From Modestobacter caceresii (lineage in GTDB: Bacteria; Actinomycetota; Actinomycetes; Mycobacteriales; Geodermatophilaceae), in NCBI RefSeq assembly GCF_000761485.1, contig NZ_JPMX01000075.1:7502-71501 (forward strand): a stretch of 64,000 nucleotides of DNA, read 5' to 3'. Position 1 is the first letter of the stretch. Each line of letters starts with the position of its first letter. A program made the position numbers and the translations under genes. The notes below the pieces were generated by a model that was not told the DNA's origin, did not search any database, and worked only from the letters and a program-made list of their open reading frames with translations. Shown piece by piece: positions 1-64,000 of the stretch.

Positions 1-1
1 C

Positions 2-445
2 ATCCAGCGCGAGCTGCTCCAGGACCTGGGCCGCGAGCCCACCCCGGAGGAGCTGGCCAAGGAGATGGACATCACCCCCGAGAAGGTGCTGGAGATCCAG
101 CAGTACGCCCGGGAGCCGATCAGCCTGGACCAGACCATCGGCGACGAGGGCGACAGCCAGCTCGGTGACTTCATCGAGGACTCCGAGGCCGTCGTGGCCG
201 TCGACGCGGTCAGCTTCACCCTGATGCAGGACCAGCTGACCAGCGTGCTGCAGACGCTGTCCGAGAGGGAGGCCGGCGTCGTCCGGCTGCGGTTCGGGCT
301 CACCGACGGCCAGCCCCGCACCCTGGACGAGATCGGCCAGGTCTACGGCGTGACCCGCGAGCGGATCCGCCAGATCGAGTCCAAGACCATGTCCAAGCTG
401 CGCCACCCCAGCCGCTCCCAGGTCCTGCGCGACTACCTGGACTGA
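2..445 (+). CDS. sigA: Principal sigma factor SigA (RpoD/HrdB type), C-terminal part, cut by window start
   Basis: The reading frame is open from base 2 to a TGA at 443-445, so the N-terminal part lies outside the window. The visible 147 residues cover the end of sigma region 3 ([17 protein letters not shown]) and all of region 4. The helix-turn-helix of region 4.2 ([20 protein letters not shown]) recognises the -35 element. The last residues [11 protein letters not shown] are the usual end of actinobacterial principal sigma factors, and the part seen is almost the same as mycobacterial SigA from memory. It directs RNA polymerase to housekeeping promoters. A strong hairpin follows the stop. 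With sigB (23447) and ideR (28625) downstream it marks the conserved sigA-sigB-ideR neighbourhood. Confidence 0.95.
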
Positions 446-457
446 GGCAGACACGTC

Positions 458-491
458 AGCGGCCGGTGACCCGAGCGGGTGACCGGCCGCT
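458..491 (+). terminator. Hairpin terminator after sigA
   Basis: The arms AGCGGCCGGT (458-467) and ACCGGCCGCT (482-491) are perfect complements. The interior can add ACCCG/CGGGT. It starts 12 bases after the sigA stop. No T-run follows, as is common in actinobacteria. The rest of 492-838 holds no gene I can support; it must contain the promoter of the DUF7455 gene, but no clear -35/-10 pair stands out. Confidence 0.7.
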
Positions 492-838
492 GGTGTGTCC
501 GGGCGCGCGAGCGGGTCGAGCGCTCCCATCGGGTGATGCGGTGGTGTGCGACGGCACGCACCGGGTAGACGGCGTAGCGTGGGGGACGTCAGAACAGCAG
601 CGGACCCACACACCGCCAGCCGGTGACAGCACCACCCAGCACGTGCACCATCCGGACCCAGTTCCGAACCAGTGACGTCCCCTGCTGACCCGCTCCACCC
701 GCACCTCGAGTGTCACGGCCGCATCTCATTCGGCGAGTTCGTGCACGACAGGCGCAGGAACGGGAACACGAGGGGCCATCCTGGCGCTGTGCAGGAGGCC
801 GATCCGCAGCCGCGGGTCCGTGCGGTAGAGAGCGAGTG

Positions 839-1063
839 ATGAGCCAGATGACCCAGACGCTGACGACGACCCCGCCCACCGAAGAACTCGTCGTTCCCTT
901 CCACTGCGACCGTTGCGGTGCTCTGGCCAAGGTGCGAGTGGTCCTCCCGAGTGGGAGTGACCTCGTCTTCTGTGGACACCACGCACGTGAGTACGAGGAC
1001 AAGCTCCGCGACATCGCGGCCGACATCATCGAGACCGACGGCGAGGCGCGCCTCTCCAACTGA
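839..1063 (+). CDS. DUF7455 small zinc-binding protein
   Basis: This gene encodes 74 residues. The centre has a zinc-ribbon-like arrangement: FHCDRCGALAKV near residues 21-32, then FCGHHAREYE near 44-53, giving Cys-x2-Cys and Cys-x-His-His ligands. The first 20 residues are Thr/Pro-rich and probably disordered. This matches the small actinobacterial DUF7455 family, whose role is unknown; members often sit beside the principal sigma factor gene. The ATG at 839 is chosen because the family starts there; GAGAGCGAG lies just upstream. The frame is open further upstream to 710, but that part has no family character. Its closeness to sigA makes a transcription-linked role possible, which is inference. 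Confidence 0.8.
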   Translation: MSQMTQTLTTTPPTEELVVPFHCDRCGALAKVRVVLPSGSDLVFCGHHAREYEDKLRDIAADIIETDGEARLSN

Positions 1064-1209
1064 GTGGGCCAACTATCGTCGCGCCAGCGATGAAGCCCTC
1101 ACTCGACGAAGCCGCCGACAGCCCGGACCCGCACCGCGGGGTCGGGGGGTCGGCGGCTTCGTCGTCGTCGGGACCGGCCACCGGTCCCCCGCGATCCGGA
1201 GATCGACCG

Positions 1210-3681
1210 ATGCCGCAGGAACCCCGCGGGGTCTCGGACACCGTGCGCCTGCAGCCCGACGGCACCGTCGGCAGCAGCCGCCCGGCGCCGCCCGCACCGC
1301 CGGCCCCGCCCAAGGCCGGGCCCGCCGACGCCGACTCCCCGGCCGCGGCCGAGCCGCCGGCACCCGTCGGCACCGCCGAGGGCACCGCTCCCGAGCCGTC
1401 CGCGGAGTCCGAGCCACCGGCGGACGCCGAGCAGCCCGCGGACGTCGAGCAGCCCGTGGACACCGAGCAGCGCGGGGAAGCGCAGCCACCCGCGGACAGC
1501 GAGCCGTCAGCGGACACCCCGAAGCCCGGGGACACCCAGGTGATCGGCCCTCCCGTCGAGGCAGGCGGCCCCCCGCCGCCCGCCGCACCGGAGCAGCCCC
1601 TGGTCCCCGGGTCACCCACCCCAGCCGCCACCTCGCCGGCCGACTCCCCGACGGTCTCTGACGCCCCGGTGGGTGGTTCTGCGGTCGAGGACACCGCCGT
1701 GGTCACCCGCGTGGACACCCCAGCCGCCGCATCCGCGGACAACGGCAACGGGGACGTGGCTCACCGGAAGGCCCCGACCGGGTCCTCGCCCGCCGCTGCT
1801 CCGCGGGGTCCTGGCGGGCCACCGCCGGCGGGCACCACCGGCGCCCGGGACGGCAGCGACGGCGGCGACGGGGACAGCGCCCCCGCGTGGCGCCGACGCA
1901 GGGTGCTGGTGCCTGCGGCCGTCCTCCTGACCCTGGGCGTCCTCTACGGCGCCGACCTGGCCCTCGCCGGAGGCGACGTCCCCCGCGGGACGGCCGTCGG
2001 CGGCGTCGACGTGAGCGGCCTCTCCCCCGCTGCCGCCGCACAGCGGCTGGAGGGCGACCTGGCGCCGAAGGTCGCCGCCGACCACCCGGTGGTGGCCGAC
2101 GGCGTGACGGGCGTGCTGCACCCGGCGTCGGCGGGGATCGCCCTGGACGTGCCGGCCACCGTGGACGCCGTCGACGACCAGCCCCTCAACCCGTGGACCC
2201 GGTTCACCTCGCTGTTCGCCGAACGAGACGTCGACGCCGTCCTCACCGCCGACGAGACGGCGCTGGACGCGCAGCTCGAGCAGCTCGCCGCCACCGTCGA
2301 CCGGGCGCCGGTCGACGCGACGATCACCCTCGACGGCACCGAACCGTCGCTCGTGGAGCCGGTCGACGGCCGGACCCTGGACCGGGCCGGCGCTGCCGAG
2401 GCGATCACCGCGACGCTGGCCGCGGGTGGTGCGGTCGACGACCCGATCGAGCTCCCGGTCGAGGTGACCGAGGTGCAGGTGGCGGCCGAGGAGGCCGCGC
2501 GGGTGCTGGAGGAGACGGTCGTCCCGGCGCTCTCGGCCCCGGTCACCGTGGTCGGCCCCGCCGGCTCGGAGTCCGTGGAGGTCCCGGTCACCGCGATCGC
2601 CGCGTCGCTGACGTTCACCCCCCAGGACGACGGCACCCTCGCCGTCGCGGTCGACCCGGCGACGCTGCAGGCGGAGATGGGCGAGGCCTTCGGCGTCTTC
2701 GGCTCCCCCGCCCAGGACGCCCGGTTCGAGGTCTCCGGTGACACGATCGCCGTCGTCCCGTCGGTCGACGGCCAGGGCATCAACCCGGCCCAGCTGGCCG
2801 ACCAACTGCTCCCGGTGCTCACCGAGCCGGCTCCGCGCACGGTCACCGGTGTGCTGGGCCCGGTGCCGGCCTCCCTCACGACCGAGCAGGCGCAGGCGCT
2901 GGGGATCACGGAGAAGGTCAGCTCCTTCACCACCGAGTTCACCAACCAGGCCAGTGGCACGAACATCCGCGTCGTGGCGGCGGAGGTCGACGGCGCCCTC
3001 GTCCGACCGGGCGAGACCTTCAGCCTCAACGGGTACACCGGTCCCCGCGGCACAGCGCAGGGCTACGTCCCGGCGGCGGTGATCAGCGGCGGCGAGCTGT
3101 CCAAGGCGGTGGGCGGTGGCATCAGCCAGTTCGCGACCACCATGTTCAACGCGGTGTTCTTCGCGGGGCTGGAGGACGTCTACCACAAGCCGCACAGCTT
3201 CTACATCAGCCGCTACCCGGCGGGACGTGAGGCCACGGTCTACGAGGGCCAGATCGACCTCAAGTGGCGCAACGACACCGACACCGGCATCTACGTGCAG
3301 ACCGAGTGGACCCCCGGCTCCCTCACGGTCACCTTCTGGGGCACGAAGTACTACGACATCGAGTCGATCAGCAGCGAGCGCCGCAACATCCGGGAGCCCG
3401 CCGTCCAGGAGAAGGTGGACGAGGGGAACTGCACGCCCCAGTCGGGGTCGCGCGGCTTCGACATCACCGTGACCCGGGTGTTCCGTGACCTCGACAGCCA
3501 GGCCGAGCTGCGTCGGGAGGACTTCGAGACCCGCTACGCCGCCGAGGCGATCATCTCCTGCGTGCCCCCGCCCGCGCCGCCCGCCGACCCTGCTGCCGGG
3601 GACCCGGCAGCCGGCGGTACGACGCCCGCCGGCCCGCCGGCCACCACGCCGACCACCCAGCCGCCCGCCCCGGCCGGCTGA
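1210..3681 (+). CDS. VanW-domain cell-wall-associated membrane protein with long disordered cytoplasmic tail
   Basis: The protein has 823 residues from ATG 1210, which has GGAG eight bases upstream. The in-frame ATG at 1090 adds 40 residues but has no ribosome site. Residues 1-225 are a low-complexity tail rich in Pro, Glu, Ala and Asp. A stop-transfer segment (VLVPAAVLLTLGVLYGADLA, about 230-250) anchors it. The outer part has two tandem repeats of the peptidoglycan-binding-like domain usual in this family (about 255-560). The VanW domain follows at about 570-705 (GETFSLNGYTGPR, GGGISQFATTMFNAVF) and the C-terminus is Pro-rich. VanW was named from vancomycin-resistance clusters and its biochemical role is unknown; actinobacterial members are thought to act at the envelope. 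The gene stands alone between sigA and the YihY gene. Confidence 0.88.
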   Translation: MPQEPRGVSDTVRLQPDGTVGSSRPAPPAPPAPPKAGPADADSPAAAEPPAPVGTAEGTAPEPSAESEPPADAEQPADVEQPVDTEQRGEAQPPADSEPSADTPKPGDTQVIGPPVEAGGPPPPAAPEQPLVPGSPTPAATSPADSPTVSDAPVGGSAVEDTAVVTRVDTPAAASADNGNGDVAHRKAPTGSSPAAAPRGPGGPPPAGTTGARDGSDGGDGDSAPAWRRRRVLVPAAVLLTLGVLYGADLALAGGDVPRGTAVGGVDVSGLSPAAAAQRLEGDLAPKVAADHPVVADGVTGVLHPASAGIALDVPATVDAVDDQPLNPWTRFTSLFAERDVDAVLTADETALDAQLEQLAATVDRAPVDATITLDGTEPSLVEPVDGRTLDRAGAAEAITATLAAGGAVDDPIELPVEVTEVQVAAEEAARVLEETVVPALSAPVTVVGPAGSESVEVPVTAIAASLTFTPQDDGTLAVAVDPATLQAEMGEAFGVFGSPAQDARFEVSGDTIAVVPSVDGQGINPAQLADQLLPVLTEPAPRTVTGVLGPVPASLTTEQAQALGITEKVSSFTTEFTNQASGTNIRVVAAEVDGALVRPGETFSLNGYTGPRGTAQGYVPAAVISGGELSKAVGGGISQFATTMFNAVFFAGLEDVYHKPHSFYISRYPAGREATVYEGQIDLKWRNDTDTGIYVQTEWTPGSLTVTFWGTKYYDIESISSERRNIREPAVQEKVDEGNCTPQSGSRGFDITVTRVFRDLDSQAELRREDFETRYAAEAIISCVPPPAPPADPAAGDPAAGGTTPAGPPATTPTTQPPAPAG

Positions 3682-3736
3682 CGTCGGGGGCGGACACCGA
3701 GGCACTCCGGACACCCCGGCCGTGCACACTGGACCC

Positions 3737-4822
3737 GTGGCCTCCGTCGTCCCCCGCAGCTCAGCGGCGCACGCCGGTGACCTGGACGGCGACACCGTCG
3801 AGACCCCACCGGTGACCGAGCAGCCTGTCGATCAGGGGTCCGGGAGCGCTGAGGAGCCACCTCGGCGCGGACTGGTCGGCCGGCTGCCGACGCCCCTGCG
3901 GGTGCCGCTGCAGGTGCTGGGCCGCACGCTGGCCAAGGCGTGGAACGACCGCATCCTGGGGTTGTCCGCGGAGGCCGCGTTCTGGCAGATCCTCTCGGTC
4001 CCCCCGCTGCTCATCGGGCTGCTGGGCTCCCTGGGCTACCTCAGCTCGTGGATCGGCGAGGATGCGGTGCGCCAGATCGAGAGCGAGCTGGTCAGCGCGT
4101 CCGCGGAGGCGCTGACCCCCGGCGTGGTGGCCGACCTGGTGCAGCCGACCCTGAACGACATCCTCGGCTCCGGCCGGCTGGAGATCGTCAGCATCGGCTT
4201 CCTGATCTCGCTCTGGGCCGGGTCCTCGGCGACGGCGACGTTCCTCAACACCGTGGTCATCGCCTACGACCAGCGTGACGTGCGGGGCCCGATCAGGACC
4301 CGGCTCATGGCGCTGTGGCTGTTCATCGTCGGGCTGGTGCTGGCCGTGCTGACGCTGCCGCTGCTGGTGCTCGGCCGCGGGACGCTGGTCGCGCTCATGC
4401 CCACCGACTGGCAGGGCACCGCCGCGCTGCTGGTCAACGCCGTCTACTGGCCGCTGGTCGTCATCGCCCTGGTGCTGGGGCTGACGAGCTTCTACCACGT
4501 GATCCTGCCGCGGCGGCTCCCGTGGCACCGGCACCTGCTCGGCGGGCTGTTCGCCGTCGTCTTCTTCATCGGCGCAGCGGTCGTGCTGCGCAGTTACGTG
4601 GCCGACATCCTCACCGTGGCCCTGCCCTACGGTGCGCTGGCCGCGCCGATCGCCGCGCTGCTGTTCTGCTTCCTGCTCGGCATGTCCCTGCTCCTGGGCG
4701 CCGAGCTGAACGCCACGATCGAGGCGTGGTGGCCGGCCCCGCGCCCGCGGCACGATCGGCGCCGGCAGCGCCGGCGGGCGGCGAAGATCGAGCTCGAGGC
4801 GCAGAAGCTCGGCCTGAGGTAG
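3737..4822 (+). CDS. YihY/virulence factor BrkB family inner-membrane protein
   Basis: The protein has 361 residues from GTG 3737. About 60 charged, Pro-rich residues come first. The YihY/BrkB core starts with the family signature LGLSAEAAFWQILSVPPLLI and has about six membrane segments, including SIGFLISLWAGSSATATFLN and the C-terminal GALAAPIAALLFCFLLGMSL. The tail is Arg-rich and cytoplasmic. Once called RNase BN, the family is now regarded as membrane proteins of unknown function, possibly transporters. A member also lies between sigA and sigB in mycobacteria (the Rv2707 position, from memory), which supports synteny. A second, weakly similar member is at 55398. Confidence 0.88.
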   Translation: MASVVPRSSAAHAGDLDGDTVETPPVTEQPVDQGSGSAEEPPRRGLVGRLPTPLRVPLQVLGRTLAKAWNDRILGLSAEAAFWQILSVPPLLIGLLGSLGYLSSWIGEDAVRQIESELVSASAEALTPGVVADLVQPTLNDILGSGRLEIVSIGFLISLWAGSSATATFLNTVVIAYDQRDVRGPIRTRLMALWLFIVGLVLAVLTLPLLVLGRGTLVALMPTDWQGTAALLVNAVYWPLVVIALVLGLTSFYHVILPRRLPWHRHLLGGLFAVVFFIGAAVVLRSYVADILTVALPYGALAAPIAALLFCFLLGMSLLLGAELNATIEAWWPAPRPRHDRRRQRRRAAKIELEAQKLGLR

Positions 4823-4913
4823 CGGGTTCGGTCCGTCCAGCACGGGCTGGCCCGGCCCCCGGGCGGGCTCCCGGCCCGAGCCGGAGCGAGCGGTCGGGGC
4901 AGGGGGCCTCCCG

Positions 4914-5141
4914 CTACTTCTTGAGCTGGTTGTAGACCTCCTTGCAGGCCGGGCACACCGGGCTGCCGGGCTTGGGGGTCTTGGTCACCGGGAAGACCTC
5001 GCCGCACAGCGCCTCGACCATCGTCCCCATGACCGCGCTCTCGGCGATCTTGTTCTTCTTGACGTAGTGGAAGACCTCGTTGGCGTTGCCGGTGTCGGAC
5101 TCGCGGACGTCCGGGCGCTCGAGGATGTCGCTGCTGCTCAC
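4914..5141 (-). CDS. DUF3039 small protein
   Basis: This gene encodes 75 residues from a GTG at 5141. The sequence contains FHYVKKNKIAESAVMG, then EALCGEVFPV and SPVCPACKEVY, giving one Cys and a Cys-x2-Cys that, with the His, could bind one metal ion. This is the DUF3039 family, an actinobacterial group of unknown function that lies between sigA and sigB in mycobacteria (the Rv2708c position, from memory). It is convergent with the YihY gene; the 91 bases between hold GC-rich self-complementary sequence that may end both transcripts. It is divergent from psuG across 69 bases. Confidence 0.85.
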   Translation of the reverse strand: MSSSDILERPDVRESDTGNANEVFHYVKKNKIAESAVMGTMVEALCGEVFPVTKTPKPGSPVCPACKEVYNQLKK

Positions 5142-5210
5142 GGTCTGCTCCCTCGGTTCGGGGGTCCGGACCGGGGTCCGGTCCGTACGGGGTGCCCCCA
5201 TGATGGCAGG

Positions 5211-6149
5211 GTGCCGTCGACCCACCGCTCCCCCAGCCCGTCCACCGCCGTCCTGTCCCCGGAGGTCGCCGACGCGCTCGCGGGAGGCCGGCCGGTGGTG
5301 GCGCTGGAGAGCACGCTGCTGGCGCACGGCCTCCCCCGCCCGGAGAACCGCAGGGCAGCCGACCAGATCGAGGACGCCGTCCGGGCCGGTGGTGCGGTGC
5401 CGGCCACCATCGCCGTGATGGACGGCGTGCCCCACGTGGGGCTGACCGCGGCGGAGGTCGACCGGCTCTGCGCCGACCCGGAGCTCGCCAAGCTCGGGGT
5501 CCGCGACCTGCCGATCGCCGTGGCACAGGGGCGCAGCGGAGCCACCACGGTCTCCAGCACGGCGCTGCTCGCCGCCCGGGCCGGCATCGGCGTCTTCGCC
5601 ACCGGCGGGCTCGGCGGGGTGCACCGGCACGCCGCCGACACCTTCGACGAGTCCGCGGACCTAGTGGCGTTGGCGCGCACCTCGCTGGTCGTGGTCTGTG
5701 CCGGGGTGAAGTCGATCCTCGACGTCCCGGCCACGCTCGAGCGCCTGGAGTCCCTGTCGGTCAGCGTCGTCGGCTACCGCACGCACCGGTTCCCCGGCTT
5801 CTACGTCGCCGACTCGGGCTCCCCGGTCGACTGGTCGGTGGCCTCCGCCGCTGAGGCGGCACGGGTGTTCGCCGCCCGGCGGGAGCTCGCCCCCGGTGCG
5901 GTGGTCGTGGCCAACCCGCTCCCGGTCGACCAGCAACTGGACCCGGCACTGCACGACCGGGTCATCGCCGACGCGCTGGCCGCGGCCGACGCCGCCGGGG
6001 CGCGCGGCAAGGACGTCACCCCGTTCGTCCTCGGGCACCTGCACGCGGCCAGTGGTGGCGCGAGCCTGGAGGTCAACGTGCGACTGGTGCTGCGCAACGC
6101 CGAGCTGGCCGGGCAGATCGCGGCCGAGCTCGCCGCGCTCCCCCGCTGA
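5211..6149 (+). CDS. psuG: Pseudouridine-5'-phosphate glycosidase
   Basis: The enzyme cleaves pseudouridine 5'-phosphate to uracil and ribose 5-phosphate, breaking the C-C glycosidic bond. It has 312 residues, the usual length, from GTG 5211. Family landmarks are visible: VVALESTLLAHGLPRPEN (catalytic Glu), KLGVRDLPIAVAQG, GGLGGVHRHA, SADLVALARTSLVVVCAG followed by VKSILDVPATLE (active-site Lys), and VVGYRTHRFPGFYVADSG. The PfkB kinase gene starts 8 bases after its stop, so the pair should form an operon that salvages pseudouridine from RNA turnover: the kinase makes the substrate and PsuG breaks it down. Confidence 0.95.
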   Translation: MPSTHRSPSPSTAVLSPEVADALAGGRPVVALESTLLAHGLPRPENRRAADQIEDAVRAGGAVPATIAVMDGVPHVGLTAAEVDRLCADPELAKLGVRDLPIAVAQGRSGATTVSSTALLAARAGIGVFATGGLGGVHRHAADTFDESADLVALARTSLVVVCAGVKSILDVPATLERLESLSVSVVGYRTHRFPGFYVADSGSPVDWSVASAAEAARVFAARRELAPGAVVVANPLPVDQQLDPALHDRVIADALAAADAAGARGKDVTPFVLGHLHAASGGASLEVNVRLVLRNAELAGQIAAELAALPR

Positions 6150-6157
6150 TCCCGGCC

Positions 6158-7042
6158 GTGGCGACGCCCCCGGTGGTCGTCGTGGGCGACGTCTGCACCG
6201 ACGTCGTCGTCCTGCTGGCGGGTGCACCGGCACCGGGGTCGGACCGGCCGGCGTCGATCACCACGCGGGGCGGCGGCGCCGGGGCCAACGTGGCCGCGCA
6301 CCTGGCGGCGCTCGGCACCCCGGTGCAGCTCGTCGGCTGCGTGGGCGCGGACGTCGCCGGCGAGGCACTGCGCCGTGAGCTCGCGGCCGCGGGGGTGGCC
6401 CTGGCGGTGCGCGTGGTCGACTCGGCGCCCACCGGGACGATCGTCAGCCTGGTCGAACCCGGCGGGGAGCGGAGCATGCTGGCCGACCGCGGTGCCAACC
6501 TGGCGTTGCGGCCCGCCGACGTCCCGGCACCCGTGACCGGCGGACACCTGCACCTGTCGGGCTACACCCTGCTGGACGCCGGTCCGCGCGCCGCCGGGCT
6601 GGCCGCCCTGGCGGCGGCGCAGCAGGCCGGCTGCACGATCTCGGTCGACCCGGCCTCGACCGGCCCGCTGACCGGCCACGGGGTCGACCGGTGGCTCGCC
6701 GACACCGCGGCGGCGACCCTGCTGTTGCCGAACGCGGCCGAGGCCCGCCTGCTCACCGGTTGCGCCGACCCGGCAGCGGCCGCGCGGGAGCTGGCGGCCC
6801 GGCACCCGGTGGTCGTGGTCAGCCTGGGCGCCGACGGCGCACTGTGGGCGGCCGACGACCTGCTGGTGCACCGGCCGGCGCACCCGGCCGCGGTGGTGGA
6901 CACCACCGGTGCCGGCGACGCCTTCACCGCGGGGGTGCTGACGGCGTGGACGGCGGCGGGCGGGGACCCCGACCCGACGGCCGTCCTGGAGGCAGGCCTG
7001 GCGCGGGCCGCCACCGTGGTGGGACGGCCCGGCGCCCGCTGA
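6158..7042 (+). CDS. psuK: PfkB-family carbohydrate kinase, likely pseudouridine kinase
   Basis: The protein has 294 residues from GTG 6158, 8 bases after psuG. It has the ribokinase-fold N-terminal signature (GGGAGANVAAHLAALG) and the C-terminal PfkB signature DTTGAGDAFTAGVL with the catalytic Asp and anion hole. ATP-dependent phosphorylation of a sugar or nucleoside is certain for the family. Pseudouridine as substrate is inferred from the pairing with psuG. Other ribokinase-like substrates cannot be excluded from sequence alone. It converges with the DUF3099 gene only 1 base away. Confidence 0.82.
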   Translation: MATPPVVVVGDVCTDVVVLLAGAPAPGSDRPASITTRGGGAGANVAAHLAALGTPVQLVGCVGADVAGEALRRELAAAGVALAVRVVDSAPTGTIVSLVEPGGERSMLADRGANLALRPADVPAPVTGGHLHLSGYTLLDAGPRAAGLAALAAAQQAGCTISVDPASTGPLTGHGVDRWLADTAAATLLLPNAAEARLLTGCADPAAAARELAARHPVVVVSLGADGALWAADDLLVHRPAHPAAVVDTTGAGDAFTAGVLTAWTAAGGDPDPTAVLEAGLARAATVVGRPGAR

Positions 7043-7043
7043 C

Positions 7044-7379
7044 TCACATGTCGATGACGCGCGCCCTGCTGCTGCCGGACTCCAGGATCCGGTCCGGTGC
7101 CGGCGGCCGGTAGCGGTTCATGTCGCCCTTCTTCTTCGGCGGCCGGTCGTTGGCCATGACGACGGCGATCCACGGCAGCACGGTGCCGAGGACGGCGAAG
7201 ACCGCCATCAACCAGATCGAGTAGGTGTAGGTCATCGCCGCCAGGACGAGGCTGACGCCACGGATCGCCATGGTGATGGCGTAGCGCTTCTTCCGAGCGG
7301 CGTGCTGGTCGACCTGGCTGGGCTCGGCCTCGGTGATGAGGACCGGCTCGTTGCGGCTGCTGGACTGGCTGGAGGCCAC
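7044..7379 (-). CDS. DUF3099 small membrane protein
   Basis: The protein has 111 residues if it starts at GTG 7379, which has GGGAAGGG-like sequence upstream. The frame is open further to 7526, but that extension is Pro/His-rich and unlike the family. After NEPVLITEAEPSQ comes a basic stretch (ARKKRYAIT) and two adjacent membrane segments (about residues 37-80, GVSLVLAAMTYTYSIW and LMAVFAVLGTVLPWIAVVMA). The short basic C-terminal tail contains RPPKKKGDMNRY. This is the DUF3099 pattern, an actinobacterial family of unknown role that often appears in this part of the chromosome. Confidence 0.8.
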   Translation of the reverse strand: MASSQSSSRNEPVLITEAEPSQVDQHAARKKRYAITMAIRGVSLVLAAMTYTYSIWLMAVFAVLGTVLPWIAVVMANDRPPKKKGDMNRYRPPAPDRILESGSSRARVIDM

Positions 7380-7541
7380 GGACGCCCTTCCCTGGACCGG
7401 CCGGGGGAAGGGCGGCGGTGGTCGGCTGGATCGCCCATGCGGGTGGTGCGACCGGCCCCCGGAGCCCCCGGCTCCTGAGACCCATGGTGCCACTCGATCG
7501 TGCGCGATGCAGGGGTCCGGCGACACCGTCCGTGCTGCGCC

Positions 7542-8141
7542 TCAGTCGGTCCCGGACCTCCCGGCCCGCGCCTCCTTCGCCGCCTGCTTGGCGGCCTGCT
7601 TGGAGCTGCGCACCTCGGCCAGCGACGCCGGGTCGGTGATGTCGGCGACCGACCGGCGCGCCCCCTCCTGGCCGTAGTCGCCGGCGGCCTGCCGCCAGCC
7701 GGGCGGGGTGACGCCGCACTGCTTGCCCAGCAGGGCCAGGAAGATCGCCGCCTTCTGGGCGCCGAACCCGGGCAGCTCCCGCAGCCGGCGGAGCAGGGTG
7801 GCGCCGTCCGGGACGTCGGCCCAGACGGCGTCGGCCCGGCCGTCGTACCGCTCGACCAGCGCCCGGGCGAGCTCCTGGGTACGGCCGGCCATCGACCCGG
7901 GATAGCGGTGCACCGCCGGCGGGCCGGCGAAGTGCCGCTGCAGCACCTCGGGGTCGCACTCGGCGAGCTGCACCGCCGACAAGGTCTCCACGCCCAGCCG
8001 GTCGGCCAGCAGCCGGGGCCCGGCGAACGCCCGCTCCATGGGGAACTGCTGGTCCAGCAGCATGCCGATCAGCAGCGCGAGCGGATCGCGGCTGAGCAGC
8101 TCGTCGGCGGCAGTGTCCTGGGCGATCCGGATCGTCGGCAC
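7542..8141 (-). CDS. HhH-GPD-type base-excision DNA repair protein
   Basis: The protein has 199 residues from GTG 8141. It begins with TIRIAQDTAADELLSRDPLALLIGMLLDQQ (quoted in part: DPLALLIGMLLDQQFPMERA), the usual start of small actinobacterial HhH-GPD proteins. The helix-hairpin-helix is at LRELPGFGAQKAAIFLALLG, about residues 122-141. The family scans DNA for damaged bases; whether this short form is a glycosylase has not been shown. The C-terminus is Lys/Ala-rich (SSKQAAKQAAKEARAG), possibly a DNA-contacting tail. It lies between the DUF3099 and methyltransferase genes, all on the minus strand but with gaps of over 100 bases. Confidence 0.85.
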   Translation of the reverse strand: MPTIRIAQDTAADELLSRDPLALLIGMLLDQQFPMERAFAGPRLLADRLGVETLSAVQLAECDPEVLQRHFAGPPAVHRYPGSMAGRTQELARALVERYDGRADAVWADVPDGATLLRRLRELPGFGAQKAAIFLALLGKQCGVTPPGWRQAAGDYGQEGARRSVADITDPASLAEVRSSKQAAKQAAKEARAGRSGTD

Positions 8142-8258
8142 ACGGAGATCGTGCCGCAGCGCGACCCAGACGCACCCACCCGCCGCCACAGCGACCCGGC
8201 TGTCCGCGCCCGGTCGACGACTGCCGGGCGCCAGCAGCACGGCCGACGCTGCGACCCG

Positions 8259-8864
8259 TCAGGCTCGCCGCAGGCGGTACCAGTGCGGCGCGGTGCGCTT
8301 GAGCGGGCCGGGCATCCCGGTCACGTCGGCGAGCTCGTCGTCCACGAGGGTCCAGCCGGGAAAGGCCGTCTCCACGTCGCCGCGACCGGCACCGCGTGGC
8401 AGGAGCGGGCGCCGTCCGGGCCGGAAGGCCAGCAGCAGCAGCGTTGCGTCGCGGGCGGCGACGGCGGTGACCCGCTCCCCCATGACCGCCCGCTGGCCAT
8501 CCGTCAAGCCGTGGAAACACCCGACGTCGAGGAAGAAGGCGACCTCGCCCACCTCGTCCAGGTGGAGGTCGGTGACGTCGCCCTCGAGGAACCTGACGTC
8601 CAGCCCGTCCTCGGCAGCCCTCGCCCGGGCCTGCCGGACCGCGGCACCCACCGCATCGATCCCGGTCACGCGCCACCCCCGCTGGGCGAGCTGGAGGGAG
8701 TGGCCCCCGGTCCCGCAGCCGAGGTCGAGTGCCGGCCCGTAGGGCGGGGTCCGCTCGGCCTCCTCCCGGTGCACCAGGGCGGTGAACTGAGCCGCGGCGC
8801 CCCGTCCCGCGCGCTCCCAGGGGGTGATGCCGAGGCGGTAGGCAAGGGCGTATCCGGTGCTCAT
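8259..8864 (-). CDS. Class I SAM-dependent methyltransferase
   Basis: The protein has 201 residues from ATG 8864, with AGAGG five bases upstream. The GTG at 8870 would add two residues. Motif I is GPALDLGCGTGGHSLQL (about 44-60), followed by an acidic beta-2 end (VTGIDAVG) and the LEGDVTDL motif, so the Rossmann-like SAM fold is clear. The substrate is unknown. The gene is divergent from a TetR regulator, and the 61-base gap holds a strong inverted repeat at 8885. It is probably the regulator's target; a small-molecule modifying or resistance role is possible. Confidence 0.82.
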   Translation of the reverse strand: MSTGYALAYRLGITPWERAGRGAAAQFTALVHREEAERTPPYGPALDLGCGTGGHSLQLAQRGWRVTGIDAVGAAVRQARARAAEDGLDVRFLEGDVTDLHLDEVGEVAFFLDVGCFHGLTDGQRAVMGERVTAVAARDATLLLLAFRPGRRPLLPRGAGRGDVETAFPGWTLVDDELADVTGMPGPLKRTAPHWYRLRRA

Positions 8865-8884
8865 GGGCACCTCTCATCAGTTCG

Positions 8885-8903
8885 GTCCTAGTTGGACTAG
8901 GAC
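8885..8903. promoter_or_regulatory. Inverted-repeat operator between methyltransferase and TetR genes
   Basis: GTCCTAG (8885-8891), a five-base spacer and CTAGGAC (8897-8903) form a perfect repeat, flanked by TTC on the left and GAA on the right. It lies midway between the two divergent start codons, 20 and 22 bases from them. This is the size and place expected of a TetR dimer site that represses both genes. Confidence 0.7.
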
Positions 8904-8925
8904 GAATACAGGTAGCGTGCTCGCC

Positions 8926-9573
8926 ATGCCGCAGCCTGTCAACCGGCGGTCCTACAGCTCTCCGCTGCGGGCCGAGCGCGCGAGGGGGACCCGTCGCCGG
9001 GTGATCGCGGCGGCCGTCGAGCTCTTCCTCGCCCGGGGCTACGCCGGCACGACCCTGGCCGCGGTGGCCGCCGGGGCCCAGGTGTCGGTCGACACGGTCT
9101 TCCACCTGTTCGGGAGCAAGCGCGGGTTGCTGCAGGCGGCGATGGACACCGTGATCGGGGGTGATGACGCCGACGTGCCGCTGCTGGAGCGACCTGATCC
9201 ACAGACGATGCGGACCGAGACCGATCCCCGACGGCAGATCGCACTGTTCGCCCACGGCATCCTCGGCCAGCTCGAGCGGATCGCCCCGGTCGACGACATG
9301 CTGCGCAGCGCTGCCGCGGTCGACGCCGACGTCGCCGCACTTCGGGAGGACCTGCACCACCGCCAGCGGCGCCAGGCCATGACCACCGTCGCGGGGTGGA
9401 TCGCGTCGAACAGCCCCCTGCGGGACGCGATGCCGGTAGAGGAGGCAGCCGCCATCCTGTGGACGCTCACCAGCCCCGAGCTTCACCACATGTTCCGGGT
9501 CGACTGCGGCTGGCCTCCGGACCGGTACGAACGCTGGCTGCGCACCACACTGGAAGACGGCCTGCTGCCTTGA
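8926..9573 (+). CDS. TetR/AcrR family transcriptional regulator
   Basis: The protein has 215 residues from ATG 8926. The N-terminal helix-turn-helix is typical: TRRRVIAAAVELFLARGYAG then TTLAAVAAGAQVSVDTVFHL and FGSKRGLLQA (about residues 22-70). The C-terminal ligand domain (about 80-215) is not assignable to a ligand; it is of the type with a TetR_C helical core. It likely represses itself and the divergent methyltransferase from the operator at 8885-8903. The ligand is unknown. Confidence 0.88.
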   Translation: MPQPVNRRSYSSPLRAERARGTRRRVIAAAVELFLARGYAGTTLAAVAAGAQVSVDTVFHLFGSKRGLLQAAMDTVIGGDDADVPLLERPDPQTMRTETDPRRQIALFAHGILGQLERIAPVDDMLRSAAAVDADVAALREDLHHRQRRQAMTTVAGWIASNSPLRDAMPVEEAAAILWTLTSPELHHMFRVDCGWPPDRYERWLRTTLEDGLLP

Positions 9574-9603
9574 CGGGCCGCGAGCCGGCCGAGACCCGGG
9601 CGG

Positions 9604-10563
9604 TCAGCGATCGGTGTGGCCGGGCGCCGCTGGCAGTGCGGCCGCGGCGCGGCGCTCGACGCGCGCCTGGACCAGCAGGGCCGCGGTGACCGCCATCCCG
9701 GCTCCGACGGCGAGGGCGAGCATCGGCAGCGCGCCGTCATCGGGGGCCAGCAGGCTGCGGTCCTCCTCCTGCCACGGCCACAACGCTCGGAGCGACCCCG
9801 CCATGAGCCCGGTCATCAGCGCCAGGGTCAGGGCGTGGTGCCGACGCAGCGCGGCCTGCAGCGCCTTGACGAACAGCCCCAGTCCCAACGCCGCCCCGAG
9901 GGCGAAGGCACCCAGGTAGCCGACGTCCCGGTCGTTGACCGCAGCCAACGTCGGTTGGTACAGCCCGACGGTCAGCAGGAGGAAGGAGCCGGACACCCCG
10001 GGCAGCACCAGCGCGCAGATGGCCACCGCGGCAGCGGGGACGACCAGCGTGAGCGGCGGATCGACGTCGCCGCCGGGTGGCAGCCCGGTCAGCAGGAACG
10101 CCACGCCGGCGCCCAGCACAGCGACCGCGACGTCCCGCCCGGCCCAGCGGCCCACCATCCGCGCGGGGACGACGATCGAGAACAGCACCAGCCCGGAGAA
10201 GACCGCCCGCGCCCCGACCGGGTGGTCCTCGACCAGCGGCTCGAGGAGCCGGGCCGCGACCAGGACGGCGACGACCATGCCGATCAGCACCGGGACGATC
10301 GTGGGCCAATGCGCCCGGTTCAGCTCCGTGCGGGCCGGCGCCCACCGCCCGGTGAGCGCCAGCCGCAAGGCCGTCACGACGCGCCCGGCACCGTCGATGA
10401 GCCGTTCGTACACCCCGACGACGAGTGCGACCGTGCCCCCGCTGACCCCCGGGACGACTTCGGCGGCGCCCATCGCCATCCCTCGGAGGACGTGGCCGGG
10501 AGCGTGTGCGAGCCCCGCTCCCGGGGCCGGTGGACCGGGACTGCCGTGCTCCGCTGGGTGCAT
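9604..10563 (-). CDS. DUF368 polytopic membrane protein (PopT-type undecaprenyl-phosphate translocase candidate)
   Basis: The protein has 319 residues from ATG 10563. It carries both diagnostic DUF368 half-repeats: [20 protein letters not shown] (near residue 30) and [20 protein letters not shown] (near 185). About eight membrane segments are predicted by eye. DUF368 proteins (PopT) have been described as recycling undecaprenyl phosphate from the outer to the inner leaflet of the membrane, together with or in place of DedA-family UptA. The residues seen fit that family; the assignment to C55-P transport is by family. It is followed on the same strand upstream by a 51-residue membrane peptide gene. 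Confidence 0.85.
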
Positions 10564-10595
10564 CGCCCGAGAGCTACCGCCGTGCACTGATCCGG

Positions 10596-10751
10596 TCAGA
10601 CCTTGGTGTTGCGCTTCACCCAGCCGAAGGCGGCGGTCGCGACGAAGAGCACGGCGCCGATGACGAGCAGCCAGAACAAGCCCTCCACGACCGCACCGAT
10701 GACCACGAACGCCAGCCACAGGACGAGCAGCAGTGCGATGAACCCGAGCAT
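10596..10751 (-). CDS. Small hydrophobic membrane protein (51 residues)
   Basis: The gene runs from ATG 10751 to TGA at 10596, with the strong site GAGAGGGG upstream. The product starts [20 protein letters not shown], has a second hydrophobic stretch ([20 protein letters not shown]) and ends in the basic WVKRNTKV. Two short helices with a Glu between them would make a hairpin in the membrane. Similar 50-residue hydrophobic proteins are frequent in actinobacteria and have no known role. It lies 32 bases from the DUF368 gene on the same strand and may be cotranscribed with it. Confidence 0.72.
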
Positions 10752-10904
10752 GAGGATCCCCTCTCCGTCGTCTCGGAGGATCTGCCCGTCACCTTGCCGT
10801 CGGACACCCGTTCGGCGCGACCGTCACACGATCGCCACGAATGCGGCGGGGCACCGCGGTCTCGGTTCCGGCTGACCCGCCGCGGCCGAACTGGGCCGGC
10901 GTTT

Positions 10905-10919
10905 CTTGACTGCTTCAAG
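10905..10919. promoter_or_regulatory. Candidate Fur operator/promoter upstream of fur-katG
   Basis: CTTGA (10905-10909), CTGCT and TCAAG (10915-10919) form a repeat 21 bases before the fur start. The surrounding TTTCTTGACTGCTTCAAGG is the only AT-richer patch of the gap. From memory it resembles the furA operator of mycobacteria and streptomycetes, which contains TTGACT followed by TTC. Autorepression by the Fur protein, released by peroxide, would be expected. Confidence 0.6.
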
Positions 10920-10940
10920 GGAGCAGGCCACGATGAGCCC

Positions 10941-11417
10941 GTGCCCGACCCTGCGGAGCTGGAGCGCGACCTGCGGACCGCGGGCCTGCGCGTCACCCGC
11001 CCCCGCCTGGCGGTCCTGGACGCCGTCCACGTGCACCCGCACCTCGACACCGAGGCCCTCATCGGCGCCGCGCGCACCCGCCTGGAGTCGATCTCCCACC
11101 AGGCCGTCTACGACGTCCTGCGGGTGCTCACCGACACCGGTCTCGTCCGGCGCATCCAGCCGCAGGGATCGGTCGCCCGCTACGAGGCACGCGTCGGCGA
11201 CAACCACCACCACCTGGTCTGCCGGGACTGCGGCGTGATCGTCGACGTCGACTGCGCCACCGGTGCGGCGCCGTGCCTGATGCCGTCCGGTGACGCGCCA
11301 CCCGACTTCGTCGTCGACGAGGCCGAGGTCATCTACTGGGGCCGGTGCCGCTCCTGCGCCACCGCACCGGCCGCCCCGTCCACCACCGCCCGTCCCGCAG
11401 AGAGAGGCAACCCGTGA
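10941..11417 (+). CDS. furA: Fur-family metalloregulator (FurA/CatR type)
   Basis: The protein has 158 residues from GTG 10941. The winged helix ([40 protein letters not shown]) is followed by the Fur metal-site signature [20 protein letters not shown]-terminal second Cys-x2-Cys (GRCRSC) gives four Cys for a structural zinc. The last bases overlap the katG start (GTGA), so the two are translated together. This is the standard actinobacterial furA-katG arrangement, where the regulator senses peroxide and represses the operon. The function is assigned by motif plus context. Confidence 0.9.
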
Positions 11418-13675
11418 CGGAATACGACAAGTCCCAGGTCAGCACGGCCGACCACGACAAGACCGAGGTCGCCAAGGCCCAGTCGGAGAGCACCAGCGAG
11501 AGCGAGAACCCGGCGATCAAGGCGCCGGAGCCGGCCACCAACGGGCGCCCCCGCACCACCCGCGACTGGTGGCCCAACCAGGTCGACGTCCAGGTGCTCA
11601 ACAAGACCTCCAAGGACTCCGACCCGCTCGGCGCCGACTTCGACTACAAGGCCGCCGTGGCCACGCTCGACGTCGAGGCGGTCAAGCGCGACGTCGTCGA
11701 GGTCATGCGCACCTCGCAGGACTGGTGGCCGGCCGACTGGGGCCACTACGGCCCGCTGTTCATCCGGATGTCCTGGCACGCCGCGGGCACCTACCGCATC
11801 GCCGACGGCCGCGGTGGCGGTGGCGAGGGCGGGCAGCGCTTCGCCCCGCTGAACAGCTGGCCGGACAACGCCAACCTGGACAAGGCCCGCCGGCTGCTGC
11901 TGCCGGTCAAGCAGAAGTACGGCCGCAAGCTCTCCTGGGCCGACCTGCTGGTGCTGGCCGGCAACGTCGCGCACGACGACATGGGGCTGAAGACCTTCGG
12001 CTTCGCCTTCGGCCGCGCCGACAACTGGCAGCCCGGCGAGGTCTTCTGGGGCCCGGAGGACACCTGGCTCGGCGACGAGCGCTACGCCGACGACGCCCCG
12101 CTGGACCTGGACGACGGCCACCTCGCCGCCGTCACCATGGGACTGATCTACGTCAACCCGGAGGGTCCGCAGGGCAAGCCGGACCCGCTGGCGTCCGCCC
12201 ACGACATCCGCGTCACCTTCAGCCGGATGGGCATGAACGACGAGGAGACCGTCGCGCTGATCGCCGGCGGCCACACCTTCGGCAAGACGCACGGCGCGGG
12301 CAACCCCGAGCTGGTGGGCCCCGAGCCCGAGGGCTGCCCGGTGCACGGCAACGGCATCGGCTGGGTCAGCCAGTACGGCACCGGCAAGGGCGCCGACACC
12401 ATCACCAGCGGCCTCGAGGGCGCCTGGACCCCGACGCCGACCCAGTGGGACAACACCTACTTCGAGATGCTGTTCAGCTACGACTGGGAGCTCACCGAGA
12501 GCCCGGCCGGCGCCAAGCAGTGGAAGCCGAAGAACCCCGAGGCACAGGAGCTCGTCCCGGACGCGCACATCGAGGGCAAGAAGAACGCCCCGATGATGGC
12601 GACCACCGACCTCGCCCTGATGGCCGACCCGGGTTTCCGGGAGATCTCCGAGCGGTTCTACAACGACCCGGAGTACTTCGCCGACCAGTACGCCCGGGCG
12701 TGGTTCAAGCTGCTGCACCGCGACATGGGCCCGAAGAGCCGCTACATCGGCCCGGACGTCCCGGCCGAGGAGCTCATCTGGCAGGACCCGGTCCCGGCCG
12801 TCGACCACGAGCTCGTGGGCGAGGCGGAGATCGCCGACCTCAAGGCCCGGCTGCTCGACTCGGGTCTGACCGTGTCCCAGCTGGTGCACACCTCCTGGTC
12901 GGCAGCGGCGTCCTACCGCGGCACCGACAAGCGCGGTGGGGCCAACGGGGCGCGGCTCCGCCTGGAGCCGCAGATCAACTGGGCGGCCAACCAGGGCGTC
13001 GCCGACGTGCTGCCGGTGCTGGAGCGGGTGAAGAGTGACTTCGAGTCCCAGACCGGCAAGCGGGTGTCGCTGGCCGACCTGATCGTGCTCGGTGGCACCG
13101 CGGCGGTGGAGAAGGCCGCGGCCGACGCCGGCGTGCAGCTCACCGTGCCGTTCTCCCCCGGCCGCACCGACGCCAACCAGGAGCAGACCGACGTCGAGAA
13201 CTTCCGCTGGCTGGAGCCGCGGGCCGACGGCTTCCGCAACCACCTCCAGCCGGGCAGCAAGCTCGAGCCGGAGACGCTGCTGATCGACCGCGCCTACATG
13301 CTGGAGCTGACCGCGCGGGAGATGGTGGTGCTCCTGGGTGGACTGCGGGTGCTCGGGGCCAACACCGGCGGTGTACAGCACGGCGTGTTCACCGACCGGC
13401 CGGGCGTCCTGTCGCAGGACTTCTTCCGCAACCTGCTGGACCTGGGCGTCCAGTGGCGCACCTCGGTGCAGGACGAGGACGTCTACGAGGGCCTGGACGC
13501 CGACGGGAACGTCGTCCGCACGGCGACCGCTGCGGACCTGGTGCTCAACTCCAACTCCATCCTGCGCGGCATCGTCGAGGTCTACTCGGGCGACGACATG
13601 CAGGAGAAGTTCGCCGAGGACTTCGCCACCGCCTGGGTGAAGGTCATGGAGCTGGACCGCTACGACCTGCGGTAG
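11414..13675 (+). CDS. katG: Catalase-peroxidase
   Basis: The haem enzyme removes hydrogen peroxide by catalase and peroxidase activity. It has 753 residues from GTG 11414, overlapping fur by four bases. The distal triad is in [13 protein letters not shown] (Arg, Trp, His). The Trp of SWH, the Tyr of [10 protein letters not shown] and the Met of FSRMGMND form the Met-Tyr-Trp cross-link needed for catalase activity. The proximal His is in [12 protein letters not shown], and the SGLEGAW motif keeps the Ser matching Ser315 of the mycobacterial enzyme. The C-terminal half is the usual non-catalytic duplicate. The N-terminus is acidic and about 45 residues long before the conserved RDWWPNQ. A 13-base-pair terminator follows. 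Confidence 0.97.
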
Positions 13676-13690
13676 CCATCCCCACCCGGA

Positions 13691-13721
13691 CGCCCCGGCC
13701 CGCCTCGTGCGGGCCGGGGCG
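13691..13721 (+). terminator. Terminator after katG
   Basis: A perfect 13-base-pair stem (13691-13703 with 13709-13721) closes a five-base loop CTCGT, 15 bases after the katG stop. The remaining bases up to 13866 contain no gene I can support. Confidence 0.85.
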
Positions 13722-13866
13722 CCCGCGCGTCCGGGCCTCCGCGGGGTGGGAGGACATCGAGGAGAACGGCGAGGCCGAGACGCTGGCGGAGGCGCAGCCC
13801 CGGCCCGTCCCCGACGTCGACGGCTCCGCGCTGCGCGACTGCCCGCCGGCCTGAGCCGAGGACGGG

Positions 13867-14631
13867 CTAGAGGGCCAGCAGCAGCGCGGTGAAGGCCAGG
13901 CAGGCGCCCCCGAGCAGCGGGACGTGTGCCCGTCCGGACCCGGGCAGCTGCTGCTTGAGGCTGGTGAGGACGATCGAGCCGGCCAGCAGCGCGGAGAGGA
14001 CCCGCACGGCTGCGTCGCCGAGGTCCACCGCGGCCCCGATCCCCCAACCGACGAGGACCGCCGCGGCCAGGACCCACCGCCCCAGCCGGTCGTAGGCGCG
14101 CGGGTCCTGGTCGCGCAGCGCGATCTCGCCGACGAGGTACCGGGCGGACAACGCGACCGTGTAGAGGACCAGCTCGGTCGGACCGGGGCGGACCTGGTGC
14201 ACCAGCAGGTACCCGACGAAGAGGTTGAAGACCAGGTACAGGGCGCCGCTGGCCCAGAACGGCCACGGGGTCGACGTGCCGCCCTCCTGCCGCTGCTCCC
14301 GGCGGTCGGCGTCCTGGGCCCAGTCGAGCACCGCGTAGTACAGCAGCAGGCCGGCCAGCGCGACGAGGAACGGACGTTCGGCCAGCAGGCCGAGCAGCCC
14401 CTGCCCCGGACCGGTCGGAGCCGCGGTCACGGGCTGCGCCAGGTCGGGGAGCAGGCGCACGAAGACGTAGGCGATCGCCAGTCCGCCGGCGAACGACTGG
14501 AACCTGGCCGACCAGGGCGACACGCGCCGGCGGATCCGCGGGACCAGCAGCTGCACGACCACGAGCGCACCGGCGGCCACCAGGGCCGCCAGCGGTACGC
14601 CGCTCCCGGTCAGCTGGGCAGCACTCGACAT
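13867..14631 (-). CDS. Polytopic membrane protein of unknown function
   Basis: The protein has 254 residues from ATG 14631. About seven or eight hydrophobic segments alternate with short loops (for example LAALVAAGALVVVQLLVP, FLVALAGLLLYYAVLD, LVFNLFVGYLLVHQV, LALLAGS-type end). One loop is charged (DWAQDADRREQRQEGG). The arrangement and the internal GEIALRDQDP loop faintly recall ZIP-like or other small permeases, but I see no His-rich metal loop. I do not recognise the family with confidence. Its start codon overlaps the end of the decayed DUF808 copy. Confidence 0.7.
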   Translation of the reverse strand: MSSAAQLTGSGVPLAALVAAGALVVVQLLVPRIRRRVSPWSARFQSFAGGLAIAYVFVRLLPDLAQPVTAAPTGPGQGLLGLLAERPFLVALAGLLLYYAVLDWAQDADRREQRQEGGTSTPWPFWASGALYLVFNLFVGYLLVHQVRPGPTELVLYTVALSARYLVGEIALRDQDPRAYDRLGRWVLAAAVLVGWGIGAAVDLGDAAVRVLSALLAGSIVLTSLKQQLPGSGRAHVPLLGGACLAFTALLLAL

Positions 14632-15059
14632 CAGGTGGCGCCCACTCCGCACTCAGACAGCCGCGCCTGCGCGGCTGGTGCGCCCCGCTCCCGCTCGCGG
14701 ACGCCGCCCTTGCGCCGGTGCAGCGTGAGGGTCATGACCACCACGACCAGGGCACCGACCCCGGACACGATGGCCTTCTCGTCCGGCAGCGCGTCCTCCA
14801 TCGTGGCGTGGCTCTCCTCGTGCGGCCGCAGCCGGTGCCAGATCTTCTCCGCCCCCTCGTAGCAGAGATAGGCGCCGCCGATCATGAGGATCGGGGTGAG
14901 GAGGAAGGGCAGGAACTCGCTGAGCAACAGCACCGCCGGCAGGATGATCAGCAGCTTGTTGCGCAGCGACCCGAGGGCGATCTTCCGGATGATCGGCAGT
15001 TCGCGCTCGGCGTTCAGCCCGTGCACGTACTGCGGGGTCACCCCGGCAGTCTCCCGCAC
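14631..15059 (-). pseudogene. Decayed partial copy of the DUF808 gene at 21619-22575
   Basis: An open frame of 142 codons remains. Bases 14761-15035 match 22157-22431 with only two mismatches by direct reading (about 275 bases). Bases about 14660-14758 match 21600-21701 less well. Between them 453 bases (151 codons) present in the intact gene are missing, exactly in frame. The first 47 codons of the intact gene, with its start and ribosome site, are absent, and a one-base change near 14710 shifts the C-terminal frame past the normal stop. No ribosome site precedes the GTG at 15059. The retained part has two membrane segments (NKLLIILPAVLLLSEFLPFL). Expression as a short protein cannot be ruled out. 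Confidence 0.8.
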
Positions 15060-15141
15060 CGGGGCAGCCGAGCCGGGCGACCGTCACCTCGATCGGGAGG
15101 CGACCGTGCCGGAGGGTCCCGCGCGGCCGCCACCGCACGGG

Positions 15142-16416
15142 TCACCGCGTTGCGCGAGCAGTTGACGGCCACCGGTCACGGTCAGATCGGCGCTCGGTCC
15201 TGACGCTCGCCCCTCCGGCGCCGGCCCACGCCAGGACCTGCTCGTAGACCCCGAGCGTCTCCTCTGCCATCCGTCGCGCCGTGAACTGCTCGACGTACCT
15301 GCGTCGCCCGGCCCGGGCGTATCGGCGCCGCAGCTCGGGGTCGGCGAGCAGGTCGCCCAGCGCGCGGGCGAGGGCGGGCGGGTCCTGCGGGGGCACGAGC
15401 GTCCCCGTCACCCCGTGCGCGACGACCTCCGCCGTCCCGATGACGTCGGTCGCGACCACCGGCAGCCCGGCGTCCATCGCCTCCAGCGCCGCGAGGGGCA
15501 GCCCCTCCTGCCGGGACGGCAGGGCGAACACGTCCGCGGCATCCAGGAGCATCCGGGCGTCGCTCCGGTGTCCGAGCAGGTGCAGGGACCCGGCCACGCC
15601 GAGCTCGGCCGCCTGGCGGGCCAGGTCGCCCGACAGGTGGCCGTCGCCGACGATCACCACCTCGAGTCGTGGGAACCGGGCGGCGAGCGCCGGCAGGGCC
15701 GCCACCAGGTACCGCTGGCCCTTCTGCGCCAACAACCGACCGACGTTCATCACCACGAGCGCATCGGGGTCCAGACCCAGGGCGGCTCGCGCGGCCTGCC
15801 GGCCCGGGCCAGGACCTCGGGGGACGATGCCGTTCGGCACAGTCACCAGGCGCTCAGCGGGTACGCCGATGCGCTCGTGGGTGAGGCGCACCCCCTCGGA
15901 CACGGCGATGAGCCGGTCCACCGGTGCGATGGCACGGAAGAACGAGGCCCTCTTGCGCCGGCTCAGCAGCCACGGCTGGTGCTGCGTCTGCAGGACCGCC
16001 GGCACGCCCGCTCGCCGGGCCGCCCGCGCGCCGTCGAAGTCCTCCCGGCCGCTGCCGACGTGGACGTGGAACACGTCCGCCGGGTGGGCGGAGAGGAACT
16101 CGACGATCGCCTGGGCGAACGCCGGGTCCCGCGGACGCGGGAGAGCGCAGGTGCCGACCCCGAGGGCGGCCGCGCGGTCGAGCACCCGTCGTCCGGCCGG
16201 CGTTCCCCAGCAGAGCACGGAGACGTCGGCACGGGACCGGAGTTCGGCGGCCAGGTCCACCATGTGTGCGCCCATGCCCGAGGGATCGGCCGACGGGCTG
16301 TAGAGGCAGATGGAGAGCCGGCGACGACGCGCCACGGTGCTCTCGCGCCGGCGGGCCACCAGGCCCGCTGCAGGACGATCGGCTCCGCCCGTGGCGATGT
16401 CGGCTGCGTTGACCAT
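15142..16416 (-). CDS. GT4-family glycosyltransferase (GT-B fold)
   Basis: The protein has 424 residues from ATG 16416, with GGAGGAGAGG upstream. The N-terminal domain starts at RRLSICLYSPSADPSGMGAH, which holds the Gly-rich acceptor loop. The C-terminal donor domain has VVMNVGRLLAQKGQRYLVAA and the Ex7E motif in RQEGLPLAALEAMDAG, typical of GT4 enzymes using nucleotide sugars with retention. The acceptor and sugar are unknown. It stands alone on the minus strand, divergent from the aldo/keto reductase across about 150 bases; no biosynthetic partner is adjacent. Confidence 0.87.
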   Translation of the reverse strand: MVNAADIATGGADRPAAGLVARRRESTVARRRRLSICLYSPSADPSGMGAHMVDLAAELRSRADVSVLCWGTPAGRRVLDRAAALGVGTCALPRPRDPAFAQAIVEFLSAHPADVFHVHVGSGREDFDGARAARRAGVPAVLQTQHQPWLLSRRKRASFFRAIAPVDRLIAVSEGVRLTHERIGVPAERLVTVPNGIVPRGPGPGRQAARAALGLDPDALVVMNVGRLLAQKGQRYLVAALPALAARFPRLEVVIVGDGHLSGDLARQAAELGVAGSLHLLGHRSDARMLLDAADVFALPSRQEGLPLAALEAMDAGLPVVATDVIGTAEVVAHGVTGTLVPPQDPPALARALGDLLADPELRRRYARAGRRRYVEQFTARRMAEETLGVYEQVLAWAGAGGASVRTERRSDRDRWPSTARATR

Positions 16417-16569
16417 GGGCCACCTCTCCTCCGCCCCCGCCTCGCCGCACGGTGGCAGGGCGAGGCGGATGGCGCAATGCCTCGGCGCCGGGCAGCCACC
16501 CCGGCGACGGGACCGGGGTGCTGCCGCCCAGGCCGCGCCCCCGCCGCCTGGGCACTACGGTCAGCAGCC

Positions 16570-17583
16570 GTGGAGTTCCGTCGCCTGGGCCGGTCGGGCC
16601 TGAACGTCTCGCAGATCGCGTTCGGCAACTGGCTGACGCACGGCAGCCAGGTGGAGGAGGACTCCGCACTGGCGTGCGTGCAGGCCGCCCTCGACGTCGG
16701 GATCACGACGTTCGACACGGCCGACGTCTACGCCGGCACCAAGGCCGAGTCCGTGCTCGGCCGCGCCCTGGCCGGCCAGCGTCGCGAGGGCCTGGAGATC
16801 GCGACGAAGGTGTACTGGCCCACCGGTCCCGGCGCCAACGACCGCGGCCTCTCCCGCAAGCACGTCACCGAGAGCTGCCACGCGTCGCTGCGCCGGCTGC
16901 AGACCGACCACATCGACCTCTACCAGGCGCACCGCTACGACTCCACGGTCCCGCTCGAGGAGACGATGACCGCCTTCGCCGACCTGGTCCGGGCCGGCAA
17001 GGTGCTCTACCTCGGGGTCTCGGAGTGGAACGCCGAGCAGATCGCGGCCGGCGCGGCCCTGGCCCGCGACCTCGGGGTGCAGCTGATCAGCAACCAACCG
17101 CAGTACTCGATGCTGTGGCGGGTCATCGAGGCCGCCGTCGTGCCCACCTGCGAACAGGAGGGGGTCTCCCAGATCGTCTGGTCCCCCTTGGCCCAGGGGG
17201 TGCTCACCGGGAAGTACCGCCCCGGGGAGCAGCCACCGGCCGGCAGCCGGGCGAGCCACTCCGCGGTCGGCTTCCAGGTGGAAGGCTTCATGGCCCATGC
17301 CGTGCTCAGCCGGGTCCAACAGCTCCGCCCGATCGCCGACGACGTCGGCCTCACCATGGCCCAGCTGGCACTGGCCTGGGTGTTGCAGAACCCCAACGTC
17401 GCCGCCGCCATCATCGGCGCCAGCCGGCCGGAGCAGGTGCACGCCAACGTCAAGGCCGCCGGCGTGCGGCTGGACGCCGAGATCATGACGCGGGTCGACG
17501 AGGCGCTGGGCGAGGTGGTCGAGCGGGACCCGGCGCAGGTCTTCCTCCCGGCCGACAGAGCGGCACGGGGCACCGCCGCCTAG
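16570..17583 (+). CDS. Aldo/keto reductase (Kv-beta/YghZ-like)
   Basis: The protein has 337 residues from GTG 16570. It starts with VEFRRLGRSGLNVSQIAFG, the usual start of the AKR6/12-type group. The catalytic tetrad is visible: Asp and Tyr in FDTADVYAG, Lys in IATKVYWPTG and His in LYQAHRYD. NADP-binding residues are near the C-terminus (AIIGASRPEQVHANV). It should reduce aldehydes or ketones with NADPH on a (beta/alpha)8 barrel; the substrate is unknown. Loops such as LSRKHVTESCHASLRRL match the Kv-beta-like group. Confidence 0.9.
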   Translation: MEFRRLGRSGLNVSQIAFGNWLTHGSQVEEDSALACVQAALDVGITTFDTADVYAGTKAESVLGRALAGQRREGLEIATKVYWPTGPGANDRGLSRKHVTESCHASLRRLQTDHIDLYQAHRYDSTVPLEETMTAFADLVRAGKVLYLGVSEWNAEQIAAGAALARDLGVQLISNQPQYSMLWRVIEAAVVPTCEQEGVSQIVWSPLAQGVLTGKYRPGEQPPAGSRASHSAVGFQVEGFMAHAVLSRVQQLRPIADDVGLTMAQLALAWVLQNPNVAAAIIGASRPEQVHANVKAAGVRLDAEIMTRVDEALGEVVERDPAQVFLPADRAARGTAA

Positions 17584-17607
17584 CGGCTCCTCCGCCGGCG
17601 AGCCGCT
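17582..17607 (+). terminator. Hairpin after aldo/keto reductase
   Basis: AGCGGCTC (17582-17589) pairs with GAGCCGCT (17600-17607) around a ten-base loop, starting in the stop codon. Confidence 0.5.
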
Positions 17608-17650
17608 CCGGGCTGCCGACGAGCAGCTCCGGTCTCCCGGCATGACAGCG

Positions 17651-17671
17651 ACCCTAATCTAACGTTAGGGT
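17651..17671. promoter_or_regulatory. Palindromic operator before the mannitol dehydrogenase-family gene
   Basis: ACCCTAA (17651-17657), seven bases and TTAGGGT (17665-17671) form one repeat. Inside it CTAACGTTAG (17659-17668) is a perfect ten-base palindrome. It ends seven bases before the GTG start, so a bound regulator would block initiation. No regulator gene is adjacent. Confidence 0.6.
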
Positions 17672-17677
17672 AGGGCG

Positions 17678-19204
17678 GTGTCGCACCGCCCCGATCCACC
17701 CGCCGCCCTCCCGGCCAGCCCGCTGAACACCAGCACCCTCGGCACGCTGGCGGGAGCGGTCGCGACCCCCGCCTACGACCGTCGCCGGGTCCGCACCGGC
17801 ATGGTGCACATCGGCGTGGGCGGCTTCCACCGGGCGCACCAGGCGATGTACGCCGACCGGCTCATGAACGCCGGCCTGGGTCCCGAGTGGGGTGTCTGCG
17901 GGGTCGGTGTCCTCCCGGCCGACCGGCGGATGCAGGAGGTGCTCGCCGCGCAGGACGGGCTGTACACCCTCGTGGTCAAGCACCCCGACGGCTCCCTGGA
18001 GCCGCGCGTCATCGGATCTCTCGTCGAGTTCCTGCTGGCTCCCGACCACCCGGAGGCCGTGGTCGAGAAGATGGCGCACCCCGACGTCCACATCGTCTCC
18101 TTGACGATCACCGAGCGCGGCTACAACACCGACCCGGCGACCGGTCTCTTCGACGAGGCGGCCCCGGACGTCAGGGCCGACCTGCGGCCCCACGCCGTGC
18201 TCCGCAGCACCTTCGGACTCGTCACCGAGGCGCTGGCGCGCCGCCGGGCGCGCGGGGTGCCGCCGTTCACCGTGCTCTCCTGCGACAACCTGCACGGCAA
18301 CGGCGACGTCGCCCGGCAGGCGTTCACCGCCTTCGCCACCCTGCGCGACCCGGACCTCGGTGGGTGGGTCGCGCGCGAGGTGTCCTTCCCCAACAGCATG
18401 GTCGACCGCATCACCCCGCGGACCACGCCCGACGACGTCGCGACGCTCCAGGACCAGTTCGGCATCGCCGACGCGTGGCCGGTCGTGTGCGAGCCGTACG
18501 CCCAGTGGGTCGTGGAGGACCGTTTCCCCGCCGGTCGCCCGCCCTGGGAGGCAGCCGGTGTGCAGCTGGTCGAGGACGTCGCCCCCTACGAGACGATGAA
18601 GCTGCACCTGCTCAACGGCAGCCACCAGGCGCTCGCCTACTTCGCCTCGCTCGCCGGCCACCGGTTCGTGCACGACGCCGGCCGGGACCCACCGTGGTCC
18701 GGGTTCCTCCGTGACTACCTGGACCACGAGGTCTCCCCGATGCTCCCGGCCGTCCCGGGAGTGGACCTCGGGGACTACAAGCGGACGGTCCTCCAGCGGC
18801 TGGCCAGCGCGGCGGTGGCTGACCCGGTGTCTCGACTGTGCGCCCAGAGCTCCGCGCTGATCCCCAAGTACGTGCTCCCGGTGGTCCGCGCCCGCCTCGC
18901 CGCCGGCGGCGAGGTGCACCGCGGCGCCGCCGTCGTCGCCAGCTGGGCCCGGTACGCCCAGGGGCTCGACGACTGCGGGCACCCCCTCCCCCTCGTCGAC
19001 CGGCAGGCCGACCGCATCCGGGCCAACGCGGGCCGGCTGGACGAGGACCCACTCGCCTTCATCGCCGATCGCAGCGTCTTCGGTGACCTCGTGGACCAGG
19101 AACGGTTCGTGGTGCCCTACCGGAGAGCTCTGACGTCCCTGCGCGAACGGGGTGCGCGGGCCACGCTCGCGTCGCTGGTCGACGAGTCCCCCCGCCCGGA
19201 CTGA
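17678..19204 (+). CDS. Mannitol/fructuronate dehydrogenase-family oxidoreductase
   Basis: The protein has 508 residues from GTG 17678. It belongs to the long-chain polyol dehydrogenase family: N-terminal Rossmann domain (MVHIGVGGFHRAHQAMYADR, about 42-61), central SCDNLHGNGDVARQA, and C-terminal domain with the catalytic Lys-Asn-His set in MKLHLLNGSHQALAYF (about 307-322). It should oxidise a polyol or reduce a keto-sugar acid (mannitol/fructose, D-arabinitol/xylulose or mannonate/fructuronate types) with NAD. The exact substrate cannot be told. The gene precedes two further sugar-type dehydrogenase genes on the same strand. Confidence 0.92.
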   Translation: MSHRPDPPAALPASPLNTSTLGTLAGAVATPAYDRRRVRTGMVHIGVGGFHRAHQAMYADRLMNAGLGPEWGVCGVGVLPADRRMQEVLAAQDGLYTLVVKHPDGSLEPRVIGSLVEFLLAPDHPEAVVEKMAHPDVHIVSLTITERGYNTDPATGLFDEAAPDVRADLRPHAVLRSTFGLVTEALARRRARGVPPFTVLSCDNLHGNGDVARQAFTAFATLRDPDLGGWVAREVSFPNSMVDRITPRTTPDDVATLQDQFGIADAWPVVCEPYAQWVVEDRFPAGRPPWEAAGVQLVEDVAPYETMKLHLLNGSHQALAYFASLAGHRFVHDAGRDPPWSGFLRDYLDHEVSPMLPAVPGVDLGDYKRTVLQRLASAAVADPVSRLCAQSSALIPKYVLPVVRARLAAGGEVHRGAAVVASWARYAQGLDDCGHPLPLVDRQADRIRANAGRLDEDPLAFIADRSVFGDLVDQERFVVPYRRALTSLRERGARATLASLVDESPRPD

Positions 19205-19349
19205 GGACCCGGACGGCTCGGCCGGGACCGGACCGCGGGTGCGCAAGCGCCGAGGCCGTGTCGGCCTGACCGCCACCCCCGGTTGCCCGAATGACGCTCA
19301 TCGGGCTTCATGGGGCGAGGGCAGCAGCCCGCGGCGACAGGAGGTCCGG

Positions 19350-19427
19350 GTGGTCACCGAGTCGCCCCGCGTCAGCCCGGCCGGCCGGCTCCTCGCGGCC
19401 CCGACCCGAGCGGGGATCGTGGCATGA
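19350..19427 (+). CDS. Possible 25-residue leader peptide coupled to the Gfo/Idh/MocA gene
   Basis: GTG 19350 has a textbook AGGAGG (19339-19344) five bases upstream. The 25-codon frame ends at TGA 19425-19427, which overlaps the ATG of the next gene (ATGA). That next ATG has no ribosome site of its own, so translation of the leader may feed it. The peptide (starts VVTESPRVSPAG, ends TRAGIVA) has no known motif. It could be a coupling device only. Confidence 0.45.
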   Translation: MVTESPRVSPAGRLLAAPTRAGIVA

Positions 19428-20410
19428 CCCGGTTGCGCGTCGGCTGCGTCGGTACCGGCTTCATCGCCGGGCAGCACCTGCGGGCCCTGGCCGGCTTCGA
19501 CGACGTGGAGGTCGTGGCGGTGGCCGACACCGTGCTGGAGCGGGCCCAGCAGGCGGCCGACCGGTCCGGCGGACGGGCCTACGGCGACGGGCTGACACTG
19601 CTGGACTCCGAGGACCTGGATGCCGTCTGGCTCTGCGTACCCCCGTTCGCCCACGGCGCGCTCGAGACCGCAGCCATCGCACACGGAGTCCCCTTCTTCG
19701 TGGAGAAGCCACTCGGGCTGGACCTGCCGGCCGCCCAGGAGCTGGCCGACCAGGTCTCCGCCAGCGGCCTGACCACGGCCGTGGGCTACCACTGGCGCCA
19801 TCTGGAGGTGGTCCACCGGGCGGCGGAGCTGCTGGCGCGGACACCGGCGCAGCTGGTGACCGGCTACTGGCTGGACAAGACGCCAGCAGTCCCGTGGTGG
19901 CCGCAGCGCGCGTACTCGGGCAGCCAGGTGATCGAGCAGACCACGCACGTCTTCGACCTGGCCCGCACCCTCGCCGGTGAGGTGGCGAGCGTCGCAGCGG
20001 CCGAGCGGGCCGCCTCTGACGGGCGGGGTGACGTCCCGGCCGCGGCCAGCGCCCTCCTCCGGTTCGTCTCCGGTGCGGTGGGCAGCATCTCCTCGGCGCG
20101 GGTGCTCGGCTGGCGGCACCGTGTCGCCCTGCACGTGGTGGCCGAGGGCCTGGTCGTGGAGCTCAGCGAACGAGGACTGACCGATCACGAGCTGCGGGTG
20201 GTGACCGCACACGGGGAGGAGGTGCTCCGGTCGGACCAGGACCCGATCCGCACCGAGGACCGGGAGTTCCTCGACGTCCTGCTCGGCCGGGCAGCGCAGG
20301 TCCGCGTGCCCTACCACGAGGCACTGCGCACGCACGCCCTGGCCTGCGCCGCAGACCGCTCGGCCCGGGACGGGCGACCGGTCGGGCTGCCGGACCCGGA
20401 GGGGCGGTGA
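19424..20410 (+). CDS. Gfo/Idh/MocA-family oxidoreductase
   Basis: The protein has 328 residues from ATG 19424. The N-terminal NAD(P)-binding motif is RVGCVGTGFIAGQHLRAL. The family signature with the conserved Lys is VPFFVEKPLGLDLPAAQELA (about residue 90-109). The C-terminal alpha/beta domain holds the substrate site. Such enzymes act on sugars, inositols or sugar amines. Its stop overlaps the start of the next dehydrogenase (GTGA), so the two are one unit. The substrate is unknown; the neighbouring mannitol dehydrogenase suggests polyol or sugar catabolism. Confidence 0.9.
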   Translation: MTRLRVGCVGTGFIAGQHLRALAGFDDVEVVAVADTVLERAQQAADRSGGRAYGDGLTLLDSEDLDAVWLCVPPFAHGALETAAIAHGVPFFVEKPLGLDLPAAQELADQVSASGLTTAVGYHWRHLEVVHRAAELLARTPAQLVTGYWLDKTPAVPWWPQRAYSGSQVIEQTTHVFDLARTLAGEVASVAAAERAASDGRGDVPAAASALLRFVSGAVGSISSARVLGWRHRVALHVVAEGLVVELSERGLTDHELRVVTAHGEEVLRSDQDPIRTEDREFLDVLLGRAAQVRVPYHEALRTHALACAADRSARDGRPVGLPDPEGR

Positions 20411-21513
20411 CCGGGCGACCGATCCGGTCCATCGGGGTCATCGCACCGGGACGGCCGGCGGTCCTCGAGGACGTGGAGCCGGAGCCCGGCCCAGGGCAGG
20501 CCTGGGTCCGCACCGAGTGGTCCGGGGTGAGCGCAGGCACCGAGGTGGCGCTGGTGCGCGGCACCGATCCGCAGCACCAGTTGGGGTGGGACCCCGACCT
20601 GCGGGCGTTCGGCGTCACCGGCGCGACGGCCGGCTACCCGATCCGGGCGCTCGGCTACATGGAGGTCGGTCGGGTCACCGAGAGCCGTGCCGACGGGCTG
20701 GCCGAGGGCGCTCTGGTGGCCATGGCCTACGGACACCGCACCGGCCGGTGCGCGGACCCGGCCACCATGCCGGTGATCCCGGTGCCCGACGACCTCGACC
20801 CGCTGCTGGGTGTCTACCTGGCCCAGATGGGGCCCATCTGCGTCAACGGCCTGCTGCACGCCGCGGCGGCGCTGGCCGGGCCGGCAGCCGGGGTGGCCGA
20901 CGGCGTGCGGGACCGGTTCGTGCTGGTGACCGGCGCCGGCGTCATCGGGCTGTTGTCGGCGATGCTGAGCGTGCAGCACGGCGCGGCGCAGGTGCTCGTC
21001 CTCGACCCGTCCCCGCAGCGCCGGGCCGTCGCCGAGGCGCTCGGTCTCCCGACCCTGGCCACTGCGGAGGCCGCCTGGCTGTCGGTCAAGCAGCGGTGGC
21101 GGCATGCCCACGGGGATGCCGGTGCCGATGTGGTGCTGCAGTGCCGGGGGCACGACGAGGCGCTGGCCGCCGGGCTCAAGTCGTTGCGGCCGCAGGGCAT
21201 CGTGGTGGACCTCGGCTTCTACCAGGGCGGAGCGGAGCGGATGCGGCTCGGCGAGGAGTTCCACCACAACGGGCTCAGCATCAACTGTGCGCAGATCGGC
21301 CGCGTGCCGCGCGGCATGGCCGCTGCCTGGCCGCGGGAAGCGCTCGCCGCAGTCACCCTCGACCTGCTCCGGCACCGCGGGGAGGAGATCCGCACCCACC
21401 TGGTCACCGACGTCGTCCCGTTCGAGGACGGGCCGCGGTTGCTGACCGACCTCGCTCAGCGCCGGCTCCCGAGTCCGCCGCTGCAGGCGGTCCTCCGGAT
21501 GCCGTCCGACTGA
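20407..21513 (+). CDS. MDR-superfamily (alcohol dehydrogenase-like) oxidoreductase
   Basis: The protein has 368 residues from GTG 20407. The N-terminal GroES-like part includes WSGVSAGTEVALVRG. The nucleotide-binding domain has FVLVTGAGVIGLLSAMLSVQ and an acidic strand end (VLVLDPSPQR). The four-Cys structural zinc lobe of classical alcohol dehydrogenases is absent, and the usual catalytic Cys near GVxxxD is replaced in GVSAGTE, so zinc-free catalysis is possible. It belongs to the group often paired with Gfo/Idh enzymes. It is translationally coupled to the preceding gene and may perform the next or reverse step on the same sugar. Confidence 0.87.
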   Translation: MTGRPIRSIGVIAPGRPAVLEDVEPEPGPGQAWVRTEWSGVSAGTEVALVRGTDPQHQLGWDPDLRAFGVTGATAGYPIRALGYMEVGRVTESRADGLAEGALVAMAYGHRTGRCADPATMPVIPVPDDLDPLLGVYLAQMGPICVNGLLHAAAALAGPAAGVADGVRDRFVLVTGAGVIGLLSAMLSVQHGAAQVLVLDPSPQRRAVAEALGLPTLATAEAAWLSVKQRWRHAHGDAGADVVLQCRGHDEALAAGLKSLRPQGIVVDLGFYQGGAERMRLGEEFHHNGLSINCAQIGRVPRGMAAAWPREALAAVTLDLLRHRGEEIRTHLVTDVVPFEDGPRLLTDLAQRRLPSPPLQAVLRMPSD

Positions 21514-21618
21514 CAGCGGGAGACCTGCGCGTCAGGACCCGGTGCCACCCGGACCGCCGCTGGGCAGAGGTGGAGGACGACGTCGGGCGCAGAGCCTGCG
21601 CCTGCGCGGCTAGTTGAG

Positions 21619-22575
21619 CTAGTGCGCCCCGCTCCCGCTCGCGGACTCCGCCCTGCGCCGGTGCAGCGTAAGGGTCATGACCAGCACGACCAGGGCACCG
21701 ACGGCGAGCCCGAGGATGGCGCTGCCGAGGGTGTTGACCAGCCAGCCCACGACGGAACCGAGGGCTCCGGTCGCCTCCGCGGCGGCCTCCTCCAGGTGGT
21801 GCACGACGTCGTAGAGGAACGTCAGGCCCAGCTCGTCGGTGCCGATCAGCAGGATGTGGCCACCCACCCACAGCATCGCGGCGGTCCCGACCACGGTGAG
21901 CGCGCTGAGCAGCTTCGGCATCCCCTTGACCAGCCCGCGCCCGAACCGGGCGACGCCCTTGCTGGGGCGCTGGGAGAGGTGCAGGCCGACGTCGTCCATC
22001 TTCACGATCAGGCCGACGACGCCGTACACCAGCACGGTGATCCCCAGGGCGACGACGGCGAGGATGACCGCGCGGGACCAGAAGCCCTGGTCGACCACCT
22101 CGTTCAGCGAGATGACCATGATCTCGGCCGACAGGATGAAGTCGGTGCGCACCGCCCCGGACACGATGGTCTTCTCGTCCGGCAGCGCGTCCTCCACCGT
22201 GGCGTGGCTCTCCTCGTGCGGCCGCAGCCGGTGCCAGATCTTCTCCGCCCCCTCGTAGCAGAGATAGGCGCCGCCGATCATGAGGATCGGGGTGAGGAGG
22301 AAGGGCAGGAACTCGCTGAGCAACAGCACCGCCGGCAGGATGATCAGCAGCTTGTTGCGCAGCGACCCGAGGGCGATCTTCCGGATGATCGGCAGTTCGC
22401 GCTCGGCGTTCAGCCCGTGCACGTACTGCGGCGTCACCGCGGTGTCGTCGACGACGACGCCGGCGGCCTTCATGCTCGCCCGCCCGGCCGCCGCCCCGAT
22501 GTCGTCGATCGAGGCCGCGGCGGCACGCGCCAGCACGGCCACGTCGTCGAGGAGAGCTACGAGTCCACCCGCCAC
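21619..22575 (-). CDS. DUF808 family membrane protein (intact copy)
   Basis: The protein has 318 residues, the usual family length, from GTG 22575 with AAGGACC upstream. It starts with MAGGLVALLDDVAVLARAAA, the typical DUF808/YedI start, followed by ASIDDIGAAAGRASMKAAGV and VTPQYVHGLNAERELPII. About six membrane segments follow. The family is of unknown function. A 99%-identical stretch of 275 bases lies in the decayed copy at 14631-15059. The tail is Ser/Ala-rich (RRRAESASGSGAH). Confidence 0.9.
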   Translation of the reverse strand: MAGGLVALLDDVAVLARAAAASIDDIGAAAGRASMKAAGVVVDDTAVTPQYVHGLNAERELPIIRKIALGSLRNKLLIILPAVLLLSEFLPFLLTPILMIGGAYLCYEGAEKIWHRLRPHEESHATVEDALPDEKTIVSGAVRTDFILSAEIMVISLNEVVDQGFWSRAVILAVVALGITVLVYGVVGLIVKMDDVGLHLSQRPSKGVARFGRGLVKGMPKLLSALTVVGTAAMLWVGGHILLIGTDELGLTFLYDVVHHLEEAAAEATGALGSVVGWLVNTLGSAILGLAVGALVVLVMTLTLHRRRAESASGSGAH

Positions 22576-22751
22576 GGGAGGTCCTTCCGATCGGTCGGCA
22601 CGCGCGTGCCGTCTGGGTGGTCATGGTGACTGGTGCGGCCGGACGGCGCACGACGCGACGTCCCGCGCCGAGAGCAGTGTGGAGCACCCGCGCTGTCCGG
22701 CCGGCGCACCCTGGCCGCGACCGGCGAGGACCGTCGGTCGAGGATCATGCC

Positions 22752-23183
22752 GTGCGTGCGGTGGTGACCCGGGTCAGCCAGGCATCGGTGACGGTGGCCG
22801 ACGAGGTGGTCGGCAGCATCGGCCCCGGCCTGCTGGCCCTGGTGGGGGTGGGCCGGGACGACGACGCCGACCGGGCACGCGCCATGGCCCGGAAGCTGCA
22901 CGAGCTCCGGGTGTTCCCCACCGACGACGGTGCCCGCTCGGTGGGCGACCTCGGGCTGCCGGTGCTCGTGGTCAGCCAGTTCACCCTCTACGCCGACACC
23001 CGCAAGGGCCGCCGGCCGTCCTGGGCGGACGCCGCCCCGGGCGAGCTCGCCGAGCCACTGGTCGAGGAGGTGGTGGCCGACCTCCGCCGGCGCGGCACCC
23101 AGGTCGCCACCGGGCGGTTCGGGGCGCGGATGGCGGTCGCCTCGGTGAACGAGGGCCCGATGACCTTGCAGTTGGAGGTCTAG
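22752..23183 (+). CDS. dtd: D-aminoacyl-tRNA deacylase
   Basis: The enzyme removes D-amino acids wrongly attached to tRNA. It has 143 residues, the family length, from GTG 22752 (VRAVVTRVSQASVTV). The two conserved motifs are VVSQFTLYADTRKGRRPSW (the SQFTLY active-site loop) and VNEGPMTLQLEV at the end, in the place of the usual NxGP[VM]T. The family uses backbone atoms for catalysis, so motif conservation is the key evidence. A short stem CCCGGC-GTC-GCCGGG at 23185-23199 follows and may end transcription before sigB. Confidence 0.96.
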   Translation: MRAVVTRVSQASVTVADEVVGSIGPGLLALVGVGRDDDADRARAMARKLHELRVFPTDDGARSVGDLGLPVLVVSQFTLYADTRKGRRPSWADAAPGELAEPLVEEVVADLRRRGTQVATGRFGARMAVASVNEGPMTLQLEV

Positions 23184-23282
23184 CCCCGGCGTCGCCGGGT
23201 AACCATCCGTCGTCCCCCCGCGTGCTCGTCACTCGCCCGCGGAGCGCCACACCTGGACGTTCCCTGTGAGTTTAGCCGCTTC

Positions 23283-23308
23283 GGAACACCGACCCACCCG
23301 GGTCCGTT
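23283..23308 (+). promoter_or_regulatory. ECF-type promoter of sigB (GGAAC-N18-GTT)
   Basis: GGAAC at 23283-23287 and GTT at 23306-23308 are 18 bases apart, matching the SigR/SigH/SigE consensus of actinobacteria. It is about 140 bases before the sigB start. In mycobacteria sigB is transcribed by stress ECF sigma factors, so the site fits known biology. Confidence 0.6.
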
Positions 23309-23446
23309 GCACACGATGTACCACACGGACAGAACGGCTGGAGAGCCACCCGGTGACGCCGGGCCGACGCTCTGACCTCCACCGGGGTGCACCGCACATC
23401 GACGACGCGGCGCATCCGGACCCCGAAGCAAGGACGAAGACTCATC

Positions 23447-24430
23447 GTGACCGTGCTGCAGTCCTCCCCCACCGACACCCTCGAGGTGCGCTCCCCGCGC
23501 CGTGCCCCGGACACCAGTGGCCTGGTGTCGACGGACCTGGTGCGCGTCTACCTCAACACCATCGGCAAGACCGCGCTGCTGACCGCCGAGCAGGAGGTCG
23601 AGCTGGCCAAGCGGATCGAGGCCGGGCTCTACGCCGACCGCCTGCTGGGCGAGCGGCAGCTGACCCCCGCCGTCAAGCGGGACTACAAGCTGCTGGCCGC
23701 TGACGGCAAGGCGGCCAAGGCCCACCTGCTGGAGGCCAACCTGCGCCTGGTCGTCTCGGTGGCCAAGCGCTACACCGGCCACGGCATGACGTTCCTGGAC
23801 CTGATCCAGGAGGGCAACGTCGGGCTGATCCGGGCCGTCGAGAAGTTCGACTACACCAAGGGCTTCAAGTTCTCGACCTACGCGACGTGGTGGATCCGTC
23901 AGGCCATCACCCGCGCCATGGCCGACTCCGGCCGGACGATCCGGCTGCCCGTCCACCTGGCCGAGCAGGTCAACAAGGTGGTGCGCACCCGCCGCCGGAT
24001 CCACCAGGAGCTGGAGCGCGAGCCCACCGCCGAGGAGCTGGGTCTCGAGCTCGACCTGACGCCCGAGCGGATCACCGAGCTGCTGGAGTACTCCCGCGAC
24101 CTGGTCTCGCTCGACCAGACCGTCGGTGCCGACGAGGAGTCCCGGCTCGGTGACTTCATCGAGGACGCCGACGCCGCGGTCGCCGAGGACGCCGTCGCCT
24201 TCCAGATGATGAAGGGCGACGTGCGCAACGTCCTGAAGACCCTCGAGGACCGCGAGCGGGACGTCGTCGTCATGCGGTTCGGCCTGGACGGCGAGCAGCC
24301 GCGGACGCTCGAGCAGATCGGCAAGCGCTTCGGGCTCTCCCGCGAGCGGGTGCGCCAGATCGAGCGCGAGACGATGACCAAGCTGCGGGCTCCGCAGCGC
24401 GCCGACGCCCTCCGGGACTACCTGGGCTGA
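23447..24430 (+). CDS. sigB: Group 2 (principal-like) sigma factor SigB
   Basis: The protein has 327 residues from GTG 23447. The in-frame GTG at 23387 would add 20 basic residues unlike the family. Region 1.2 reads [18 protein letters not shown]. Region 2 contains [18 protein letters not shown] and [18 protein letters not shown] (core and -10 contact). Region 3 follows, and region 4.2 has [20 protein letters not shown]. It lacks the long acidic N-terminal region 1.1 of SigA. It matches mycobacterial SigB ([25 protein letters not shown] shared), a stress and stationary-phase factor. A bidirectional terminator follows. Confidence 0.93.
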
Positions 24431-24448
24431 CGTCCCGACCGAACAGCT

Positions 24449-24483
24449 GAGAGCCCGCCACCCCCTCGGGGCGGCGGGCTCTC
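24449..24483. terminator. Bidirectional terminator between sigB and the Acs-GNAT gene
   Basis: GAGAGCCCGCC (24449-24459) pairs perfectly with GGCGGGCTCTC (24473-24483), with an inner CCCC/GGGG. It sits between convergent stops, 18 bases after sigB and 4 bases from the end of the Acs-GNAT gene. Confidence 0.88.
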
Positions 24484-24487
24484 GTGC

Positions 24488-27160
24488 TCACACGCCGGGG
24501 CGGAACATGCGGCGGGGGCCGGCGTCCACCCGTGCCGTCGGCTGGCCGATCCGGACGGTCGCACCGGCGACCACCAGGGACCGGCCACCGTGCCAGGCAT
24601 CCGCGGGGCCGACGATCACCGGCTCCAGAGTCAGTGACAGCACCTCGGGCAGGTCGTCGCCGACCCGGGCGACCCGCAGCAGCAGGTCCTCCAGCGCAGC
24701 GGTGTCGACCGGCGTGCTCCCTCGGTAGCCGTTCAGCAGCGGCCAGGCCCGCGGCTCGCGGACCAGCTCGGCGGCGTCCAGGTCGGTCAGCGGCAGGGTG
24801 CGGTAGGCCCGGTCGCCGAGCAGGTCGGTGGCGACCCCGCCCACCCCGAAGCTCACCAGCGCACCGAAGGACGGATCGTCGACGATGTCGACCACGGTGG
24901 CCACCCCCGGAGCCGACTGCTCCTGGACGATGACCGGGTCACCGGCCGGGATGGCGGCGAACGCGCTGCGCACGTCCTCGGCGTCGGCCAGGTCGAACCG
25001 CATGCCGCCGAGGTCGCGGCGGTCCCGCAGCCACGGCGCCGTCGACTTCAGCACCACCGGGTAGCCGATCTCCTCGGCGGCGGCGACGGCCGCCTCGACG
25101 TCCTCGACCCGGCGCGTGCCCAGCATCGGCACCCCGTAGGCGCCCAGCAGTGCCATCGTCTCCTCGTCGGAGAGGGCACGACCCTCCGGTGCCGCGCCGA
25201 GCGCGGACTCGACCACCTCCCGGGCGGCCGCCTCGTCGATGCCGCCGAGCTCGGGGACGACGCCGAGGGGCCGCCGGCGCCAGCGGGCGTACTCGCTGAT
25301 CTTCGCCAGCGCCATGACCGCACGCTCGGGGGTGGAGAACGACGGCACCGAGCCACGGCCCGGCATGCCGTGCTCGTCCCGGACGACCAGCTCGGCGGGG
25401 ATCCCCTCGGTGGACAGGAAGTTGGCCACCAGCGGCTTCTCCGCCGTGCGGGAGACCTCGCGGAGGACCCGGCCGAAGGGCTGCTCGCCCTGCAGCAGCG
25501 GCGGCAGGAAGACCGCGACCACCGAGTCGACGCCCTCGTCGTCCAGCGCGGCCTGCAGCGCGGCCCGGAAGTCCTCCGGCGCGGCCTGGGTGCCGATGTC
25601 GACGGGCCGCTCGTGGGCCAGCTCCAGCCCCTGCTCCAGGACGGCGTCGGCGACGAGCACCCCCATGGCGGTGGAGTTGCCGACGATGGCGACCCGGTCG
25701 CCGGCCGGCAGCGGCTGGTGGGCCAGCAGCGTGCCGACGTCGAAGAGCTGGGCGAGCGTCTCGACCCGGATGACGCCGGCGGAGGCGAACAGCGCGGCCA
25801 CCGACTGCTCGGGGACGGCGACGCTGGTACCGGCCAGCCCGGCGGTCATGCCCACGTGCCGGCCGCTCTTGACCGCCACCACCGGCTTCGTGCGGCCGAC
25901 CCCGCGCGCGAGCCGGGCGAACTTGCGCGGGTTGCCGAAGCTCTCCAGGTGCAGCAGCACGACCTCGGTGCCGGGGTCGCTCGCCCAGTACTGGAGCATG
26001 TCGTTGCCGCTGACGTCGGCCCGGTTGCCCGCGGAGACGAAGCTGGACAGCCCGATCCCCCGGGCCCGGGCGCGCTCCAGCAGCGCGACGCCCAGCGCAC
26101 CGGACTGGGCGAAGAAGCCCACCCTCCCGCGGCCGGGGACGTCGGGGGCCAGGCTGGCGTTGAGCCGCACGTCCGGGTCGGTGTTCACGATCCCCAGGCA
26201 GTTGGGGCCGACCACCCGCATCCCGGACGCGCGCGCCGAGGCGACCAGGGCGCGCTCGGCGGCCCGCCCCTCGAGCCCGGTCTCCCCGAAGCCACCGGAG
26301 ATGACCACCAGTCCGTGCACGTTCTTGCGCCGGCAGGCCTCGACCACCGCGGCCACCTCGTCGGCCGGCACGGCCAGGACCGCCAGGTCGACGTCGTCGG
26401 GGATGGCCTCGATGGAGGCGTGCGCCGGCACCCCGCGGACGTGCCGCACCGCCGGGTTCACCGGGTAGATCGGCCCGTCGAACCCGTACTCGAGCAGGTT
26501 GTGCAGCACCGCGTGGCCGACCTTGGCCGGGTCGTTGCTGGCGCCGACGACGGCCACCGAGCCCGGGTTGAGCAGCCGGCCGATGGAGCGGGACTCGCTG
26601 CGCTGCTCGCGCTCGTGCGCCACCGCGAGGGACTGCTCGGTGGGGGCGATCGGGAAGGTCAGGTGCACGACGCCGTCCTCGTAGGACCGCTTGGCCGAGT
26701 ACCCGGCGTCGAGGAAGACCCGCACCATCTGGCTGTTCTGGCTGAGCACCTCCGCGACGAACCGCTTGATCCCCCGCTCCCGGGCGGCCGCCGCCAGGTG
26801 TTCCAGCAGCACCGACCCGAGCCCCCGCCGCTGGTGGGCGTCCTCGATCAGGAAGGCGACCTCGGCGTCGTCGGTGCCCGGGTAGCGGTCGTACCGGCCG
26901 ACGCCGACCAGCCGGTCGCCCAGCAGCACCACGAAGGCCACCCGGGCGTCGTGGTCGACGTGGGTGAAGCGGTGCAGGTCCTTGTCCGACAGCCGCCGCA
27001 TCGGTCCGAAGAACCGGTAGTAGCGGGTCTGGTCGGAGCTGCGGTCCATCAGCCCGACGATCCTGTCGGCGTCCTCGGGTGTGATCGGGCGCAGGTGCAC
27101 GGTGCCGCCGTCGGCGGCGACCACGTCGGCCTCCCAGTGCGGGGGCGCAGTGCGGTTCAC
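24488..27160 (-). CDS. GNAT acetyltransferase fused to ADP-forming acyl-CoA synthetase
   Basis: The protein has 890 residues from GTG 27160, which has GAGGAG six bases upstream. GTG at 27184 would add eight residues but abuts a terminator hairpin. Order: GNAT domain (about 15-180; QRRGLGSVLLEHLAAAA is the acetyl-CoA loop), CoA-binding domain (about 195-290, NPGSVAVVGASNDPAKVG), succinyl-CoA-ligase-like domain (about 330-620, FAQSGALGVALLERAR, VGPNCLGIVNTDPDV) and ATP-grasp part (about 650-890, YPVVLKSTAPWLRDRR). The synthetase half lies in the order of protein acyltransferase Pat enzymes. Whether it makes acyl-CoA or only binds it as a regulator of protein acetylation is unknown; the neighbour acuC (deacetylase) supports the latter. 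Confidence 0.9.
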   Translation of the reverse strand: MNRTAPPHWEADVVAADGGTVHLRPITPEDADRIVGLMDRSSDQTRYYRFFGPMRRLSDKDLHRFTHVDHDARVAFVVLLGDRLVGVGRYDRYPGTDDAEVAFLIEDAHQRRGLGSVLLEHLAAAARERGIKRFVAEVLSQNSQMVRVFLDAGYSAKRSYEDGVVHLTFPIAPTEQSLAVAHEREQRSESRSIGRLLNPGSVAVVGASNDPAKVGHAVLHNLLEYGFDGPIYPVNPAVRHVRGVPAHASIEAIPDDVDLAVLAVPADEVAAVVEACRRKNVHGLVVISGGFGETGLEGRAAERALVASARASGMRVVGPNCLGIVNTDPDVRLNASLAPDVPGRGRVGFFAQSGALGVALLERARARGIGLSSFVSAGNRADVSGNDMLQYWASDPGTEVVLLHLESFGNPRKFARLARGVGRTKPVVAVKSGRHVGMTAGLAGTSVAVPEQSVAALFASAGVIRVETLAQLFDVGTLLAHQPLPAGDRVAIVGNSTAMGVLVADAVLEQGLELAHERPVDIGTQAAPEDFRAALQAALDDEGVDSVVAVFLPPLLQGEQPFGRVLREVSRTAEKPLVANFLSTEGIPAELVVRDEHGMPGRGSVPSFSTPERAVMALAKISEYARWRRRPLGVVPELGGIDEAAAREVVESALGAAPEGRALSDEETMALLGAYGVPMLGTRRVEDVEAAVAAAEEIGYPVVLKSTAPWLRDRRDLGGMRFDLADAEDVRSAFAAIPAGDPVIVQEQSAPGVATVVDIVDDPSFGALVSFGVGGVATDLLGDRAYRTLPLTDLDAAELVREPRAWPLLNGYRGSTPVDTAALEDLLLRVARVGDDLPEVLSLTLEPVIVGPADAWHGGRSLVVAGATVRIGQPTARVDAGPRRMFRPGV

Positions 27161-27184
27161 AGACGTCTCCTCGCTCACGGTCAC

Positions 27185-27237
27185 CCCCTCGGCCCCTCAG
27201 CAGGGTCCCGCGGCGAGCCTGCTGAGGGGCCGAGGGG
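27185..27237. terminator. 20-base-pair hairpin between acuC and the Acs-GNAT gene
   Basis: The arms at 27185-27204 and 27218-27237 are perfect 20-base complements around a 13-base loop. It lies 8 bases after the end of acuC, which is on the same strand, and just before the Acs-GNAT start, so the two genes are probably separate transcripts. Confidence 0.88.
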
Positions 27238-27244
27238 TCCTTCG

Positions 27245-28429
27245 TCAATCACGGGGGTCGTCCGGGTCGAGTCCGAAGTAGGGGAAGGAGGCGGTGCGGG
27301 TGCGCAGGACGGCGCGGTCGACCCGGTTCTCGGTGAACGGGTCCCAGCGGTGGAAGCCGACGTAGCCGCCCTCGGTCATCGAGCCCGGCGGCGGCGTGCG
27401 CAGGCCCCGGCGCCGGACGTCGTCCTGCCAGCTCTGCGGGATCACGGTGTCCGGCGCCAACCGGTCACCGCCGGCCTCGGCGAGGAGGTGGGTCCAGGCC
27501 CGCGGCACACAGCGGACCAGGCCGTAGCCACCGCCACCCAGGGCGATCCACCGGCCGTCGCACACCTCGTGCGCCAGGTCGTGCACGGCGCGGTAGGAGG
27601 CCCGCTGCCCGTCGACGGTCAGCCCGAGGTCGGCCAGCGGGTCCTCGTGGTGGGCGTCGCAGCCGCACTGGGTGATGAGGATCTGCGGGTCGAACGCGCG
27701 CACCACGCTGGGCACCACGGCGGTGAACGCCCGCAGCCAGCCGGAGTCGTCGGTGCCGTTGGGCAGCGCCAGGTTGACCGCGCTGCCCAGCGCCTTCCCG
27801 GGGCCTCCGGTCTCCTCGGGGAAGCCGGTGCCGGGGAAGATGGTGAGCGGGGTCTGGTGGATGCTGACGGTGAGCACCCGGGGGTCGTCGTAGAACGCGG
27901 CCTGGACGCCGTCGCCGTGGTGCACGTCGAGGTCGACGTAGGCGATCCGCTCCCAGCCCTGACCCAGCAGCCAGGCGATGGCCACCGCGGCGTCGTTGAA
28001 GACGCAGAAGCCCGAGGCCTGGTCGCGCATGGCGTGGTGGAGCCCCCCGGCGATGTTGACCGCGTGCTGGGCCCGGCCGCTGGAGACCAGCTCGGCGGCG
28101 AGCACGCTGCCGCCGGTGATCAGGGCCGCCGCCTCGTACATGCCCGGGAACACCGGGTTGTCCGGGGTGCCCAGGCCGTGGCCGGCGCCGTACGGGTCGT
28201 CCGGGGCGCGGCGGACGGCCTCCAGGTAGGCCGGGTCGTGGACGAGCGTGAGCAGCTCCGGGCCCGCCGGCTCGGGCTTGACGACCTCGATCCGGGAGGA
28301 GCCCAGGACGCCCAGGGAGTCGGCCAGCCGCATGGTCAGGTCCAACCGCACCGGGTGCATGGGGTGGTCACCGCCCATGGTGTAGCCGAGCAGGGCGTCG
28401 TCCCAGATCACGGTCACGGCGTCGCTCAC
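27245..28429 (-). CDS. acuC: AcuC-like protein deacetylase (histone deacetylase fold)
   Basis: The protein has 394 residues from GTG 28429. Zinc-site and charge-relay residues are seen in NIAGGLHHAMRDQASGFCVF (His-His), YVDLDVHHGDGVQAAF (Asp-x-His), the ITQCGCDAHHEDPLADL loop and GGGGYG near residue 300. This is the class I HDAC-type fold. AcuC in Bacillus deacetylates and activates acetyl-CoA synthetase. Next to the Acs-GNAT gene it would form a protein acetylation/deacetylation module. It is divergent from ideR across 195 bases. Confidence 0.92.
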   Translation of the reverse strand: MSDAVTVIWDDALLGYTMGGDHPMHPVRLDLTMRLADSLGVLGSSRIEVVKPEPAGPELLTLVHDPAYLEAVRRAPDDPYGAGHGLGTPDNPVFPGMYEAAALITGGSVLAAELVSSGRAQHAVNIAGGLHHAMRDQASGFCVFNDAAVAIAWLLGQGWERIAYVDLDVHHGDGVQAAFYDDPRVLTVSIHQTPLTIFPGTGFPEETGGPGKALGSAVNLALPNGTDDSGWLRAFTAVVPSVVRAFDPQILITQCGCDAHHEDPLADLGLTVDGQRASYRAVHDLAHEVCDGRWIALGGGGYGLVRCVPRAWTHLLAEAGGDRLAPDTVIPQSWQDDVRRRGLRTPPPGSMTEGGYVGFHRWDPFTENRVDRAVLRTRTASFPYFGLDPDDPRD

Positions 28430-28589
28430 GGGCGCTCCCCCCGCCGGGGCCGGCCGGGGCGCTGCGCTGCGGTGCTCCTCGTCGAGCGGGCGAGCTCCAT
28501 CACCGGCCCGACGCTACCGCTGCGACCCGGGCAGCGCGCCCGCCGGACCCGAACGCAGGAGATCCGCCCGTCCAGCGGCCCGACCCTCG

Positions 28590-28617
28590 TAGGATCGGGG
28601 TGAACCTGACGGAGGAG
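28590..28617 (+). promoter_or_regulatory. Candidate -10 element and ribosome site of ideR
   Basis: TAGGAT (28590-28595) resembles a -10 box. GGAGGAG (28611-28617) is a strong ribosome site seven bases before GTG 28625, which decides that start over GTG 28619. Confidence 0.5.
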
Positions 28618-28624
28618 TGTGGAC

Positions 28625-29344
28625 GTGAACGACCTCATCGACACCACGGAGATGTACCTCCGGACCATCTTCGAGCTCGAGGAAGAGGGGATCGTCCCGC
28701 TGCGGGCCCGGATCGCCGAGCGCCTGCACCAGAGCGGCCCGACCGTGAGCCAGACGGTGGCCCGGATGGAGCGGGACGGCCTGCTCTCGGTCCAGGGCGA
28801 CCGGCACCTCCAGCTCTCCGACGAGGGCCGGGAGCTCGCCACTGCCGTGATGCGCAAGCACCGGCTGGCCGAGTGCCTGTTGGTCGACGTCATCGGGCTC
28901 GACTACGCCGACGTGCACGAAGAGGCCTGCCGCTGGGAGCACGTGATGAGCGAGGCGGTGGAGCGCAAGCTGCTCAGCCTGCTCGGCAACCCGACGGTCT
29001 CGCCGTTCGGCAACCCGATCCCCGGCCTGGACGCCCTGGGCGGCGACACCTCGGCGGTGCTCGACGCGCTGACCCTGCTGTCGGCGACGGCGACCCCCGA
29101 GGGCCGGCAGGTCGTCGTCCGGCGGATCAGCGAGCAGCTGCAGGAGGACGCCCCGCTGCTGCGCTCGCTGGCCGACCAGGGCGTGCGGCCGGGGTCGACG
29201 GTCACCGCCACGCTGACCGACGGTGCGGTGCTGGTCGACGGCGTCGCCCTGCAGCCCGGGGTCGCCCAGCACGTCTTCGTGAGCGCGGTCGACGAGGAGC
29301 TGTCCCCGGTCGAGGCGGCCGAGGCGACCGCCGGGGTCGGCTGA
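28625..29344 (+). CDS. ideR: Iron-dependent repressor IdeR (DtxR family)
   Basis: The protein has 239 residues from GTG 28625; the first ten are [10 protein letters not shown] when read with Met first, matching mycobacterial IdeR (MNELVDTTEM). Metal site 2 residues Met10, Cys102, Glu105 and His106 and site 1 residues His79, Glu83 and His98 fall at the expected places ([29 protein letters not shown]). The winged helix is [20 protein letters not shown]. The SH3-like C-terminal domain (about 150-225) is present. With Fe(II) it represses iron uptake genes and controls storage. It closes the sigA-sigB-ideR segment. Confidence 0.96.
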
Positions 29345-29436
29345 CCGGAGCGAGGTCGTTCGCCGGCCTCACGACCTCGCGCCCTTCTCACTAGGCTCCG
29401 GTGCGACCTGTCCGGACGCGCAGAGAGAAGGCCACG

Positions 29437-31533
29437 GTGAGCGACACCGCAGCTCCCCTCGAGCAGAGCGACGACACCCCGCCCAGTCCGTTCCACCGGC
29501 TCGCGGACTTCGTCGCCCTCCCCCGGCTCGGCGGCCTGGCCCTCTCCCCCGACGGCAGCCGGCTGGTCACGTCGGTGGCCACGCTGGACGCCGAGGGCAA
29601 GAAGTGGCAGTCCGCGCTCTGGGAGGTCGACCCGACCGGGCAGCGGGACGCCCGGCGGCTGACCCGCGGGGCGAGCGGTGAGTCCGCGCCGGTGTTCACC
29701 CCCGCCGGCGACCTGCTGTTCACCTCGACCCGGCCCGATCCCACCGCGGCCAAGGACGGCGGCGACCCGAAGCCCGCCCTGTGGGCGCTGCCGGCCGACG
29801 GCGGTGAGGCCCGGCTGGTGCTGCAGCGGAGCGCCGGCGTGGCCGGCGTCGCGGTCGCCGCCGACACCGGCGACGTGGTCGTCGTCGCCAGCACCATGCC
29901 CGGTGCCCCGGACGCCGAGGCCGACGAGGAGCTCCGCACCCGGCGCCAGGACGCCGGCGTCAGCGCACTGCTGCACGAGAGCTACCCGGTGCGTTACTGG
30001 GACCACGACCTGGGCCCTGCGGTGCCGCACGTGTACTGGATCGGCCAGCTGCCGGGTGAGACCGTCCCGGGCACGCCGACGGCCGCGCCGCAGTGGCGTG
30101 ACCTGACCCCCGAGGCGGGCCCGCCGCTGGGCTCGGGCACCGACCTGGCCGTCTCCCCCGACGGCCGGTGGGTGGCGCGCAGCGAGGAGCTGCCCGACGG
30201 CCCGGCCGGACGACGGTCCCGGCTGGTGCTCATCGAGGTGGCGACCGGGGAGACCCGGGTCCTCGTCGACGACCCGCAGGCCGACATCTCCGCCGCCCGC
30301 TTCTCCCCCGACTCCCGGCGGGTGGTGTGCGACCGGGAGTCCGCCTCCACCTACGCCGAGCCGCCGGACCACACGCTGCTGCTGGTCGACGTCGCCAGCG
30401 CCGAGACCCGGGAGCTGACCCCCGGGTTCGACCGCTGGCCCAGCGCGCCGCAGTTCTCCGCCGACGGCACGGCCGTGTACTTCCTGGCCGACGACGACGG
30501 CCGGCACGCCGTCTTCCGGGTGGCGGCCGACGGCAACGCGCTGGAGGACACGGCCCCGGTGCGGCTGACCGACCAGGGCGCCTACAGCGACCTGCAGGTC
30601 GCCCGGGACGGCAGCGCGCTCTACGCCCTGCGCTCCGGCTACGACACCCCGCCGGTGCCGGTACGGCTGGACCCGCACGCCCCGGGGCAGGACCCGGCCG
30701 CGCTGCCGAACCCGGGCACGATCAGCAGCTTCCCCGGGACGCTGCGCGAACTGGACGCCACCGCGGCCGACGGCACCCGGGTCCAGTCGTGGCTGGTGCT
30801 CCCCGAGGGCGCCGACGCGACGGCGCCGGCGCCGCTGGCGCTGTGGGTGCACGGCGGCCCGCTGATGAGCTGGAACTCCTGGTCCTGGCGCTGGACGCCG
30901 TGGGTGCTCGCCGCCCGCGGGTACGCCGTGCTGCTGCCCAACCCGGCGCTGTCGCAGGGGTTCGGTCAGGACTTCGTCCGGCGCGGCTGGGGTGAGTGGG
31001 GCGACGCGCCGTACACCGACCTGATGGCGGCGGTGGACGCCGCGGAGGCGCTCCCGGAGATCGACCAGACCCGGACTGCCGCGATGGGCGGCTCGTTCGG
31101 CGGCTACATGGCCAACTGGATCGCCACCCAGACCGACCGCTTCCGGGCGATCGTCACCCACGCCAGCCTGTGGCACCTGGACGGGTTCGTCGGGGCGACC
31201 GACGCTGCGTACTACTGGGAGAAGGAGTTCGGCGACCCGCTGACCGAGCCGAAGCGGTACGAGCAGAACTCCCCGCACCGCTACGCCGACGCGATCCGGA
31301 CGCCGATGCTGGTGATCCACGGTGACAAGGACTACCGCGTGCCGATCGGCGAGGGCCTGCGGCTCTGGTACGACCTGCAGAAGCGCGGGGTGCCGTCGAA
31401 GTTCCTGTACTTCCCGGACGAGAACCACTGGGTGCTCACGCCGGGGAACGCGGCGGTCTGGTACGAGACCGTGCTCGCCTTCCTCGCCGAGCACGTGCTG
31501 GGCGAGGAGTGGCGGCGTCCGGAGCTGATCTGA
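29437..31533 (+). CDS. S9 family (acylaminoacyl/prolyl oligopeptidase-type) serine peptidase
   Basis: The protein has 698 residues from GTG 29437, with AGAGAAGG upstream; no signal peptide, so cytoplasmic. The N-terminal half (about 20-420) is a beta-propeller with repeated LSPDGSRL-, VSPDGRWVAR- and FSPDSRRVV-type blades. The C-terminal alpha/beta-hydrolase domain has the nucleophile in AMGGSFGGYMANW, the acid in IHGDKDYRVP and the His in FPDENHWVLTP. It should cleave short peptides or remove acylated N-terminal residues. It is alone downstream of ideR. Confidence 0.93.
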   Translation: MSDTAAPLEQSDDTPPSPFHRLADFVALPRLGGLALSPDGSRLVTSVATLDAEGKKWQSALWEVDPTGQRDARRLTRGASGESAPVFTPAGDLLFTSTRPDPTAAKDGGDPKPALWALPADGGEARLVLQRSAGVAGVAVAADTGDVVVVASTMPGAPDAEADEELRTRRQDAGVSALLHESYPVRYWDHDLGPAVPHVYWIGQLPGETVPGTPTAAPQWRDLTPEAGPPLGSGTDLAVSPDGRWVARSEELPDGPAGRRSRLVLIEVATGETRVLVDDPQADISAARFSPDSRRVVCDRESASTYAEPPDHTLLLVDVASAETRELTPGFDRWPSAPQFSADGTAVYFLADDDGRHAVFRVAADGNALEDTAPVRLTDQGAYSDLQVARDGSALYALRSGYDTPPVPVRLDPHAPGQDPAALPNPGTISSFPGTLRELDATAADGTRVQSWLVLPEGADATAPAPLALWVHGGPLMSWNSWSWRWTPWVLAARGYAVLLPNPALSQGFGQDFVRRGWGEWGDAPYTDLMAAVDAAEALPEIDQTRTAAMGGSFGGYMANWIATQTDRFRAIVTHASLWHLDGFVGATDAAYYWEKEFGDPLTEPKRYEQNSPHRYADAIRTPMLVIHGDKDYRVPIGEGLRLWYDLQKRGVPSKFLYFPDENHWVLTPGNAAVWYETVLAFLAEHVLGEEWRRPELI

Positions 31534-31549
31534 GGGCAGCGCCTCTGGG

Positions 31550-31592
31550 GCCAGCGCGCCGCTCACCACCGGGTGTCGAGCGGCGCGCTGGC
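31550..31592. terminator. Hairpin at the convergent ends of the S9 peptidase and DUF4192 genes
   Basis: Fifteen-base arms 31550-31564 and 31578-31592 are perfect complements around a 13-base loop. It includes the stop codon of the DUF4192 gene and lies 17 bases after the peptidase stop. Confidence 0.8.
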
Positions 31593-32663
31593 CTGCCGGA
31601 TGAGCCGGCGCATCTCGGCCGGGGCGAGACAGGCGTCCAGCGCCGAACGCAGCAACCCGGCGAAGGTGTAGCTGGGTTCGCTCCGCAGCGCTCGCTCCAG
31701 CGCGACGTTGGCCAGCGCCCCGCCGCCGCGCACCCATGCACTGACCGCCAACAGGGTCGCCGGCGCCGCGTCCAGCGGCGCCGGCGACCGACGGGTCAGC
31801 TCGGTCCACAGCGCCTCGGCGGCCGCCGCGGACTCCCCCAGCGCGAGGGTGAGGGCCCGGTCCCGCAGGTCGTGGTCGCGCAGACCCCAGGCCAGCCGGG
31901 CCACCTCGTGGTCCGACAGCCGCGCGCCGGCACCTCCGTGCTCGCCGGGGCCGGCTGCCTCGACCGCCGCCAGCACGGCCGCCCAGCCCTCCTCCACGAG
32001 GACGTCCCAGCCCAGCTCGGTCGTCCGCCGCGCCAGCGCGTCGCCCACCTCGTCACAGGCCCGGGACATCGCCTGCGCCGCCAGGAAGCCGACCGGTGCG
32101 ATCCGCCGGACCAGCGCTGCCCGTTCCTCCTCCACCACCTGCCCGTCGACCACGCTGGCCACGGCGAGTTCGCTGGTGCCGGTGGGCAGCGGGGTGCCTG
32201 CCTCCGGTGCGCAGCACGCCGCCGGGCAGTCGTAGGACCACCAGCGCTCCCGCCGGACCAGCAGAGCCTGACGGAGCGGGACGTCCACGGCGTCCAGCGC
32301 CAGCACGACCTCGTGGACGAGGTCCCGGTGCGCGAGGTCCTCGGCCGGGGGCGGCTGGAGGACGTCAGGCCAGCCATCCGGGGTCGCCGGCTCGTCGGTG
32401 GCCTCGGAGACGACCACCAGCAGCGCCGCCGTCGGCCCGTCGGTGAGCAGCGAGCGCACCAGGCCGGAGACGACCTGGCTGCGGTGCTCGGGCGGCGGCA
32501 GGTCGACCCGGGCGGTGAGCCCCACCCGCTGGCCCGGCGACCCGCGCAGGCTCATCAGCACCAGCGACTCGCGCGGCCGGAAGCCGAGCAGGTGCGGCAG
32601 CGCCGCGACCACCTCCCCGGGGTCGGAGAGACGGATGGTCAGGGGCTCCTGCGGTTCGGCCAT
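31563..32663 (-). CDS. DUF4192 domain protein
   Basis: The protein has 366 residues from ATG 32663. The start EPLTIRLSDPGEVVAALPHL and the LLGFRPRESLVLMSLRG motif define DUF4192, a large actinobacterial family with unknown role. The protein is acidic and soluble, with Ala/Leu-rich helices in the C-terminal half (LSDHEVARLAWGL, TLLAVSAWVRGGGALANVAL). A Cys-rich patch, CPAACC, in the middle may bind metal. It is common near ideR or sigma factor genes in GC-rich actinobacteria, but I see no functional clue. Confidence 0.85.
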   Translation of the reverse strand: MAEPQEPLTIRLSDPGEVVAALPHLLGFRPRESLVLMSLRGSPGQRVGLTARVDLPPPEHRSQVVSGLVRSLLTDGPTAALLVVVSEATDEPATPDGWPDVLQPPPAEDLAHRDLVHEVVLALDAVDVPLRQALLVRRERWWSYDCPAACCAPEAGTPLPTGTSELAVASVVDGQVVEEERAALVRRIAPVGFLAAQAMSRACDEVGDALARRTTELGWDVLVEEGWAAVLAAVEAAGPGEHGGAGARLSDHEVARLAWGLRDHDLRDRALTLALGESAAAAEALWTELTRRSPAPLDAAPATLLAVSAWVRGGGALANVALERALRSEPSYTFAGLLRSALDACLAPAEMRRLIRQASAPLDTRW

Positions 32664-32815
32664 GAGCCCGACCCTGGTGCGCCCGGTGCCGATCCGGGCC
32701 GGCCGGAGCGAGGTTGTGGACGGCGGCGCCGGCTGTGGACGGCGGCCGGCAGGACGGCCACCGCCCGGCGCACCCTCCCGGCGTGCACCTCATCCCAGCG
32801 GCCGGGCTGCCGGCC

Positions 32816-33109
32816 TCAGACCTCGTACTGGACCGCCGACCGGCTCGCCAGGTGCGGCTTCACGTGCTCGGCGATCACCGCCAGGTGCCGGGGGTCGGCG
32901 GCGTAGGCGCGGAACGCCTCGACGTCGGGGAAGTCGGCCACCAGTGCGGTGTGCGCGTTCCCGTCCACGAGCCCGGCGTCGGGACCGACCGCGAAGGCGG
33001 TCATCCCACCGACCTCCTCGGGCAACCGGCCGAGCGCGGCGACCGTGGCCTCCCGCGTCTGCGGGGAGGTGTCCTCGGTCCAGGTGAACAGCACGACGTG
33101 GCGCAGCAT
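32816..33109 (-). CDS. Dabb-family (stress-responsive A/B barrel) protein
   Basis: The protein has 97 residues from ATG 33109. The first residues LRHVVLFTWTEDTS and the later FRAYAADPRHLAVIAEHVKP are the Dabb signature of a dimeric alpha+beta barrel. Family members range from stress proteins to olivetolic acid cyclase-like enzymes; here no partner is adjacent. The 152 bases between it and DUF4192 contain no gene I can support. It is divergent from the GT4 operon across 64 bases. Confidence 0.88.
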   Translation of the reverse strand: MLRHVVLFTWTEDTSPQTREATVAALGRLPEEVGGMTAFAVGPDAGLVDGNAHTALVADFPDVEAFRAYAADPRHLAVIAEHVKPHLASRSAVQYEV

Positions 33110-33173
33110 GAGCGCACCCTGCCAGGCCGGTCCGGGCACGGGCCAACCGGAGCGCCCTCGTTACAGTCCGGTC

Positions 33174-34448
33174 ATGGGACGGTCGTTGCGGGTCGCACTG
33201 CTGTCCTACCGCAGCAAGCCGCACAGCGGCGGGCAGGGCGTGTACGTCCGGGCGCTGTCGCGGGAGCTGGGCGAGCTCGGGCACCGGGTCGAGGTGCTCA
33301 GCGGCCAGCCCTATCCGGAGCTGGCCGACGGCGTGCCGCTCACCCGGGTTCCCAGCCTGGACCTCTACCGCGAGCCGGACCCGTTCCGGACCCCTCGGCC
33401 CAGCGAGTTCACCAGCGCGATCGACGTGGCCGAGTGGCTGGCCATGTGCACGGCCGGCTTCCCCGAGCCGCTGACCTTCAGCCTGCGTGCCGCCCGCCTG
33501 CTGGGCCGCCGCACCGCGGACTTCGACCTGGTGCACGACAACCAGTCGCTGGGCTACGGGTTGCTGCAGCTGCGCCGTCGAGGGCTGCCCACCGTCGCCA
33601 CGGTGCACCACCCGGTCGCCATCGACCGCGACCTCGAGCTCGCCGCGGCGCCCGGCCTGCGCCGGCGGCTGACGCTGCACCGCTGGTACGGCTTCACCAC
33701 CATGCAGGGCCGGGTGGCCCAACGGCTCGACGGCCTCACCACCGTCTCGGAGAGCTCCCGCCGGGACATCACCCGGCACATGGGCGTCCCGGCCGCCGAC
33801 GTCGAGGTCATCCCGGTGGGCATCGACCCGGACGTGTTCCGGCCCCCGGCCGAGCCCGCCGTCCGGGAGGCCGCCCGGATCGTGGTGACGACCAGCGCCG
33901 ACGTCCCGCTCAAGGGCCTGGTCCACCTGCTGGAGGCACTCGCCAAGCTGCGCACCGAGCAGGACGTGCGGCTCACCGTGGTCGGCACGGCCCGGCCCGG
34001 TGGGCCCGCGGCCGCCGCGCTGGACCGCTTGTGCCTGACCGATGCGGTCCACTTCACCGGGTCCATCCCGACCGAGGAGCTGGTACGGCTGTTGCAGACC
34101 GCCACCGTGGTGGCCATCCCGTCGCTGTACGAGGGCTTCTCGCTCCCGGCGGTCGAGGCGATGGCCTGCGGGACGCCGCTGGTGACGACCGACGCAGGTG
34201 CCCTGCCGGAGGTCGTCGGGTCGCACGCCGGGGTGCAGGTGCCGGCGGGTGACGTCGGCCGGCTGGCCGAGGCGTTGCGGCTGGTCCTGGACCACCCGTC
34301 GCTGCGTGACCAGCTGGGCCGCGCGGGGCGGGCCCGGGTGCTGAGCTCCTACACCTGGCGGCGTACCGCCGAGCGCACGGCCGAGTGGTACGGCGAGGTG
34401 CTCGACCGCCGGGCGACCTCGACCACCGGAGGAAGCCGGACGTGCTGA
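33174..34448 (+). CDS. GT4-family glycosyltransferase, first gene of a five-gene operon
   Basis: The protein has 424 residues from ATG 33174. The N-terminal domain is LRVALLSYRSKPHSGGQGVY (Gly-rich loop for the acceptor). The donor domain has VVTTSADVPLKGLVHLLEAL and Ex7E in YEGFSLPAVEAMACGTPLVT. The DPFRTPRPSEF stretch is typical of a subgroup that sits with methyltransferases and prenyltransferase-like proteins. It overlaps the next gene by seven bases, so translation is coupled. The sugar donor is unknown. Confidence 0.9.
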   Translation: MGRSLRVALLSYRSKPHSGGQGVYVRALSRELGELGHRVEVLSGQPYPELADGVPLTRVPSLDLYREPDPFRTPRPSEFTSAIDVAEWLAMCTAGFPEPLTFSLRAARLLGRRTADFDLVHDNQSLGYGLLQLRRRGLPTVATVHHPVAIDRDLELAAAPGLRRRLTLHRWYGFTTMQGRVAQRLDGLTTVSESSRRDITRHMGVPAADVEVIPVGIDPDVFRPPAEPAVREAARIVVTTSADVPLKGLVHLLEALAKLRTEQDVRLTVVGTARPGGPAAAALDRLCLTDAVHFTGSIPTEELVRLLQTATVVAIPSLYEGFSLPAVEAMACGTPLVTTDAGALPEVVGSHAGVQVPAGDVGRLAEALRLVLDHPSLRDQLGRAGRARVLSSYTWRRTAERTAEWYGEVLDRRATSTTGGSRTC

Positions 34449-35200
34449 CCGTCGACTACGACCTGCTCGACGTCCGGCCGGGCATGCGGGTGCTGGACCT
34501 GGGGTGCGGCGAGGGCCGGCACGCCTTCGAGGCCTACCGGCGCGGGGCGAGCGTCCTCGCGGTCGACTGGGGGCAGCAGGAGGTGGCCACCACCGCCCAG
34601 TGGCTGGGAGCGATCACCGCCGCCGGCGAGGCCCCGGCAGGTGCGTCCGCGGGAGTGGCCCGCGGCGACCTCCGCTGCCTGCCGGTCCCCGATGCCAGCG
34701 TCGACCGGGTGATCGCCTCCGAGGTGCTCGAGCACATCGTCGACGACCGCACGGCCCTGGCCGAGATCGCCCGGGTGCTCAAGCCCGGTGGCCGGGTCGC
34801 GGTGAGCGTGCCCCGGTACGGCCCCGAGCGGATCTGCTGGGCGCTGTCGGACGGCTACCACGCCAACGAGGGCGGGCACATCCGCATCTACCGGGGCGAC
34901 CAGCTGTGGGAGCGGCTCGCCGGGGCCGGGCTGCGGCCGACCGACGCCCACCACGCCCACGCCCTGCACGCCCCGTACTGGTGGCTCAAGTGCGCGGTCG
35001 GGGTCGACCGGGACACCGCGCTCGTCCGCGGCTACCACCGGCTGCTGGTCTGGGACCTGGTGCGCCGTCCCTGGCTGACCCGAACCGCCGAACGGCTGCT
35101 GGACCCGCTTCTCGGCAAGAGCCTCGTCCTCTACGCCGACAAGCCGCCGACCGCCGCTGGTGAGGCCGCTGCCGCGCACGGGGCACTCGCGAGTGCCTGA
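34442..35200 (+). CDS. Class I SAM-dependent methyltransferase (UbiE/Methyltransf_11 type)
   Basis: The protein has 252 residues from GTG 34442, with GGAGGAAG upstream inside the previous gene. Motif I is MRVLDLGCGEGRHAFEAYRR, motif II has VLAVDWGQQE and post-motif I SEVLEHIVDDRTALAEIARV. The C-terminal part has APYWWLKCAVGVDRD, a hydrophobic patch that may bind a lipid-like acceptor. The overlap with its neighbours (7 and 8 bases) puts it in one operon with the glycosyltransferases. Confidence 0.9.
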   Translation: MLTVDYDLLDVRPGMRVLDLGCGEGRHAFEAYRRGASVLAVDWGQQEVATTAQWLGAITAAGEAPAGASAGVARGDLRCLPVPDASVDRVIASEVLEHIVDDRTALAEIARVLKPGGRVAVSVPRYGPERICWALSDGYHANEGGHIRIYRGDQLWERLAGAGLRPTDAHHAHALHAPYWWLKCAVGVDRDTALVRGYHRLLVWDLVRRPWLTRTAERLLDPLLGKSLVLYADKPPTAAGEAAAAHGALASA

Positions 35201-36260
35201 CTGCACGCCGGCGCTGCCCGAGGTCCCCGGCGTGCTCACCGCCGACCAGGTGCGCCGGACCGTGGCGGCGATCGCCGCCGAGCAGTCCGCCGACGGCGCC
35301 CTGCCGTGGTTCCGCGGTGGGCAGCTGGACGCCTGGGACTCCGTCGAGGCGGCGATGGCGCTCGATGTCGGCGGGGAGCACGAGCGGGCTCGCGCCGCCT
35401 ACGACTGGCTGGCCGGGCGACAGCGCGCCGACGGCTCCTGGGCGGCCGAGTACCGGGACGGCGCCGTCGTCGCCCCGGCGGTGGAGAGCAACCACGCGGG
35501 CTACCTCGCTGTCGGGGTGTGGCACTCCTGGCTGTGCACCGGTGACGCCGGGGTGGTCGACCGGTTGTGGCCCACGGTGCGCCGGGCACTGGACCTGGTG
35601 GCGACGATGCAGCTGGCCACCGGGGCGATCAGCTGGGCGCTGCGCCCGGACGGGACGCCGGACGACACCGCCCTGCTCACCGGGAACGCGAGCCTGTTCC
35701 AGGCGCTGCGCGCCGGGATCGCGCTGGCCGACCTGGTCGGTGCGGCCCGGCCGGACTGGGAGCTGGCCGCCGAGGACCTCGGCCGGGCACTGCGGCACCA
35801 GCCCGCTGCGTTCGCCGACCGGTCGCGGTACTCGATGGACTGGTACTACCCGGTGCTGGCCGGTGCGCTCACCGGCCCGGCGGCCGAGGCGCGGCTGTCC
35901 GCCGGCTGGGACACCTTCGTCGTCCCCGGGCTCGGCGTGCGGTGCGTCGCCGACCGGCCGTGGGTGACCGGCGCGGAGACCTGCGAGCTGGCACTGGCAC
36001 TCGCCGCCGCCGGCCGGCCGGCGGACGCGACGGAGCAGCTGGCCGCCATGCAGCACCTGCGGGCCGAGGACGGCTCGTACTGGACCGGCCTGGTCTACGC
36101 CGACGACGCCCGCTGGCCGGTCGAGCGCACCACCTGGACGGCGGCCGCCGTGGTGCTGGCCGCCGACGCCATCGCCGGCACCGGCCCGGCCGCCGCACTC
36201 TTCGCCGACCCGGCTGCACTGGAACTGGACCGCGCCGCGGTGACGGAGGTCCTGCGGTGA
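35193..36260 (+). CDS. Alpha/alpha-toroid protein (prenyltransferase/squalene-cyclase-like)
   Basis: The protein has 355 residues from GTG 35193, overlapping the methyltransferase by eight bases. It contains repeated helical-pair blocks with QW-like cores: DGALPWFRGGQLDAWDSVEA, RQRADGSWAAEYRDG and RAEDGSYWTGLVYADDARWP. These are the mark of terpenoid cyclase/prenyltransferase alpha-alpha barrels. The DXDD motif of class II cyclases is not evident, although a DAWDSVEA acidic patch is present. Such stand-alone members in GT/methyltransferase clusters are of unknown function. They may bind an isoprenoid or a glycan. Confidence 0.75.
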   Translation: MPDCTPALPEVPGVLTADQVRRTVAAIAAEQSADGALPWFRGGQLDAWDSVEAAMALDVGGEHERARAAYDWLAGRQRADGSWAAEYRDGAVVAPAVESNHAGYLAVGVWHSWLCTGDAGVVDRLWPTVRRALDLVATMQLATGAISWALRPDGTPDDTALLTGNASLFQALRAGIALADLVGAARPDWELAAEDLGRALRHQPAAFADRSRYSMDWYYPVLAGALTGPAAEARLSAGWDTFVVPGLGVRCVADRPWVTGAETCELALALAAAGRPADATEQLAAMQHLRAEDGSYWTGLVYADDARWPVERTTWTAAAVVLAADAIAGTGPAAALFADPAALELDRAAVTEVLR

Positions 36261-36271
36261 CGGAGGTCCTG
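36238..36271 (+). repeat. Perfect 17-base tandem duplication at the gene junction
   Basis: CGGTGACGGAGGTCCTG at 36238-36254 is repeated at 36255-36271. The first copy codes for the last residues of the toroid protein. The second contains its stop codon and the GGAGG ribosome site of the next gene. Confidence 0.95.
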
Positions 36272-36273
36272 GG

Positions 36274-37158
36274 TTGACGCTCGGACCCATCGGGCACGAT
36301 CACCCGGTGCGCACAGAGCCCAGGACCTCGGCGGTGACCTGCGTGGTGGCCAGCCGCAACCGCCGCGACGACCTCCTGGCCAGCCTGCCCCGACACGAGG
36401 CCCCGGTGGTGCTGGTCGACAACGCCTCCACCGACGACACGGTCGCCGCGGTGCGGGCCGCGCACCCGGAGGTCACCGTCGTCCCGCTGGACCGCAACAC
36501 CGGCGCCGTCGCCCGCACCCTCGGCGTCGCCCGCGCCGGTACGCCCTTCGTCGCCTTCACCGACGACGACTCCTGGTGGGCGCCCGGCGACCTGGCGCGG
36601 GGGGTGGAGATCATGCGCGCGCACCCGCGGCTGGGGTTGCTGGCCGCCCGGATCCTGGTGGGCCCCGCCGAGGAGCTCGACCCGGTCTGCACCGAGATGG
36701 CCGACAGTCCGCTGGCCAGCGAGCCCGACCTGCCCGGCCCGTCGCTGCTCGGCTTCGTCGCCTGCGCCGCGCTGGTGCGGACCGAGGCGTTCACCGCGGT
36801 CGGCGGCTTCGACCGGGTCGTCCGCTTCCCCGGCGAGGAGGAGCGGCTGGCGCTGGACCTCGCAGCCGCCGGCTGGGGCCTGGCCTACGTCGACGAGGTC
36901 ACCGTGCACCACCACCCCTCCACCCACCGGGAGCCCAGCACCACCCGGCAGGCGGGCATCTGGCGCAGCCGCGTGCTCACCGCGCTCATGCGCTACCCGC
37001 TGCGCGACGTCGCCGGCCAGCTGGTCCGGTCCGCGCGCGCCGGCCGTCCCGGCTGGCGGGGACTCGCCGGGGCGGTGCCCCGGGTCCCGGCCGCCCTGCG
37101 CAACCGGCGGGTGCTCCCCCAGCACGTGATGGCCGGCGTCCGGGAGCTGGCGTCATGA
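36274..37158 (+). CDS. GT2-family glycosyltransferase (first of a tandem pair)
   Basis: The protein has 294 residues from TTG 36274, chosen because GGAGG (36262-36266) is seven bases away; GTG 36307 is an alternative without a ribosome site. The GT-A domain starts VTCVVASRNRRDDLLASL, with nucleotide-sugar residues VVLVDNASTDDTV and the metal-binding DxD in FVAFTDDDSWWAPGDL. The conserved acidic residue is in FPGEEERLALDLAAAG. It inverts the sugar linkage as a family rule. It is clearly paralogous to the next gene (DDDSWW vs DDDTWW, ending RNRRVLPQH vs RERRVLPPH). Confidence 0.87.
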   Translation: MTLGPIGHDHPVRTEPRTSAVTCVVASRNRRDDLLASLPRHEAPVVLVDNASTDDTVAAVRAAHPEVTVVPLDRNTGAVARTLGVARAGTPFVAFTDDDSWWAPGDLARGVEIMRAHPRLGLLAARILVGPAEELDPVCTEMADSPLASEPDLPGPSLLGFVACAALVRTEAFTAVGGFDRVVRFPGEEERLALDLAAAGWGLAYVDEVTVHHHPSTHREPSTTRQAGIWRSRVLTALMRYPLRDVAGQLVRSARAGRPGWRGLAGAVPRVPAALRNRRVLPQHVMAGVRELAS

Positions 37159-38090
37159 CGAGCGAGCCGACCGGACCGGCGGCCTCGGACAGCGGCCGGG
37201 ACCCCCGCGTCGCCGTCGTCGTCATCACCCACGACCGCCGGGACGAGCTGTTGCTGGCGCTGTCCCGGCTGCGCGACCTGCCCGAGCAGCCGCACGTGGT
37301 CGTCGTGGACAACGGCTCGAGCGACGGCACCGCCGACGCGGTGCGCACCCAACACGCGTGGGTCGAGCTGATCGCCAGCCCGGAGAACCTGGGCGCGGTC
37401 GGCCGCAACCTGGGTGTGGCCCGGCTGGACACCCCGTACGTCGCCTTCTGCGACGACGACACCTGGTGGGACCCGGGCTCGCTCCGCACCGCGGCCGACG
37501 CGCTGGACGCCCATCCGCGGCTGGCCGTGGTCACCGCCCGGATCGTGGTCGAGCCCGGCGGTGTCGAGGACCCGATCGTCGCCGAGCTGCGCGACTCCCC
37601 CGTGGTCGGCGCCGACTGGCTGCCCGGACCGGCGCTGGGCAGCTTCCTGGCCGGTGCCAGCGTGCTGCGCCGGGATGCGTTCACCGAGGTCGGCGGCTTC
37701 TCCGAGCGCCTGTGGCTGGGCGGCGAGGAGGAGCTGATGGCCGGGGACCTGGCGGCGGCCGGCTGGGAGCTCTGCTACCTGTCCACGATCGCGATCCACC
37801 ACCAGGCCAGCACCGCCCGCGACCCGCACAAGCGGAGGCAGGACGGCATCCGCAACACGCTGTGGACCACGTGGCTGCGCCGCCCGTTCCGGCCCGCGCT
37901 GCGACGCACCGTGCACCTGCTGCGCACCGTCCCCCGCGACCGGGTCACCGCCCGGGGGCTGCTCGCCGCGGCCCGCGGCCTGCCCTGGGTGCTGCGTGAA
38001 CGCCGGGTGCTGCCCCCGCACGCGGAGGCCCGGTTCGCTGCCCTGGAACACGCCCAGCGCAGTTCCAGCGCCCGCCGCTACGTGAGCTGA
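37155..38090 (+). CDS. GT2-family glycosyltransferase (second of a tandem pair)
   Basis: The protein has 311 residues from ATG 37155, overlapping the previous stop (ATGA). Core motifs: VAVVVITHDRRDELLLALSR, VVVVDNGSSDGTADAV, VAFCDDDTWWDPGSLRTAAD and LGGEEELMAGDLAAAGWELC. The C-terminal Arg-rich helical tail (FRPALRRTVHLLRTVPRDR) may touch the membrane. It is the last gene of the operon started by the GT4. The two GT2 enzymes may add successive sugars to the same acceptor. Confidence 0.9.
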   Translation: MTSEPTGPAASDSGRDPRVAVVVITHDRRDELLLALSRLRDLPEQPHVVVVDNGSSDGTADAVRTQHAWVELIASPENLGAVGRNLGVARLDTPYVAFCDDDTWWDPGSLRTAADALDAHPRLAVVTARIVVEPGGVEDPIVAELRDSPVVGADWLPGPALGSFLAGASVLRRDAFTEVGGFSERLWLGGEEELMAGDLAAAGWELCYLSTIAIHHQASTARDPHKRRQDGIRNTLWTTWLRRPFRPALRRTVHLLRTVPRDRVTARGLLAAARGLPWVLRERRVLPPHAEARFAALEHAQRSSSARRYVS

Positions 38091-38106
38091 GGGACGACCC
38101 AGCCGG

Positions 38107-38715
38107 TCAGCTCGGCTGGGCGGGCGTGGCGTCGGACTCCCGGACGGCCGGGGAGCCGCGACGGGAGACGAGGTAGAGCGCGGTCAGCACGCCGGTCAGG
38201 ACGACCACGACCACCGCCGTCCTCGCCCCCGACCACGACGGCATGGCCGGGTCGACGACGTCGGTGGACTGCAGCCCGTCGGCCAGCGCCACCACCGCGC
38301 CGGACCAGTCCCCCTCCACGACGGCGGGCTCGACGTCCTCGTCGACCAGGGTCTCGACGGCGTCCGGCTGCAGCGTCGACTCGTCCCCGATCCACCACTC
38401 GTACGCGGCCTCGTCCGTCGCGACGGCCAGCAGCACCTCCTCGGCGCCGAGCTCGGACCGCATCGCGGTCAGCTCGGCCCAGTCGGCGTCGTCGGTCGCG
38501 CCGTCGAAGGAGGGCACGAAGACGGCGGACAGGGCGATGCCGGCCTCCCGGCGGAGCTCGGCCACGGCGCGCTCGGCCGCTCGGGCGTCCGCGCCGAGGA
38601 CGCCGGCCTCGTCCGTGATCGGTGCATCGACCGCCATCGGCTGCTCGGCCATCGCGATCCCTGCGGGCAACGACCCGGTGATCAGGACGACCAACAACGC
38701 GATGCGCGTGCGCAC
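38107..38715 (-). CDS. TPM-domain exported membrane-anchored protein
   Basis: The protein has 202 residues if it starts at GTG 38715, five bases after AGGGAG. A signal peptide (RTRIALLVVLITGSLPAGIA) ends near residue 24 (MAEQP). The TPM domain follows: ITDEAGVLGADARAAERAVAEL, SAVFVPSFDGATD, EVLLAVATDEAAYEWWIGD. One membrane segment (TAVVVVVLTGVLTALYLVSR) near residue 175-190 anchors it outside. TPM domains are found in photosystem-II repair protein Psb32 and many phosphatase-like actinobacterial proteins; no catalytic role is established here. It is convergent with the GT2 gene. Confidence 0.85.
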   Translation of the reverse strand: MRTRIALLVVLITGSLPAGIAMAEQPMAVDAPITDEAGVLGADARAAERAVAELRREAGIALSAVFVPSFDGATDDADWAELTAMRSELGAEEVLLAVATDEAAYEWWIGDESTLQPDAVETLVDEDVEPAVVEGDWSGAVVALADGLQSTDVVDPAMPSWSGARTAVVVVVLTGVLTALYLVSRRGSPAVRESDATPAQPS

Positions 38716-38940
38716 ACACACTCCCTCTGGATCGATGGGACGGACACCTGCGGGGCCGACGACCTCCGCGGCTCGGGGACGTCCGCCGACGAGGCCATTC
38801 CCCTGTCGGCGAGCTTGATCGAATGCGGACCGCGCTGCAGCGAATGGTCGTCCAATTCGCGAACACGCGGGGCGCCCGCGCAATTGCGTCATTGATCAGT
38901 GACGACCAGTGAGCGAGATGTTCCGGGAATGTGCCCGTGC
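38716..38940. promoter_or_regulatory. AT-richer spacer upstream of the TPM gene
   Basis: This gap holds an AT-rich patch (about 38812-38920) that is unlike its surroundings. It contains CGAACACG at 38860-38867, a motif seen twice more at 39731 and 39804, and an AATTGC-type patch near 38880. It must carry the TPM promoter. No gene is supported here. Confidence 0.4.
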
Positions 38941-39678
38941 TCACTCAACCCCGCACTGGCCTTTCCGGTGCGCCGTGGCCAGCTCGGTGGACGAACGGAC
39001 CGCGGGGACGCCCGCCCCCGCGACGGCCACCAGCGCCCGTCGCGTCGGGTCGCGCCAGTCGACCAGGCGCAGGCCGCGGTACCGGCTCACCGAGCGTCCG
39101 GCCCGGTGGTGGCGCTCGACCACCCGCGACAGGTCGATCCGGTCCACCTGGTCCAGCGGCGCCACCCCGGCCTTCACCAGGCACTCCTTGCGGACCCAGT
39201 GGCGGAGGGCGAGCAGGGAGGGGTCCGGCACCGAGCGCAGCTGCCACTGCTCGGCCGGGGCGAGCCCGGGGAACCGCCCGACCACGGACCCGTCCGGCGG
39301 GAACGTCTCGACGTCCACCCCGACCGGGTGCCATGACGCAGCCGCCACCACGGCACCACGGCTGTGCCCCCAGCTGATGTGGACGTCCGGGGACCCCGCG
39401 ATCGAGGGGCGCCCGTGCCCCGCCGTCCCACAGTCGGCACACCACTGGTGCACGGCCAGGTCGGCCACCGGCCGTCCGCTGAGCGCAGCGGCGCACCGGC
39501 GGACCAGCAGGTGTGCGGCGACGTAGGCGGCCCGATCCGCCGGGTCGTGCAGGGACGCGCTGCGCTGCCGTTCGGCGGCGCCGAGCAGGCCGACATCGGC
39601 GTTCGCGAGGACCTCGGCGGGGGTGGCCACCACGACCAGGGGTCGCCGAGCAGGTGCCCGGCGCATGAGAGCGAACAC
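38941..39678 (-). CDS. Sfp-type 4'-phosphopantetheinyl transferase
   Basis: The protein has 245 residues from GTG 39678, which has GGAAGGGG four bases upstream; ATG 39666 is an alternative. The family magnesium and CoA signatures are present: PVGVDVETFPPD (GxDxE) and LRHWVRKECLVKAGVA (W-x2-KE-x3-K). ISWGHSRGAVVAAAS contains the conserved His/Ser region before it. It transfers the phosphopantetheine arm to carrier-protein serines. The gene is divergent from the Pls-like synthetase, so that T domain is its obvious substrate. The length is usual for the Sfp class. Confidence 0.9.
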   Translation of the reverse strand: MFALMRRAPARRPLVVVATPAEVLANADVGLLGAAERQRSASLHDPADRAAYVAAHLLVRRCAAALSGRPVADLAVHQWCADCGTAGHGRPSIAGSPDVHISWGHSRGAVVAAASWHPVGVDVETFPPDGSVVGRFPGLAPAEQWQLRSVPDPSLLALRHWVRKECLVKAGVAPLDQVDRIDLSRVVERHHRAGRSVSRYRGLRLVDWRDPTRRALVAVAGAGVPAVRSSTELATAHRKGQCGVE

Positions 39679-39924
39679 CAGTCCCCTTCCCGGCCGGCAC
39701 GTCGGCGCCGCGGCGTGTGCTGTGACTGTACGAACACGTTCAATTGCGCAAAGAATTGATCTTCACATTCGTGTTTGAGGAAGTTGAACGCTCAGGAATT
39801 GGTCGAACACAGCGAGTCAGGACCGCAGAAACAAATGTGAGTTCACCCGGAATGAGTGGCGGGAGCCTGTGCTTCTCCCTAGCGTCGGACGAAATTCTTG
39901 ATTGTCAACTTTGAGAGCGAGTCG
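39679..39924. promoter_or_regulatory. AT-rich divergent control region of the Pls-like cluster
   Basis: These 246 bases are the most AT-rich stretch of their size in the window. They contain CGAACACGTTC (39731-39741; the inner GAACACGTTC is near-palindromic), CGTGTTT (39770-39776) and CGAACAC (39804-39810), so one motif appears on both strands, plus AATTG-type patches. They separate the PPTase and synthetase genes. A DNA-binding regulator or xenogeneic silencer is likely to act here. Confidence 0.55.
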
Positions 39925-42900
39925 ATGGCGACGGAGAGCGACAGCCGGGACTTCATCCCAGGCTTCACCACCCCCAGAGAACCGGCAGCCGACTCCTCGA
40001 CCCGACGCTTCTCCTTCGCCGGCAACGTCGCGGGGGCTCCGCCCCGACCGCAGCAGGACACGACCCGGCTGTCCCAGTACTTCGAGCGGACCTGCGACGA
40101 GCGCCCCTCGGCGACGGCGCTGGAGTGCGACGGCGAGCGACTGAGCTACGCCGACCTGGACCAGCGGGCCAACCGGCTGGCGAACCACCTGCTCGGCCTC
40201 GGCGTGCGGTCCGGCGTCCGGGTCGGCATCCTGCTGGACCGCTCGGTCAACACCTACGTCGCCCTGCTCGCGGTGACCAAGACCGAGGCGACCTTCGTGC
40301 CGATCGACCCGGCGGCGCCGGCGGACCGGGTGCAGTTCATCGCCGAGGACTCCGACCTCGGCCTGGTGGTCACGACCACCTCCTTCGCCGCGACCTGCAG
40401 CGGGGTGCCCTGCCCGCCGTTGTTCCTGGACGAGCTGGGCGGCGATCTCGCGGCCGCCCCGAGCTGGCGCCCCGACCTCGAGACCGGCGGCGACCCGGTC
40501 GCCTACATCATCTACACCTCGGGTTCCAGCGGCCGCCCCAAGGGCGTCGAGATCGCCCAGTCGAGCATCTGCAACTTCATCGGCATCGTCCCGGTCCTGT
40601 ACGGCGTCGAGCCGAGCGACCGGGTCTACCAGGGCATGACGATCGCCTTCGACTTCTCCATCGAGGAGATCTGGCCGACCTGGGCGGTGGGCGCGACCCT
40701 CGTCGCCGGGCCCACCGACGGGCGCCGGGTGGGTTCGGGGCTGGCCGACTTCCTGGCCGAGCAGGAGATCACGATGATCTACTGCGTCCCCACCGTGCTG
40801 GCCACCCTCGACCGCACCCTCCCGCTGATCCGCACGGTGAACGTCGGCGGCGAGGCCTGCCCGCGTGAGCTCGTCGACCGGTGGGGCCCCGGCCGCCGGA
40901 TCCTCAACACCTACGGGCCGACGGAGACCACGGTCACCTGCACGATGGCCGAGCTGTACCCCGGCAAGCCGGTGACGATCGGGCGACCGCTGCCCACCTA
41001 CCGCGTCACCCTGCTGGACGACGAGCGCCGGCCGGTGGCCAACGGCGAGGTCGGCGAGATCTGCGTCGGCGGCCCCGGGGTGGCCCTCGGGTACGTCAAC
41101 CGCCCCGACCTGACCGCCGATCGCTTCCTCCCCGACCCGCACGGCTTCCCCGGCGAGCGGCTCTACCGCACCGGTGACCTGGGGCGCTTCCTCCCCGACG
41201 GCGAGCTGGAGTACCTCGGCCGCGCAGACAGCGAGGTCAAGGTCCGCGGCCACCGCGTCGACCTCCAGGAGATCGAGGGGATGCTGCTGCAGCACGACCG
41301 GGTCACCGCCGCGGTCGTCACGCTGCTGGAGGCGCCGGAGACCGGCGGAGAGCTCGCCGCCTACGTGATCCCCCGCCCTGGGGACGATGCCGAGGGCCTC
41401 GTCACCGAGCTGCACGACCTGGTCCTGGAGCAGCTGCCGCCCTACATGGTCCCGGCCTTCCTCGACGTCGTCTCGACCATCCCGATGCTGCCGAGCGGCA
41501 AGGCCGACCGGAAGGCGCTGCCGGAGCCCCGGGGCCCGCGCCTGATGCGGGACACCGGTGCGCACGTGCCCCCGGACTCCCCCACCGAGGCGTGGGTGGC
41601 CGGCATCTGGGAGGAAGCGTTCGGTCTGCCCGGCGGATCGGTGTCGGTGGAGGCCAACTTCTTCGACGCGCTGGGTGGCCACTCGCTGCTCGCCGCGCGG
41701 ATCATCTCCACGATGCGCTCCAGCGACCTGGGCGCCGGTCTCTCCATCCTCGAGCTCTACCGGCACCCGACGGTCCGTTCGCTCGCCGCGCACCTGGAGG
41801 AGGACGCCCGGGCCGGTGAGGCCGTCGCCGAGCCGCACCTGCGCCGCCCGGTGCAGTCCTCCCGCCGCCGGGTCGCCGCCTTCGGCAGCGCCCAGCTCGC
41901 CACCTTCTACGGCATCGTCCTGCTCTTCCTGTTCCCGGCCGCGGTGGTCTACGCAGTGAACGACGGGGAGCCCTCGGTCGCCCTCGTGCTCCAGCTCGCC
42001 CTCGCACTGCCGGCGTTCTTCCTCGTCGTCCGCTGGGTGCTGCCGGTCGTCGGCTCCCGGCTGCTCTCCCGTGGCCTGCAGCCCGGTGACCACCCGCTGT
42101 GGAGCTGGACCCACCTGCGGGTCTGGACGATCCAGAAGCTGATGGTGATCTCCCCCCTCACGGTCCTGAGCGGATCGCCGTGGGCGGCCACCTACCTGCG
42201 CCTGGCCGGAGCACGGATCGACGACGACTGCCACATCGGGACGTCGGAGATCAGCCTCCCGGCGATGCTGGACGTGGGCCCCGGGGCGACCCTCGGCTAC
42301 GGCACCCAGCTGCACGGCCACCGCATCGCCGACGGCGTCCTCTCCCTCGGGGTCGTCTCCGTGGGTGCCGGGGCGACCCTCGGCTCGCAGTCGCTGCTGG
42401 AGGCCGGCTCGGCGGTCGAGGACGGCGGCGTGCTGCGCGAGCAGTCGCTGCTGCCCGCCGGTCAGGTCGTCCCCGCCGGGGCGACCTGGGCCGGGTCACC
42501 GGCCCAGGCCTCGACCGAGCCGACCGACCCGGTGCTCGCGCTGATGACCGGCTGCACCGCGGCACCGACCACCTGGTCGCGTCAGCTGCGGACCGGCTTC
42601 GCCGCCGGCATCGGGCTCCTGGAGCTGCTGCCCTTCCTCGTGCTGCTGCCGGTGGTGGCGCTGGTCTGGTGGGTGCTGCTCACCTTCGGGCTGGGCGCCG
42701 CCATCCTCGCCACCGCGCTGTCGGGGCCGGTCTTCGTGGCGGCCTCCTGCGCGCTCATCCTGGGCTCCCGTCGGCTCGCCCTGACGGAGACACCGCCCGG
42801 CGTGCACCACGTGCGCTCCAAGCTCGGGCTGGAGAAGTGGCTGGGCGACAAGCTCCTCGAGATGAGCCTGATGCTCAACAACAGCATGTACGCGACGCTG

Positions 42901-44079
42901 TACACCTCCATCTGGCTGCGGGCCATGGGCACCAAGGTCGGCCGTGGCGCCGAGGTCTCCACGATCGCCAACATCGACCCCGACCTGCTCACCCTCGGCG
43001 AGGGCAGCTTCGTCGCCGACATGGCCAGCGTCGGCAGCGCCACCTACGCCAACGGGCACGTGGCCTTCCAGGTCACCGAGGTCGGCGCCCGCGCCTTCGT
43101 CGGCAACGCCGCCTTCATCCCCTCCGGTTCACACCTGGGCGAGGGCTCGCTGATCGGCGTGCGCAGCGTGCCGCCGACCACCGGCGTCGAGGCGAACAGC
43201 TCCTGGCTGGGTTCCCCACCGATCAACCTGCCGCGCCGGGAGATGTTCGAGGAGTACACCGAGGCGGAGACCTTCACGCCCAGCCGCCGACGGGTCCGCG
43301 CTCGGTACGCCATCGAGTTCCTGCGGATCGTGCTGCCCAGCTCGATCCTCGCGTTGGCGATGTTCGCGACGCTGTACGGGGTCTCCCTGCTCGCGGCGAA
43401 CCAGAACGCGTTCGTCACCGTGGTGGTGGCACCGCTGATCGCGCTGCTGTCCAGCCTCACCGTCGTGGTGGCGGTGGCCCTGCTCAAGTGGGCCATGGTC
43501 GGCCGGTACAAGCCGCGGGTCCGTCCCCTGTGGAGCGGGTTCGTGCGTCGCACCGAGTTCGTCACCGGCATCTACGAGGCGGCCGCCGTCCCGGCGCTGC
43601 TGACCTGGCTGACCGGCACCCCGCTGCTCGGCCCGCTGCTGCGGCTCTACGGGGCGAAGATCGGCCGGCGGACGCTGATCGACACCACCTACCTCACCGA
43701 GTTCGACCTGGTGACCCTGGGCGACGACGTCTCCGTGGGGACCAACGCCTCGCTGCAGACCCACCTGTTCGAGGACCGGGTCATGAAGATGGACCACGTC
43801 GTCATCCGGGACCGGGCCAGCGTCGGGGACAAGTCCGTGGTCCTCTACGGCTCGATCATCGAGGCGGACGCCACGCTCGCCGACCTCTCCCTGGTGATGA
43901 AGGGCGAGGTGCTGCCCGCCGGCACCGCGTGGAGCGGCATCCCCGCCCAGAAGGTCGGCCGCGCCCCGGCCAGCACGCTGCCGGTGCGGGACGACCCATC
44001 TCTCGACAGCCCGGCGGTCGACAACCCGACAACGGAGAGCCGTCAGCTCAGCACCGCGTCGAACAGCCGGGAGGTGTGA
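39925..44079 (+). CDS. Pls/PosA-type membrane-bound single-module peptide synthetase
   Basis: The protein has 1384 residues from ATG 39925. Adenylation domain about 45-530: A3 IIYTSGSSGRPKGV near 194, A4 FDFSIEEIW, A5 NTYGPTETTV near 329, A7 YRTGDLGRF, A8 VKVRGHRVDLQEIE and A10 LPSGKADRKAL near 523. Carrier domain with phosphopantetheine Ser587 in FDALGGHSLLA. Then membrane segments and three soluble left-handed beta-helix domains (about 758-858, 985-1095, 1232-1345). No condensation or thioesterase domain. This is the layout of epsilon-poly-L-lysine synthetase Pls, where the three C-terminal domains join monomers by isopeptide bonds. By hand alignment the pocket starts Asp-Phe-Glu; the Glu fits a basic amino acid, but may be general to the family. 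The product is inferred. Confidence 0.9.
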   Translation: MATESDSRDFIPGFTTPREPAADSSTRRFSFAGNVAGAPPRPQQDTTRLSQYFERTCDERPSATALECDGERLSYADLDQRANRLANHLLGLGVRSGVRVGILLDRSVNTYVALLAVTKTEATFVPIDPAAPADRVQFIAEDSDLGLVVTTTSFAATCSGVPCPPLFLDELGGDLAAAPSWRPDLETGGDPVAYIIYTSGSSGRPKGVEIAQSSICNFIGIVPVLYGVEPSDRVYQGMTIAFDFSIEEIWPTWAVGATLVAGPTDGRRVGSGLADFLAEQEITMIYCVPTVLATLDRTLPLIRTVNVGGEACPRELVDRWGPGRRILNTYGPTETTVTCTMAELYPGKPVTIGRPLPTYRVTLLDDERRPVANGEVGEICVGGPGVALGYVNRPDLTADRFLPDPHGFPGERLYRTGDLGRFLPDGELEYLGRADSEVKVRGHRVDLQEIEGMLLQHDRVTAAVVTLLEAPETGGELAAYVIPRPGDDAEGLVTELHDLVLEQLPPYMVPAFLDVVSTIPMLPSGKADRKALPEPRGPRLMRDTGAHVPPDSPTEAWVAGIWEEAFGLPGGSVSVEANFFDALGGHSLLAARIISTMRSSDLGAGLSILELYRHPTVRSLAAHLEEDARAGEAVAEPHLRRPVQSSRRRVAAFGSAQLATFYGIVLLFLFPAAVVYAVNDGEPSVALVLQLALALPAFFLVVRWVLPVVGSRLLSRGLQPGDHPLWSWTHLRVWTIQKLMVISPLTVLSGSPWAATYLRLAGARIDDDCHIGTSEISLPAMLDVGPGATLGYGTQLHGHRIADGVLSLGVVSVGAGATLGSQSLLEAGSAVEDGGVLREQSLLPAGQVVPAGATWAGSPAQASTEPTDPVLALMTGCTAAPTTWSRQLRTGFAAGIGLLELLPFLVLLPVVALVWWVLLTFGLGAAILATALSGPVFVAASCALILGSRRLALTETPPGVHHVRSKLGLEKWLGDKLLEMSLMLNNSMYATLYTSIWLRAMGTKVGRGAEVSTIANIDPDLLTLGEGSFVADMASVGSATYANGHVAFQVTEVGARAFVGNAAFIPSGSHLGEGSLIGVRSVPPTTGVEANSSWLGSPPINLPRREMFEEYTEAETFTPSRRRVRARYAIEFLRIVLPSSILALAMFATLYGVSLLAANQNAFVTVVVAPLIALLSSLTVVVAVALLKWAMVGRYKPRVRPLWSGFVRRTEFVTGIYEAAAVPALLTWLTGTPLLGPLLRLYGAKIGRRTLIDTTYLTEFDLVTLGDDVSVGTNASLQTHLFEDRVMKMDHVVIRDRASVGDKSVVLYGSIIEADATLADLSLVMKGEVLPAGTAWSGIPAQKVGRAPASTLPVRDDPSLDSPAVDNPTTESRQLSTASNSREV

Positions 44080-44081
44080 CC

Positions 44082-45434
44082 GTGTCGCAGACCAGCGCGC
44101 ACCAGAACATCGTGGCTCCGCTGCCGCCGGAGGTCCCGACGGCGACGGCAGCGGCTCTGCCGCACAGCTGTGCCCCCACGCAGCCGGGTGACGTCGCCGG
44201 CACCCCGGCCGAGGGCACCCCTGCAGGTCCGCCGGCCGCGGCGCCCCGGCGCCCGAAGGCACGCCTGGTCGGGATCGACGCCGCCCGCGGTGTCGCCCTG
44301 GTGGGCATGATGTCGGTCCACCTGATCCCCGCGGCCACCGCCGACGGGGACGTGTCCTGGGCCTGGCTGCTGTCCAACGGCAAGGCCTCGGCGTTGTTCG
44401 CCCTGCTCGCCGGCGTCGGCATCGCCTTCTCCACCGGTGGGCACCGGCCGCCGAGTGGCCTGGCCTGGCGGGCCGGCGCACTGTCGCTGCTGACCCGCGC
44501 CGTGATCATCGCGGCGATCGGCCTCGCGCTCGGCTACGTCGTCGGCACGGACGACGCCGCGGTGATCCTCGCCTACTACGGCGTGCTCTTCGCTCTCGCC
44601 ATCCCCTTCCTGCGGCTCTCCACCCGCGGCCTGGTGGTGGCGGCCGCGATCGCGGCGCTCGTCATGCCGCTGGTCAGCTACGGGCTCCGCAGTGAGATGA
44701 CGCCGGTCGCCGAGGTCAACCCGACGCTGACCGACCTGGTCACCGACCCGCTGGGGCTGCTGTCCCGGCTGACCCTCACCGGGGTGTTCCCCGCCCTGGT
44801 CTGGATCGCCTACCTGCTGGCCGGCATGGCAGTGGGTCGGGCGGTGCTCGCCTCGCGGCGGGTCGTCGGCCAGCTCACCCTCATCGGCCTGGGGCTCGCA
44901 CTCGCCTCGAGCCTGCTGTCGATGCTGCTGCTGACCGCCGGCGGCCTGGGCAGCCGGCTGCGCGTGGACGCGCTGCAGACCATGGACTTCGAGCTCTACC
45001 AGGACACGTTGACCTGGGGGCCGTCCGGGGCGACGCCCACCAACAGCCCGTGGTGGCTGGCGGCCACGGCACCGCACAGCGGCAGCCCGCTCGACCTGGC
45101 CTTCACCATCGGGGTGGCGCTGGCGGTGCTGGGCGCGTGCCTGCTGCTCGGCCGGGGCCTGCAGCCGCTGCTGCGGCCGCTGGCCGCCGCCGGCAGCATG
45201 ACGCTGACCCTCTACAGCGTCCACCTGCTGCTGGTCGCCGCACCGCTGCCCCGCGGCGTCCTCAACCTCATCGTGCAGGTCGCCGTCCTGGTGGGCTTCG
45301 CCCTGGTCTGGAACCGGAGCCACCTGCGCGGGCCCCTGGAGGAGCTCGTCTGGCGGGTCACCGACGCCGTGCGCCGGAAGGTGCTCGGGTCGTCGGGCGC
45401 CCACCGGGCGCCGGCCGCCACGACCGGCAGCTGA
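44082..45434 (+). CDS. DUF418/heparan acetyltransferase-like polytopic membrane protein
   Basis: The protein has 450 residues from GTG 44082, with GGGAGG seven bases upstream; GTG 44076 also overlaps the previous stop. About 60 Pro/Ala-rich residues come first. The core begins RLVGIDAARGVALVGMMSVH, the DUF1624/DUF418 signature, followed by about ten membrane segments and ends with AAGSMTLTLYSVHLLLVAAP, typical of DUF418. Such proteins transfer acyl groups across membranes or export products. Two bases separate it from the synthetase, so it should act on or export the synthetase product. Confidence 0.85.
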   Translation: MSQTSAHQNIVAPLPPEVPTATAAALPHSCAPTQPGDVAGTPAEGTPAGPPAAAPRRPKARLVGIDAARGVALVGMMSVHLIPAATADGDVSWAWLLSNGKASALFALLAGVGIAFSTGGHRPPSGLAWRAGALSLLTRAVIIAAIGLALGYVVGTDDAAVILAYYGVLFALAIPFLRLSTRGLVVAAAIAALVMPLVSYGLRSEMTPVAEVNPTLTDLVTDPLGLLSRLTLTGVFPALVWIAYLLAGMAVGRAVLASRRVVGQLTLIGLGLALASSLLSMLLLTAGGLGSRLRVDALQTMDFELYQDTLTWGPSGATPTNSPWWLAATAPHSGSPLDLAFTIGVALAVLGACLLLGRGLQPLLRPLAAAGSMTLTLYSVHLLLVAAPLPRGVLNLIVQVAVLVGFALVWNRSHLRGPLEELVWRVTDAVRRKVLGSSGAHRAPAATTGS

Positions 45435-45436
45435 TC

Positions 45437-46156
45437 GTGTTCGGGCGTGGCGTGTTCGGGCGGGGCGGTGACCGGCGGCTGGCGCTGGTCTACCGGGGCC
45501 CGGCCTCCACGGCCGGGTGCCCGGAGGCGGTGGCCGGTGCGCTGGCGCGGAGCCGGTGGGACCTCGACGTCCGGTACGTCGGGCCCAAGGAGCGCCTCGC
45601 GCTGGAGCCGGCGGTGCTCGCCTCCGCCGTCCTGTACGCCCAGCCCGGCGGTGGCGAGCTGGACAGGGCCTGGCGCAAGCTCCGCCGCCAGGCCCCGGCG
45701 GTCCGTGACTACGTCGCCGGTGGGGGCCGCTACCTGGGCTTCTGCCTGGGCGGCTACCTCGCCGGAGAGACACCCGGTTTCGGGCTCCTGCCCGGGGACA
45801 CCGACCAGTTCATCGCCTCCCCGGGCGCGTGGCCGACGCACACCGACGACACGGTCGCCACCGTGATCTGGGACGGCCGCCGCCGCGAGGTGTTCTTCCA
45901 GGACGGCGCCTGGTTCGATCTCGACCCCGCCCGGGGGCCGGCCGAGGTGCTGGCCACCTACGAGAACGGGCTGCCCGCCGCGGTGGTCGCGCCCTTCGGT
46001 GCCGGTGCGGTCGGCGTCGTGGGGCCGCACCCGGAGGCGACGCCGGACTGGTTCACCGACTGTGGCCTGCCCGTGCCAGCGGACCTCCGGGCCGACCTCA
46101 CCCAGGACCTCGTCGACCGGGTGATGCAGCTGGGTCAGCTCGCCCCGGCCCACTGA
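45437..46156 (+). CDS. BPL_N-domain, class I glutamine amidotransferase-like protein
   Basis: The protein has 239 residues from GTG 45437, two bases after the previous stop; GTG 45452 is an alternative. The fold shows LALVYRGPASTAG, a Gly-rich turn (LYAQPGGGELDRAWRKL), the nucleophile elbow YLGFCLGGYLAGETPGF with Cys near residue 103 and GVVGPHPEATPDWF with His and Glu near 200. These form a Cys-His-Glu set. BPL_N is named from the N-terminal domain of some biotin-protein ligases; its reaction is unknown. The operon context suggests a role in polymer modification, trimming or amidation. Confidence 0.82.
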   Translation: MFGRGVFGRGGDRRLALVYRGPASTAGCPEAVAGALARSRWDLDVRYVGPKERLALEPAVLASAVLYAQPGGGELDRAWRKLRRQAPAVRDYVAGGGRYLGFCLGGYLAGETPGFGLLPGDTDQFIASPGAWPTHTDDTVATVIWDGRRREVFFQDGAWFDLDPARGPAEVLATYENGLPAAVVAPFGAGAVGVVGPHPEATPDWFTDCGLPVPADLRADLTQDLVDRVMQLGQLAPAH

Positions 46157-46172
46157 GCACGACGGGCACAGC

Positions 46173-46218
46173 ACACAGGCCACCGCGGGGAGCTCGAGCT
46201 CCCTGCGGTGGCCTGTGT
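46173..46218. terminator. Strong terminator at the end of the Pls-like cluster
   Basis: Fourteen-base arms 46173-46186 and 46205-46218 are perfect complements, and the inside continues as GGGAGCTC/GAGCTCCC after one G-T wobble, giving a near-continuous stem. It lies between convergent genes. Confidence 0.9.
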
Positions 46219-46243
46219 CGTGCGGCGTGGTCGGAGCCGCCGC

Positions 46244-47425
46244 TCAGCCCTCGTCGAGGAAGCCGGCCACGATGGTGCCGAACTGGCCGTTCCGGCTGTG
46301 GCCGACCCCGGCGGGGGCGACCAGTCGGGTGTCGAGGCCCTGGGCCGCGTACCACCGCTCCCCGGCCTGCGCACCGTAGGGACCGGACAGCGCGTTGAAC
46401 CCGCCGCCGGCGCCGGTGTCCAGGGCGCCGGTGTCCCAGCGCAGCGCGACCTTCCCCTTCACGTCCGCGGGGATGGTGGCCCGACCGGCCGGTGCGCCAC
46501 CGCCGCCGATCGCGATGACCCCGCCGCCGCCGGACCACAGCGCCGGGTGGGCGGGGAAGACGAAGCGGGTCGCCGCCTGCGCACCGGACGAGTAGCCGGA
46601 GAACCACAGCTCACCGGCGCCGTACTGGGCCTTCGTCTCGGCGATCAGCGCCGCCAGGTACTTCGCGTACCCGGCCGCGTCCCCCCGCTCCCAGCACTGG
46701 CAGGAACGGTTCGGGCTGAACGGCGCCACGAGCACCATGTTGCGCGCCTTGGCCACGGCGGCGAGCCCGCTCGACCCGCCGATCGCGTAGGACTGGGTCG
46801 GGTTCTCGACGCCGTACTCGCCGGTGCCGTCGGCGTACACGAGCAGGCCGATCGGCTTCGCGGGGTCGATGCCCTCGGCGAAGACCCGGTAGTCCGCGGT
46901 GTACCCCGCGGCGCTGAAGGACGTCGTCCGGTTGGTCAGCGGCCCGGTGGGAGCCGACTTCGTCGGGGCGGTGGCGACCGGGGCAGGAGCGGGAGCCGGG
47001 GCCGGGGCCGGTGCCGGGGCGGGCGCCGGAGCCGGGGCGGGCGCCGGAGCCGGGGCGGGTGCCGGTGCGGGAGCGGGAGCCGGGGCGGGAGCGGGAGCCG
47101 GTGCCGGGGCGGTCGCCGTGGGCGCCGGCTTCTGCGTGCCCCGACGTGCCCGCTCGGAGTGCCGCGCAGGCTTCTCGGCTCGGGCGGCCTCGACCTGGAC
47201 CTCGGTCTCCGCCTGCGGCTGGACGTTGCTCACCGGCGACGCGACGGGCGAGCTGTCAGCGACGCTGGTGGCCCCGAACGTGGCGGTCACGCACAGGAAG
47301 GCGGCGGCGATGCCCGTCCGCGCACGCCGGCCGCTGCAGGTGGTGAGAGCGGACAGGAAGCGGCGGCCATGGCCACTCCGGGTGTGACGTCTGGACAAGA
47401 AGAGACCCCTTCGAGCGTCCGTCAC
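46244..47425 (-). CDS. Secreted PHB-depolymerase-like esterase with Ala-Pro linker
   Basis: The protein has 393 residues from GTG 47425; TTG 47398 has a better site (AAGGGG, seven bases). An Arg-rich start precedes a signal segment (TGIAAAFLCVTATFGATSVA, about 38-57). After a charged part comes an uninterrupted run of about 22 Ala-Pro pairs (about 107-150). The alpha/beta-hydrolase domain follows: LLVYADGTGEYG, nucleophile FSGYSSGAQAATRF and His in VGHSRNGQFG. The Asp is probably in LRWDTGALDTGAGG. It resembles PHB depolymerase/feruloyl esterase-type lipases. The linker would hold the enzyme away from the cell wall. The substrate is unknown. Confidence 0.8.
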   Translation of the reverse strand: MTDARRGLFLSRRHTRSGHGRRFLSALTTCSGRRARTGIAAAFLCVTATFGATSVADSSPVASPVSNVQPQAETEVQVEAARAEKPARHSERARRGTQKPAPTATAPAPAPAPAPAPAPAPAPAPAPAPAPAPAPAPAPAPAPAPAPAPVATAPTKSAPTGPLTNRTTSFSAAGYTADYRVFAEGIDPAKPIGLLVYADGTGEYGVENPTQSYAIGGSSGLAAVAKARNMVLVAPFSPNRSCQCWERGDAAGYAKYLAALIAETKAQYGAGELWFSGYSSGAQAATRFVFPAHPALWSGGGGVIAIGGGGAPAGRATIPADVKGKVALRWDTGALDTGAGGGFNALSGPYGAQAGERWYAAQGLDTRLVAPAGVGHSRNGQFGTIVAGFLDEG

Positions 47426-47660
47426 CTGGGGTGCGGACGGTGTGCGGTGATTACGGAACTGATCGTTACACGCACTTTGTGCATCCGTAAGGTCACGCTC
47501 GGTTCACAGTTGACTCGTTCGTCACAGCAGCAACAGCAACCTCGGGAGTCGGGTACGCCTGCCGCCCGGCACTGCCGAGGACCGCGGGTTGGCCCGAGTT
47601 GCACAACCGAGAGAATGGGACGCGGCGGGAGGATCCCGTCGTCCATCTCGAAGGGCAGTG
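47426..47660. promoter_or_regulatory. Divergent promoter region of the esterase and M1 peptidase genes
   Basis: The first 120 bases are AT-richer than the surroundings and include GATTACGGAACTGATCGTTAC and the small palindrome GCAC-TTT-GTGC (47472-47482). The rest is GC-rich. Both genes encode exported hydrolases and may share a control. Confidence 0.4.
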
Positions 47661-49100
47661 ATGCGCGCGGGTCGTCGTCGGGCCGCGGCCGCCGCGCTCA
47701 CCGGAGCCGTGCTGCTCGCCGGCTGTTCCACGAGCGACTCCCCCGACCCCGCGCCCCGGCCCACGTCCACCCCGGACGCCGCGGGCTGGCCCGAGCCCCG
47801 GGCCGACCGGCCGGTGGTCGACCTGCGCTTCGACGTCGCCGAGGACCTGGAGACGGTCTCCGGTGCGGAACGGGTGGTCTTCACCCCTGACCTCGACACC
47901 TGCGTGCTGGTCTTCCGCTCCTGGCCCAACAAGCCGGCCACCGCCCGGGCGGGCAGCGGGCTGACCGTGTCCGAGGTCCGGGTCGACGGCGAACCGGCCG
48001 AGGTGCGCGACGTCCCGGCCGGAGCCCCCGACAGCGCGCCCGCCGGCACGCTGCAGGAGGTGCCGCTGCCCGAGTGCGCGGAGCCCGGCGAGGAGATCAC
48101 CGTCGAGCTCGAGTTCGAGGTCGAGCTCGGCCCCGACGTCAACGAGCGGGTGGGCACCGCCGGCGGCGTCGACGTCGCCTGGTTCGCCACCGCCTTCCCG
48201 TTGCTCGCCTGGGAGCGCGGGCGGGGGTGGGACCGCAGCCCCGCCGTCGCCGTCGCCGGCGAGATGACGGTGAGCGAGGACTTCGAGCTGGCCTCGCTGG
48301 AGGTGGTCGCGGACTCCCGGTACGAGGTGCTCGGCATCGGCGAGGCGGTCGGCACCTCCGACGGACCGGGCGACACCACGGTCCACGAGTTCACCGCCCC
48401 GTCCGTCCGGGACGTCGCGGTGACCGTCGGGGAGCTCGACGTGCAGTCGGCGGAGATCGGCGGCGTCCGGGTGCACGTGGGCCTGGACGAGGGGGTGGAG
48501 GAGGCGACCGCGGCTGAGTGGCTGGCCCGGCTCGAGGAGTCGATGGGCGCCCTCGTCGCGCTGCTCGGCCCCTTCCCCTACGACGACCTCTGGGTCTCGG
48601 TGCTGTCCAGCCAGACCAGCGGCATCGAGTTCCCCGGGGCGATCCAGTTCGGCGACGTCGACCCGGACTTCCGCCGGGCGCTGGTGACCCACGAACTCGC
48701 GCACATGTGGTTCTACGGCCTGGTCGGCAACAACCAGGCCGTGCACCCCTGGCTTGACGAGTCGTTCGCGACCTTCGCGCAGATGGTCGTCCACGGGGAG
48801 GGCTCGGCCAGCATGGCCGACCTGCCGGGGTCCCGCCGGCACGGCGTGGGCGAGCCGATCCAGTACTGGGAGCAGTTCCGGCGGCCCAGCTCCGCCTACT
48901 ACGACACCGTCTACATCGTCGGCGGGACGACCCTGGCGGACGCCCGGACCCGGTTGGGCGTCGAGGCGTTCGACGCGGCGCTGCAGGAGTACCTGCGCGC
49001 GAACGCCTGGTCGATCGCCACCCCGGACGACGTCCAGGAGGCCTTCGCGGAGCTGCCCGAGGTGCTCACCGAGCTGGAGCGGGTCGGCGCGCTCCCCTGA
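47661..49100 (+). CDS. Lipoprotein with M1-type (gluzincin) metallopeptidase domain
   Basis: The protein has 479 residues from ATG 47661. A lipoprotein signal peptide ends in LLAGC (Cys about residue 22), followed by a Ser/Pro-rich tether. The N-terminal beta domain starts VVDLRFDVAEDLETVSGAER. The zinc motif is THELAHMWFYG with the third ligand in WLDESFATFAQ, exactly HExxH-x18-E. GIEFPGAIQFG takes the place of the GAMEN exopeptidase motif, as in many bacterial M1 relatives. It should be an extracytoplasmic aminopeptidase-like enzyme anchored to the membrane. The C-terminal helical domain is shorter than in full aminopeptidase N. Confidence 0.88.
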   Translation: MRAGRRRAAAAALTGAVLLAGCSTSDSPDPAPRPTSTPDAAGWPEPRADRPVVDLRFDVAEDLETVSGAERVVFTPDLDTCVLVFRSWPNKPATARAGSGLTVSEVRVDGEPAEVRDVPAGAPDSAPAGTLQEVPLPECAEPGEEITVELEFEVELGPDVNERVGTAGGVDVAWFATAFPLLAWERGRGWDRSPAVAVAGEMTVSEDFELASLEVVADSRYEVLGIGEAVGTSDGPGDTTVHEFTAPSVRDVAVTVGELDVQSAEIGGVRVHVGLDEGVEEATAAEWLARLEESMGALVALLGPFPYDDLWVSVLSSQTSGIEFPGAIQFGDVDPDFRRALVTHELAHMWFYGLVGNNQAVHPWLDESFATFAQMVVHGEGSASMADLPGSRRHGVGEPIQYWEQFRRPSSAYYDTVYIVGGTTLADARTRLGVEAFDAALQEYLRANAWSIATPDDVQEAFAELPEVLTELERVGALP

Positions 49101-49112
49101 CCGGGCCCCGGG

Positions 49113-49463
49113 TCAGCGGGCGCAGGCGATGCAGGTGCGGGCCTGGGGGCGGGCAGCCAGCCGCTCCGGGGCGATCGGCTGCCCGCAGTCGGCGCACCGG
49201 CCGTAGTCCCCGGTCTCCGCGCGGGCCAGGGCGTCGTCGACGTCGGCCAGCCGACGGCGGGCCTGGTCCAGCAGCGCCACGACCTGCTGGCGCTCGAAGG
49301 CGATCGTCGCGCCCTCCGGGTCGTGCTCGTCGTCGGCGTTGGACGACCGGGACGCGGCCACGACCTCGTCGAACTCCCGGGTCAGCGCGTCGATCTGGGC
49401 GAGCGTCTCGGCCCGGGCGCGGACCAGCTCGTCGGTCACCGTCACGGCGCCATCGTCGCGCAC
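49113..49463 (-). CDS. DksA/TraR C4-type zinc-finger protein
   Basis: The protein has 116 residues from GTG 49463 (inner GTG codons at 49445 and 49439 are alternatives). The N-terminal half is a coiled-coil hairpin (ARAETLAQIDALTREFDEVV, ALLDQARRRLADVDDALARA). The C-terminal zinc finger is GRCADCGQPIAPERLAARPQ then ARTCIACAR, a Cys4 set. These proteins can enter the RNA polymerase secondary channel; in actinobacteria their role is not known. No acidic DxxDxA-type tip is obvious, and the tip here is EVVAASRSSNADDEHDPEG. Confidence 0.88.
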   Translation of the reverse strand: MRDDGAVTVTDELVRARAETLAQIDALTREFDEVVAASRSSNADDEHDPEGATIAFERQQVVALLDQARRRLADVDDALARAETGDYGRCADCGQPIAPERLAARPQARTCIACAR

Positions 49464-49489
49464 CTCGGCCCCGTCAGGACGTGGCCCGG

Positions 49490-50113
49490 TCAGGACGACG
49501 TGCGCCGCAGCAGCCGCAGCGAACCGGTGCCGGGCAACTCGGTGAACTCCCCCGACCCCAGCACCCGCTGGTAGACCCCGAACGGCGCCTGCCCGCCGTC
49601 GGCCGGGTCCGGGAAGACGTCGTGGATCGCCAGCGTGCCGCCGACGGCGAGCTTCGCCACCCAGGCGTCCTGGTCACGGCGCGCGGACTCCTCGGTGTGG
49701 CTGCCGTCCAGGAACAGCAGCGCCAGCGGTGTCGACCACAGCGGCGCCAGCACCTCCGACCGGGCGACGACGGCGACCACGACGTCCTCCGCGCCGGCGG
49801 CGGCGATGGTGCGCCGGAAGCCGGGGAGGGTGTCGATCCGCCCGACCAGCGGGTCGACCAGCGACGGGTCGTGGTACTCCCAGCCGGGCTGGTGCTCCTC
49901 CGAGCCGCGGTGGTGGTCGACGGTGACCACCTGCCGGCCGGTCTCCCGGGCGGCGGCGGCCAGGTACAGCGCCGACTTGCCCAGCCAGCTGCCGACCTCC
50001 AGCAGCGGCCCGGGCACCTGCACCGCCCGTGCTGCGGCGTAGAGCGCCCGGCCCTCGTCCGGTGGCATGAACCCGGGTGCGACGGCCGCAGCGGCCAGCA
50101 GGTCGGTGGTCAT
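49490..50113 (-). CDS. Class I SAM-dependent methyltransferase (Methyltransf_24-like)
   Basis: The protein has 207 residues from ATG 50113. Motif I is GPLLEVGSWLGKSALYLAAA, followed by VVTVDHHRGSEEH, then LLFLDGSHTEESARRDQDAW with the DGxH motif of the O-methyltransferase/rhamnosyl group, and LAIHDVFPDPADGG. A cation such as magnesium may be bound. Its start overlaps the YibE/F stop (ATGA), so they are cotranscribed. The substrate is unknown; the family includes cephalosporin hydroxylase-like and sugar O-methyltransferases. Confidence 0.87.
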   Translation of the reverse strand: MTTDLLAAAAVAPGFMPPDEGRALYAAARAVQVPGPLLEVGSWLGKSALYLAAAARETGRQVVTVDHHRGSEEHQPGWEYHDPSLVDPLVGRIDTLPGFRRTIAAAGAEDVVVAVVARSEVLAPLWSTPLALLFLDGSHTEESARRDQDAWVAKLAVGGTLAIHDVFPDPADGGQAPFGVYQRVLGSGEFTELPGTGSLRLLRRTSS

Positions 50114-51384
50114 CGGGCAGCTCCTCCGGTGCGGTCGGCCGGCAGCTCGGCGGTCGCGGGGGTCGCCGACGTCGCCGCGGCCGCCACCAGCGCGCCGATC
50201 AGCGTGGTCACCGGGACGGCGAGCACGAGCGCGATCCCGCCGACGAGCGTACGGACGACCTCCTCGCCCACCACCGAGCCGGTCAGCGTCGTCCAGAACG
50301 GGCGCTCGTAGATGTCGAACAGCAGCAGCAGCGGCAGCGCGGCGCCGGCATAGGCGAAGACGATCGTGTAGATCGTCGAGGCGATGTGGTCGCGGCCGAT
50401 CGCCATGCCGCGCTGGAAGAGCTGCACCCAGCCCATCTCCGGCGAGACCTCGTGCAGCTGCCAGACGGCGGAGGCCTGGGTGATCGTGACGTCGTTGAGG
50501 ATGCCCAGCCCGGCCACGACGAGGGCGGCCAGTACGAGGCCGGAGAAGTCCAGGGTCGGGTCGAACTGGAGCAGCTGCACGGCCTCCTCGTTGGCCAGCC
50601 CGGTGAGGTGCGCGGCGGCGACGGCGATCGTCCCGAGCACCGCGCTGAGCGCGAGCCCGAACAGGGTGCCCAGCAGCGCCGTCGTCGTCCGGGCGTTGAA
50701 GCCGTGCGCCAGGTACAGGACGACGTACATGATCGCCGAGGAGCCGACCAGGCTGACCCAGATCGGTGAGGACCCGGCCAGCAGACCGGGCAGCATGAAC
50801 TGCAGCAGGATGAAGAACGCGAACACCAGGCCGAGCAGGGCGAGCAGCCCGCGCAGCCGGGCCACCGCCCCGACCACCAGGGTGAACGCCAGCGCCAGCG
50901 TGATGATCGGGGTGCTGCGCGGGAAGTCCTGGAACTGGTACGTGACCTGCCCGCTGTCGATCCCCGGATCGCGGTTGAGCACCAGCTCGTCGCCCACCTC
51001 GATGCCCTCGGCCACCACCTCCGACGACAGCTCGACCTGCACGTAGTCACCGGAGCTCTCGCCCTCGGCGACGACCAGGACCGCTCGGGCGCAGACCTGC
51101 GCGGGCGCGTTGCCGGTCGCCGCGGCGCACTCGTAGGTCTCCAGCGAGGCGATGGTCGCCTCCGGGTAGGTCGTGCCCGGCGGTTGGAACGACTCCGCCG
51201 CCCGCTGCGCCGCGGTCTGCTCGCCGCTGGGCCACAGCACCAGCAGGCCGACCAGCGTGGCGATGCCCACCGGCACCAGCACGAGCAGCATCAGCCGGAC
51301 GGCGGTGCGGCGACGTGCGACCGCGGCCGGGTCGGGTGGGCGGACCTCGCCCTCGGGTCCGTGGACGTGGGAGTGGGCCGACAC
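50110..51384 (-). CDS. YibE/F family membrane protein
   Basis: The protein has 424 residues from GTG 51384. One membrane segment (LMLLVLVPVGIATLVGLLVL) is followed by an extracellular beta domain of about 110 residues. After that come seven or so membrane segments with the family signature AGLGILNDVTITQASAVWQL and HIASTIYTIVFAYAGAALPL. The role of the family is unknown; it may transport a solute. It is coupled to the methyltransferase gene. Thr/Ala-rich ends flank it. Confidence 0.9.
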   Translation of the reverse strand: MSAHSHVHGPEGEVRPPDPAAVARRRTAVRLMLLVLVPVGIATLVGLLVLWPSGEQTAAQRAAESFQPPGTTYPEATIASLETYECAAATGNAPAQVCARAVLVVAEGESSGDYVQVELSSEVVAEGIEVGDELVLNRDPGIDSGQVTYQFQDFPRSTPIITLALAFTLVVGAVARLRGLLALLGLVFAFFILLQFMLPGLLAGSSPIWVSLVGSSAIMYVVLYLAHGFNARTTTALLGTLFGLALSAVLGTIAVAAAHLTGLANEEAVQLLQFDPTLDFSGLVLAALVVAGLGILNDVTITQASAVWQLHEVSPEMGWVQLFQRGMAIGRDHIASTIYTIVFAYAGAALPLLLLFDIYERPFWTTLTGSVVGEEVVRTLVGGIALVLAVPVTTLIGALVAAAATSATPATAELPADRTGGAAR

Positions 51385-51484
51385 CCGGACAGGCTAGGTG
51401 GCCGGTCGGCCGATCCCCGGCCGGACGGGCGGACGGCGTCGCACCCGCCCCTCGCCTCCCGGGCGTCCCCCGCGGCGCCGCAGA

Positions 51485-52606
51485 TCAGCCGAGCCGGTAG
51501 GCGCGCTCGGCGTTGCCGGCGCCGATGAGACCGGCGATCCGGACGGCGTCGGCCGTCGTCCAGGCGTCCTCGGCGACCCCCTCGGCCAGGTACCGGCCCA
51601 GCCCACGGCGGAACAGCAGCGTGCCCAGCAGGTAGAGCTCGGCCAGGCCGAAGGCGTCGGAGGAGAACAGCACCTTGCCGAACGGCGCCAGCTCGAGCAG
51701 CTCGCGCAGCACCGCCCCCGACCGGTGCCCGACGTTGTGGGTGGCCAGGCCGACGTCGACGAAGACGTGGCCGAACACCTGGGCGAGGAAGCCGGCGTGC
51801 CGGTGGAACGGGTAGTTGTGCAGCAGCATCACCGGCACCCCGGCGGGCTCGGTGGCCCGCAGCAGGTCGGTCAGCAGGAGCGGGTCGCAGCGGTGCAGGT
51901 CGACGTCGGCGTCGCCGTACCCGACGTGGAACTGCACCGGCATCCCCAGCTCGATGCCGGACCAGACCAGGAACCGGTGCAGCACCGGGTCGGCGACCCG
52001 GATGGGGCCGCCCCCGGCCAGCAGCCGGTCGGCGGCCCGCGCCACCTCGGCGTCGTCCGGGCGGGTGCCCTCCAGGGCCAGCCCGACCCGGTAGGCGGCG
52101 ATCGACTTCACCCCGGCGGCCCCGGCGGTGCGGGCGGCCAGCCGGGTGCGGAACCGCTCGGGGAAGTCCCCGGCTGCGCCCTCGGCGAGCACCTCCTCGG
52201 CGAGCGCCTCCAGCCGCACGATCTCCCGTGCCCGCCCGCCGGCCAGGGAGGCCAGCTCGGCCGGGGAGGTGATCGGCTCGGGCAGGTACCCGGTGTCCAC
52301 CAGGAAGGTGCCGGTGCCGGTCGCTGCGAGCATCCGGCGGTTCACCTCGTCGGCGCCGAGCTCGGCCCGGCGGTCGAGGTACTGCCCGGCCGGGGCGTGC
52401 GCGGGCAGGTCGAGCACCGGTGGGCACCACCGGCGGACGGCGAGACCGACCTGCGAGTCGAAGAGCGAGCCACCGAGCGCGCTGGGCCCGGCCGCCTCGG
52501 TCAGCATCGACTCGAACCCGGCCCGGGTCAGGTCCCGGCGGACCAGGCCGTGGCAGTGGTGGTCGACCAGCGGCAGGTCGGCCAGGTCGGGGTCCAGGTC
52601 GCTCAC
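51485..52606 (-). CDS. Amidohydrolase-family protein (FluG N-terminal-like)
   Basis: The protein has 373 residues from GTG 52606. The metal motif LPLVDHHCHGLVRRD is at about residue 10-24. Further (beta/alpha)8 motifs are GVKSIAAYRVGLAL, MPVQFHVGYGDADVD (His), VMLLHNYPFHRHAGF (His) and LFSSDAFGLAELY (Asp). This subtype is repeatedly found beside a glutamine synthetase-like gene and resembles the N-terminal half of fungal FluG. Here that partner (56441) lies 3.8 kb away. It may hydrolyse a gamma-glutamylated amine or related amide. Confidence 0.87.
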   Translation of the reverse strand: MSDLDPDLADLPLVDHHCHGLVRRDLTRAGFESMLTEAAGPSALGGSLFDSQVGLAVRRWCPPVLDLPAHAPAGQYLDRRAELGADEVNRRMLAATGTGTFLVDTGYLPEPITSPAELASLAGGRAREIVRLEALAEEVLAEGAAGDFPERFRTRLAARTAGAAGVKSIAAYRVGLALEGTRPDDAEVARAADRLLAGGGPIRVADPVLHRFLVWSGIELGMPVQFHVGYGDADVDLHRCDPLLLTDLLRATEPAGVPVMLLHNYPFHRHAGFLAQVFGHVFVDVGLATHNVGHRSGAVLRELLELAPFGKVLFSSDAFGLAELYLLGTLLFRRGLGRYLAEGVAEDAWTTADAVRIAGLIGAGNAERAYRLG

Positions 52607-52678
52607 CGGGCCAGTCTGGCTCGCCGGGCCGGCCCGGCGCCGCCTGCCTGGCGCCGGGGCCCTGCCTACAGTCGGTGG

Positions 52679-53566
52679 ATGGCCTCCTGGAGCACCGCCG
52701 ACGTCCCCGCGCAGTCCGGCCGCACCGTCGTGGTGACCGGCGCGAACAGCGGCCTGGGCCTGGAGACCGCGCGCGCCCTGGCCGTGGCCGGCGCCCGCGT
52801 CGTGCTGGCCGTGCGGGACACCGCCCGCGGCACCCAGGCTGCGGCCAACCTGCCGGGTGAGGTGGAGGTGCGCCGGCTCGACCTGGCCGACCTCGCCTCG
52901 GTGCGTGAGTTCGCCGCGGGGTGGACCGGCGACCTCGACGTCCTGGTCAACAACGCCGGGATCATGCACGTGCCGGCCGGGCGCACCGCCGACGGCTTCG
53001 AGCTGCAGTTCGGGACCAACCACCTCGGCCACTTCGCGCTGACCGACCTGCTGCTGCCGCACGTGACCGACCGGGTGGTCACGGTCTCCTCGATGCTGCA
53101 CCGGTCCGGGGAGATCGTGCTCGACGACCTCAACTGGGAGCGCCGGACGTACTCGGCCACCGGCGCCTACGGGCAGTCCAAGCTGGCGAACCTGCTGTTC
53201 ACCCTGGAGCTGCAGCGCCGGCTGACCGCGGCGGGCTCGACGGTGCGCGCCCTCGCGGCACACCCTGGCTGGGCGGCCACCAACCTGCAGGGCCGCACGG
53301 GGAACCGGGTGAAGGACGCCGCGATGGCGGTGGCCAACCGCGCGCTGGCCACCAGCGCCCAGCAGGGCGCGCTGCCCACCCTCTTCGCCGCCGTCGCCGA
53401 CCTGCCGGGTGGGAGCTTCGCCGGGCCGGACGGCACCACCATGCGCGGTGCGCCGACGCTGGCCGGCCGGAGCCCCGCCGCCTCGGACCCGGTGATGGCC
53501 GGCCGGCTGTGGGCTGCGTCCGCCCAGCTCACCGGCGTCGACTCCCCGGCCCAGCCGCCGGCCTGA
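52679..53566 (+). CDS. SDR-family oxidoreductase (retinol dehydrogenase-like)
   Basis: The protein has 295 residues from ATG 52679. NADP-binding TGANSGLGLETARALAVAGA, the NNAGIM motif, the conserved Asn in FGTNHLGHFALTDLLL, catalytic Ser in VVTVSSMLHR and Tyr-x3-Lys in YGQSKLANLLF. The large loop and IVLDDLNWERR fit the WW-domain oxidoreductase/retinol dehydrogenase-like SDR subgroup. The substrate is unknown. Its end overlaps the convergent MFS gene by 38 bases. Confidence 0.92.
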   Translation: MASWSTADVPAQSGRTVVVTGANSGLGLETARALAVAGARVVLAVRDTARGTQAAANLPGEVEVRRLDLADLASVREFAAGWTGDLDVLVNNAGIMHVPAGRTADGFELQFGTNHLGHFALTDLLLPHVTDRVVTVSSMLHRSGEIVLDDLNWERRTYSATGAYGQSKLANLLFTLELQRRLTAAGSTVRALAAHPGWAATNLQGRTGNRVKDAAMAVANRALATSAQQGALPTLFAAVADLPGGSFAGPDGTTMRGAPTLAGRSPAASDPVMAGRLWAASAQLTGVDSPAQPPA

Positions 53567-54704
53567 GCACCGCCGGTTCCGCGGCCGGCGCCGCCGCGAG
53601 GACGAGGGCCGCGGCCACCACGAACGCCGTCCGGGTGCTCGTCGCGTCCGCGACCGCGCCGAGCACCAGGGCACCGGCCGCCTGGCCCACGGTGAGCCCG
53701 ATGAACAACACCGCCGCCGCCTGCGGCGCTGCGGCGGGGAGCCGGTGGCCACCCCAGACGATGAGCACGCCGCTGAGTGCCACGAAGGCGGCACCGAAGC
53801 CGGCCAGCGCGAGCGCCGCGACGGCGGGCGAACCGGGCAGGACGGCGAGCGCCAGGGTGGCGGCCGCCGCGGTCCCGGCCGAGCACGCCCAGGCCCGGCG
53901 CAGCCCGACCCGCAGCACCAGGTCGCCGCTGAGCCCACCGATCAGGCCGGCACCGCCGAGCACGCACCAGAGCAGCCCGGTGGTGCCGGCGGACAGCCCG
54001 CCGGCGACGGTCATCAGGTCCCGCCCGAAGGTCCACACGGCGGCGCAGCCCGCCCCCGCCAGTCCGGCGGCGACCAGGGGCCGGACGAGGTCGCGCAGCG
54101 GCGCCTCGGGGCGGGCCTCCGGGACGGGGGGCCAGCGGCTGTTCCGGTCGGCCCACGCGGTGACCAGCACGGCCACCAGGGCGAACCCGGCCCACGCCGC
54201 CCGCCACGCGTCCGGCACGGCGAGCACGAGCAGCCCGCCGACGACGACGCCGGCTCCCGTGCCGCTGTTGACCAGCGCCTGGGCCCGCGGCTGCACCTCC
54301 GGCCGCAGGGTCGAGGCCACGGCCGCCACCAATGCCGGGCTGGCCGCCCCGGCTCCGCTGCCCGCGACGAGCGCCCCGACCGCCAGGGCCGGGACCGACC
54401 AGGCGGCAGCCACGAGCAGCGAGCCCAGGGCAGCGGTCCCGCCGGCCAGCCACAGTGCCTGTCGTGCCCGGGCGCGCCCGGCCAGTCGCTGGCTGGCGTG
54501 GGCGGCGAGGCAGTACGCCAGATAGCTGGCCGCCGCGATGGCCCCCGCGGTGCCCGGGGACAACCCGAAGGCGGCACGGAACTGCGGCAGGTAGAGGCCG
54601 AAGCCGTAGCGGGCCAGCCCGTAGGTGACGGCGATGACCGCCAGCCCGGGCACGACCAGGGCGGCCGACCGGTACTCCGACGGCAACTGTAACGATCGTT
54701 TCAT
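53529..54704 (-). CDS. Major facilitator superfamily transporter (CynX/YbfB-like)
   Basis: The protein has 391 residues from ATG 54704; ATG 54707 one codon upstream is equally possible. Twelve membrane segments are evident. The start is KRSLQLPSEYRSAALVVPGL, with GLARYGFGLYLPQFRAAFGL in the first helix, a pattern of YbfB/YjiJ-type carriers. It is divergent from a TetR gene, and its start codons lie inside the spacer of the operator at 54688-54720, so it is almost certainly repressed by that regulator. A drug or metabolite efflux role is likely; the solute is unknown. Confidence 0.87.
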   Translation of the reverse strand: MKRSLQLPSEYRSAALVVPGLAVIAVTYGLARYGFGLYLPQFRAAFGLSPGTAGAIAAASYLAYCLAAHASQRLAGRARARQALWLAGGTAALGSLLVAAAWSVPALAVGALVAGSGAGAASPALVAAVASTLRPEVQPRAQALVNSGTGAGVVVGGLLVLAVPDAWRAAWAGFALVAVLVTAWADRNSRWPPVPEARPEAPLRDLVRPLVAAGLAGAGCAAVWTFGRDLMTVAGGLSAGTTGLLWCVLGGAGLIGGLSGDLVLRVGLRRAWACSAGTAAAATLALAVLPGSPAVAALALAGFGAAFVALSGVLIVWGGHRLPAAAPQAAAVLFIGLTVGQAAGALVLGAVADATSTRTAFVVAAALVLAAAPAAEPAVLRPAAGPGSRRR

Positions 54705-54720
54705 CATAACGAGCGTTACA
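54688..54720. promoter_or_regulatory. TetR operator over the MFS start codon
   Basis: TGTAACGATCGTT (54688-54700), a seven-base spacer and AACGAGCGTTACA (54708-54720) form a 13-base inverted repeat with one mismatch. The left half holds the perfect palindrome AACGATCGTT. The spacer contains the MFS start codons, and the right half ends eight bases before the TetR start. Confidence 0.85.
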
Positions 54721-54728
54721 GTAGGCCC

Positions 54729-55334
54729 ATGACCCCACGCTCCGCGACCCAGCCGGCTCGCGAGCGGCTGCTCACCGCCGCCGGCGAGCTCTTCTACGAG
54801 TCCGGCATCGCCGCGACCGGGGTCGACGCGGTGCTCGCCCGCGCAGGGGTCGCCCCGGCGACGATGTACGCGCACTTCGCCGGGAAGGACGGGCTGGTGG
54901 CGGCCTACCTGGAGCAGCGGTACGAGGTGTGGCGCCGGACCTGGGACGAGGTGCTCGCCGAGCGCACCGACCCGGTCGACCGGCTGCTGTCGCTCTTCGA
55001 CGCCGTGACCCGGTACCGCGAACGCGAGGGCAGCAGGCGCGGGTGCGGCTTCCTCGCCGCGGCCACCGAACTACCGGCCGACCACCCGGGCCAGGCGTGG
55101 CTGCAGGCGGACTCCCGGCTGCTGACCGACCGGCTGCGGGAGTTCGCCGTCGCCGCCGGTCTGGCCGACCCGGACGAGGCCGCCGCCACCCTGCTGCTCT
55201 GCTACGACGGCGCCCTGGCCCGCTCGGCGCGGGAGTGGACGACCCCGGAGCTCCACTCGGGAGACCCGGTCCAGCGAGCCCGCGAGTTCGCCGCCGCCTG
55301 GCTCGCGATGCGCGGGCACACGCCGACTGCCTGA
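54729..55334 (+). CDS. TetR/AcrR family transcriptional regulator
   Basis: The protein has 201 residues from ATG 54729. Helix-turn-helix: RERLLTAAGELFYESGIAAT, GVDAVLARAGVAPATMYAHF and KDGLVAAYLEQRYEVW (about 12-62). The C-terminal domain carries REGSRRGCGFLAAATELPAD, a stretch seen in TetR regulators with a C_33-type ligand domain. Likely represses itself and the divergent MFS gene from the 54688 operator. Its own start is eight bases from that site and it may be leaderless. Confidence 0.92.
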   Translation: MTPRSATQPARERLLTAAGELFYESGIAATGVDAVLARAGVAPATMYAHFAGKDGLVAAYLEQRYEVWRRTWDEVLAERTDPVDRLLSLFDAVTRYREREGSRRGCGFLAAATELPADHPGQAWLQADSRLLTDRLREFAVAAGLADPDEAAATLLLCYDGALARSAREWTTPELHSGDPVQRAREFAAAWLAMRGHTPTA

Positions 55335-55397
55335 GCCACGCCGCCACCTCGTGGCCCGGCTGCAGGCACGGCCGACTTCGCGTGGTGCGCAACCGGG

Positions 55398-56396
55398 ATG
55401 CCGTGGTGCACTGCCGCGGTGTCCGTTGTCGAGAAGCTCGACCGGCTGCAGCGCCGGCGCCGCGCGGCTGGGTTCCCCATCGCCGTCGTCTACAAGTACG
55501 TCGACGACTCCGGCCCCTACCTCGCCGCGCTGATCACCTACTACGCCTTCGTCTCGCTGTTCCCCCTGCTGCTGCTGTTCTCGACCATCCTGAGCAACGT
55601 CCTGGTGAACGACCCGGAGCTGCAGCAGCGGCTGCTCGAGTCGGCGGTGAGCCAGCTTCCCGTGGTCGGCCAGCAGATCGGTGAGCCGCGGGGCCTCAGC
55701 GGTGGCGTCCTCGGCGTGGTCGTCGGCATCCTGGGCTCGCTGTACGGGGCCCTCGGCGTCGCCCAGGCGATCCAGTACGCGATGAACACGGCCTGGGCGG
55801 TGCCGCGCAACAGCCGGCCGAACCCGTTCCTGGCCCGCGGCCTCAGCCTGCTGCTGGTCGCCACCGCCGGGCTCGCCGTCATCGGGACGACGGCGTTGGC
55901 GACCTTCACCGCCGGCCACGCCGGCTCGCTGGGCGGGGCGTCCCGGGTCCTCACCGTCATCGGGTCGGTGGCGATCAACGCCGCCGTCTTCGTCTTCGCC
56001 TTCCGGCTGGCCACCGCCCGACCCCTGACGACCCGCCAGGTGCTCCCGGGGGCGCTCATCGCCGCGGTGCTGTGGCAGTTGCTGCAGACCTTCGGCGTCA
56101 CCTACGTCAGCCGGGTCATGACCACGGCGAGCGCCACCAACGGCGTCTTCGCCCTGGTGCTCGGCCTGCTGGCGTTCCTGTACCTGGCCGCGGTGGTCGG
56201 CGTGCTGTGCGTGGAGATCAACGCGGTGCGGGTCAACCGGCTGTGGCCGCGGGCGCTGCTCACCCCGTTCACCGACGCCGTCGACCTCACCCCCGGCGAC
56301 CGGCGCAGCTACACCGGCATGGCCAAGGCCCAGCGGACCAAGGGCTTCGAGACGGTGCACGTCTCCTTCGACCCACCCGACCGCAGCACGGACTGA
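55398..56396 (+). CDS. YihY/BrkB family membrane protein (second copy)
   Basis: The protein has 332 residues from ATG 55398; GTG 55419 (VSVVEKLDRLQRR) is a reasonable alternative and neither has a good ribosome site. The signature DSGPYLAALITYYAFVSLFP and ALGVAQAIQYAMNTAWAVPR mark the family, with six membrane segments and a cytoplasmic tail. It is shorter and less charged at the N-terminus than the copy at 3737. The following glutamine synthetase gene is 44 bases away on the same strand, so cotranscription is possible. Confidence 0.87.
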   Translation: MPWCTAAVSVVEKLDRLQRRRRAAGFPIAVVYKYVDDSGPYLAALITYYAFVSLFPLLLLFSTILSNVLVNDPELQQRLLESAVSQLPVVGQQIGEPRGLSGGVLGVVVGILGSLYGALGVAQAIQYAMNTAWAVPRNSRPNPFLARGLSLLLVATAGLAVIGTTALATFTAGHAGSLGGASRVLTVIGSVAINAAVFVFAFRLATARPLTTRQVLPGALIAAVLWQLLQTFGVTYVSRVMTTASATNGVFALVLGLLAFLYLAAVVGVLCVEINAVRVNRLWPRALLTPFTDAVDLTPGDRRSYTGMAKAQRTKGFETVHVSFDPPDRSTD

Positions 56397-56440
56397 ACAC
56401 CGCACGGACCGAACGCGACCCGACCGACGCCGGAGGGCAC

Positions 56441-57835
56441 ATGGAACTGCACGAGCGGGACGAGCGACGGGCCGCGGCCGAGGCGGTGCTGGACGACCTG
56501 GCGAGTGCGGGGGTGGTCGGCGTCGTCCTGCCCTGGGTCGACACCAGCGGCATCACCCGGATGAAGTCCGTGCCGCTGGCCAGGCTGCCCAGCGCCGCCC
56601 AGTGGGGCGCGGGCATGAGCCCGGTCTTCGACGGCTTCCTGGTCGACGACTCCATCGTCGCGGGCACCCACGCCGGCAGTGCGATCGGCGACCTGCGGCT
56701 GCACCCCGACCTGTCCGGACTCCGGGTGCTGGCCGCTCAGGACGGCTGGGCGTGGGCGCCGGTCGACCGGTACACGCAGGACGGCGCACCGCACGTGCAG
56801 TGCTCGCGCTCGCTGCTGCGCCGACTGGTCGGTGAGCTCGCCGAGGAGGGGCTGAGCGTGAGGGCCGCCATCGAGGTCGAGTGGGCGCTCGGCGAGGGCG
56901 CGGGGCCAGCTGGCTCCGACCCGCGCACCTTCCGGCCGGCGCTCGCCGGGCCGGCCTACGGCATGACCCGGCACATCGAGGTCTCCGACTACGCGCGGGA
57001 CCTGCTGGAGGCACTGGACGCCCAAGGGGTCGCGGTCGACCAGTTCCACCCGGAGTACGCCGCCGGCCAACTGGAGGTGTCGGTGGGCGCGCAGGACCCG
57101 GTCGCCGCCGCCGACACCTCGCTCCTGGTGCGCACCACCATCCAGGCGGTCAGCATCGCGCACGGGCTGCGCGCCTCCTTCTCCCCCAAGGTCACCGCCG
57201 ACGGGGTGGGCAACGGCGGCCACGTGCACCTGTCGCTGTGGCGCGGGACGGAGAACCTGATGAACGGCGGGCCCGGGACCTTCGGGCTGACCGAGGACGG
57301 CGAGGGGTTCACCGCCGGACTGCTCGCCCACCTGCCCGCGCTGCTCGCCGTCGGCTGCCCGAGCGTCGCCTCCTACCTGCGCCTGGTGCCCTCGCACTGG
57401 GCCGGCGCCTACGCCGTGTGGGGTCTGGAGAACCGGGAGGCCGCCGTCCGCTTCGTCACCGGGCCGAGCGGCAACCGACAGGCCGCGGCCAACGTCGAGG
57501 TCAAGTGCGTCGACGGCGCGGCCAACCCGTACCTGCTGCTGGCCGGGTTGCTCGCCGCCGGCCAGGCGGGGCTGCGGGCCGGCTGCGTCCTCCCCGACCC
57601 GGTCGCCATCGACCCCGGCACGCTCACCGAGGAGGGACGCCGGGAGGCCGGGATCGTCGCGCTGCCGACCTCGCTGGAGGAGGCGGTGACCGCGTTCGAG
57701 CGGGACGACGTGCTCCTCACCGCCTTCGGGCCGGAGGTGGCGACCACGATCGCCGAGGTCCGGCGAGGGGAGATCACCCTGTTCGAGGGGACGTCACCGG
57801 AGGAGCTCACGGCAGCGGTCCGCTGGCGGTACTGA
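56441..57835 (+). CDS. Glutamine synthetase-family enzyme (FluG C-terminal/GlnA3-like)
   Basis: The protein has 464 residues from ATG 56441, with GGAGGG four bases upstream. N-terminal beta-grasp (about 20-105: VVGVVLPWVDTSGITRMKSV) and catalytic domain (about 110-440). Metal and ATP residues: VEVEWALGE-type Glu (AAIEVEWALGEG), QFHPEYAAGQLEVSVG, GNGGHVHLSLWRG (the H-x-H motif), LENREAAVRFV and VEVKCVDGAANPYLLLAGLL. It should join glutamate or a like acid to an amine. The adenylylation loop of GlnA is not present. With the FluG-like amidohydrolase at 51485 it suggests a gamma-glutamylamide or polyamine route, not primary ammonium assimilation. Confidence 0.88.
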   Translation: MELHERDERRAAAEAVLDDLASAGVVGVVLPWVDTSGITRMKSVPLARLPSAAQWGAGMSPVFDGFLVDDSIVAGTHAGSAIGDLRLHPDLSGLRVLAAQDGWAWAPVDRYTQDGAPHVQCSRSLLRRLVGELAEEGLSVRAAIEVEWALGEGAGPAGSDPRTFRPALAGPAYGMTRHIEVSDYARDLLEALDAQGVAVDQFHPEYAAGQLEVSVGAQDPVAAADTSLLVRTTIQAVSIAHGLRASFSPKVTADGVGNGGHVHLSLWRGTENLMNGGPGTFGLTEDGEGFTAGLLAHLPALLAVGCPSVASYLRLVPSHWAGAYAVWGLENREAAVRFVTGPSGNRQAAANVEVKCVDGAANPYLLLAGLLAAGQAGLRAGCVLPDPVAIDPGTLTEEGRREAGIVALPTSLEEAVTAFERDDVLLTAFGPEVATTIAEVRRGEITLFEGTSPEELTAAVRWRY

Positions 57836-57992
57836 GCCGGGGACGATCCTGCATCGCCCACTATAAGATTTCTGCCCTGGCGGTGTTTACTTCCATGCGC
57901 GACGGAGGTAATCTCCAGTCGTCGCTGGAAATCCACCCCGCGGCCACGACATCAGAACATCGGATCTGCACGACATCCGGAGGTACGCAGCC
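57836..57992 (+). promoter_or_regulatory. AT-rich promoter region of hsp20
   Basis: TATAAG (57862-57867) and an AT-rich patch to about 57900 stand out. GGAG-GTAAT-CTCC (57904-57916) is a small inverted repeat with partial extension (CGAC ... GTCG). The canonical HAIR element of HspR (CTTGAGT-N7-ACTCAAG) was not found. GGAGG at 57979-57983 is the ribosome site. Confidence 0.5.
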
Positions 57993-58478
57993 ATGATGCT
58001 GACTTCCTACGACCCCTTCGCCGCGACGTCCGCCGCCGTCCGCGCGCTGGACCAGCTGACCGGCCGATCCGGCACGACCACCGCCCGCCCGCTGGCCGGC
58101 ATGCCGATGGACGCCTACCGGGTGGGCGACAACTTCGTCGCCCACCTCGACCTGCCCGGCGTGGACCCCGGCTCGATCGACCTGTCGGTCGAGGGCACCA
58201 CCCTGACGATCAGCGCCGAGCGCTCGGTGCCGCAGATCGAGGGCGCCCAGTGGCAGGTGGCCGAGCGTCCGTTCGGCAGCTACACCCGGCAGCTGGTGCT
58301 CGGCCGCAGCCTGGACACCGACCGGCTCCAGGCGAGCTACCACGACGGCGTGCTGACGGTGAGCATCCCGGTCGCCGAGCGGGCCAAGGCCCGCAAGATC
58401 ACTGTGACCCGGGCGGACACCCCGGCCGCGGTGCAGGGCCACACCATCGAGGGCGAACAGCCCGCCGTCGAGAGCTGA
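57993..58478 (+). CDS. hsp20: Hsp20/alpha-crystallin small heat-shock protein
   Basis: The protein has 161 residues from ATG 57993 (ATG 57996 also possible). The alpha-crystallin domain (about 38-135) has DAYRVGDNFVAHLDLPGVDP, the TLTISAER strand and PFGSYTRQLVLGRSLD, then ASYHDGVLTVSIPVAERAK with the A-x-x-x-G-L-like motif. The short C-terminal tail lacks a clear I-x-I beyond ITV. It is an ATP-independent holdase forming oligomers. The MerR-type hspR gene follows. This pairing is known in actinobacteria where HspR represses hsp20. Confidence 0.94.
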   Translation: MMLTSYDPFAATSAAVRALDQLTGRSGTTTARPLAGMPMDAYRVGDNFVAHLDLPGVDPGSIDLSVEGTTLTISAERSVPQIEGAQWQVAERPFGSYTRQLVLGRSLDTDRLQASYHDGVLTVSIPVAERAKARKITVTRADTPAAVQGHTIEGEQPAVES

Positions 58479-58512
58479 TCGACACTCCGCCCACGTCGAC
58501 AGCTGATCGACA
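58467..58512 (+). repeat. 18-base direct repeat over the hsp20 stop
   Basis: GTCGAGAGCTGATCGACA (58467-58484) recurs as GTCGACAGCTGATCGACA (58495-58512), one mismatch, 28 bases apart. The first copy holds the hsp20 stop codon. Each contains the near-palindromic TCGA ... TCGA. Confidence 0.85.
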
Positions 58513-58520
58513 GCAACCCG

Positions 58521-58552
58521 GGAGGGGCGGGACCCAGCGGTCCCGCCCCTCC
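58521..58552 (+). terminator. Hairpin between hsp20 and hspR
   Basis: Fourteen-base arms 58521-58534 and 58539-58552 are perfect complements around CAGC. It is 43 bases after hsp20 and 20 before hspR. It may end or attenuate hsp20 transcription ahead of hspR. Confidence 0.85.
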
Positions 58553-58571
58553 GTCGTCTTCCGGAGGACGT

Positions 58572-58955
58572 ATGAGCACCGACCCGCTCCAGCCCCTGGA
58601 CGACCCCGACCACCCGGTGCTCACCATGAGCCAGGCGGCCGACCTGCTCGGCGTCCAGGCGGCCTTCCTGCGCAGCCTGGACTCCTCCGGCGTGCTGCAC
58701 CCGCACCGCTCCCCCGGCGGGCACCGCCGCTACTCCCGACACCAACTCCGGCTGGCCGCCCGGGTGCGGGTGCTGCTGGACGACGGCCACCTGCTCGGCT
58801 CGGCCCAGGTCATCGTGCAGCTGCAGGACGACCTGGCCGAGGCCGTGGCCGACGCCGCGCACGCCCGCGACGAACGGGACGCCGCCCGGGTCGAGCGGGA
58901 CGCCGCCCGCGGACGAGCACCGACTGCGCAGCCGCCGACGACTGGCGCACGCTGA
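58572..58955 (+). CDS. hspR: MerR-family regulator, HspR type
   Basis: The protein has 127 residues from ATG 58572, with GGAGG upstream. The winged helix starts HPVLTMSQAADLLGVQAAFL and RSLDSSGVLHPHRSPGGHRR then YSRHQLRLAARVRVLL, the MerR pattern with the HspR subtype features (no Cys metal ligands). A coiled-coil follows (AVADAAHARDERDAARVERD). It should repress the hsp20 operon and be autoregulated. The Hsp70 (dnaK) genes of the classical HspR operon are not in the window. Confidence 0.87.
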   Translation: MSTDPLQPLDDPDHPVLTMSQAADLLGVQAAFLRSLDSSGVLHPHRSPGGHRRYSRHQLRLAARVRVLLDDGHLLGSAQVIVQLQDDLAEAVADAAHARDERDAARVERDAARGRAPTAQPPTTGAR

Positions 58956-58989
58956 CCGATCGAGCACACAGCCGACTGTCAGACTCGTC

Positions 58990-59029
58990 ACGTTCCGTGT
59001 CGATCATGGGGTGCGGGGTAACGGAACGT
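58990..59029 (+). promoter_or_regulatory. 9-base inverted repeat covering the start region of the next gene
   Basis: ACGTTCCGT (58990-58998) and ACGGAACGT (59021-59029) pair perfectly with a 22-base gap; the right arm ends one base before ATG 59031. In RNA it would hide the ribosome site; in DNA it could bind a dimeric regulator. Confidence 0.6.
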
Positions 59030-59030
59030 C

Positions 59031-59543
59031 ATGGCAACAACTGATTCGAACAACTCTGCCCATGGCCGCACGCTCGAGCAGACCCGTCGGGCGAACACCA
59101 CGGGCGCGCACGTCGCCACCGCCGGCGTCGTCGTCTTCCTGATCGCCACGTTCCTGGACTGGGTGTCCACCGAGGGCGACCAGAGCACCTCCGGGTCCGG
59201 CTACGAGACCGACACCACGATCCCGCTCGTCGCGTTCCTGGGCATCGGCCTGGTCGTCGGACTGCAGTACGCCGCCTCCCGCGCCCGCGGTCGCCAGCAC
59301 CGGGGCCTGTCGCTGACCGCCATGGCCGTCGGCATCACCGCCGTCCTGCTGTCGCTGAGCTACATCATCGACGCACCGGGCGCCTTCGAGCGCGGCGGTG
59401 ACCTCTCCACCGAGCTCGGTGCCTGGATCGGCCTGCTCGGTGGCATCGTCTGGTCCATCGGTGCCGGCCTGCTGGCCAAGGAGCCCGAGGGCGACGACGA
59501 CTGGGACGACGCCGTCACCACCGGGGCGCGCTCCGCTCGCTGA
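59031..59543 (+). CDS. Small membrane protein of unknown function (four segments)
   Basis: The protein has 170 residues from ATG 59031. After a polar start with ARTLEQTRR-type basic residues come four membrane segments: VATAGVVVFLIATFLDWVST, LVAFLGIGLVVGLQYAASRA, GLSLTAMAVGITAVLLSLSY and LGAWIGLLGGIVWSIGAGLL. An acidic, Ser/Gly-rich outer loop (TEGDQSTSGSGYETDTT) lies between the first two. The C-terminus is acidic then basic. I do not recognise the family. The hairpin upstream suggests post-transcriptional or operator control; a weak GC stem (59554-59570) follows. Confidence 0.72.
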   Translation: MATTDSNNSAHGRTLEQTRRANTTGAHVATAGVVVFLIATFLDWVSTEGDQSTSGSGYETDTTIPLVAFLGIGLVVGLQYAASRARGRQHRGLSLTAMAVGITAVLLSLSYIIDAPGAFERGGDLSTELGAWIGLLGGIVWSIGAGLLAKEPEGDDDWDDAVTTGARSAR

Positions 59544-59654
59544 CCCACCCCGTGCGGCCCGACCGGCCGCGCACGTGGTCCCCGACGGGCACCCGTTCCC
59601 AGGCACACTGCCTGCGAACGAGTGCCCGTTCGGCGTCTCCGGGCACCACCCGCG

Positions 59655-60593
59655 TCAGAGTTCGAGCACCAGCTTGCGGTGGGCGAACGAGGTCTGCCGC
59701 TGCCAGACCTCGGCCACGTCGGCCAACGGTGCCCGCTCGACCTCCACGGCGATCCGCCCGTCGGCGGCGTGCCCGGTGAGCTCGGCCCAGCCCCGGGCGA
59801 CGACGTCCTGCGGCACGTGCCGGGTCGTGTAGCCGAGCAGGTCGACCATCGCCTCCCGGAAGCCCCCCGCGACCACCTCAGCCGCCGGCGCCGCCGAGTG
59901 CCCGATCTGCACGTGCCGCATCCCCATCCGGGCAGCCGCCATGGCGGCCAGCGCCGGCTGACCCCACACCGGGTCGATGGTCACGTCGACCCCACCGCCG
60001 GCCGCGTCCCGGATCCGCTCGCCGAGCGCGGCGGTGGACTCCTCGCCGGTGAGCTCGACGGTGGCGTCCGCACCCAGGTCGGTCAGCCGCCGGAGCGACT
60101 CGGCGTCCCGGGCAGCCGCGACCACCCGGCCGGCACCGAGCACCTTCGCCGCCTGGACGGCGATCGTGCCGAGCACCCCGCTGGCCCCCAGCACGAGCAC
60201 CGTCTCCCCGGGCTGCAGCCTGGCCCGCCACTGCAGCGGCAGCCAGGCCGCCAGCCCGGCGATGCCGAGAGCGACCGCGAGCCCGTCGTCGAGCCCCTCG
60301 GGCACGTCGAACAGCGAGTCGGCCGGCACCAGCGTGCGCTGCGCCATCGAGCCGAACGGCGCGACGCAGCCGTTGAAGTACACCCGCCGGCCCTCGACCG
60401 TGCCGACGCCCTCGCGCCCGGCGACCGACGGGAACGGCGGCTTGGTGACGAAGGCGCCGGCGGCGATGGCGACGTCGACCGGGTTGACCCCGGCGACCCA
60501 GACGTCCACCACGACCTGCCCGGGGCCGGCGGCGGGCTCGTCGAAAGAGGCGAAGGTGGGAGTGCCGGGCTCGGTGAGCACTGCTGCGTCCAT
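59655..60593 (-). CDS. Zeta-crystallin/quinone oxidoreductase-like MDR protein
   Basis: The protein has 312 residues from ATG 60593. GroES-like start MDAAVLTEPGTPTFASFDEP, GRVYFNGCVAPFGSMAQRTL and NAD(P) motif VLVLGASGVLGTIAVQAAKV, followed by VVAAARDAESLRRLTDLGAD. No zinc ligands are seen. This is the quinone oxidoreductase branch, reducing quinones or enones with NADPH. The last part (VERAPLADVAEVWQRQ) fits the dimer region. It stands alone, 58 bases from the M56 gene end, both on the minus strand. Confidence 0.9.
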   Translation of the reverse strand: MDAAVLTEPGTPTFASFDEPAAGPGQVVVDVWVAGVNPVDVAIAAGAFVTKPPFPSVAGREGVGTVEGRRVYFNGCVAPFGSMAQRTLVPADSLFDVPEGLDDGLAVALGIAGLAAWLPLQWRARLQPGETVLVLGASGVLGTIAVQAAKVLGAGRVVAAARDAESLRRLTDLGADATVELTGEESTAALGERIRDAAGGGVDVTIDPVWGQPALAAMAAARMGMRHVQIGHSAAPAAEVVAGGFREAMVDLLGYTTRHVPQDVVARGWAELTGHAADGRIAVEVERAPLADVAEVWQRQTSFAHRKLVLEL

Positions 60594-60651
60594 CGGGCTG
60601 ACGCTAGGCGAGCGGAGGCCGCTGCGCGCTCCAGCTCAGAGGCGCTCCGGC

Positions 60652-61602
60652 TCAGAGCAGAGCGGGGAGCAGCAACAGCAGGGTGGGCACGAGGAGCAGC
60701 GCGACCGCGCTGGTGAGTGCGGCCCAGCGGGCCCGGGCGGGCAGCGGGTCCGGCGGAGCGAGCAGCCGGCGGACCCGGACGGCGACCGGTCCCCCGGTGA
60801 CCGCGAGCGCCCCCTCCGGCACCTGGCCCCCTGCCCCACCGGCGGCGGCCACGATCGCGACGGCGAGGGTCCGCCGCGGGTCCGGCCCGGTGAGCGACCG
60901 CAGGGCGACGTCGTCGGCGCGCATCTCGACCAGGTCGCGCACCCCGTCGTGCGCCCGTCCGGCCGCCGGCAGCACCGGCAGCGCCGCCCGCCAGGCGACG
61001 AAGGGCAGCAGCAGCAGGTGGTGGTGCTCGCGCAGGTGCGCCCGTTCGTGGGCGACGACGGCGTCCAGCTGGGCGCCGTCCAGCTCGGCCACCATCCCGG
61101 AGGAGAGCACCAACAACGGCCGCGCCCCGGGGATGCAGAACGCCACCGGCGCGGGGTGGTCGAGCAGCAGCGTCTCCCCCACCGACGTCCGGTCCGCCGA
61201 GACGCTGTCGGGCCGGACGAGCAGCTCCAGCAGCGCGCGGTGCCGCCGCCGGGTGCGCGCGGTGCGGACGCCGGAGAGCGCCAGCACCCCCAGCAGCTCC
61301 AGCGCCAGCACCGCAGCGAGGGTCTGAGCGACCCAGTGGTCACCGCGCACCGGCTCGGCGCTGGGCTGCCTGGTCACCCAGTGCCACCACGCCTCGGGCA
61401 GCGAGTGCCCCCAGGGCGCGAGCCCGTGCACCAGCAGGGCACCGATGATCGCCAGGCCCCCGGCGAGGCCGATCGCCTGCCAGCAGACCAGGGCCGCGAG
61501 CGGGTCGCGCCGCGGCCAGCGCGCCCGGGCCAGCGCCGCGGGCACCGGCCAGGCCAGGAGTGCGGCGAGGACGCCGAGGGCCAGAGCGGTGGCCGGGAGC
61601 AC
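60652..61602 (-). CDS. M56-family membrane metallopeptidase (BlaR1/MecR1-like, no sensor domain)
   Basis: The protein has 316 residues from GTG 61602, two bases after the BlaI stop. Four or five membrane segments surround a cytoplasmic gluzincin domain with VVAHERAHLREHHH (HExxH) and the later acidic ligand in LVEMRADDVALR. BlaR1-type proteins cleave BlaI after a signal. The penicillin-binding sensor domain of true BlaR1 is missing, so the signal would differ. Actinobacterial M56/BlaI pairs of this size are frequent. It ends with a hydrophobic segment. Confidence 0.92.
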   Translation of the reverse strand: MLPATALALGVLAALLAWPVPAALARARWPRRDPLAALVCWQAIGLAGGLAIIGALLVHGLAPWGHSLPEAWWHWVTRQPSAEPVRGDHWVAQTLAAVLALELLGVLALSGVRTARTRRRHRALLELLVRPDSVSADRTSVGETLLLDHPAPVAFCIPGARPLLVLSSGMVAELDGAQLDAVVAHERAHLREHHHLLLLPFVAWRAALPVLPAAGRAHDGVRDLVEMRADDVALRSLTGPDPRRTLAVAIVAAAGGAGGQVPEGALAVTGGPVAVRVRRLLAPPDPLPARARWAALTSAVALLLVPTLLLLLPALL

Positions 61603-61604
61603 GC

Positions 61605-61982
61605 TCAGCGAGCGCCGGCGGCGTCCGAGCCGGCCCCGTCCCCACCGGCCAGCAGTGCCCGCAGCATCGCGGCGTCCTCGGCGTCGACGCTGCCGACGAA
61701 CCGGGCGAGCGCCGCCTGCCGGTCACCCGCCTGGCCGAGCACCTCGTGCATGAGCTCCGCCGCGTGCGCCTCGCGCGTGGCCCGGGGGGTGAAGCGCCGG
61801 GGGCGCCGCTCGTCGTGGACGAGGAACCCCTTCTGCTCCAGCCGGCTGAGCACGGTGTGCACCGTGGTCAGCGCGAGCCCGCGGTCGGCGAGCTGCTGCT
61901 GGAGCTCGGTGGCGCTCACCGGACCGGGCGCCGCCCAGAGCCGGTCCATGAGCGTGCGCTCCAACTCACCGAGTGAGGCCAT
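61605..61982 (-). CDS. blaI: BlaI/MecI/CopY-family transcriptional repressor
   Basis: The protein has 125 residues from ATG 61982 with GGGAGGGA upstream; GTG 62009 would add nine basic residues. The winged helix is ASLGELERTLMDRLWAAPGP, VSATELQQQLADRGLALTTV then HTVLSRLEQKGFLVHDERRP. The cleavage and dimer part is REAHAAELMHEVLGQAGDRQ. It should bind TTCTAC-N5-GTAGAA pairs at 62043-62081 and repress both its own operon and cydA. The M56 partner gene follows immediately. Confidence 0.93.
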   Translation of the reverse strand: MASLGELERTLMDRLWAAPGPVSATELQQQLADRGLALTTVHTVLSRLEQKGFLVHDERRPRRFTPRATREAHAAELMHEVLGQAGDRQAALARFVGSVDAEDAAMLRALLAGGDGAGSDAAGAR

Positions 61983-62042
61983 TGGTCCCTCCCCTGTCCG
62001 GCGTCTCACACCCGATGGTCACTGCGGGTCGTGGACGAGAAG

Positions 62043-62081
62043 TTCTACGAGGCGTAGAAATGAGTTCTACAGCAGGTAGAA
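62043..62081. promoter_or_regulatory. Tandem BlaI-type operators between blaI and cydA
   Basis: TTCTAC-GAGGC-GTAGAA (62043-62059) and TTCTAC-AGCAG-GTAGAA (62065-62081) are identical half-sites with five-base spacers, 22 bases centre to centre, about two helical turns. They are 61 bases from the blaI start and 40 bases before cydA. The TAC-N5-GTA core resembles known BlaI/MecI sites. Confidence 0.85.
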
Positions 62082-62120
62082 GACTACGCGCCGGTCGTAG
62101 GAGACAGGGAGGCAGCAGCC

Positions 62121-63686
62121 GTGGACGTCCTGGACGTAGCGCGCTGGCAGTTCGGGATCACCACCGTCTACCACTTCATGATGGTCCCGCTGACCATCGG
62201 GCTCGGGATCCTGCTCGTGGTCATGCACACGATGTGGGTGCGCACCAACAAGCCCGAGTGGCTGCGGATGACCCGGTTCTGGGGCCGGATCTACCTGATC
62301 AACTTCGTCCTCGGGGTGGCCACCGGGCTGGTCCAGGAGTTCCAGTTCGGGCTCGCCTGGAGCGAGTACAGCCGGTTCGTGGGCGACGTCTTCGGGTCGC
62401 TGCTCGCACTCGAGGCCCTGCTGGCCTTCTTCCTCGAGTCGACCTTCCTCGGCCTGTGGATCTTCGGCTGGGGGCGGATCCCCAAGAAGGTGCACCTCGC
62501 CGCGCTCTGGGCGGCGGTGATCGGCTCGATCGTCAGCGCGTACTTCATCATCGCGGCCAACTCGTGGATGCAGCACCCGGTCGGGGTCGTGACCAACGAC
62601 GCCACCGGGCGGCCGGAGCAGGTCGACTTCCTCGCCGTCCTGACCAACAACACCGCGCTGGCCGCGTTCAGCCACGCCATCGTGGGCGCGCTGATGGTCG
62701 CCGCCGCCCTGCTCGTGGGCATCGGACTGTGGCACCTGCGCAAGCGCCGGCTGGCCGGGCTCTCCCCCGAGGACGTCGACCACGCGGTGTGGCGGCGCTC
62801 GGTGCGGATCGGTGGCTGGGCCTCCCTCATCGCGTTCGTGCTGGTGGCGATCACCGGCGACTACCAGGCCAAGCTCATGTACCAGCAGCAGCCGCTCAAG
62901 ATGTCCTCGGCCGAGGCGCTCTGCGAGACCGAGGCGCCGGCGCCGTTCTCGGTCTTCGCCTTCGGCAAGCTCGGCAGCAACGAGTGCGACGACGTGCACT
63001 CCTGGACCGTCCCGGCGCTGCTCTCCTACCTGGCCCACGGCGACTTCACCACCGCGGTGCCCGGGGTCAACGACCTACAGGAGGCGTACGCGGAGGCCTA
63101 CGGGGCGACCTACCCCGACGACCCGTCCTTCGGCGACAAGGCCGGCGAGCCGATCGACTACACCCCGCTGCTCGCGGTCACCTACTGGAACTTCCGGCTG
63201 ATGATCGGCATGGGCATGCTCTCGGCCGGGGTGGCGGCCTACGCACTCTGGTCGACCCGCCGGGGACGGGTGCCGACGTCGAAGATCGGCGTCTACGGCT
63301 CGCTGCTCGCGGTGGGTGCGCCGTTCGTCGCCAACGCCACGGGGTGGATCTTCACCGAGATGGGGCGCCAGCCCTTCGTCGTGCACCCGAACCCCGACGT
63401 GCCGCGCGAGGACCAGGTCTACTTCTTCACCGCGCAGGCCGTCTCCCCCGGAGTCAGCGCGGCCGAGGTCTGGACCTCGCTGATCGCCCTGACGCTGGTC
63501 TACGGCGCCCTGGCCGTGGTCGAGCTCTGGCTGATCGTGAACTTCGTCCGCCGCGGGGTCACCACCAGCGACGGCGCCCCGACCCCGGGCCACACCCCCG
63601 AGGGCGACCCCGACGACGACGTCACCCCGGGCAGCGCGAGCACCCGGCGGGCCGACGACGACGACGTCCTCTCCTTCGCCTACTGA
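62121..63686 (+). CDS. cydA: Cytochrome bd ubiquinol oxidase subunit I
   Basis: The protein has 521 residues from GTG 62121. Haem ligands appear in place: His18 in ITTVYHFMMVPLTIGLG (b595), the His of AALAAFSHAIVGALM (b558) and the Met of FRLMIGMGMLS (b558). The quinol loop contains ITGDYQAKLMYQQQPLKMSS and conserved Lys/Glu; its Q-loop is the short type. Nine membrane segments are expected. The oxidase reduces oxygen at high affinity with quinol as donor, important in low oxygen or respiratory stress. The cytoplasmic tail is acidic (GDPDDDVTPGS). cydB follows after 28 bases. Confidence 0.97.
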   Translation: MDVLDVARWQFGITTVYHFMMVPLTIGLGILLVVMHTMWVRTNKPEWLRMTRFWGRIYLINFVLGVATGLVQEFQFGLAWSEYSRFVGDVFGSLLALEALLAFFLESTFLGLWIFGWGRIPKKVHLAALWAAVIGSIVSAYFIIAANSWMQHPVGVVTNDATGRPEQVDFLAVLTNNTALAAFSHAIVGALMVAAALLVGIGLWHLRKRRLAGLSPEDVDHAVWRRSVRIGGWASLIAFVLVAITGDYQAKLMYQQQPLKMSSAEALCETEAPAPFSVFAFGKLGSNECDDVHSWTVPALLSYLAHGDFTTAVPGVNDLQEAYAEAYGATYPDDPSFGDKAGEPIDYTPLLAVTYWNFRLMIGMGMLSAGVAAYALWSTRRGRVPTSKIGVYGSLLAVGAPFVANATGWIFTEMGRQPFVVHPNPDVPREDQVYFFTAQAVSPGVSAAEVWTSLIALTLVYGALAVVELWLIVNFVRRGVTTSDGAPTPGHTPEGDPDDDVTPGSASTRRADDDDVLSFAY

Positions 63687-63714
63687 CCGGCCTGAGACCG
63701 AGAGAGACACTCCC

Positions 63715-64000
63715 ATGGACCTGCAGACACTCTGGTTCGCCGCGGTCGCCGTCCTCTGGACCGGCTTCCTGCTCCTGGAGGGCTTCGACTTCGGCGTCGC
63801 CGCCCTGCTGCCGGTGATCGGGCGCCGCCCGGCCGACCGGCACCTGATGCTCCGGTCGATCGGCCCGCTCTGGGACGGCAACGAGGTGTGGCTGATCACC
63901 GCCGTCGGCGCGGTCTTCGCCGCCTTCCCCGGCTGGTACGCCACCTGGCTGCCGGCGCTCTACCTGCCGTTCGTGCTGGTGCTCTTCGGCCTGATCATCC
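63715..64000 (+). CDS. cydB: Cytochrome bd ubiquinol oxidase subunit II, N-terminal part, cut by window end
   Basis: The frame starts at ATG 63715, with GAGAGAGA upstream, and is open to the window end (95 codons). It reads MDLQTLWFAAVAVLWTGFLL then LEGFDFGVAALLPVIGR and IGPLWDGNEVWLITAVGAVF, the CydB signatures. It completes the bd oxidase core with CydA. The downstream part, including any cydD/C transporter genes, lies outside the window. Confidence 0.96.
   Translation, partial: MDLQTLWFAAVAVLWTGFLLLEGFDFGVAALLPVIGRRPADRHLMLRSIGPLWDGNEVWLITAVGAVFAAFPGWYATWLPALYLPFVLVLFGLII

Follow-up and report, generated by a model that had tools for sequence, protein, structure and literature searches.

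A first-pass annotation had placed four genes of a candidate poly(amino acid) cluster between 38941 and 46156 of the window, the whole 64,000-nucleotide stretch analyzed here from the soil bacterium Modestobacter caceresii, and all four sit where it put them. The gene for an Sfp-type 4'-phosphopantetheinyl transferase (PPTase; 38941..39678, minus strand; Pfam ACPS, 27.5 bits against a cut-off of 25) diverges from that of a 1384-residue synthetase (39925..44079, plus strand). In an alignment that took in five more genomes of the genus, the best-conserved part of the intergenic region between them (39679..39924) was 39879-39927, which runs up to the synthetase start and takes it in. On the plus strand follow a gene for a transmembrane-acyltransferase-like membrane protein (from 44076 or 44082 up to 45434; HGSNAT_cat at 38.6 bits, against a cut-off of 22), which more likely starts at the GTG of 44082, preceded by GGAGG at 44070-44074, and a gene for a BPL_N protein (45437-46156; Pfam BPL_N, 49.2 bits, cut-off 24.2), whose GTG start lies two bases past the end of the membrane gene. 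A TPM-domain protein (38107..38892, minus strand; Pfam TPM_phosphatase, 46.7 bits) is encoded 48 bp beyond the PPTase gene on the same strand, and glycosyltransferase genes lie to the left of the cluster. To the right, a hydrolase-like protein with a Pro-Ala-rich linker (46244..47425, minus strand) shows GYSSG by eye and matched no Pfam family in profile searches. The annotated interval ends short of the gene for an M1-family peptidase (47589..49100, plus strand; Pfam Peptidase_M1, 43.9 bits), which is separated from the BPL_N side by one opposite-strand gene. Its HEXXH-x18-E motif begins at residue 368, and its lipobox, LLAGC, marks it as probably an external lipoprotein.

The synthetase belongs to the Pls/PosA family, a known kind of enzyme. 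As the first-pass annotation had proposed, it matches TIGR02353 (residues 673-1341) at 563.5 bits, above the curated cut-off of 423.1, and this was the only full match in the M. caceresii genome. A 1398-residue ORF on contig C21 was rejected as a paralogue; its sequence and neighbours read as those of an unrelated AMP-ligase. Pfam searches identified AMP-binding (253 bits) and PP-binding (45 bits) domains and, at E 0.001, no thioesterase (TE) or condensation domain. The A domain spans 40081-41502, the T domain 41593-41796 and the terminal domain 41941-43947, all on the plus strand. A hydropathy scan predicted three pairs of membrane spans, six in all, with starts at residues 652 and 684, 901 and 921, and 1129 and 1166, the arrangement described for Pls (PMC8117764). 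These results bear out the annotated layout of A and T domains and membrane spans without a TE; the three predicted beta-helix domains rest on one Hexapep match (30.2 bits) together with the family match. The carrier Ser587 (codon 41683-41685, plus strand) is Ser in 100/100 aligned rows, which comprise 79 of the 80 named loci (L114, with no ORF called, was left out), 20 further loci partly from the same genomes, and the M. caceresii synthetase; the loss of this residue in relatives, raised in the first pass, was not seen.

The ten positions of the A-domain pocket code were located via GrsA motif anchors, with polylysine-type enzymes as a control; these came out with Ala at position 2, as in the PosA paper. 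The full code, DFEYNGTVTK, begins with the Asp-Phe-Glu read by hand in the first pass and matches neither the Pls nor the PosA code, nor that of diaminobutyrate-type enzymes. Asp1 and Glu3 recur in 100/100 aligned rows, and in PosA they contact the alpha and side-chain amines, according to PMC10522769. Both acidic residues suit a basic substrate, in line with the earlier reading of Glu. The same source assigns Phe2 to diaminopropionate and diaminobutyrate enzymes. Phe at position 2, one of the marks of a poly-diaminopropionate synthetase, thus suggests a short diamino acid and, as it is not the Ala of the polylysine-type enzymes, makes lysine unlikely. We infer from the code that the substrate is a basic, short amino acid; the proposed basic monomer stands, with a shorter diamino acid fitting better than lysine. 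No sign was seen of a non-amino-acid substrate, which the first pass had named as a refuting outcome.

The product could instead be delta-poly-ornithine, or less likely epsilon-polylysine, made from an ordinary cellular amino acid with no special monomer genes needed. We consider this rather unlikely. The code is identical to that of PosA (DMEHNGTVSK) at seven of ten positions, Asn5 included (PMC10522769), and no monomer pathway was found in the genome; yet the changes from Met to Phe, His to Tyr and Ser to Thr all shrink the pocket, relatives vary at position 5 (Leu, Asn, Val, Met, Ile and others), and polylysine-type enzymes have the code DAESIGTVVK, which the M. caceresii synthetase lacks. 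PosA, the delta-poly-L-ornithine synthetase of Acinetobacter baumannii, shares the layout and Asp1, Glu3, Asn5, Gly6 and Thr7, but has Met2, His4 and Ser9, and PMC10522769 reports a single-gene operon.

Among the closest known systems, PDAPs of Streptomyces albulus PD-1 (EXU85975.1; PMC4668381), a poly(L-diaminopropionic acid) synthetase, has the same layout and Phe2 (PMC10522769). A search for it with the 7wew sequence covered 392 Streptomyces genomes taken from a larger group and reached 93% at best, which left relatives of S. albulus for the comparison. Two genomes near S. albulus, with Pls cores 92% and 93% identical to PDB 7wew, both encode an enzyme with the code DFEYMGTVTK, and such relatives carry BPL_N as well. 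The enzyme from the 92% genome falls in the clade of the M. caceresii synthetase, which leaves out the dat/ask-linked enzymes (98/95; L189, L190 and L210 dropped out of the tree, and L061 is a long branch). For PldA, the gamma-poly-diaminobutyrate enzyme of S. celluloflavus, L176 is the candidate from gene context; L119 of the same species was rejected, its neighbours not being dat and ask. L176 shares the layout, Phe2 and a downstream acyltransferase-like membrane gene (37% identity), but has the code DFECLSAVTK, adjacent dat and ask, no BPL_N and a separate clade; the M. caceresii synthetase has neither that code nor adjacent dat and ask. The epsilon-poly-L-lysine synthetase Pls of S. albulus, with PldII, likewise shares the layout and an M1-type peptidase gene beside the synthetase, but differs in its code and in the BPL_N and membrane genes, seen in 0/10 polylysine-type loci each.

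Monomer supply sets M. caceresii apart from PDAPs. The reported type of L-DAP genes (SbnB/NjxB-like OCD protein), another mark of a poly-diaminopropionate system, was not found in the genome, in which we detected no OCD-family gene, no SbnB-family match at 1e-20 and no Dat above cut-off; the best Dat match is one that we take to be GabT. With no OCD, SbnB or Dat, there is no known source for diaminopropionate or diaminobutyrate here, which counts against a short diamino acid, and the missing pathway exposes a limit of substrate calls made from a pocket code.

The first-pass annotation held that the two extra genes modify, export or trim the polymer. Of these roles, export looks unlikely for the membrane gene: besides the HGSNAT_cat match, its product keeps DxxRx10H in 37/37 sequences, the motif of AT3 acyltransferases (PMC12423673 and PMC9833829). 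The protein looks like a transmembrane acyltransferase, not an exporter. The modelled fold matches human HGSNAT weakly (TM-score 0.44-0.47, rmsd 8-10, 14-16% identity); the best 10 PDB matches in the fold search were HGSNAT or the unnamed entries 8jkv/8jl4, all weak, and only 4 matches reached E ≤0.001. The profile match and motif are those of the TmAT superfamily (HGSNAT, AT3/OafB), whereas the acceptor proposed here would be a poly(amino acid) instead of a glycan.

The BPL_N protein has a class I amidotransferase-like fold in its predicted model, with a triad of Cys103-His198-Glu200, and Cys-His-Glu is kept in 54/54 BPL_N proteins. Class I glutaminases (Pdx2/YaaE, HisH) and the gamma-glutamyl peptidase GGP1 have the same fold and triad, but identity is below 21% among the matches listed. 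A Tat-type signal was identified in 21/91 BPL_N members (a looser pattern, 30/77, was discarded as too lax); the M. caceresii protein carries no export signal, and the Tat-type paralogues occur in other loci. These paralogues point to a hydrolase and count against a supply of ammonia for monomer synthesis.

Of 80 named loci, 57 have BPL_N close to the synthetase, 51 have the membrane gene there and 29 an M1 gene (26 at about 39% identity or more, three at 26-28%), or 22, 19 and 10 of 28 genus labels, respectively. On a Rhodococcus plasmid, the synthetase, BPL-N and HGSNAT-domain genes overlap by 4 bases each in the RefSeq annotation, a further sign of linkage. None of the four partners was present in 15/80 loci, where some contigs end nearby. 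Twelve Streptomyces loci of the same type have the membrane gene in 0/12 and M1 in 1/12; such type counts omit L183 (synthetase split in gene calling), and L213 was left unplaced. Both observations, like the weak fold match of the membrane protein, weigh against the reading favoured below. The expected co-occurrence of the four genes extends to many genera for the membrane gene and BPL_N, but the PPTase (12/80 by ORF; 15/80 by tblastn, two weak) is almost confined to Geodermatophilaceae. In this family, 17 of 19 loci (L042-L060) carry the PPTase, synthetase, membrane, BPL_N, TPM, hydrolase-like and M1 genes together by tblastn, a count that is a lower bound for BPL_N, whose query was out of frame at its start and held two stops (the ORF-based counts are in the right frame); L047 and L053 retained the membrane gene alone. 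This recurrence indicates that the grouping is not due to chance. We found no report of the accessory gene set beside the synthetase in the open-access literature, and we know of no role for these partner genes.

It is possible, if on the unlikely side, that the functional unit is the synthetase, BPL_N and membrane gene, and that the others are just steady neighbours. The PPTase, TPM (12/80, all Geodermatophilaceae) and hydrolase-like genes (13/80, 12 in Geodermatophilaceae) are nearly restricted to that family, which speaks for this reading. Against it stand the 10/28 genus labels with M1, its presence in 8/10 polylysine-type loci (from genomes picked for their other synthetases, not a random sample), and two SbnB-linked clusters, L214 and L215, in which a PPTase gene also follows that of the membrane protein.

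We favour, with a probability of roughly 0.55, a cluster for an isopeptide homopolymer whose units are a short basic amino acid, L-2,3-diaminopropionate before L-2,4-diaminobutyrate; the chain would receive acyl groups on the outer side of the membrane, and dedicated hydrolases would trim it. The PPTase would arm the carrier Ser and the A domain load the diamino acid, whose units the membrane-bound terminal domain would link iteratively and probably send outward as a chain, the direction being conjectural. Cytosolic acyl-CoA may then supply an acyl group that the membrane protein places on a free polymer amine outside the membrane (substrate conjectural); this would lower the charge of the polymer or block aminopeptidases. 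The BPL_N enzyme and the M1 lipoprotein may cut the chain by hydrolysis, and so control its length and shield the producer, again with conjectural substrates. For polylysine this is the part of PldII, which is external and coupled to pls (PMC9223678). Against a need for accessory genes, pdaps was enough for polymer in S. lividans supplied with L-DAP (PMC4668381), as was a Corynebacterium pls in S. coelicolor (PMC8117764). Release need not call for BPL_N, because recombinant Pls forms C-terminal esters itself (PMC9606270).

In 2015, PMC4668381 named as unknown the way in which TE-less synthetases of this family release their polymer and set its size. The conserved Cys-triad protein and the TmAT-like protein are two candidates for release, trimming or capping. 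More doubtfully, such polycation clusters may form a large branch in actinobacteria, one not yet described as such, that makes acylated poly(short diamino acids), with the TmAT-like protein acylating across the membrane and BPL_N trimming or releasing the chain inside the cell and, via Tat-type paralogues, outside. Such polycations are used to preserve food and as delivery agents, and a variant that is acylated or shorter would add to the range.

Free polymer might not be made at all: an aminoacyl or short peptide unit could be passed to a cell-surface acceptor, with the acyltransferase acting on that surface polymer. The Hexapep match is a likeness of the terminal domain to acyltransferases, AT3-type proteins mostly modify surface glycans (PMC9558356 and PMC9833829), and the glycosyltransferase genes to the left would suit such a route. 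We regard it as distinctly improbable, as free polymers are what characterized enzymes with this layout produce (PMC8117764, PMC4668381 and PMC10522769), and beyond the genus the glycosyltransferase genes no longer accompany the synthetase.

The locus lies on contig C75 of a 4.95 Mb genome, given as 100% complete, in which a profile search identified one full TIGR02353 match. The genes for a TPM protein (38107–38892) and a PPTase (38941–39678) are on the minus strand, and a divergent region of 246 bp separates the PPTase gene from the synthetase gene (39925–44079). The synthetase, membrane protein (44076 or 44082–45434), and BPL_N (45437–46156) genes follow each other nearly gaplessly on the plus strand; if read from its earliest in-frame start, the membrane gene overlaps the stop of the synthetase gene, and the BPL_N gene is two bases away from the membrane gene. 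A hydrolase-like gene (46244–47425, minus strand) and an M1 peptidase lipoprotein gene (47589–49100, plus strand) come next. The first-pass annotation had read 38941–46156 as a cationic homopoly(amino acid) cluster with two extra genes that modify, export or trim the product; its observation is right, beyond chance. Family membership gives good support to the prediction of a poly(amino acid) cluster. The synthetase is of an already known kind; the new part is its conserved acyltransferase-like and Cys-triad partners, and we found no open-access paper treating either together with these synthetases.

The synthetase is 93–98% identical (best segment) to those of Modestobacter strains VKM Ac-2977, 2982, 2984, and 2985, the nearest named relatives in the search, which places the host in Modestobacter or near it. 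The sequence just upstream of the synthetase start is conserved in five other genomes of the genus. This synthetase type is patchily distributed there (9 of 23 genomes, its own counted). To the left, a run of glycosyltransferase and methyltransferase-like genes (32949–38090) is kept only in close Modestobacter relatives.

In the protein, an A domain and a T domain precede the terminal domain that defines the family, and six spans are predicted, arranged as three pairs. Its pocket code is DFEYNGTVTK. In PosA, Asp1 and Glu3 are reported to bind both amines, and position 2 is described as the determinant of chain length, being Ala with lysine, Met with ornithine, and Phe with diaminopropionate and diaminobutyrate (PMC10522769). 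With the same mapping, S. celluloflavus Pls reads DAESIGTVVK, and DFECLSAVTK is the code of a synthetase in that species that is followed by aminotransferase and aspartate-kinase genes, the reported context of the diaminobutyrate enzyme (PMC8117764). The pattern DFE.xGTVTK, in which position 4 is Tyr, Cys or Phe, occurred in 98 of 100 rows; the exceptions were DAESIGTVVK, a polylysine-type copy picked for locus L133, and DFECLSTVTK (L061). In the tree, 18 of 25 rows formed the window clade, including L206, whose genome is close to S. albulus, while three DFECLSA-type rows fell outside (support 98/95). TIGR02353 synthetases in Pseudonocardia and Actinomycetospora genomes (L189, GGECVSAVAQ; L190, DLLRLSLVAR, adjoined by the membrane gene) have odd codes that may be misaligned.

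The substrate prediction is weakest at the missing monomer route. The genome yielded no OCD-family match (the control gave hits in 8 of 14 genomes) and nothing of the SbnB family at 1e-20; its strongest Dat match scored 243.7 bits, below the cut-off of 401.6. SbnB-family genes exceeded the cut-off in 17 of 112 Geodermatophilaceae genomes (18 places). At 13 of these places, a different TIGR02353 protein, which scored higher and is of another type than the window synthetase, was encoded within ~6 kb. Outside the family, 12 of 19 genomes with a window-type synthetase carried such a gene, often likewise adjoining another TIGR02353 protein. The L-DAP genes reported for S. albulus likewise do not lie near the synthetase (PMC4668381). 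A DDAH-family gene stands between the synthetase and BPL_N genes in 13 of 80 named loci, in Micromonosporaceae and others, including L076 (12107–12928; DDAH_eukar, 46.5 bits); this DDAH/arginine-deiminase-family protein may have a bearing on the monomer.

For the membrane-protein model, built from 37 sequences (pLDDT 86.2), the ten top-ranking PDB hits were human HGSNAT structures and the related entries 8jkv and 8jl4, but these matches were weak (TM-score 0.44–0.47; E of 0.001 or less in four). D68, R71, and H82, invariant in 37/37 proteins, form a DxxRx10H motif, which is given for AT3 proteins (PMC12423673) and whose Arg and His are placed in the acyl-donor pore (PMC9833829). These matches and the invariant motif make an acyltransferase likelier than a simple exporter. 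Similar genes also follow synthetases of the DFECLSA type (L176, L178) and occur with A-less terminal-domain proteins, SbnB, and PPTase (L214, L215), which suggests that the substrate is whatever terminal-domain proteins make. The A-less clusters (L215:5124–17137 and L214:5818–16073, in Geodermatophilaceae genomes G048 and G057) represent another cluster type, in which genes for an A-less terminal-domain protein, a separate A-domain protein, an SbnB-family protein, a membrane acyltransferase-like protein, and a PPTase stand consecutively, with an SbnA-like gene (by eye) in L215. Similar pairs occur at 13 of the 18 SbnB places, and the product possibly contains diaminopropionate.

The BPL_N model (54 sequences, pLDDT 93.5) best matched class I glutaminases (Pdx2, HisH), with the gamma-glutamyl peptidase GGP1 at rank 26 and non-catalytic relatives of the fold, e.g., GH42 galactosidase domains, also listed. 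Cys103, His198, and Glu200 were present in 54/54 proteins. A Tat pattern fitted 23 of 91 members, a set in which some genomes are repeated; inspection removed L111 and L132, leaving 21. Two members were present in 17 of 80 loci. Because of the exported (Tat-type) paralogues, a product hydrolase fits better than an ammonia supplier. The M1 protein has a lipobox and HEXXH-x18-E; its obvious parallel is PldII of S. albulus, reported as an aminopeptidase outside the membrane and coupled to pls (PMC9223678).

In 80 named loci, the top-ranking ones among 397 confirmed stretches, profile searches placed BPL_N near the synthetase in 57 and the membrane gene near it in 51; the numbers for M1 and PPTase were 29 and 12, and 15 loci had none. 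Counted by label (n = 28, three above genus rank), the numbers were 22, 19, 10, and 5, and beyond Geodermatophilaceae (n = 66) 45, 37, 17, and 2, with BPL_N and the membrane gene both present in 31. Streptomyces loci (n = 12) had BPL_N in 9, M1 in 1, and the membrane gene in 0; polylysine-type loci (n = 10) had M1 in 8 and the other three in 0. None of the four was found in the six loci from Kocuria, Sinomonas, Nocardioides, Hamadaea, and Nostocales. The RefSeq annotation of Rhodococcus plasmid pLRE138 shows the synthetase, a BPL-N domain protein, and a heparan-alpha-glucosaminide N-acetyltransferase domain protein consecutively, with 4-base overlaps per pair, so the linkage does not depend on in-house gene calling alone.

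Large plasmids also carry relatives (44 records, from Rhodococcus, Streptantibioticus, Streptomyces, and others); the match in Sphingomonas parapaucimobilis, at 38% identity, covers a synthetase and an annotated PPTase gene. Second synthetase copies in Geodermatophilus africanus (L047) and G. siccatus (L053) retain just one of the partner genes, that for the membrane protein. L133 (7944–18540, Streptomyces pinistramenti) carries tandem synthetases, the first with DFEYVGTVTK and the second with DAESIGTVVK; a BPL_N gene separates them and an M1 gene follows, and the whole may be a double polymer cluster.
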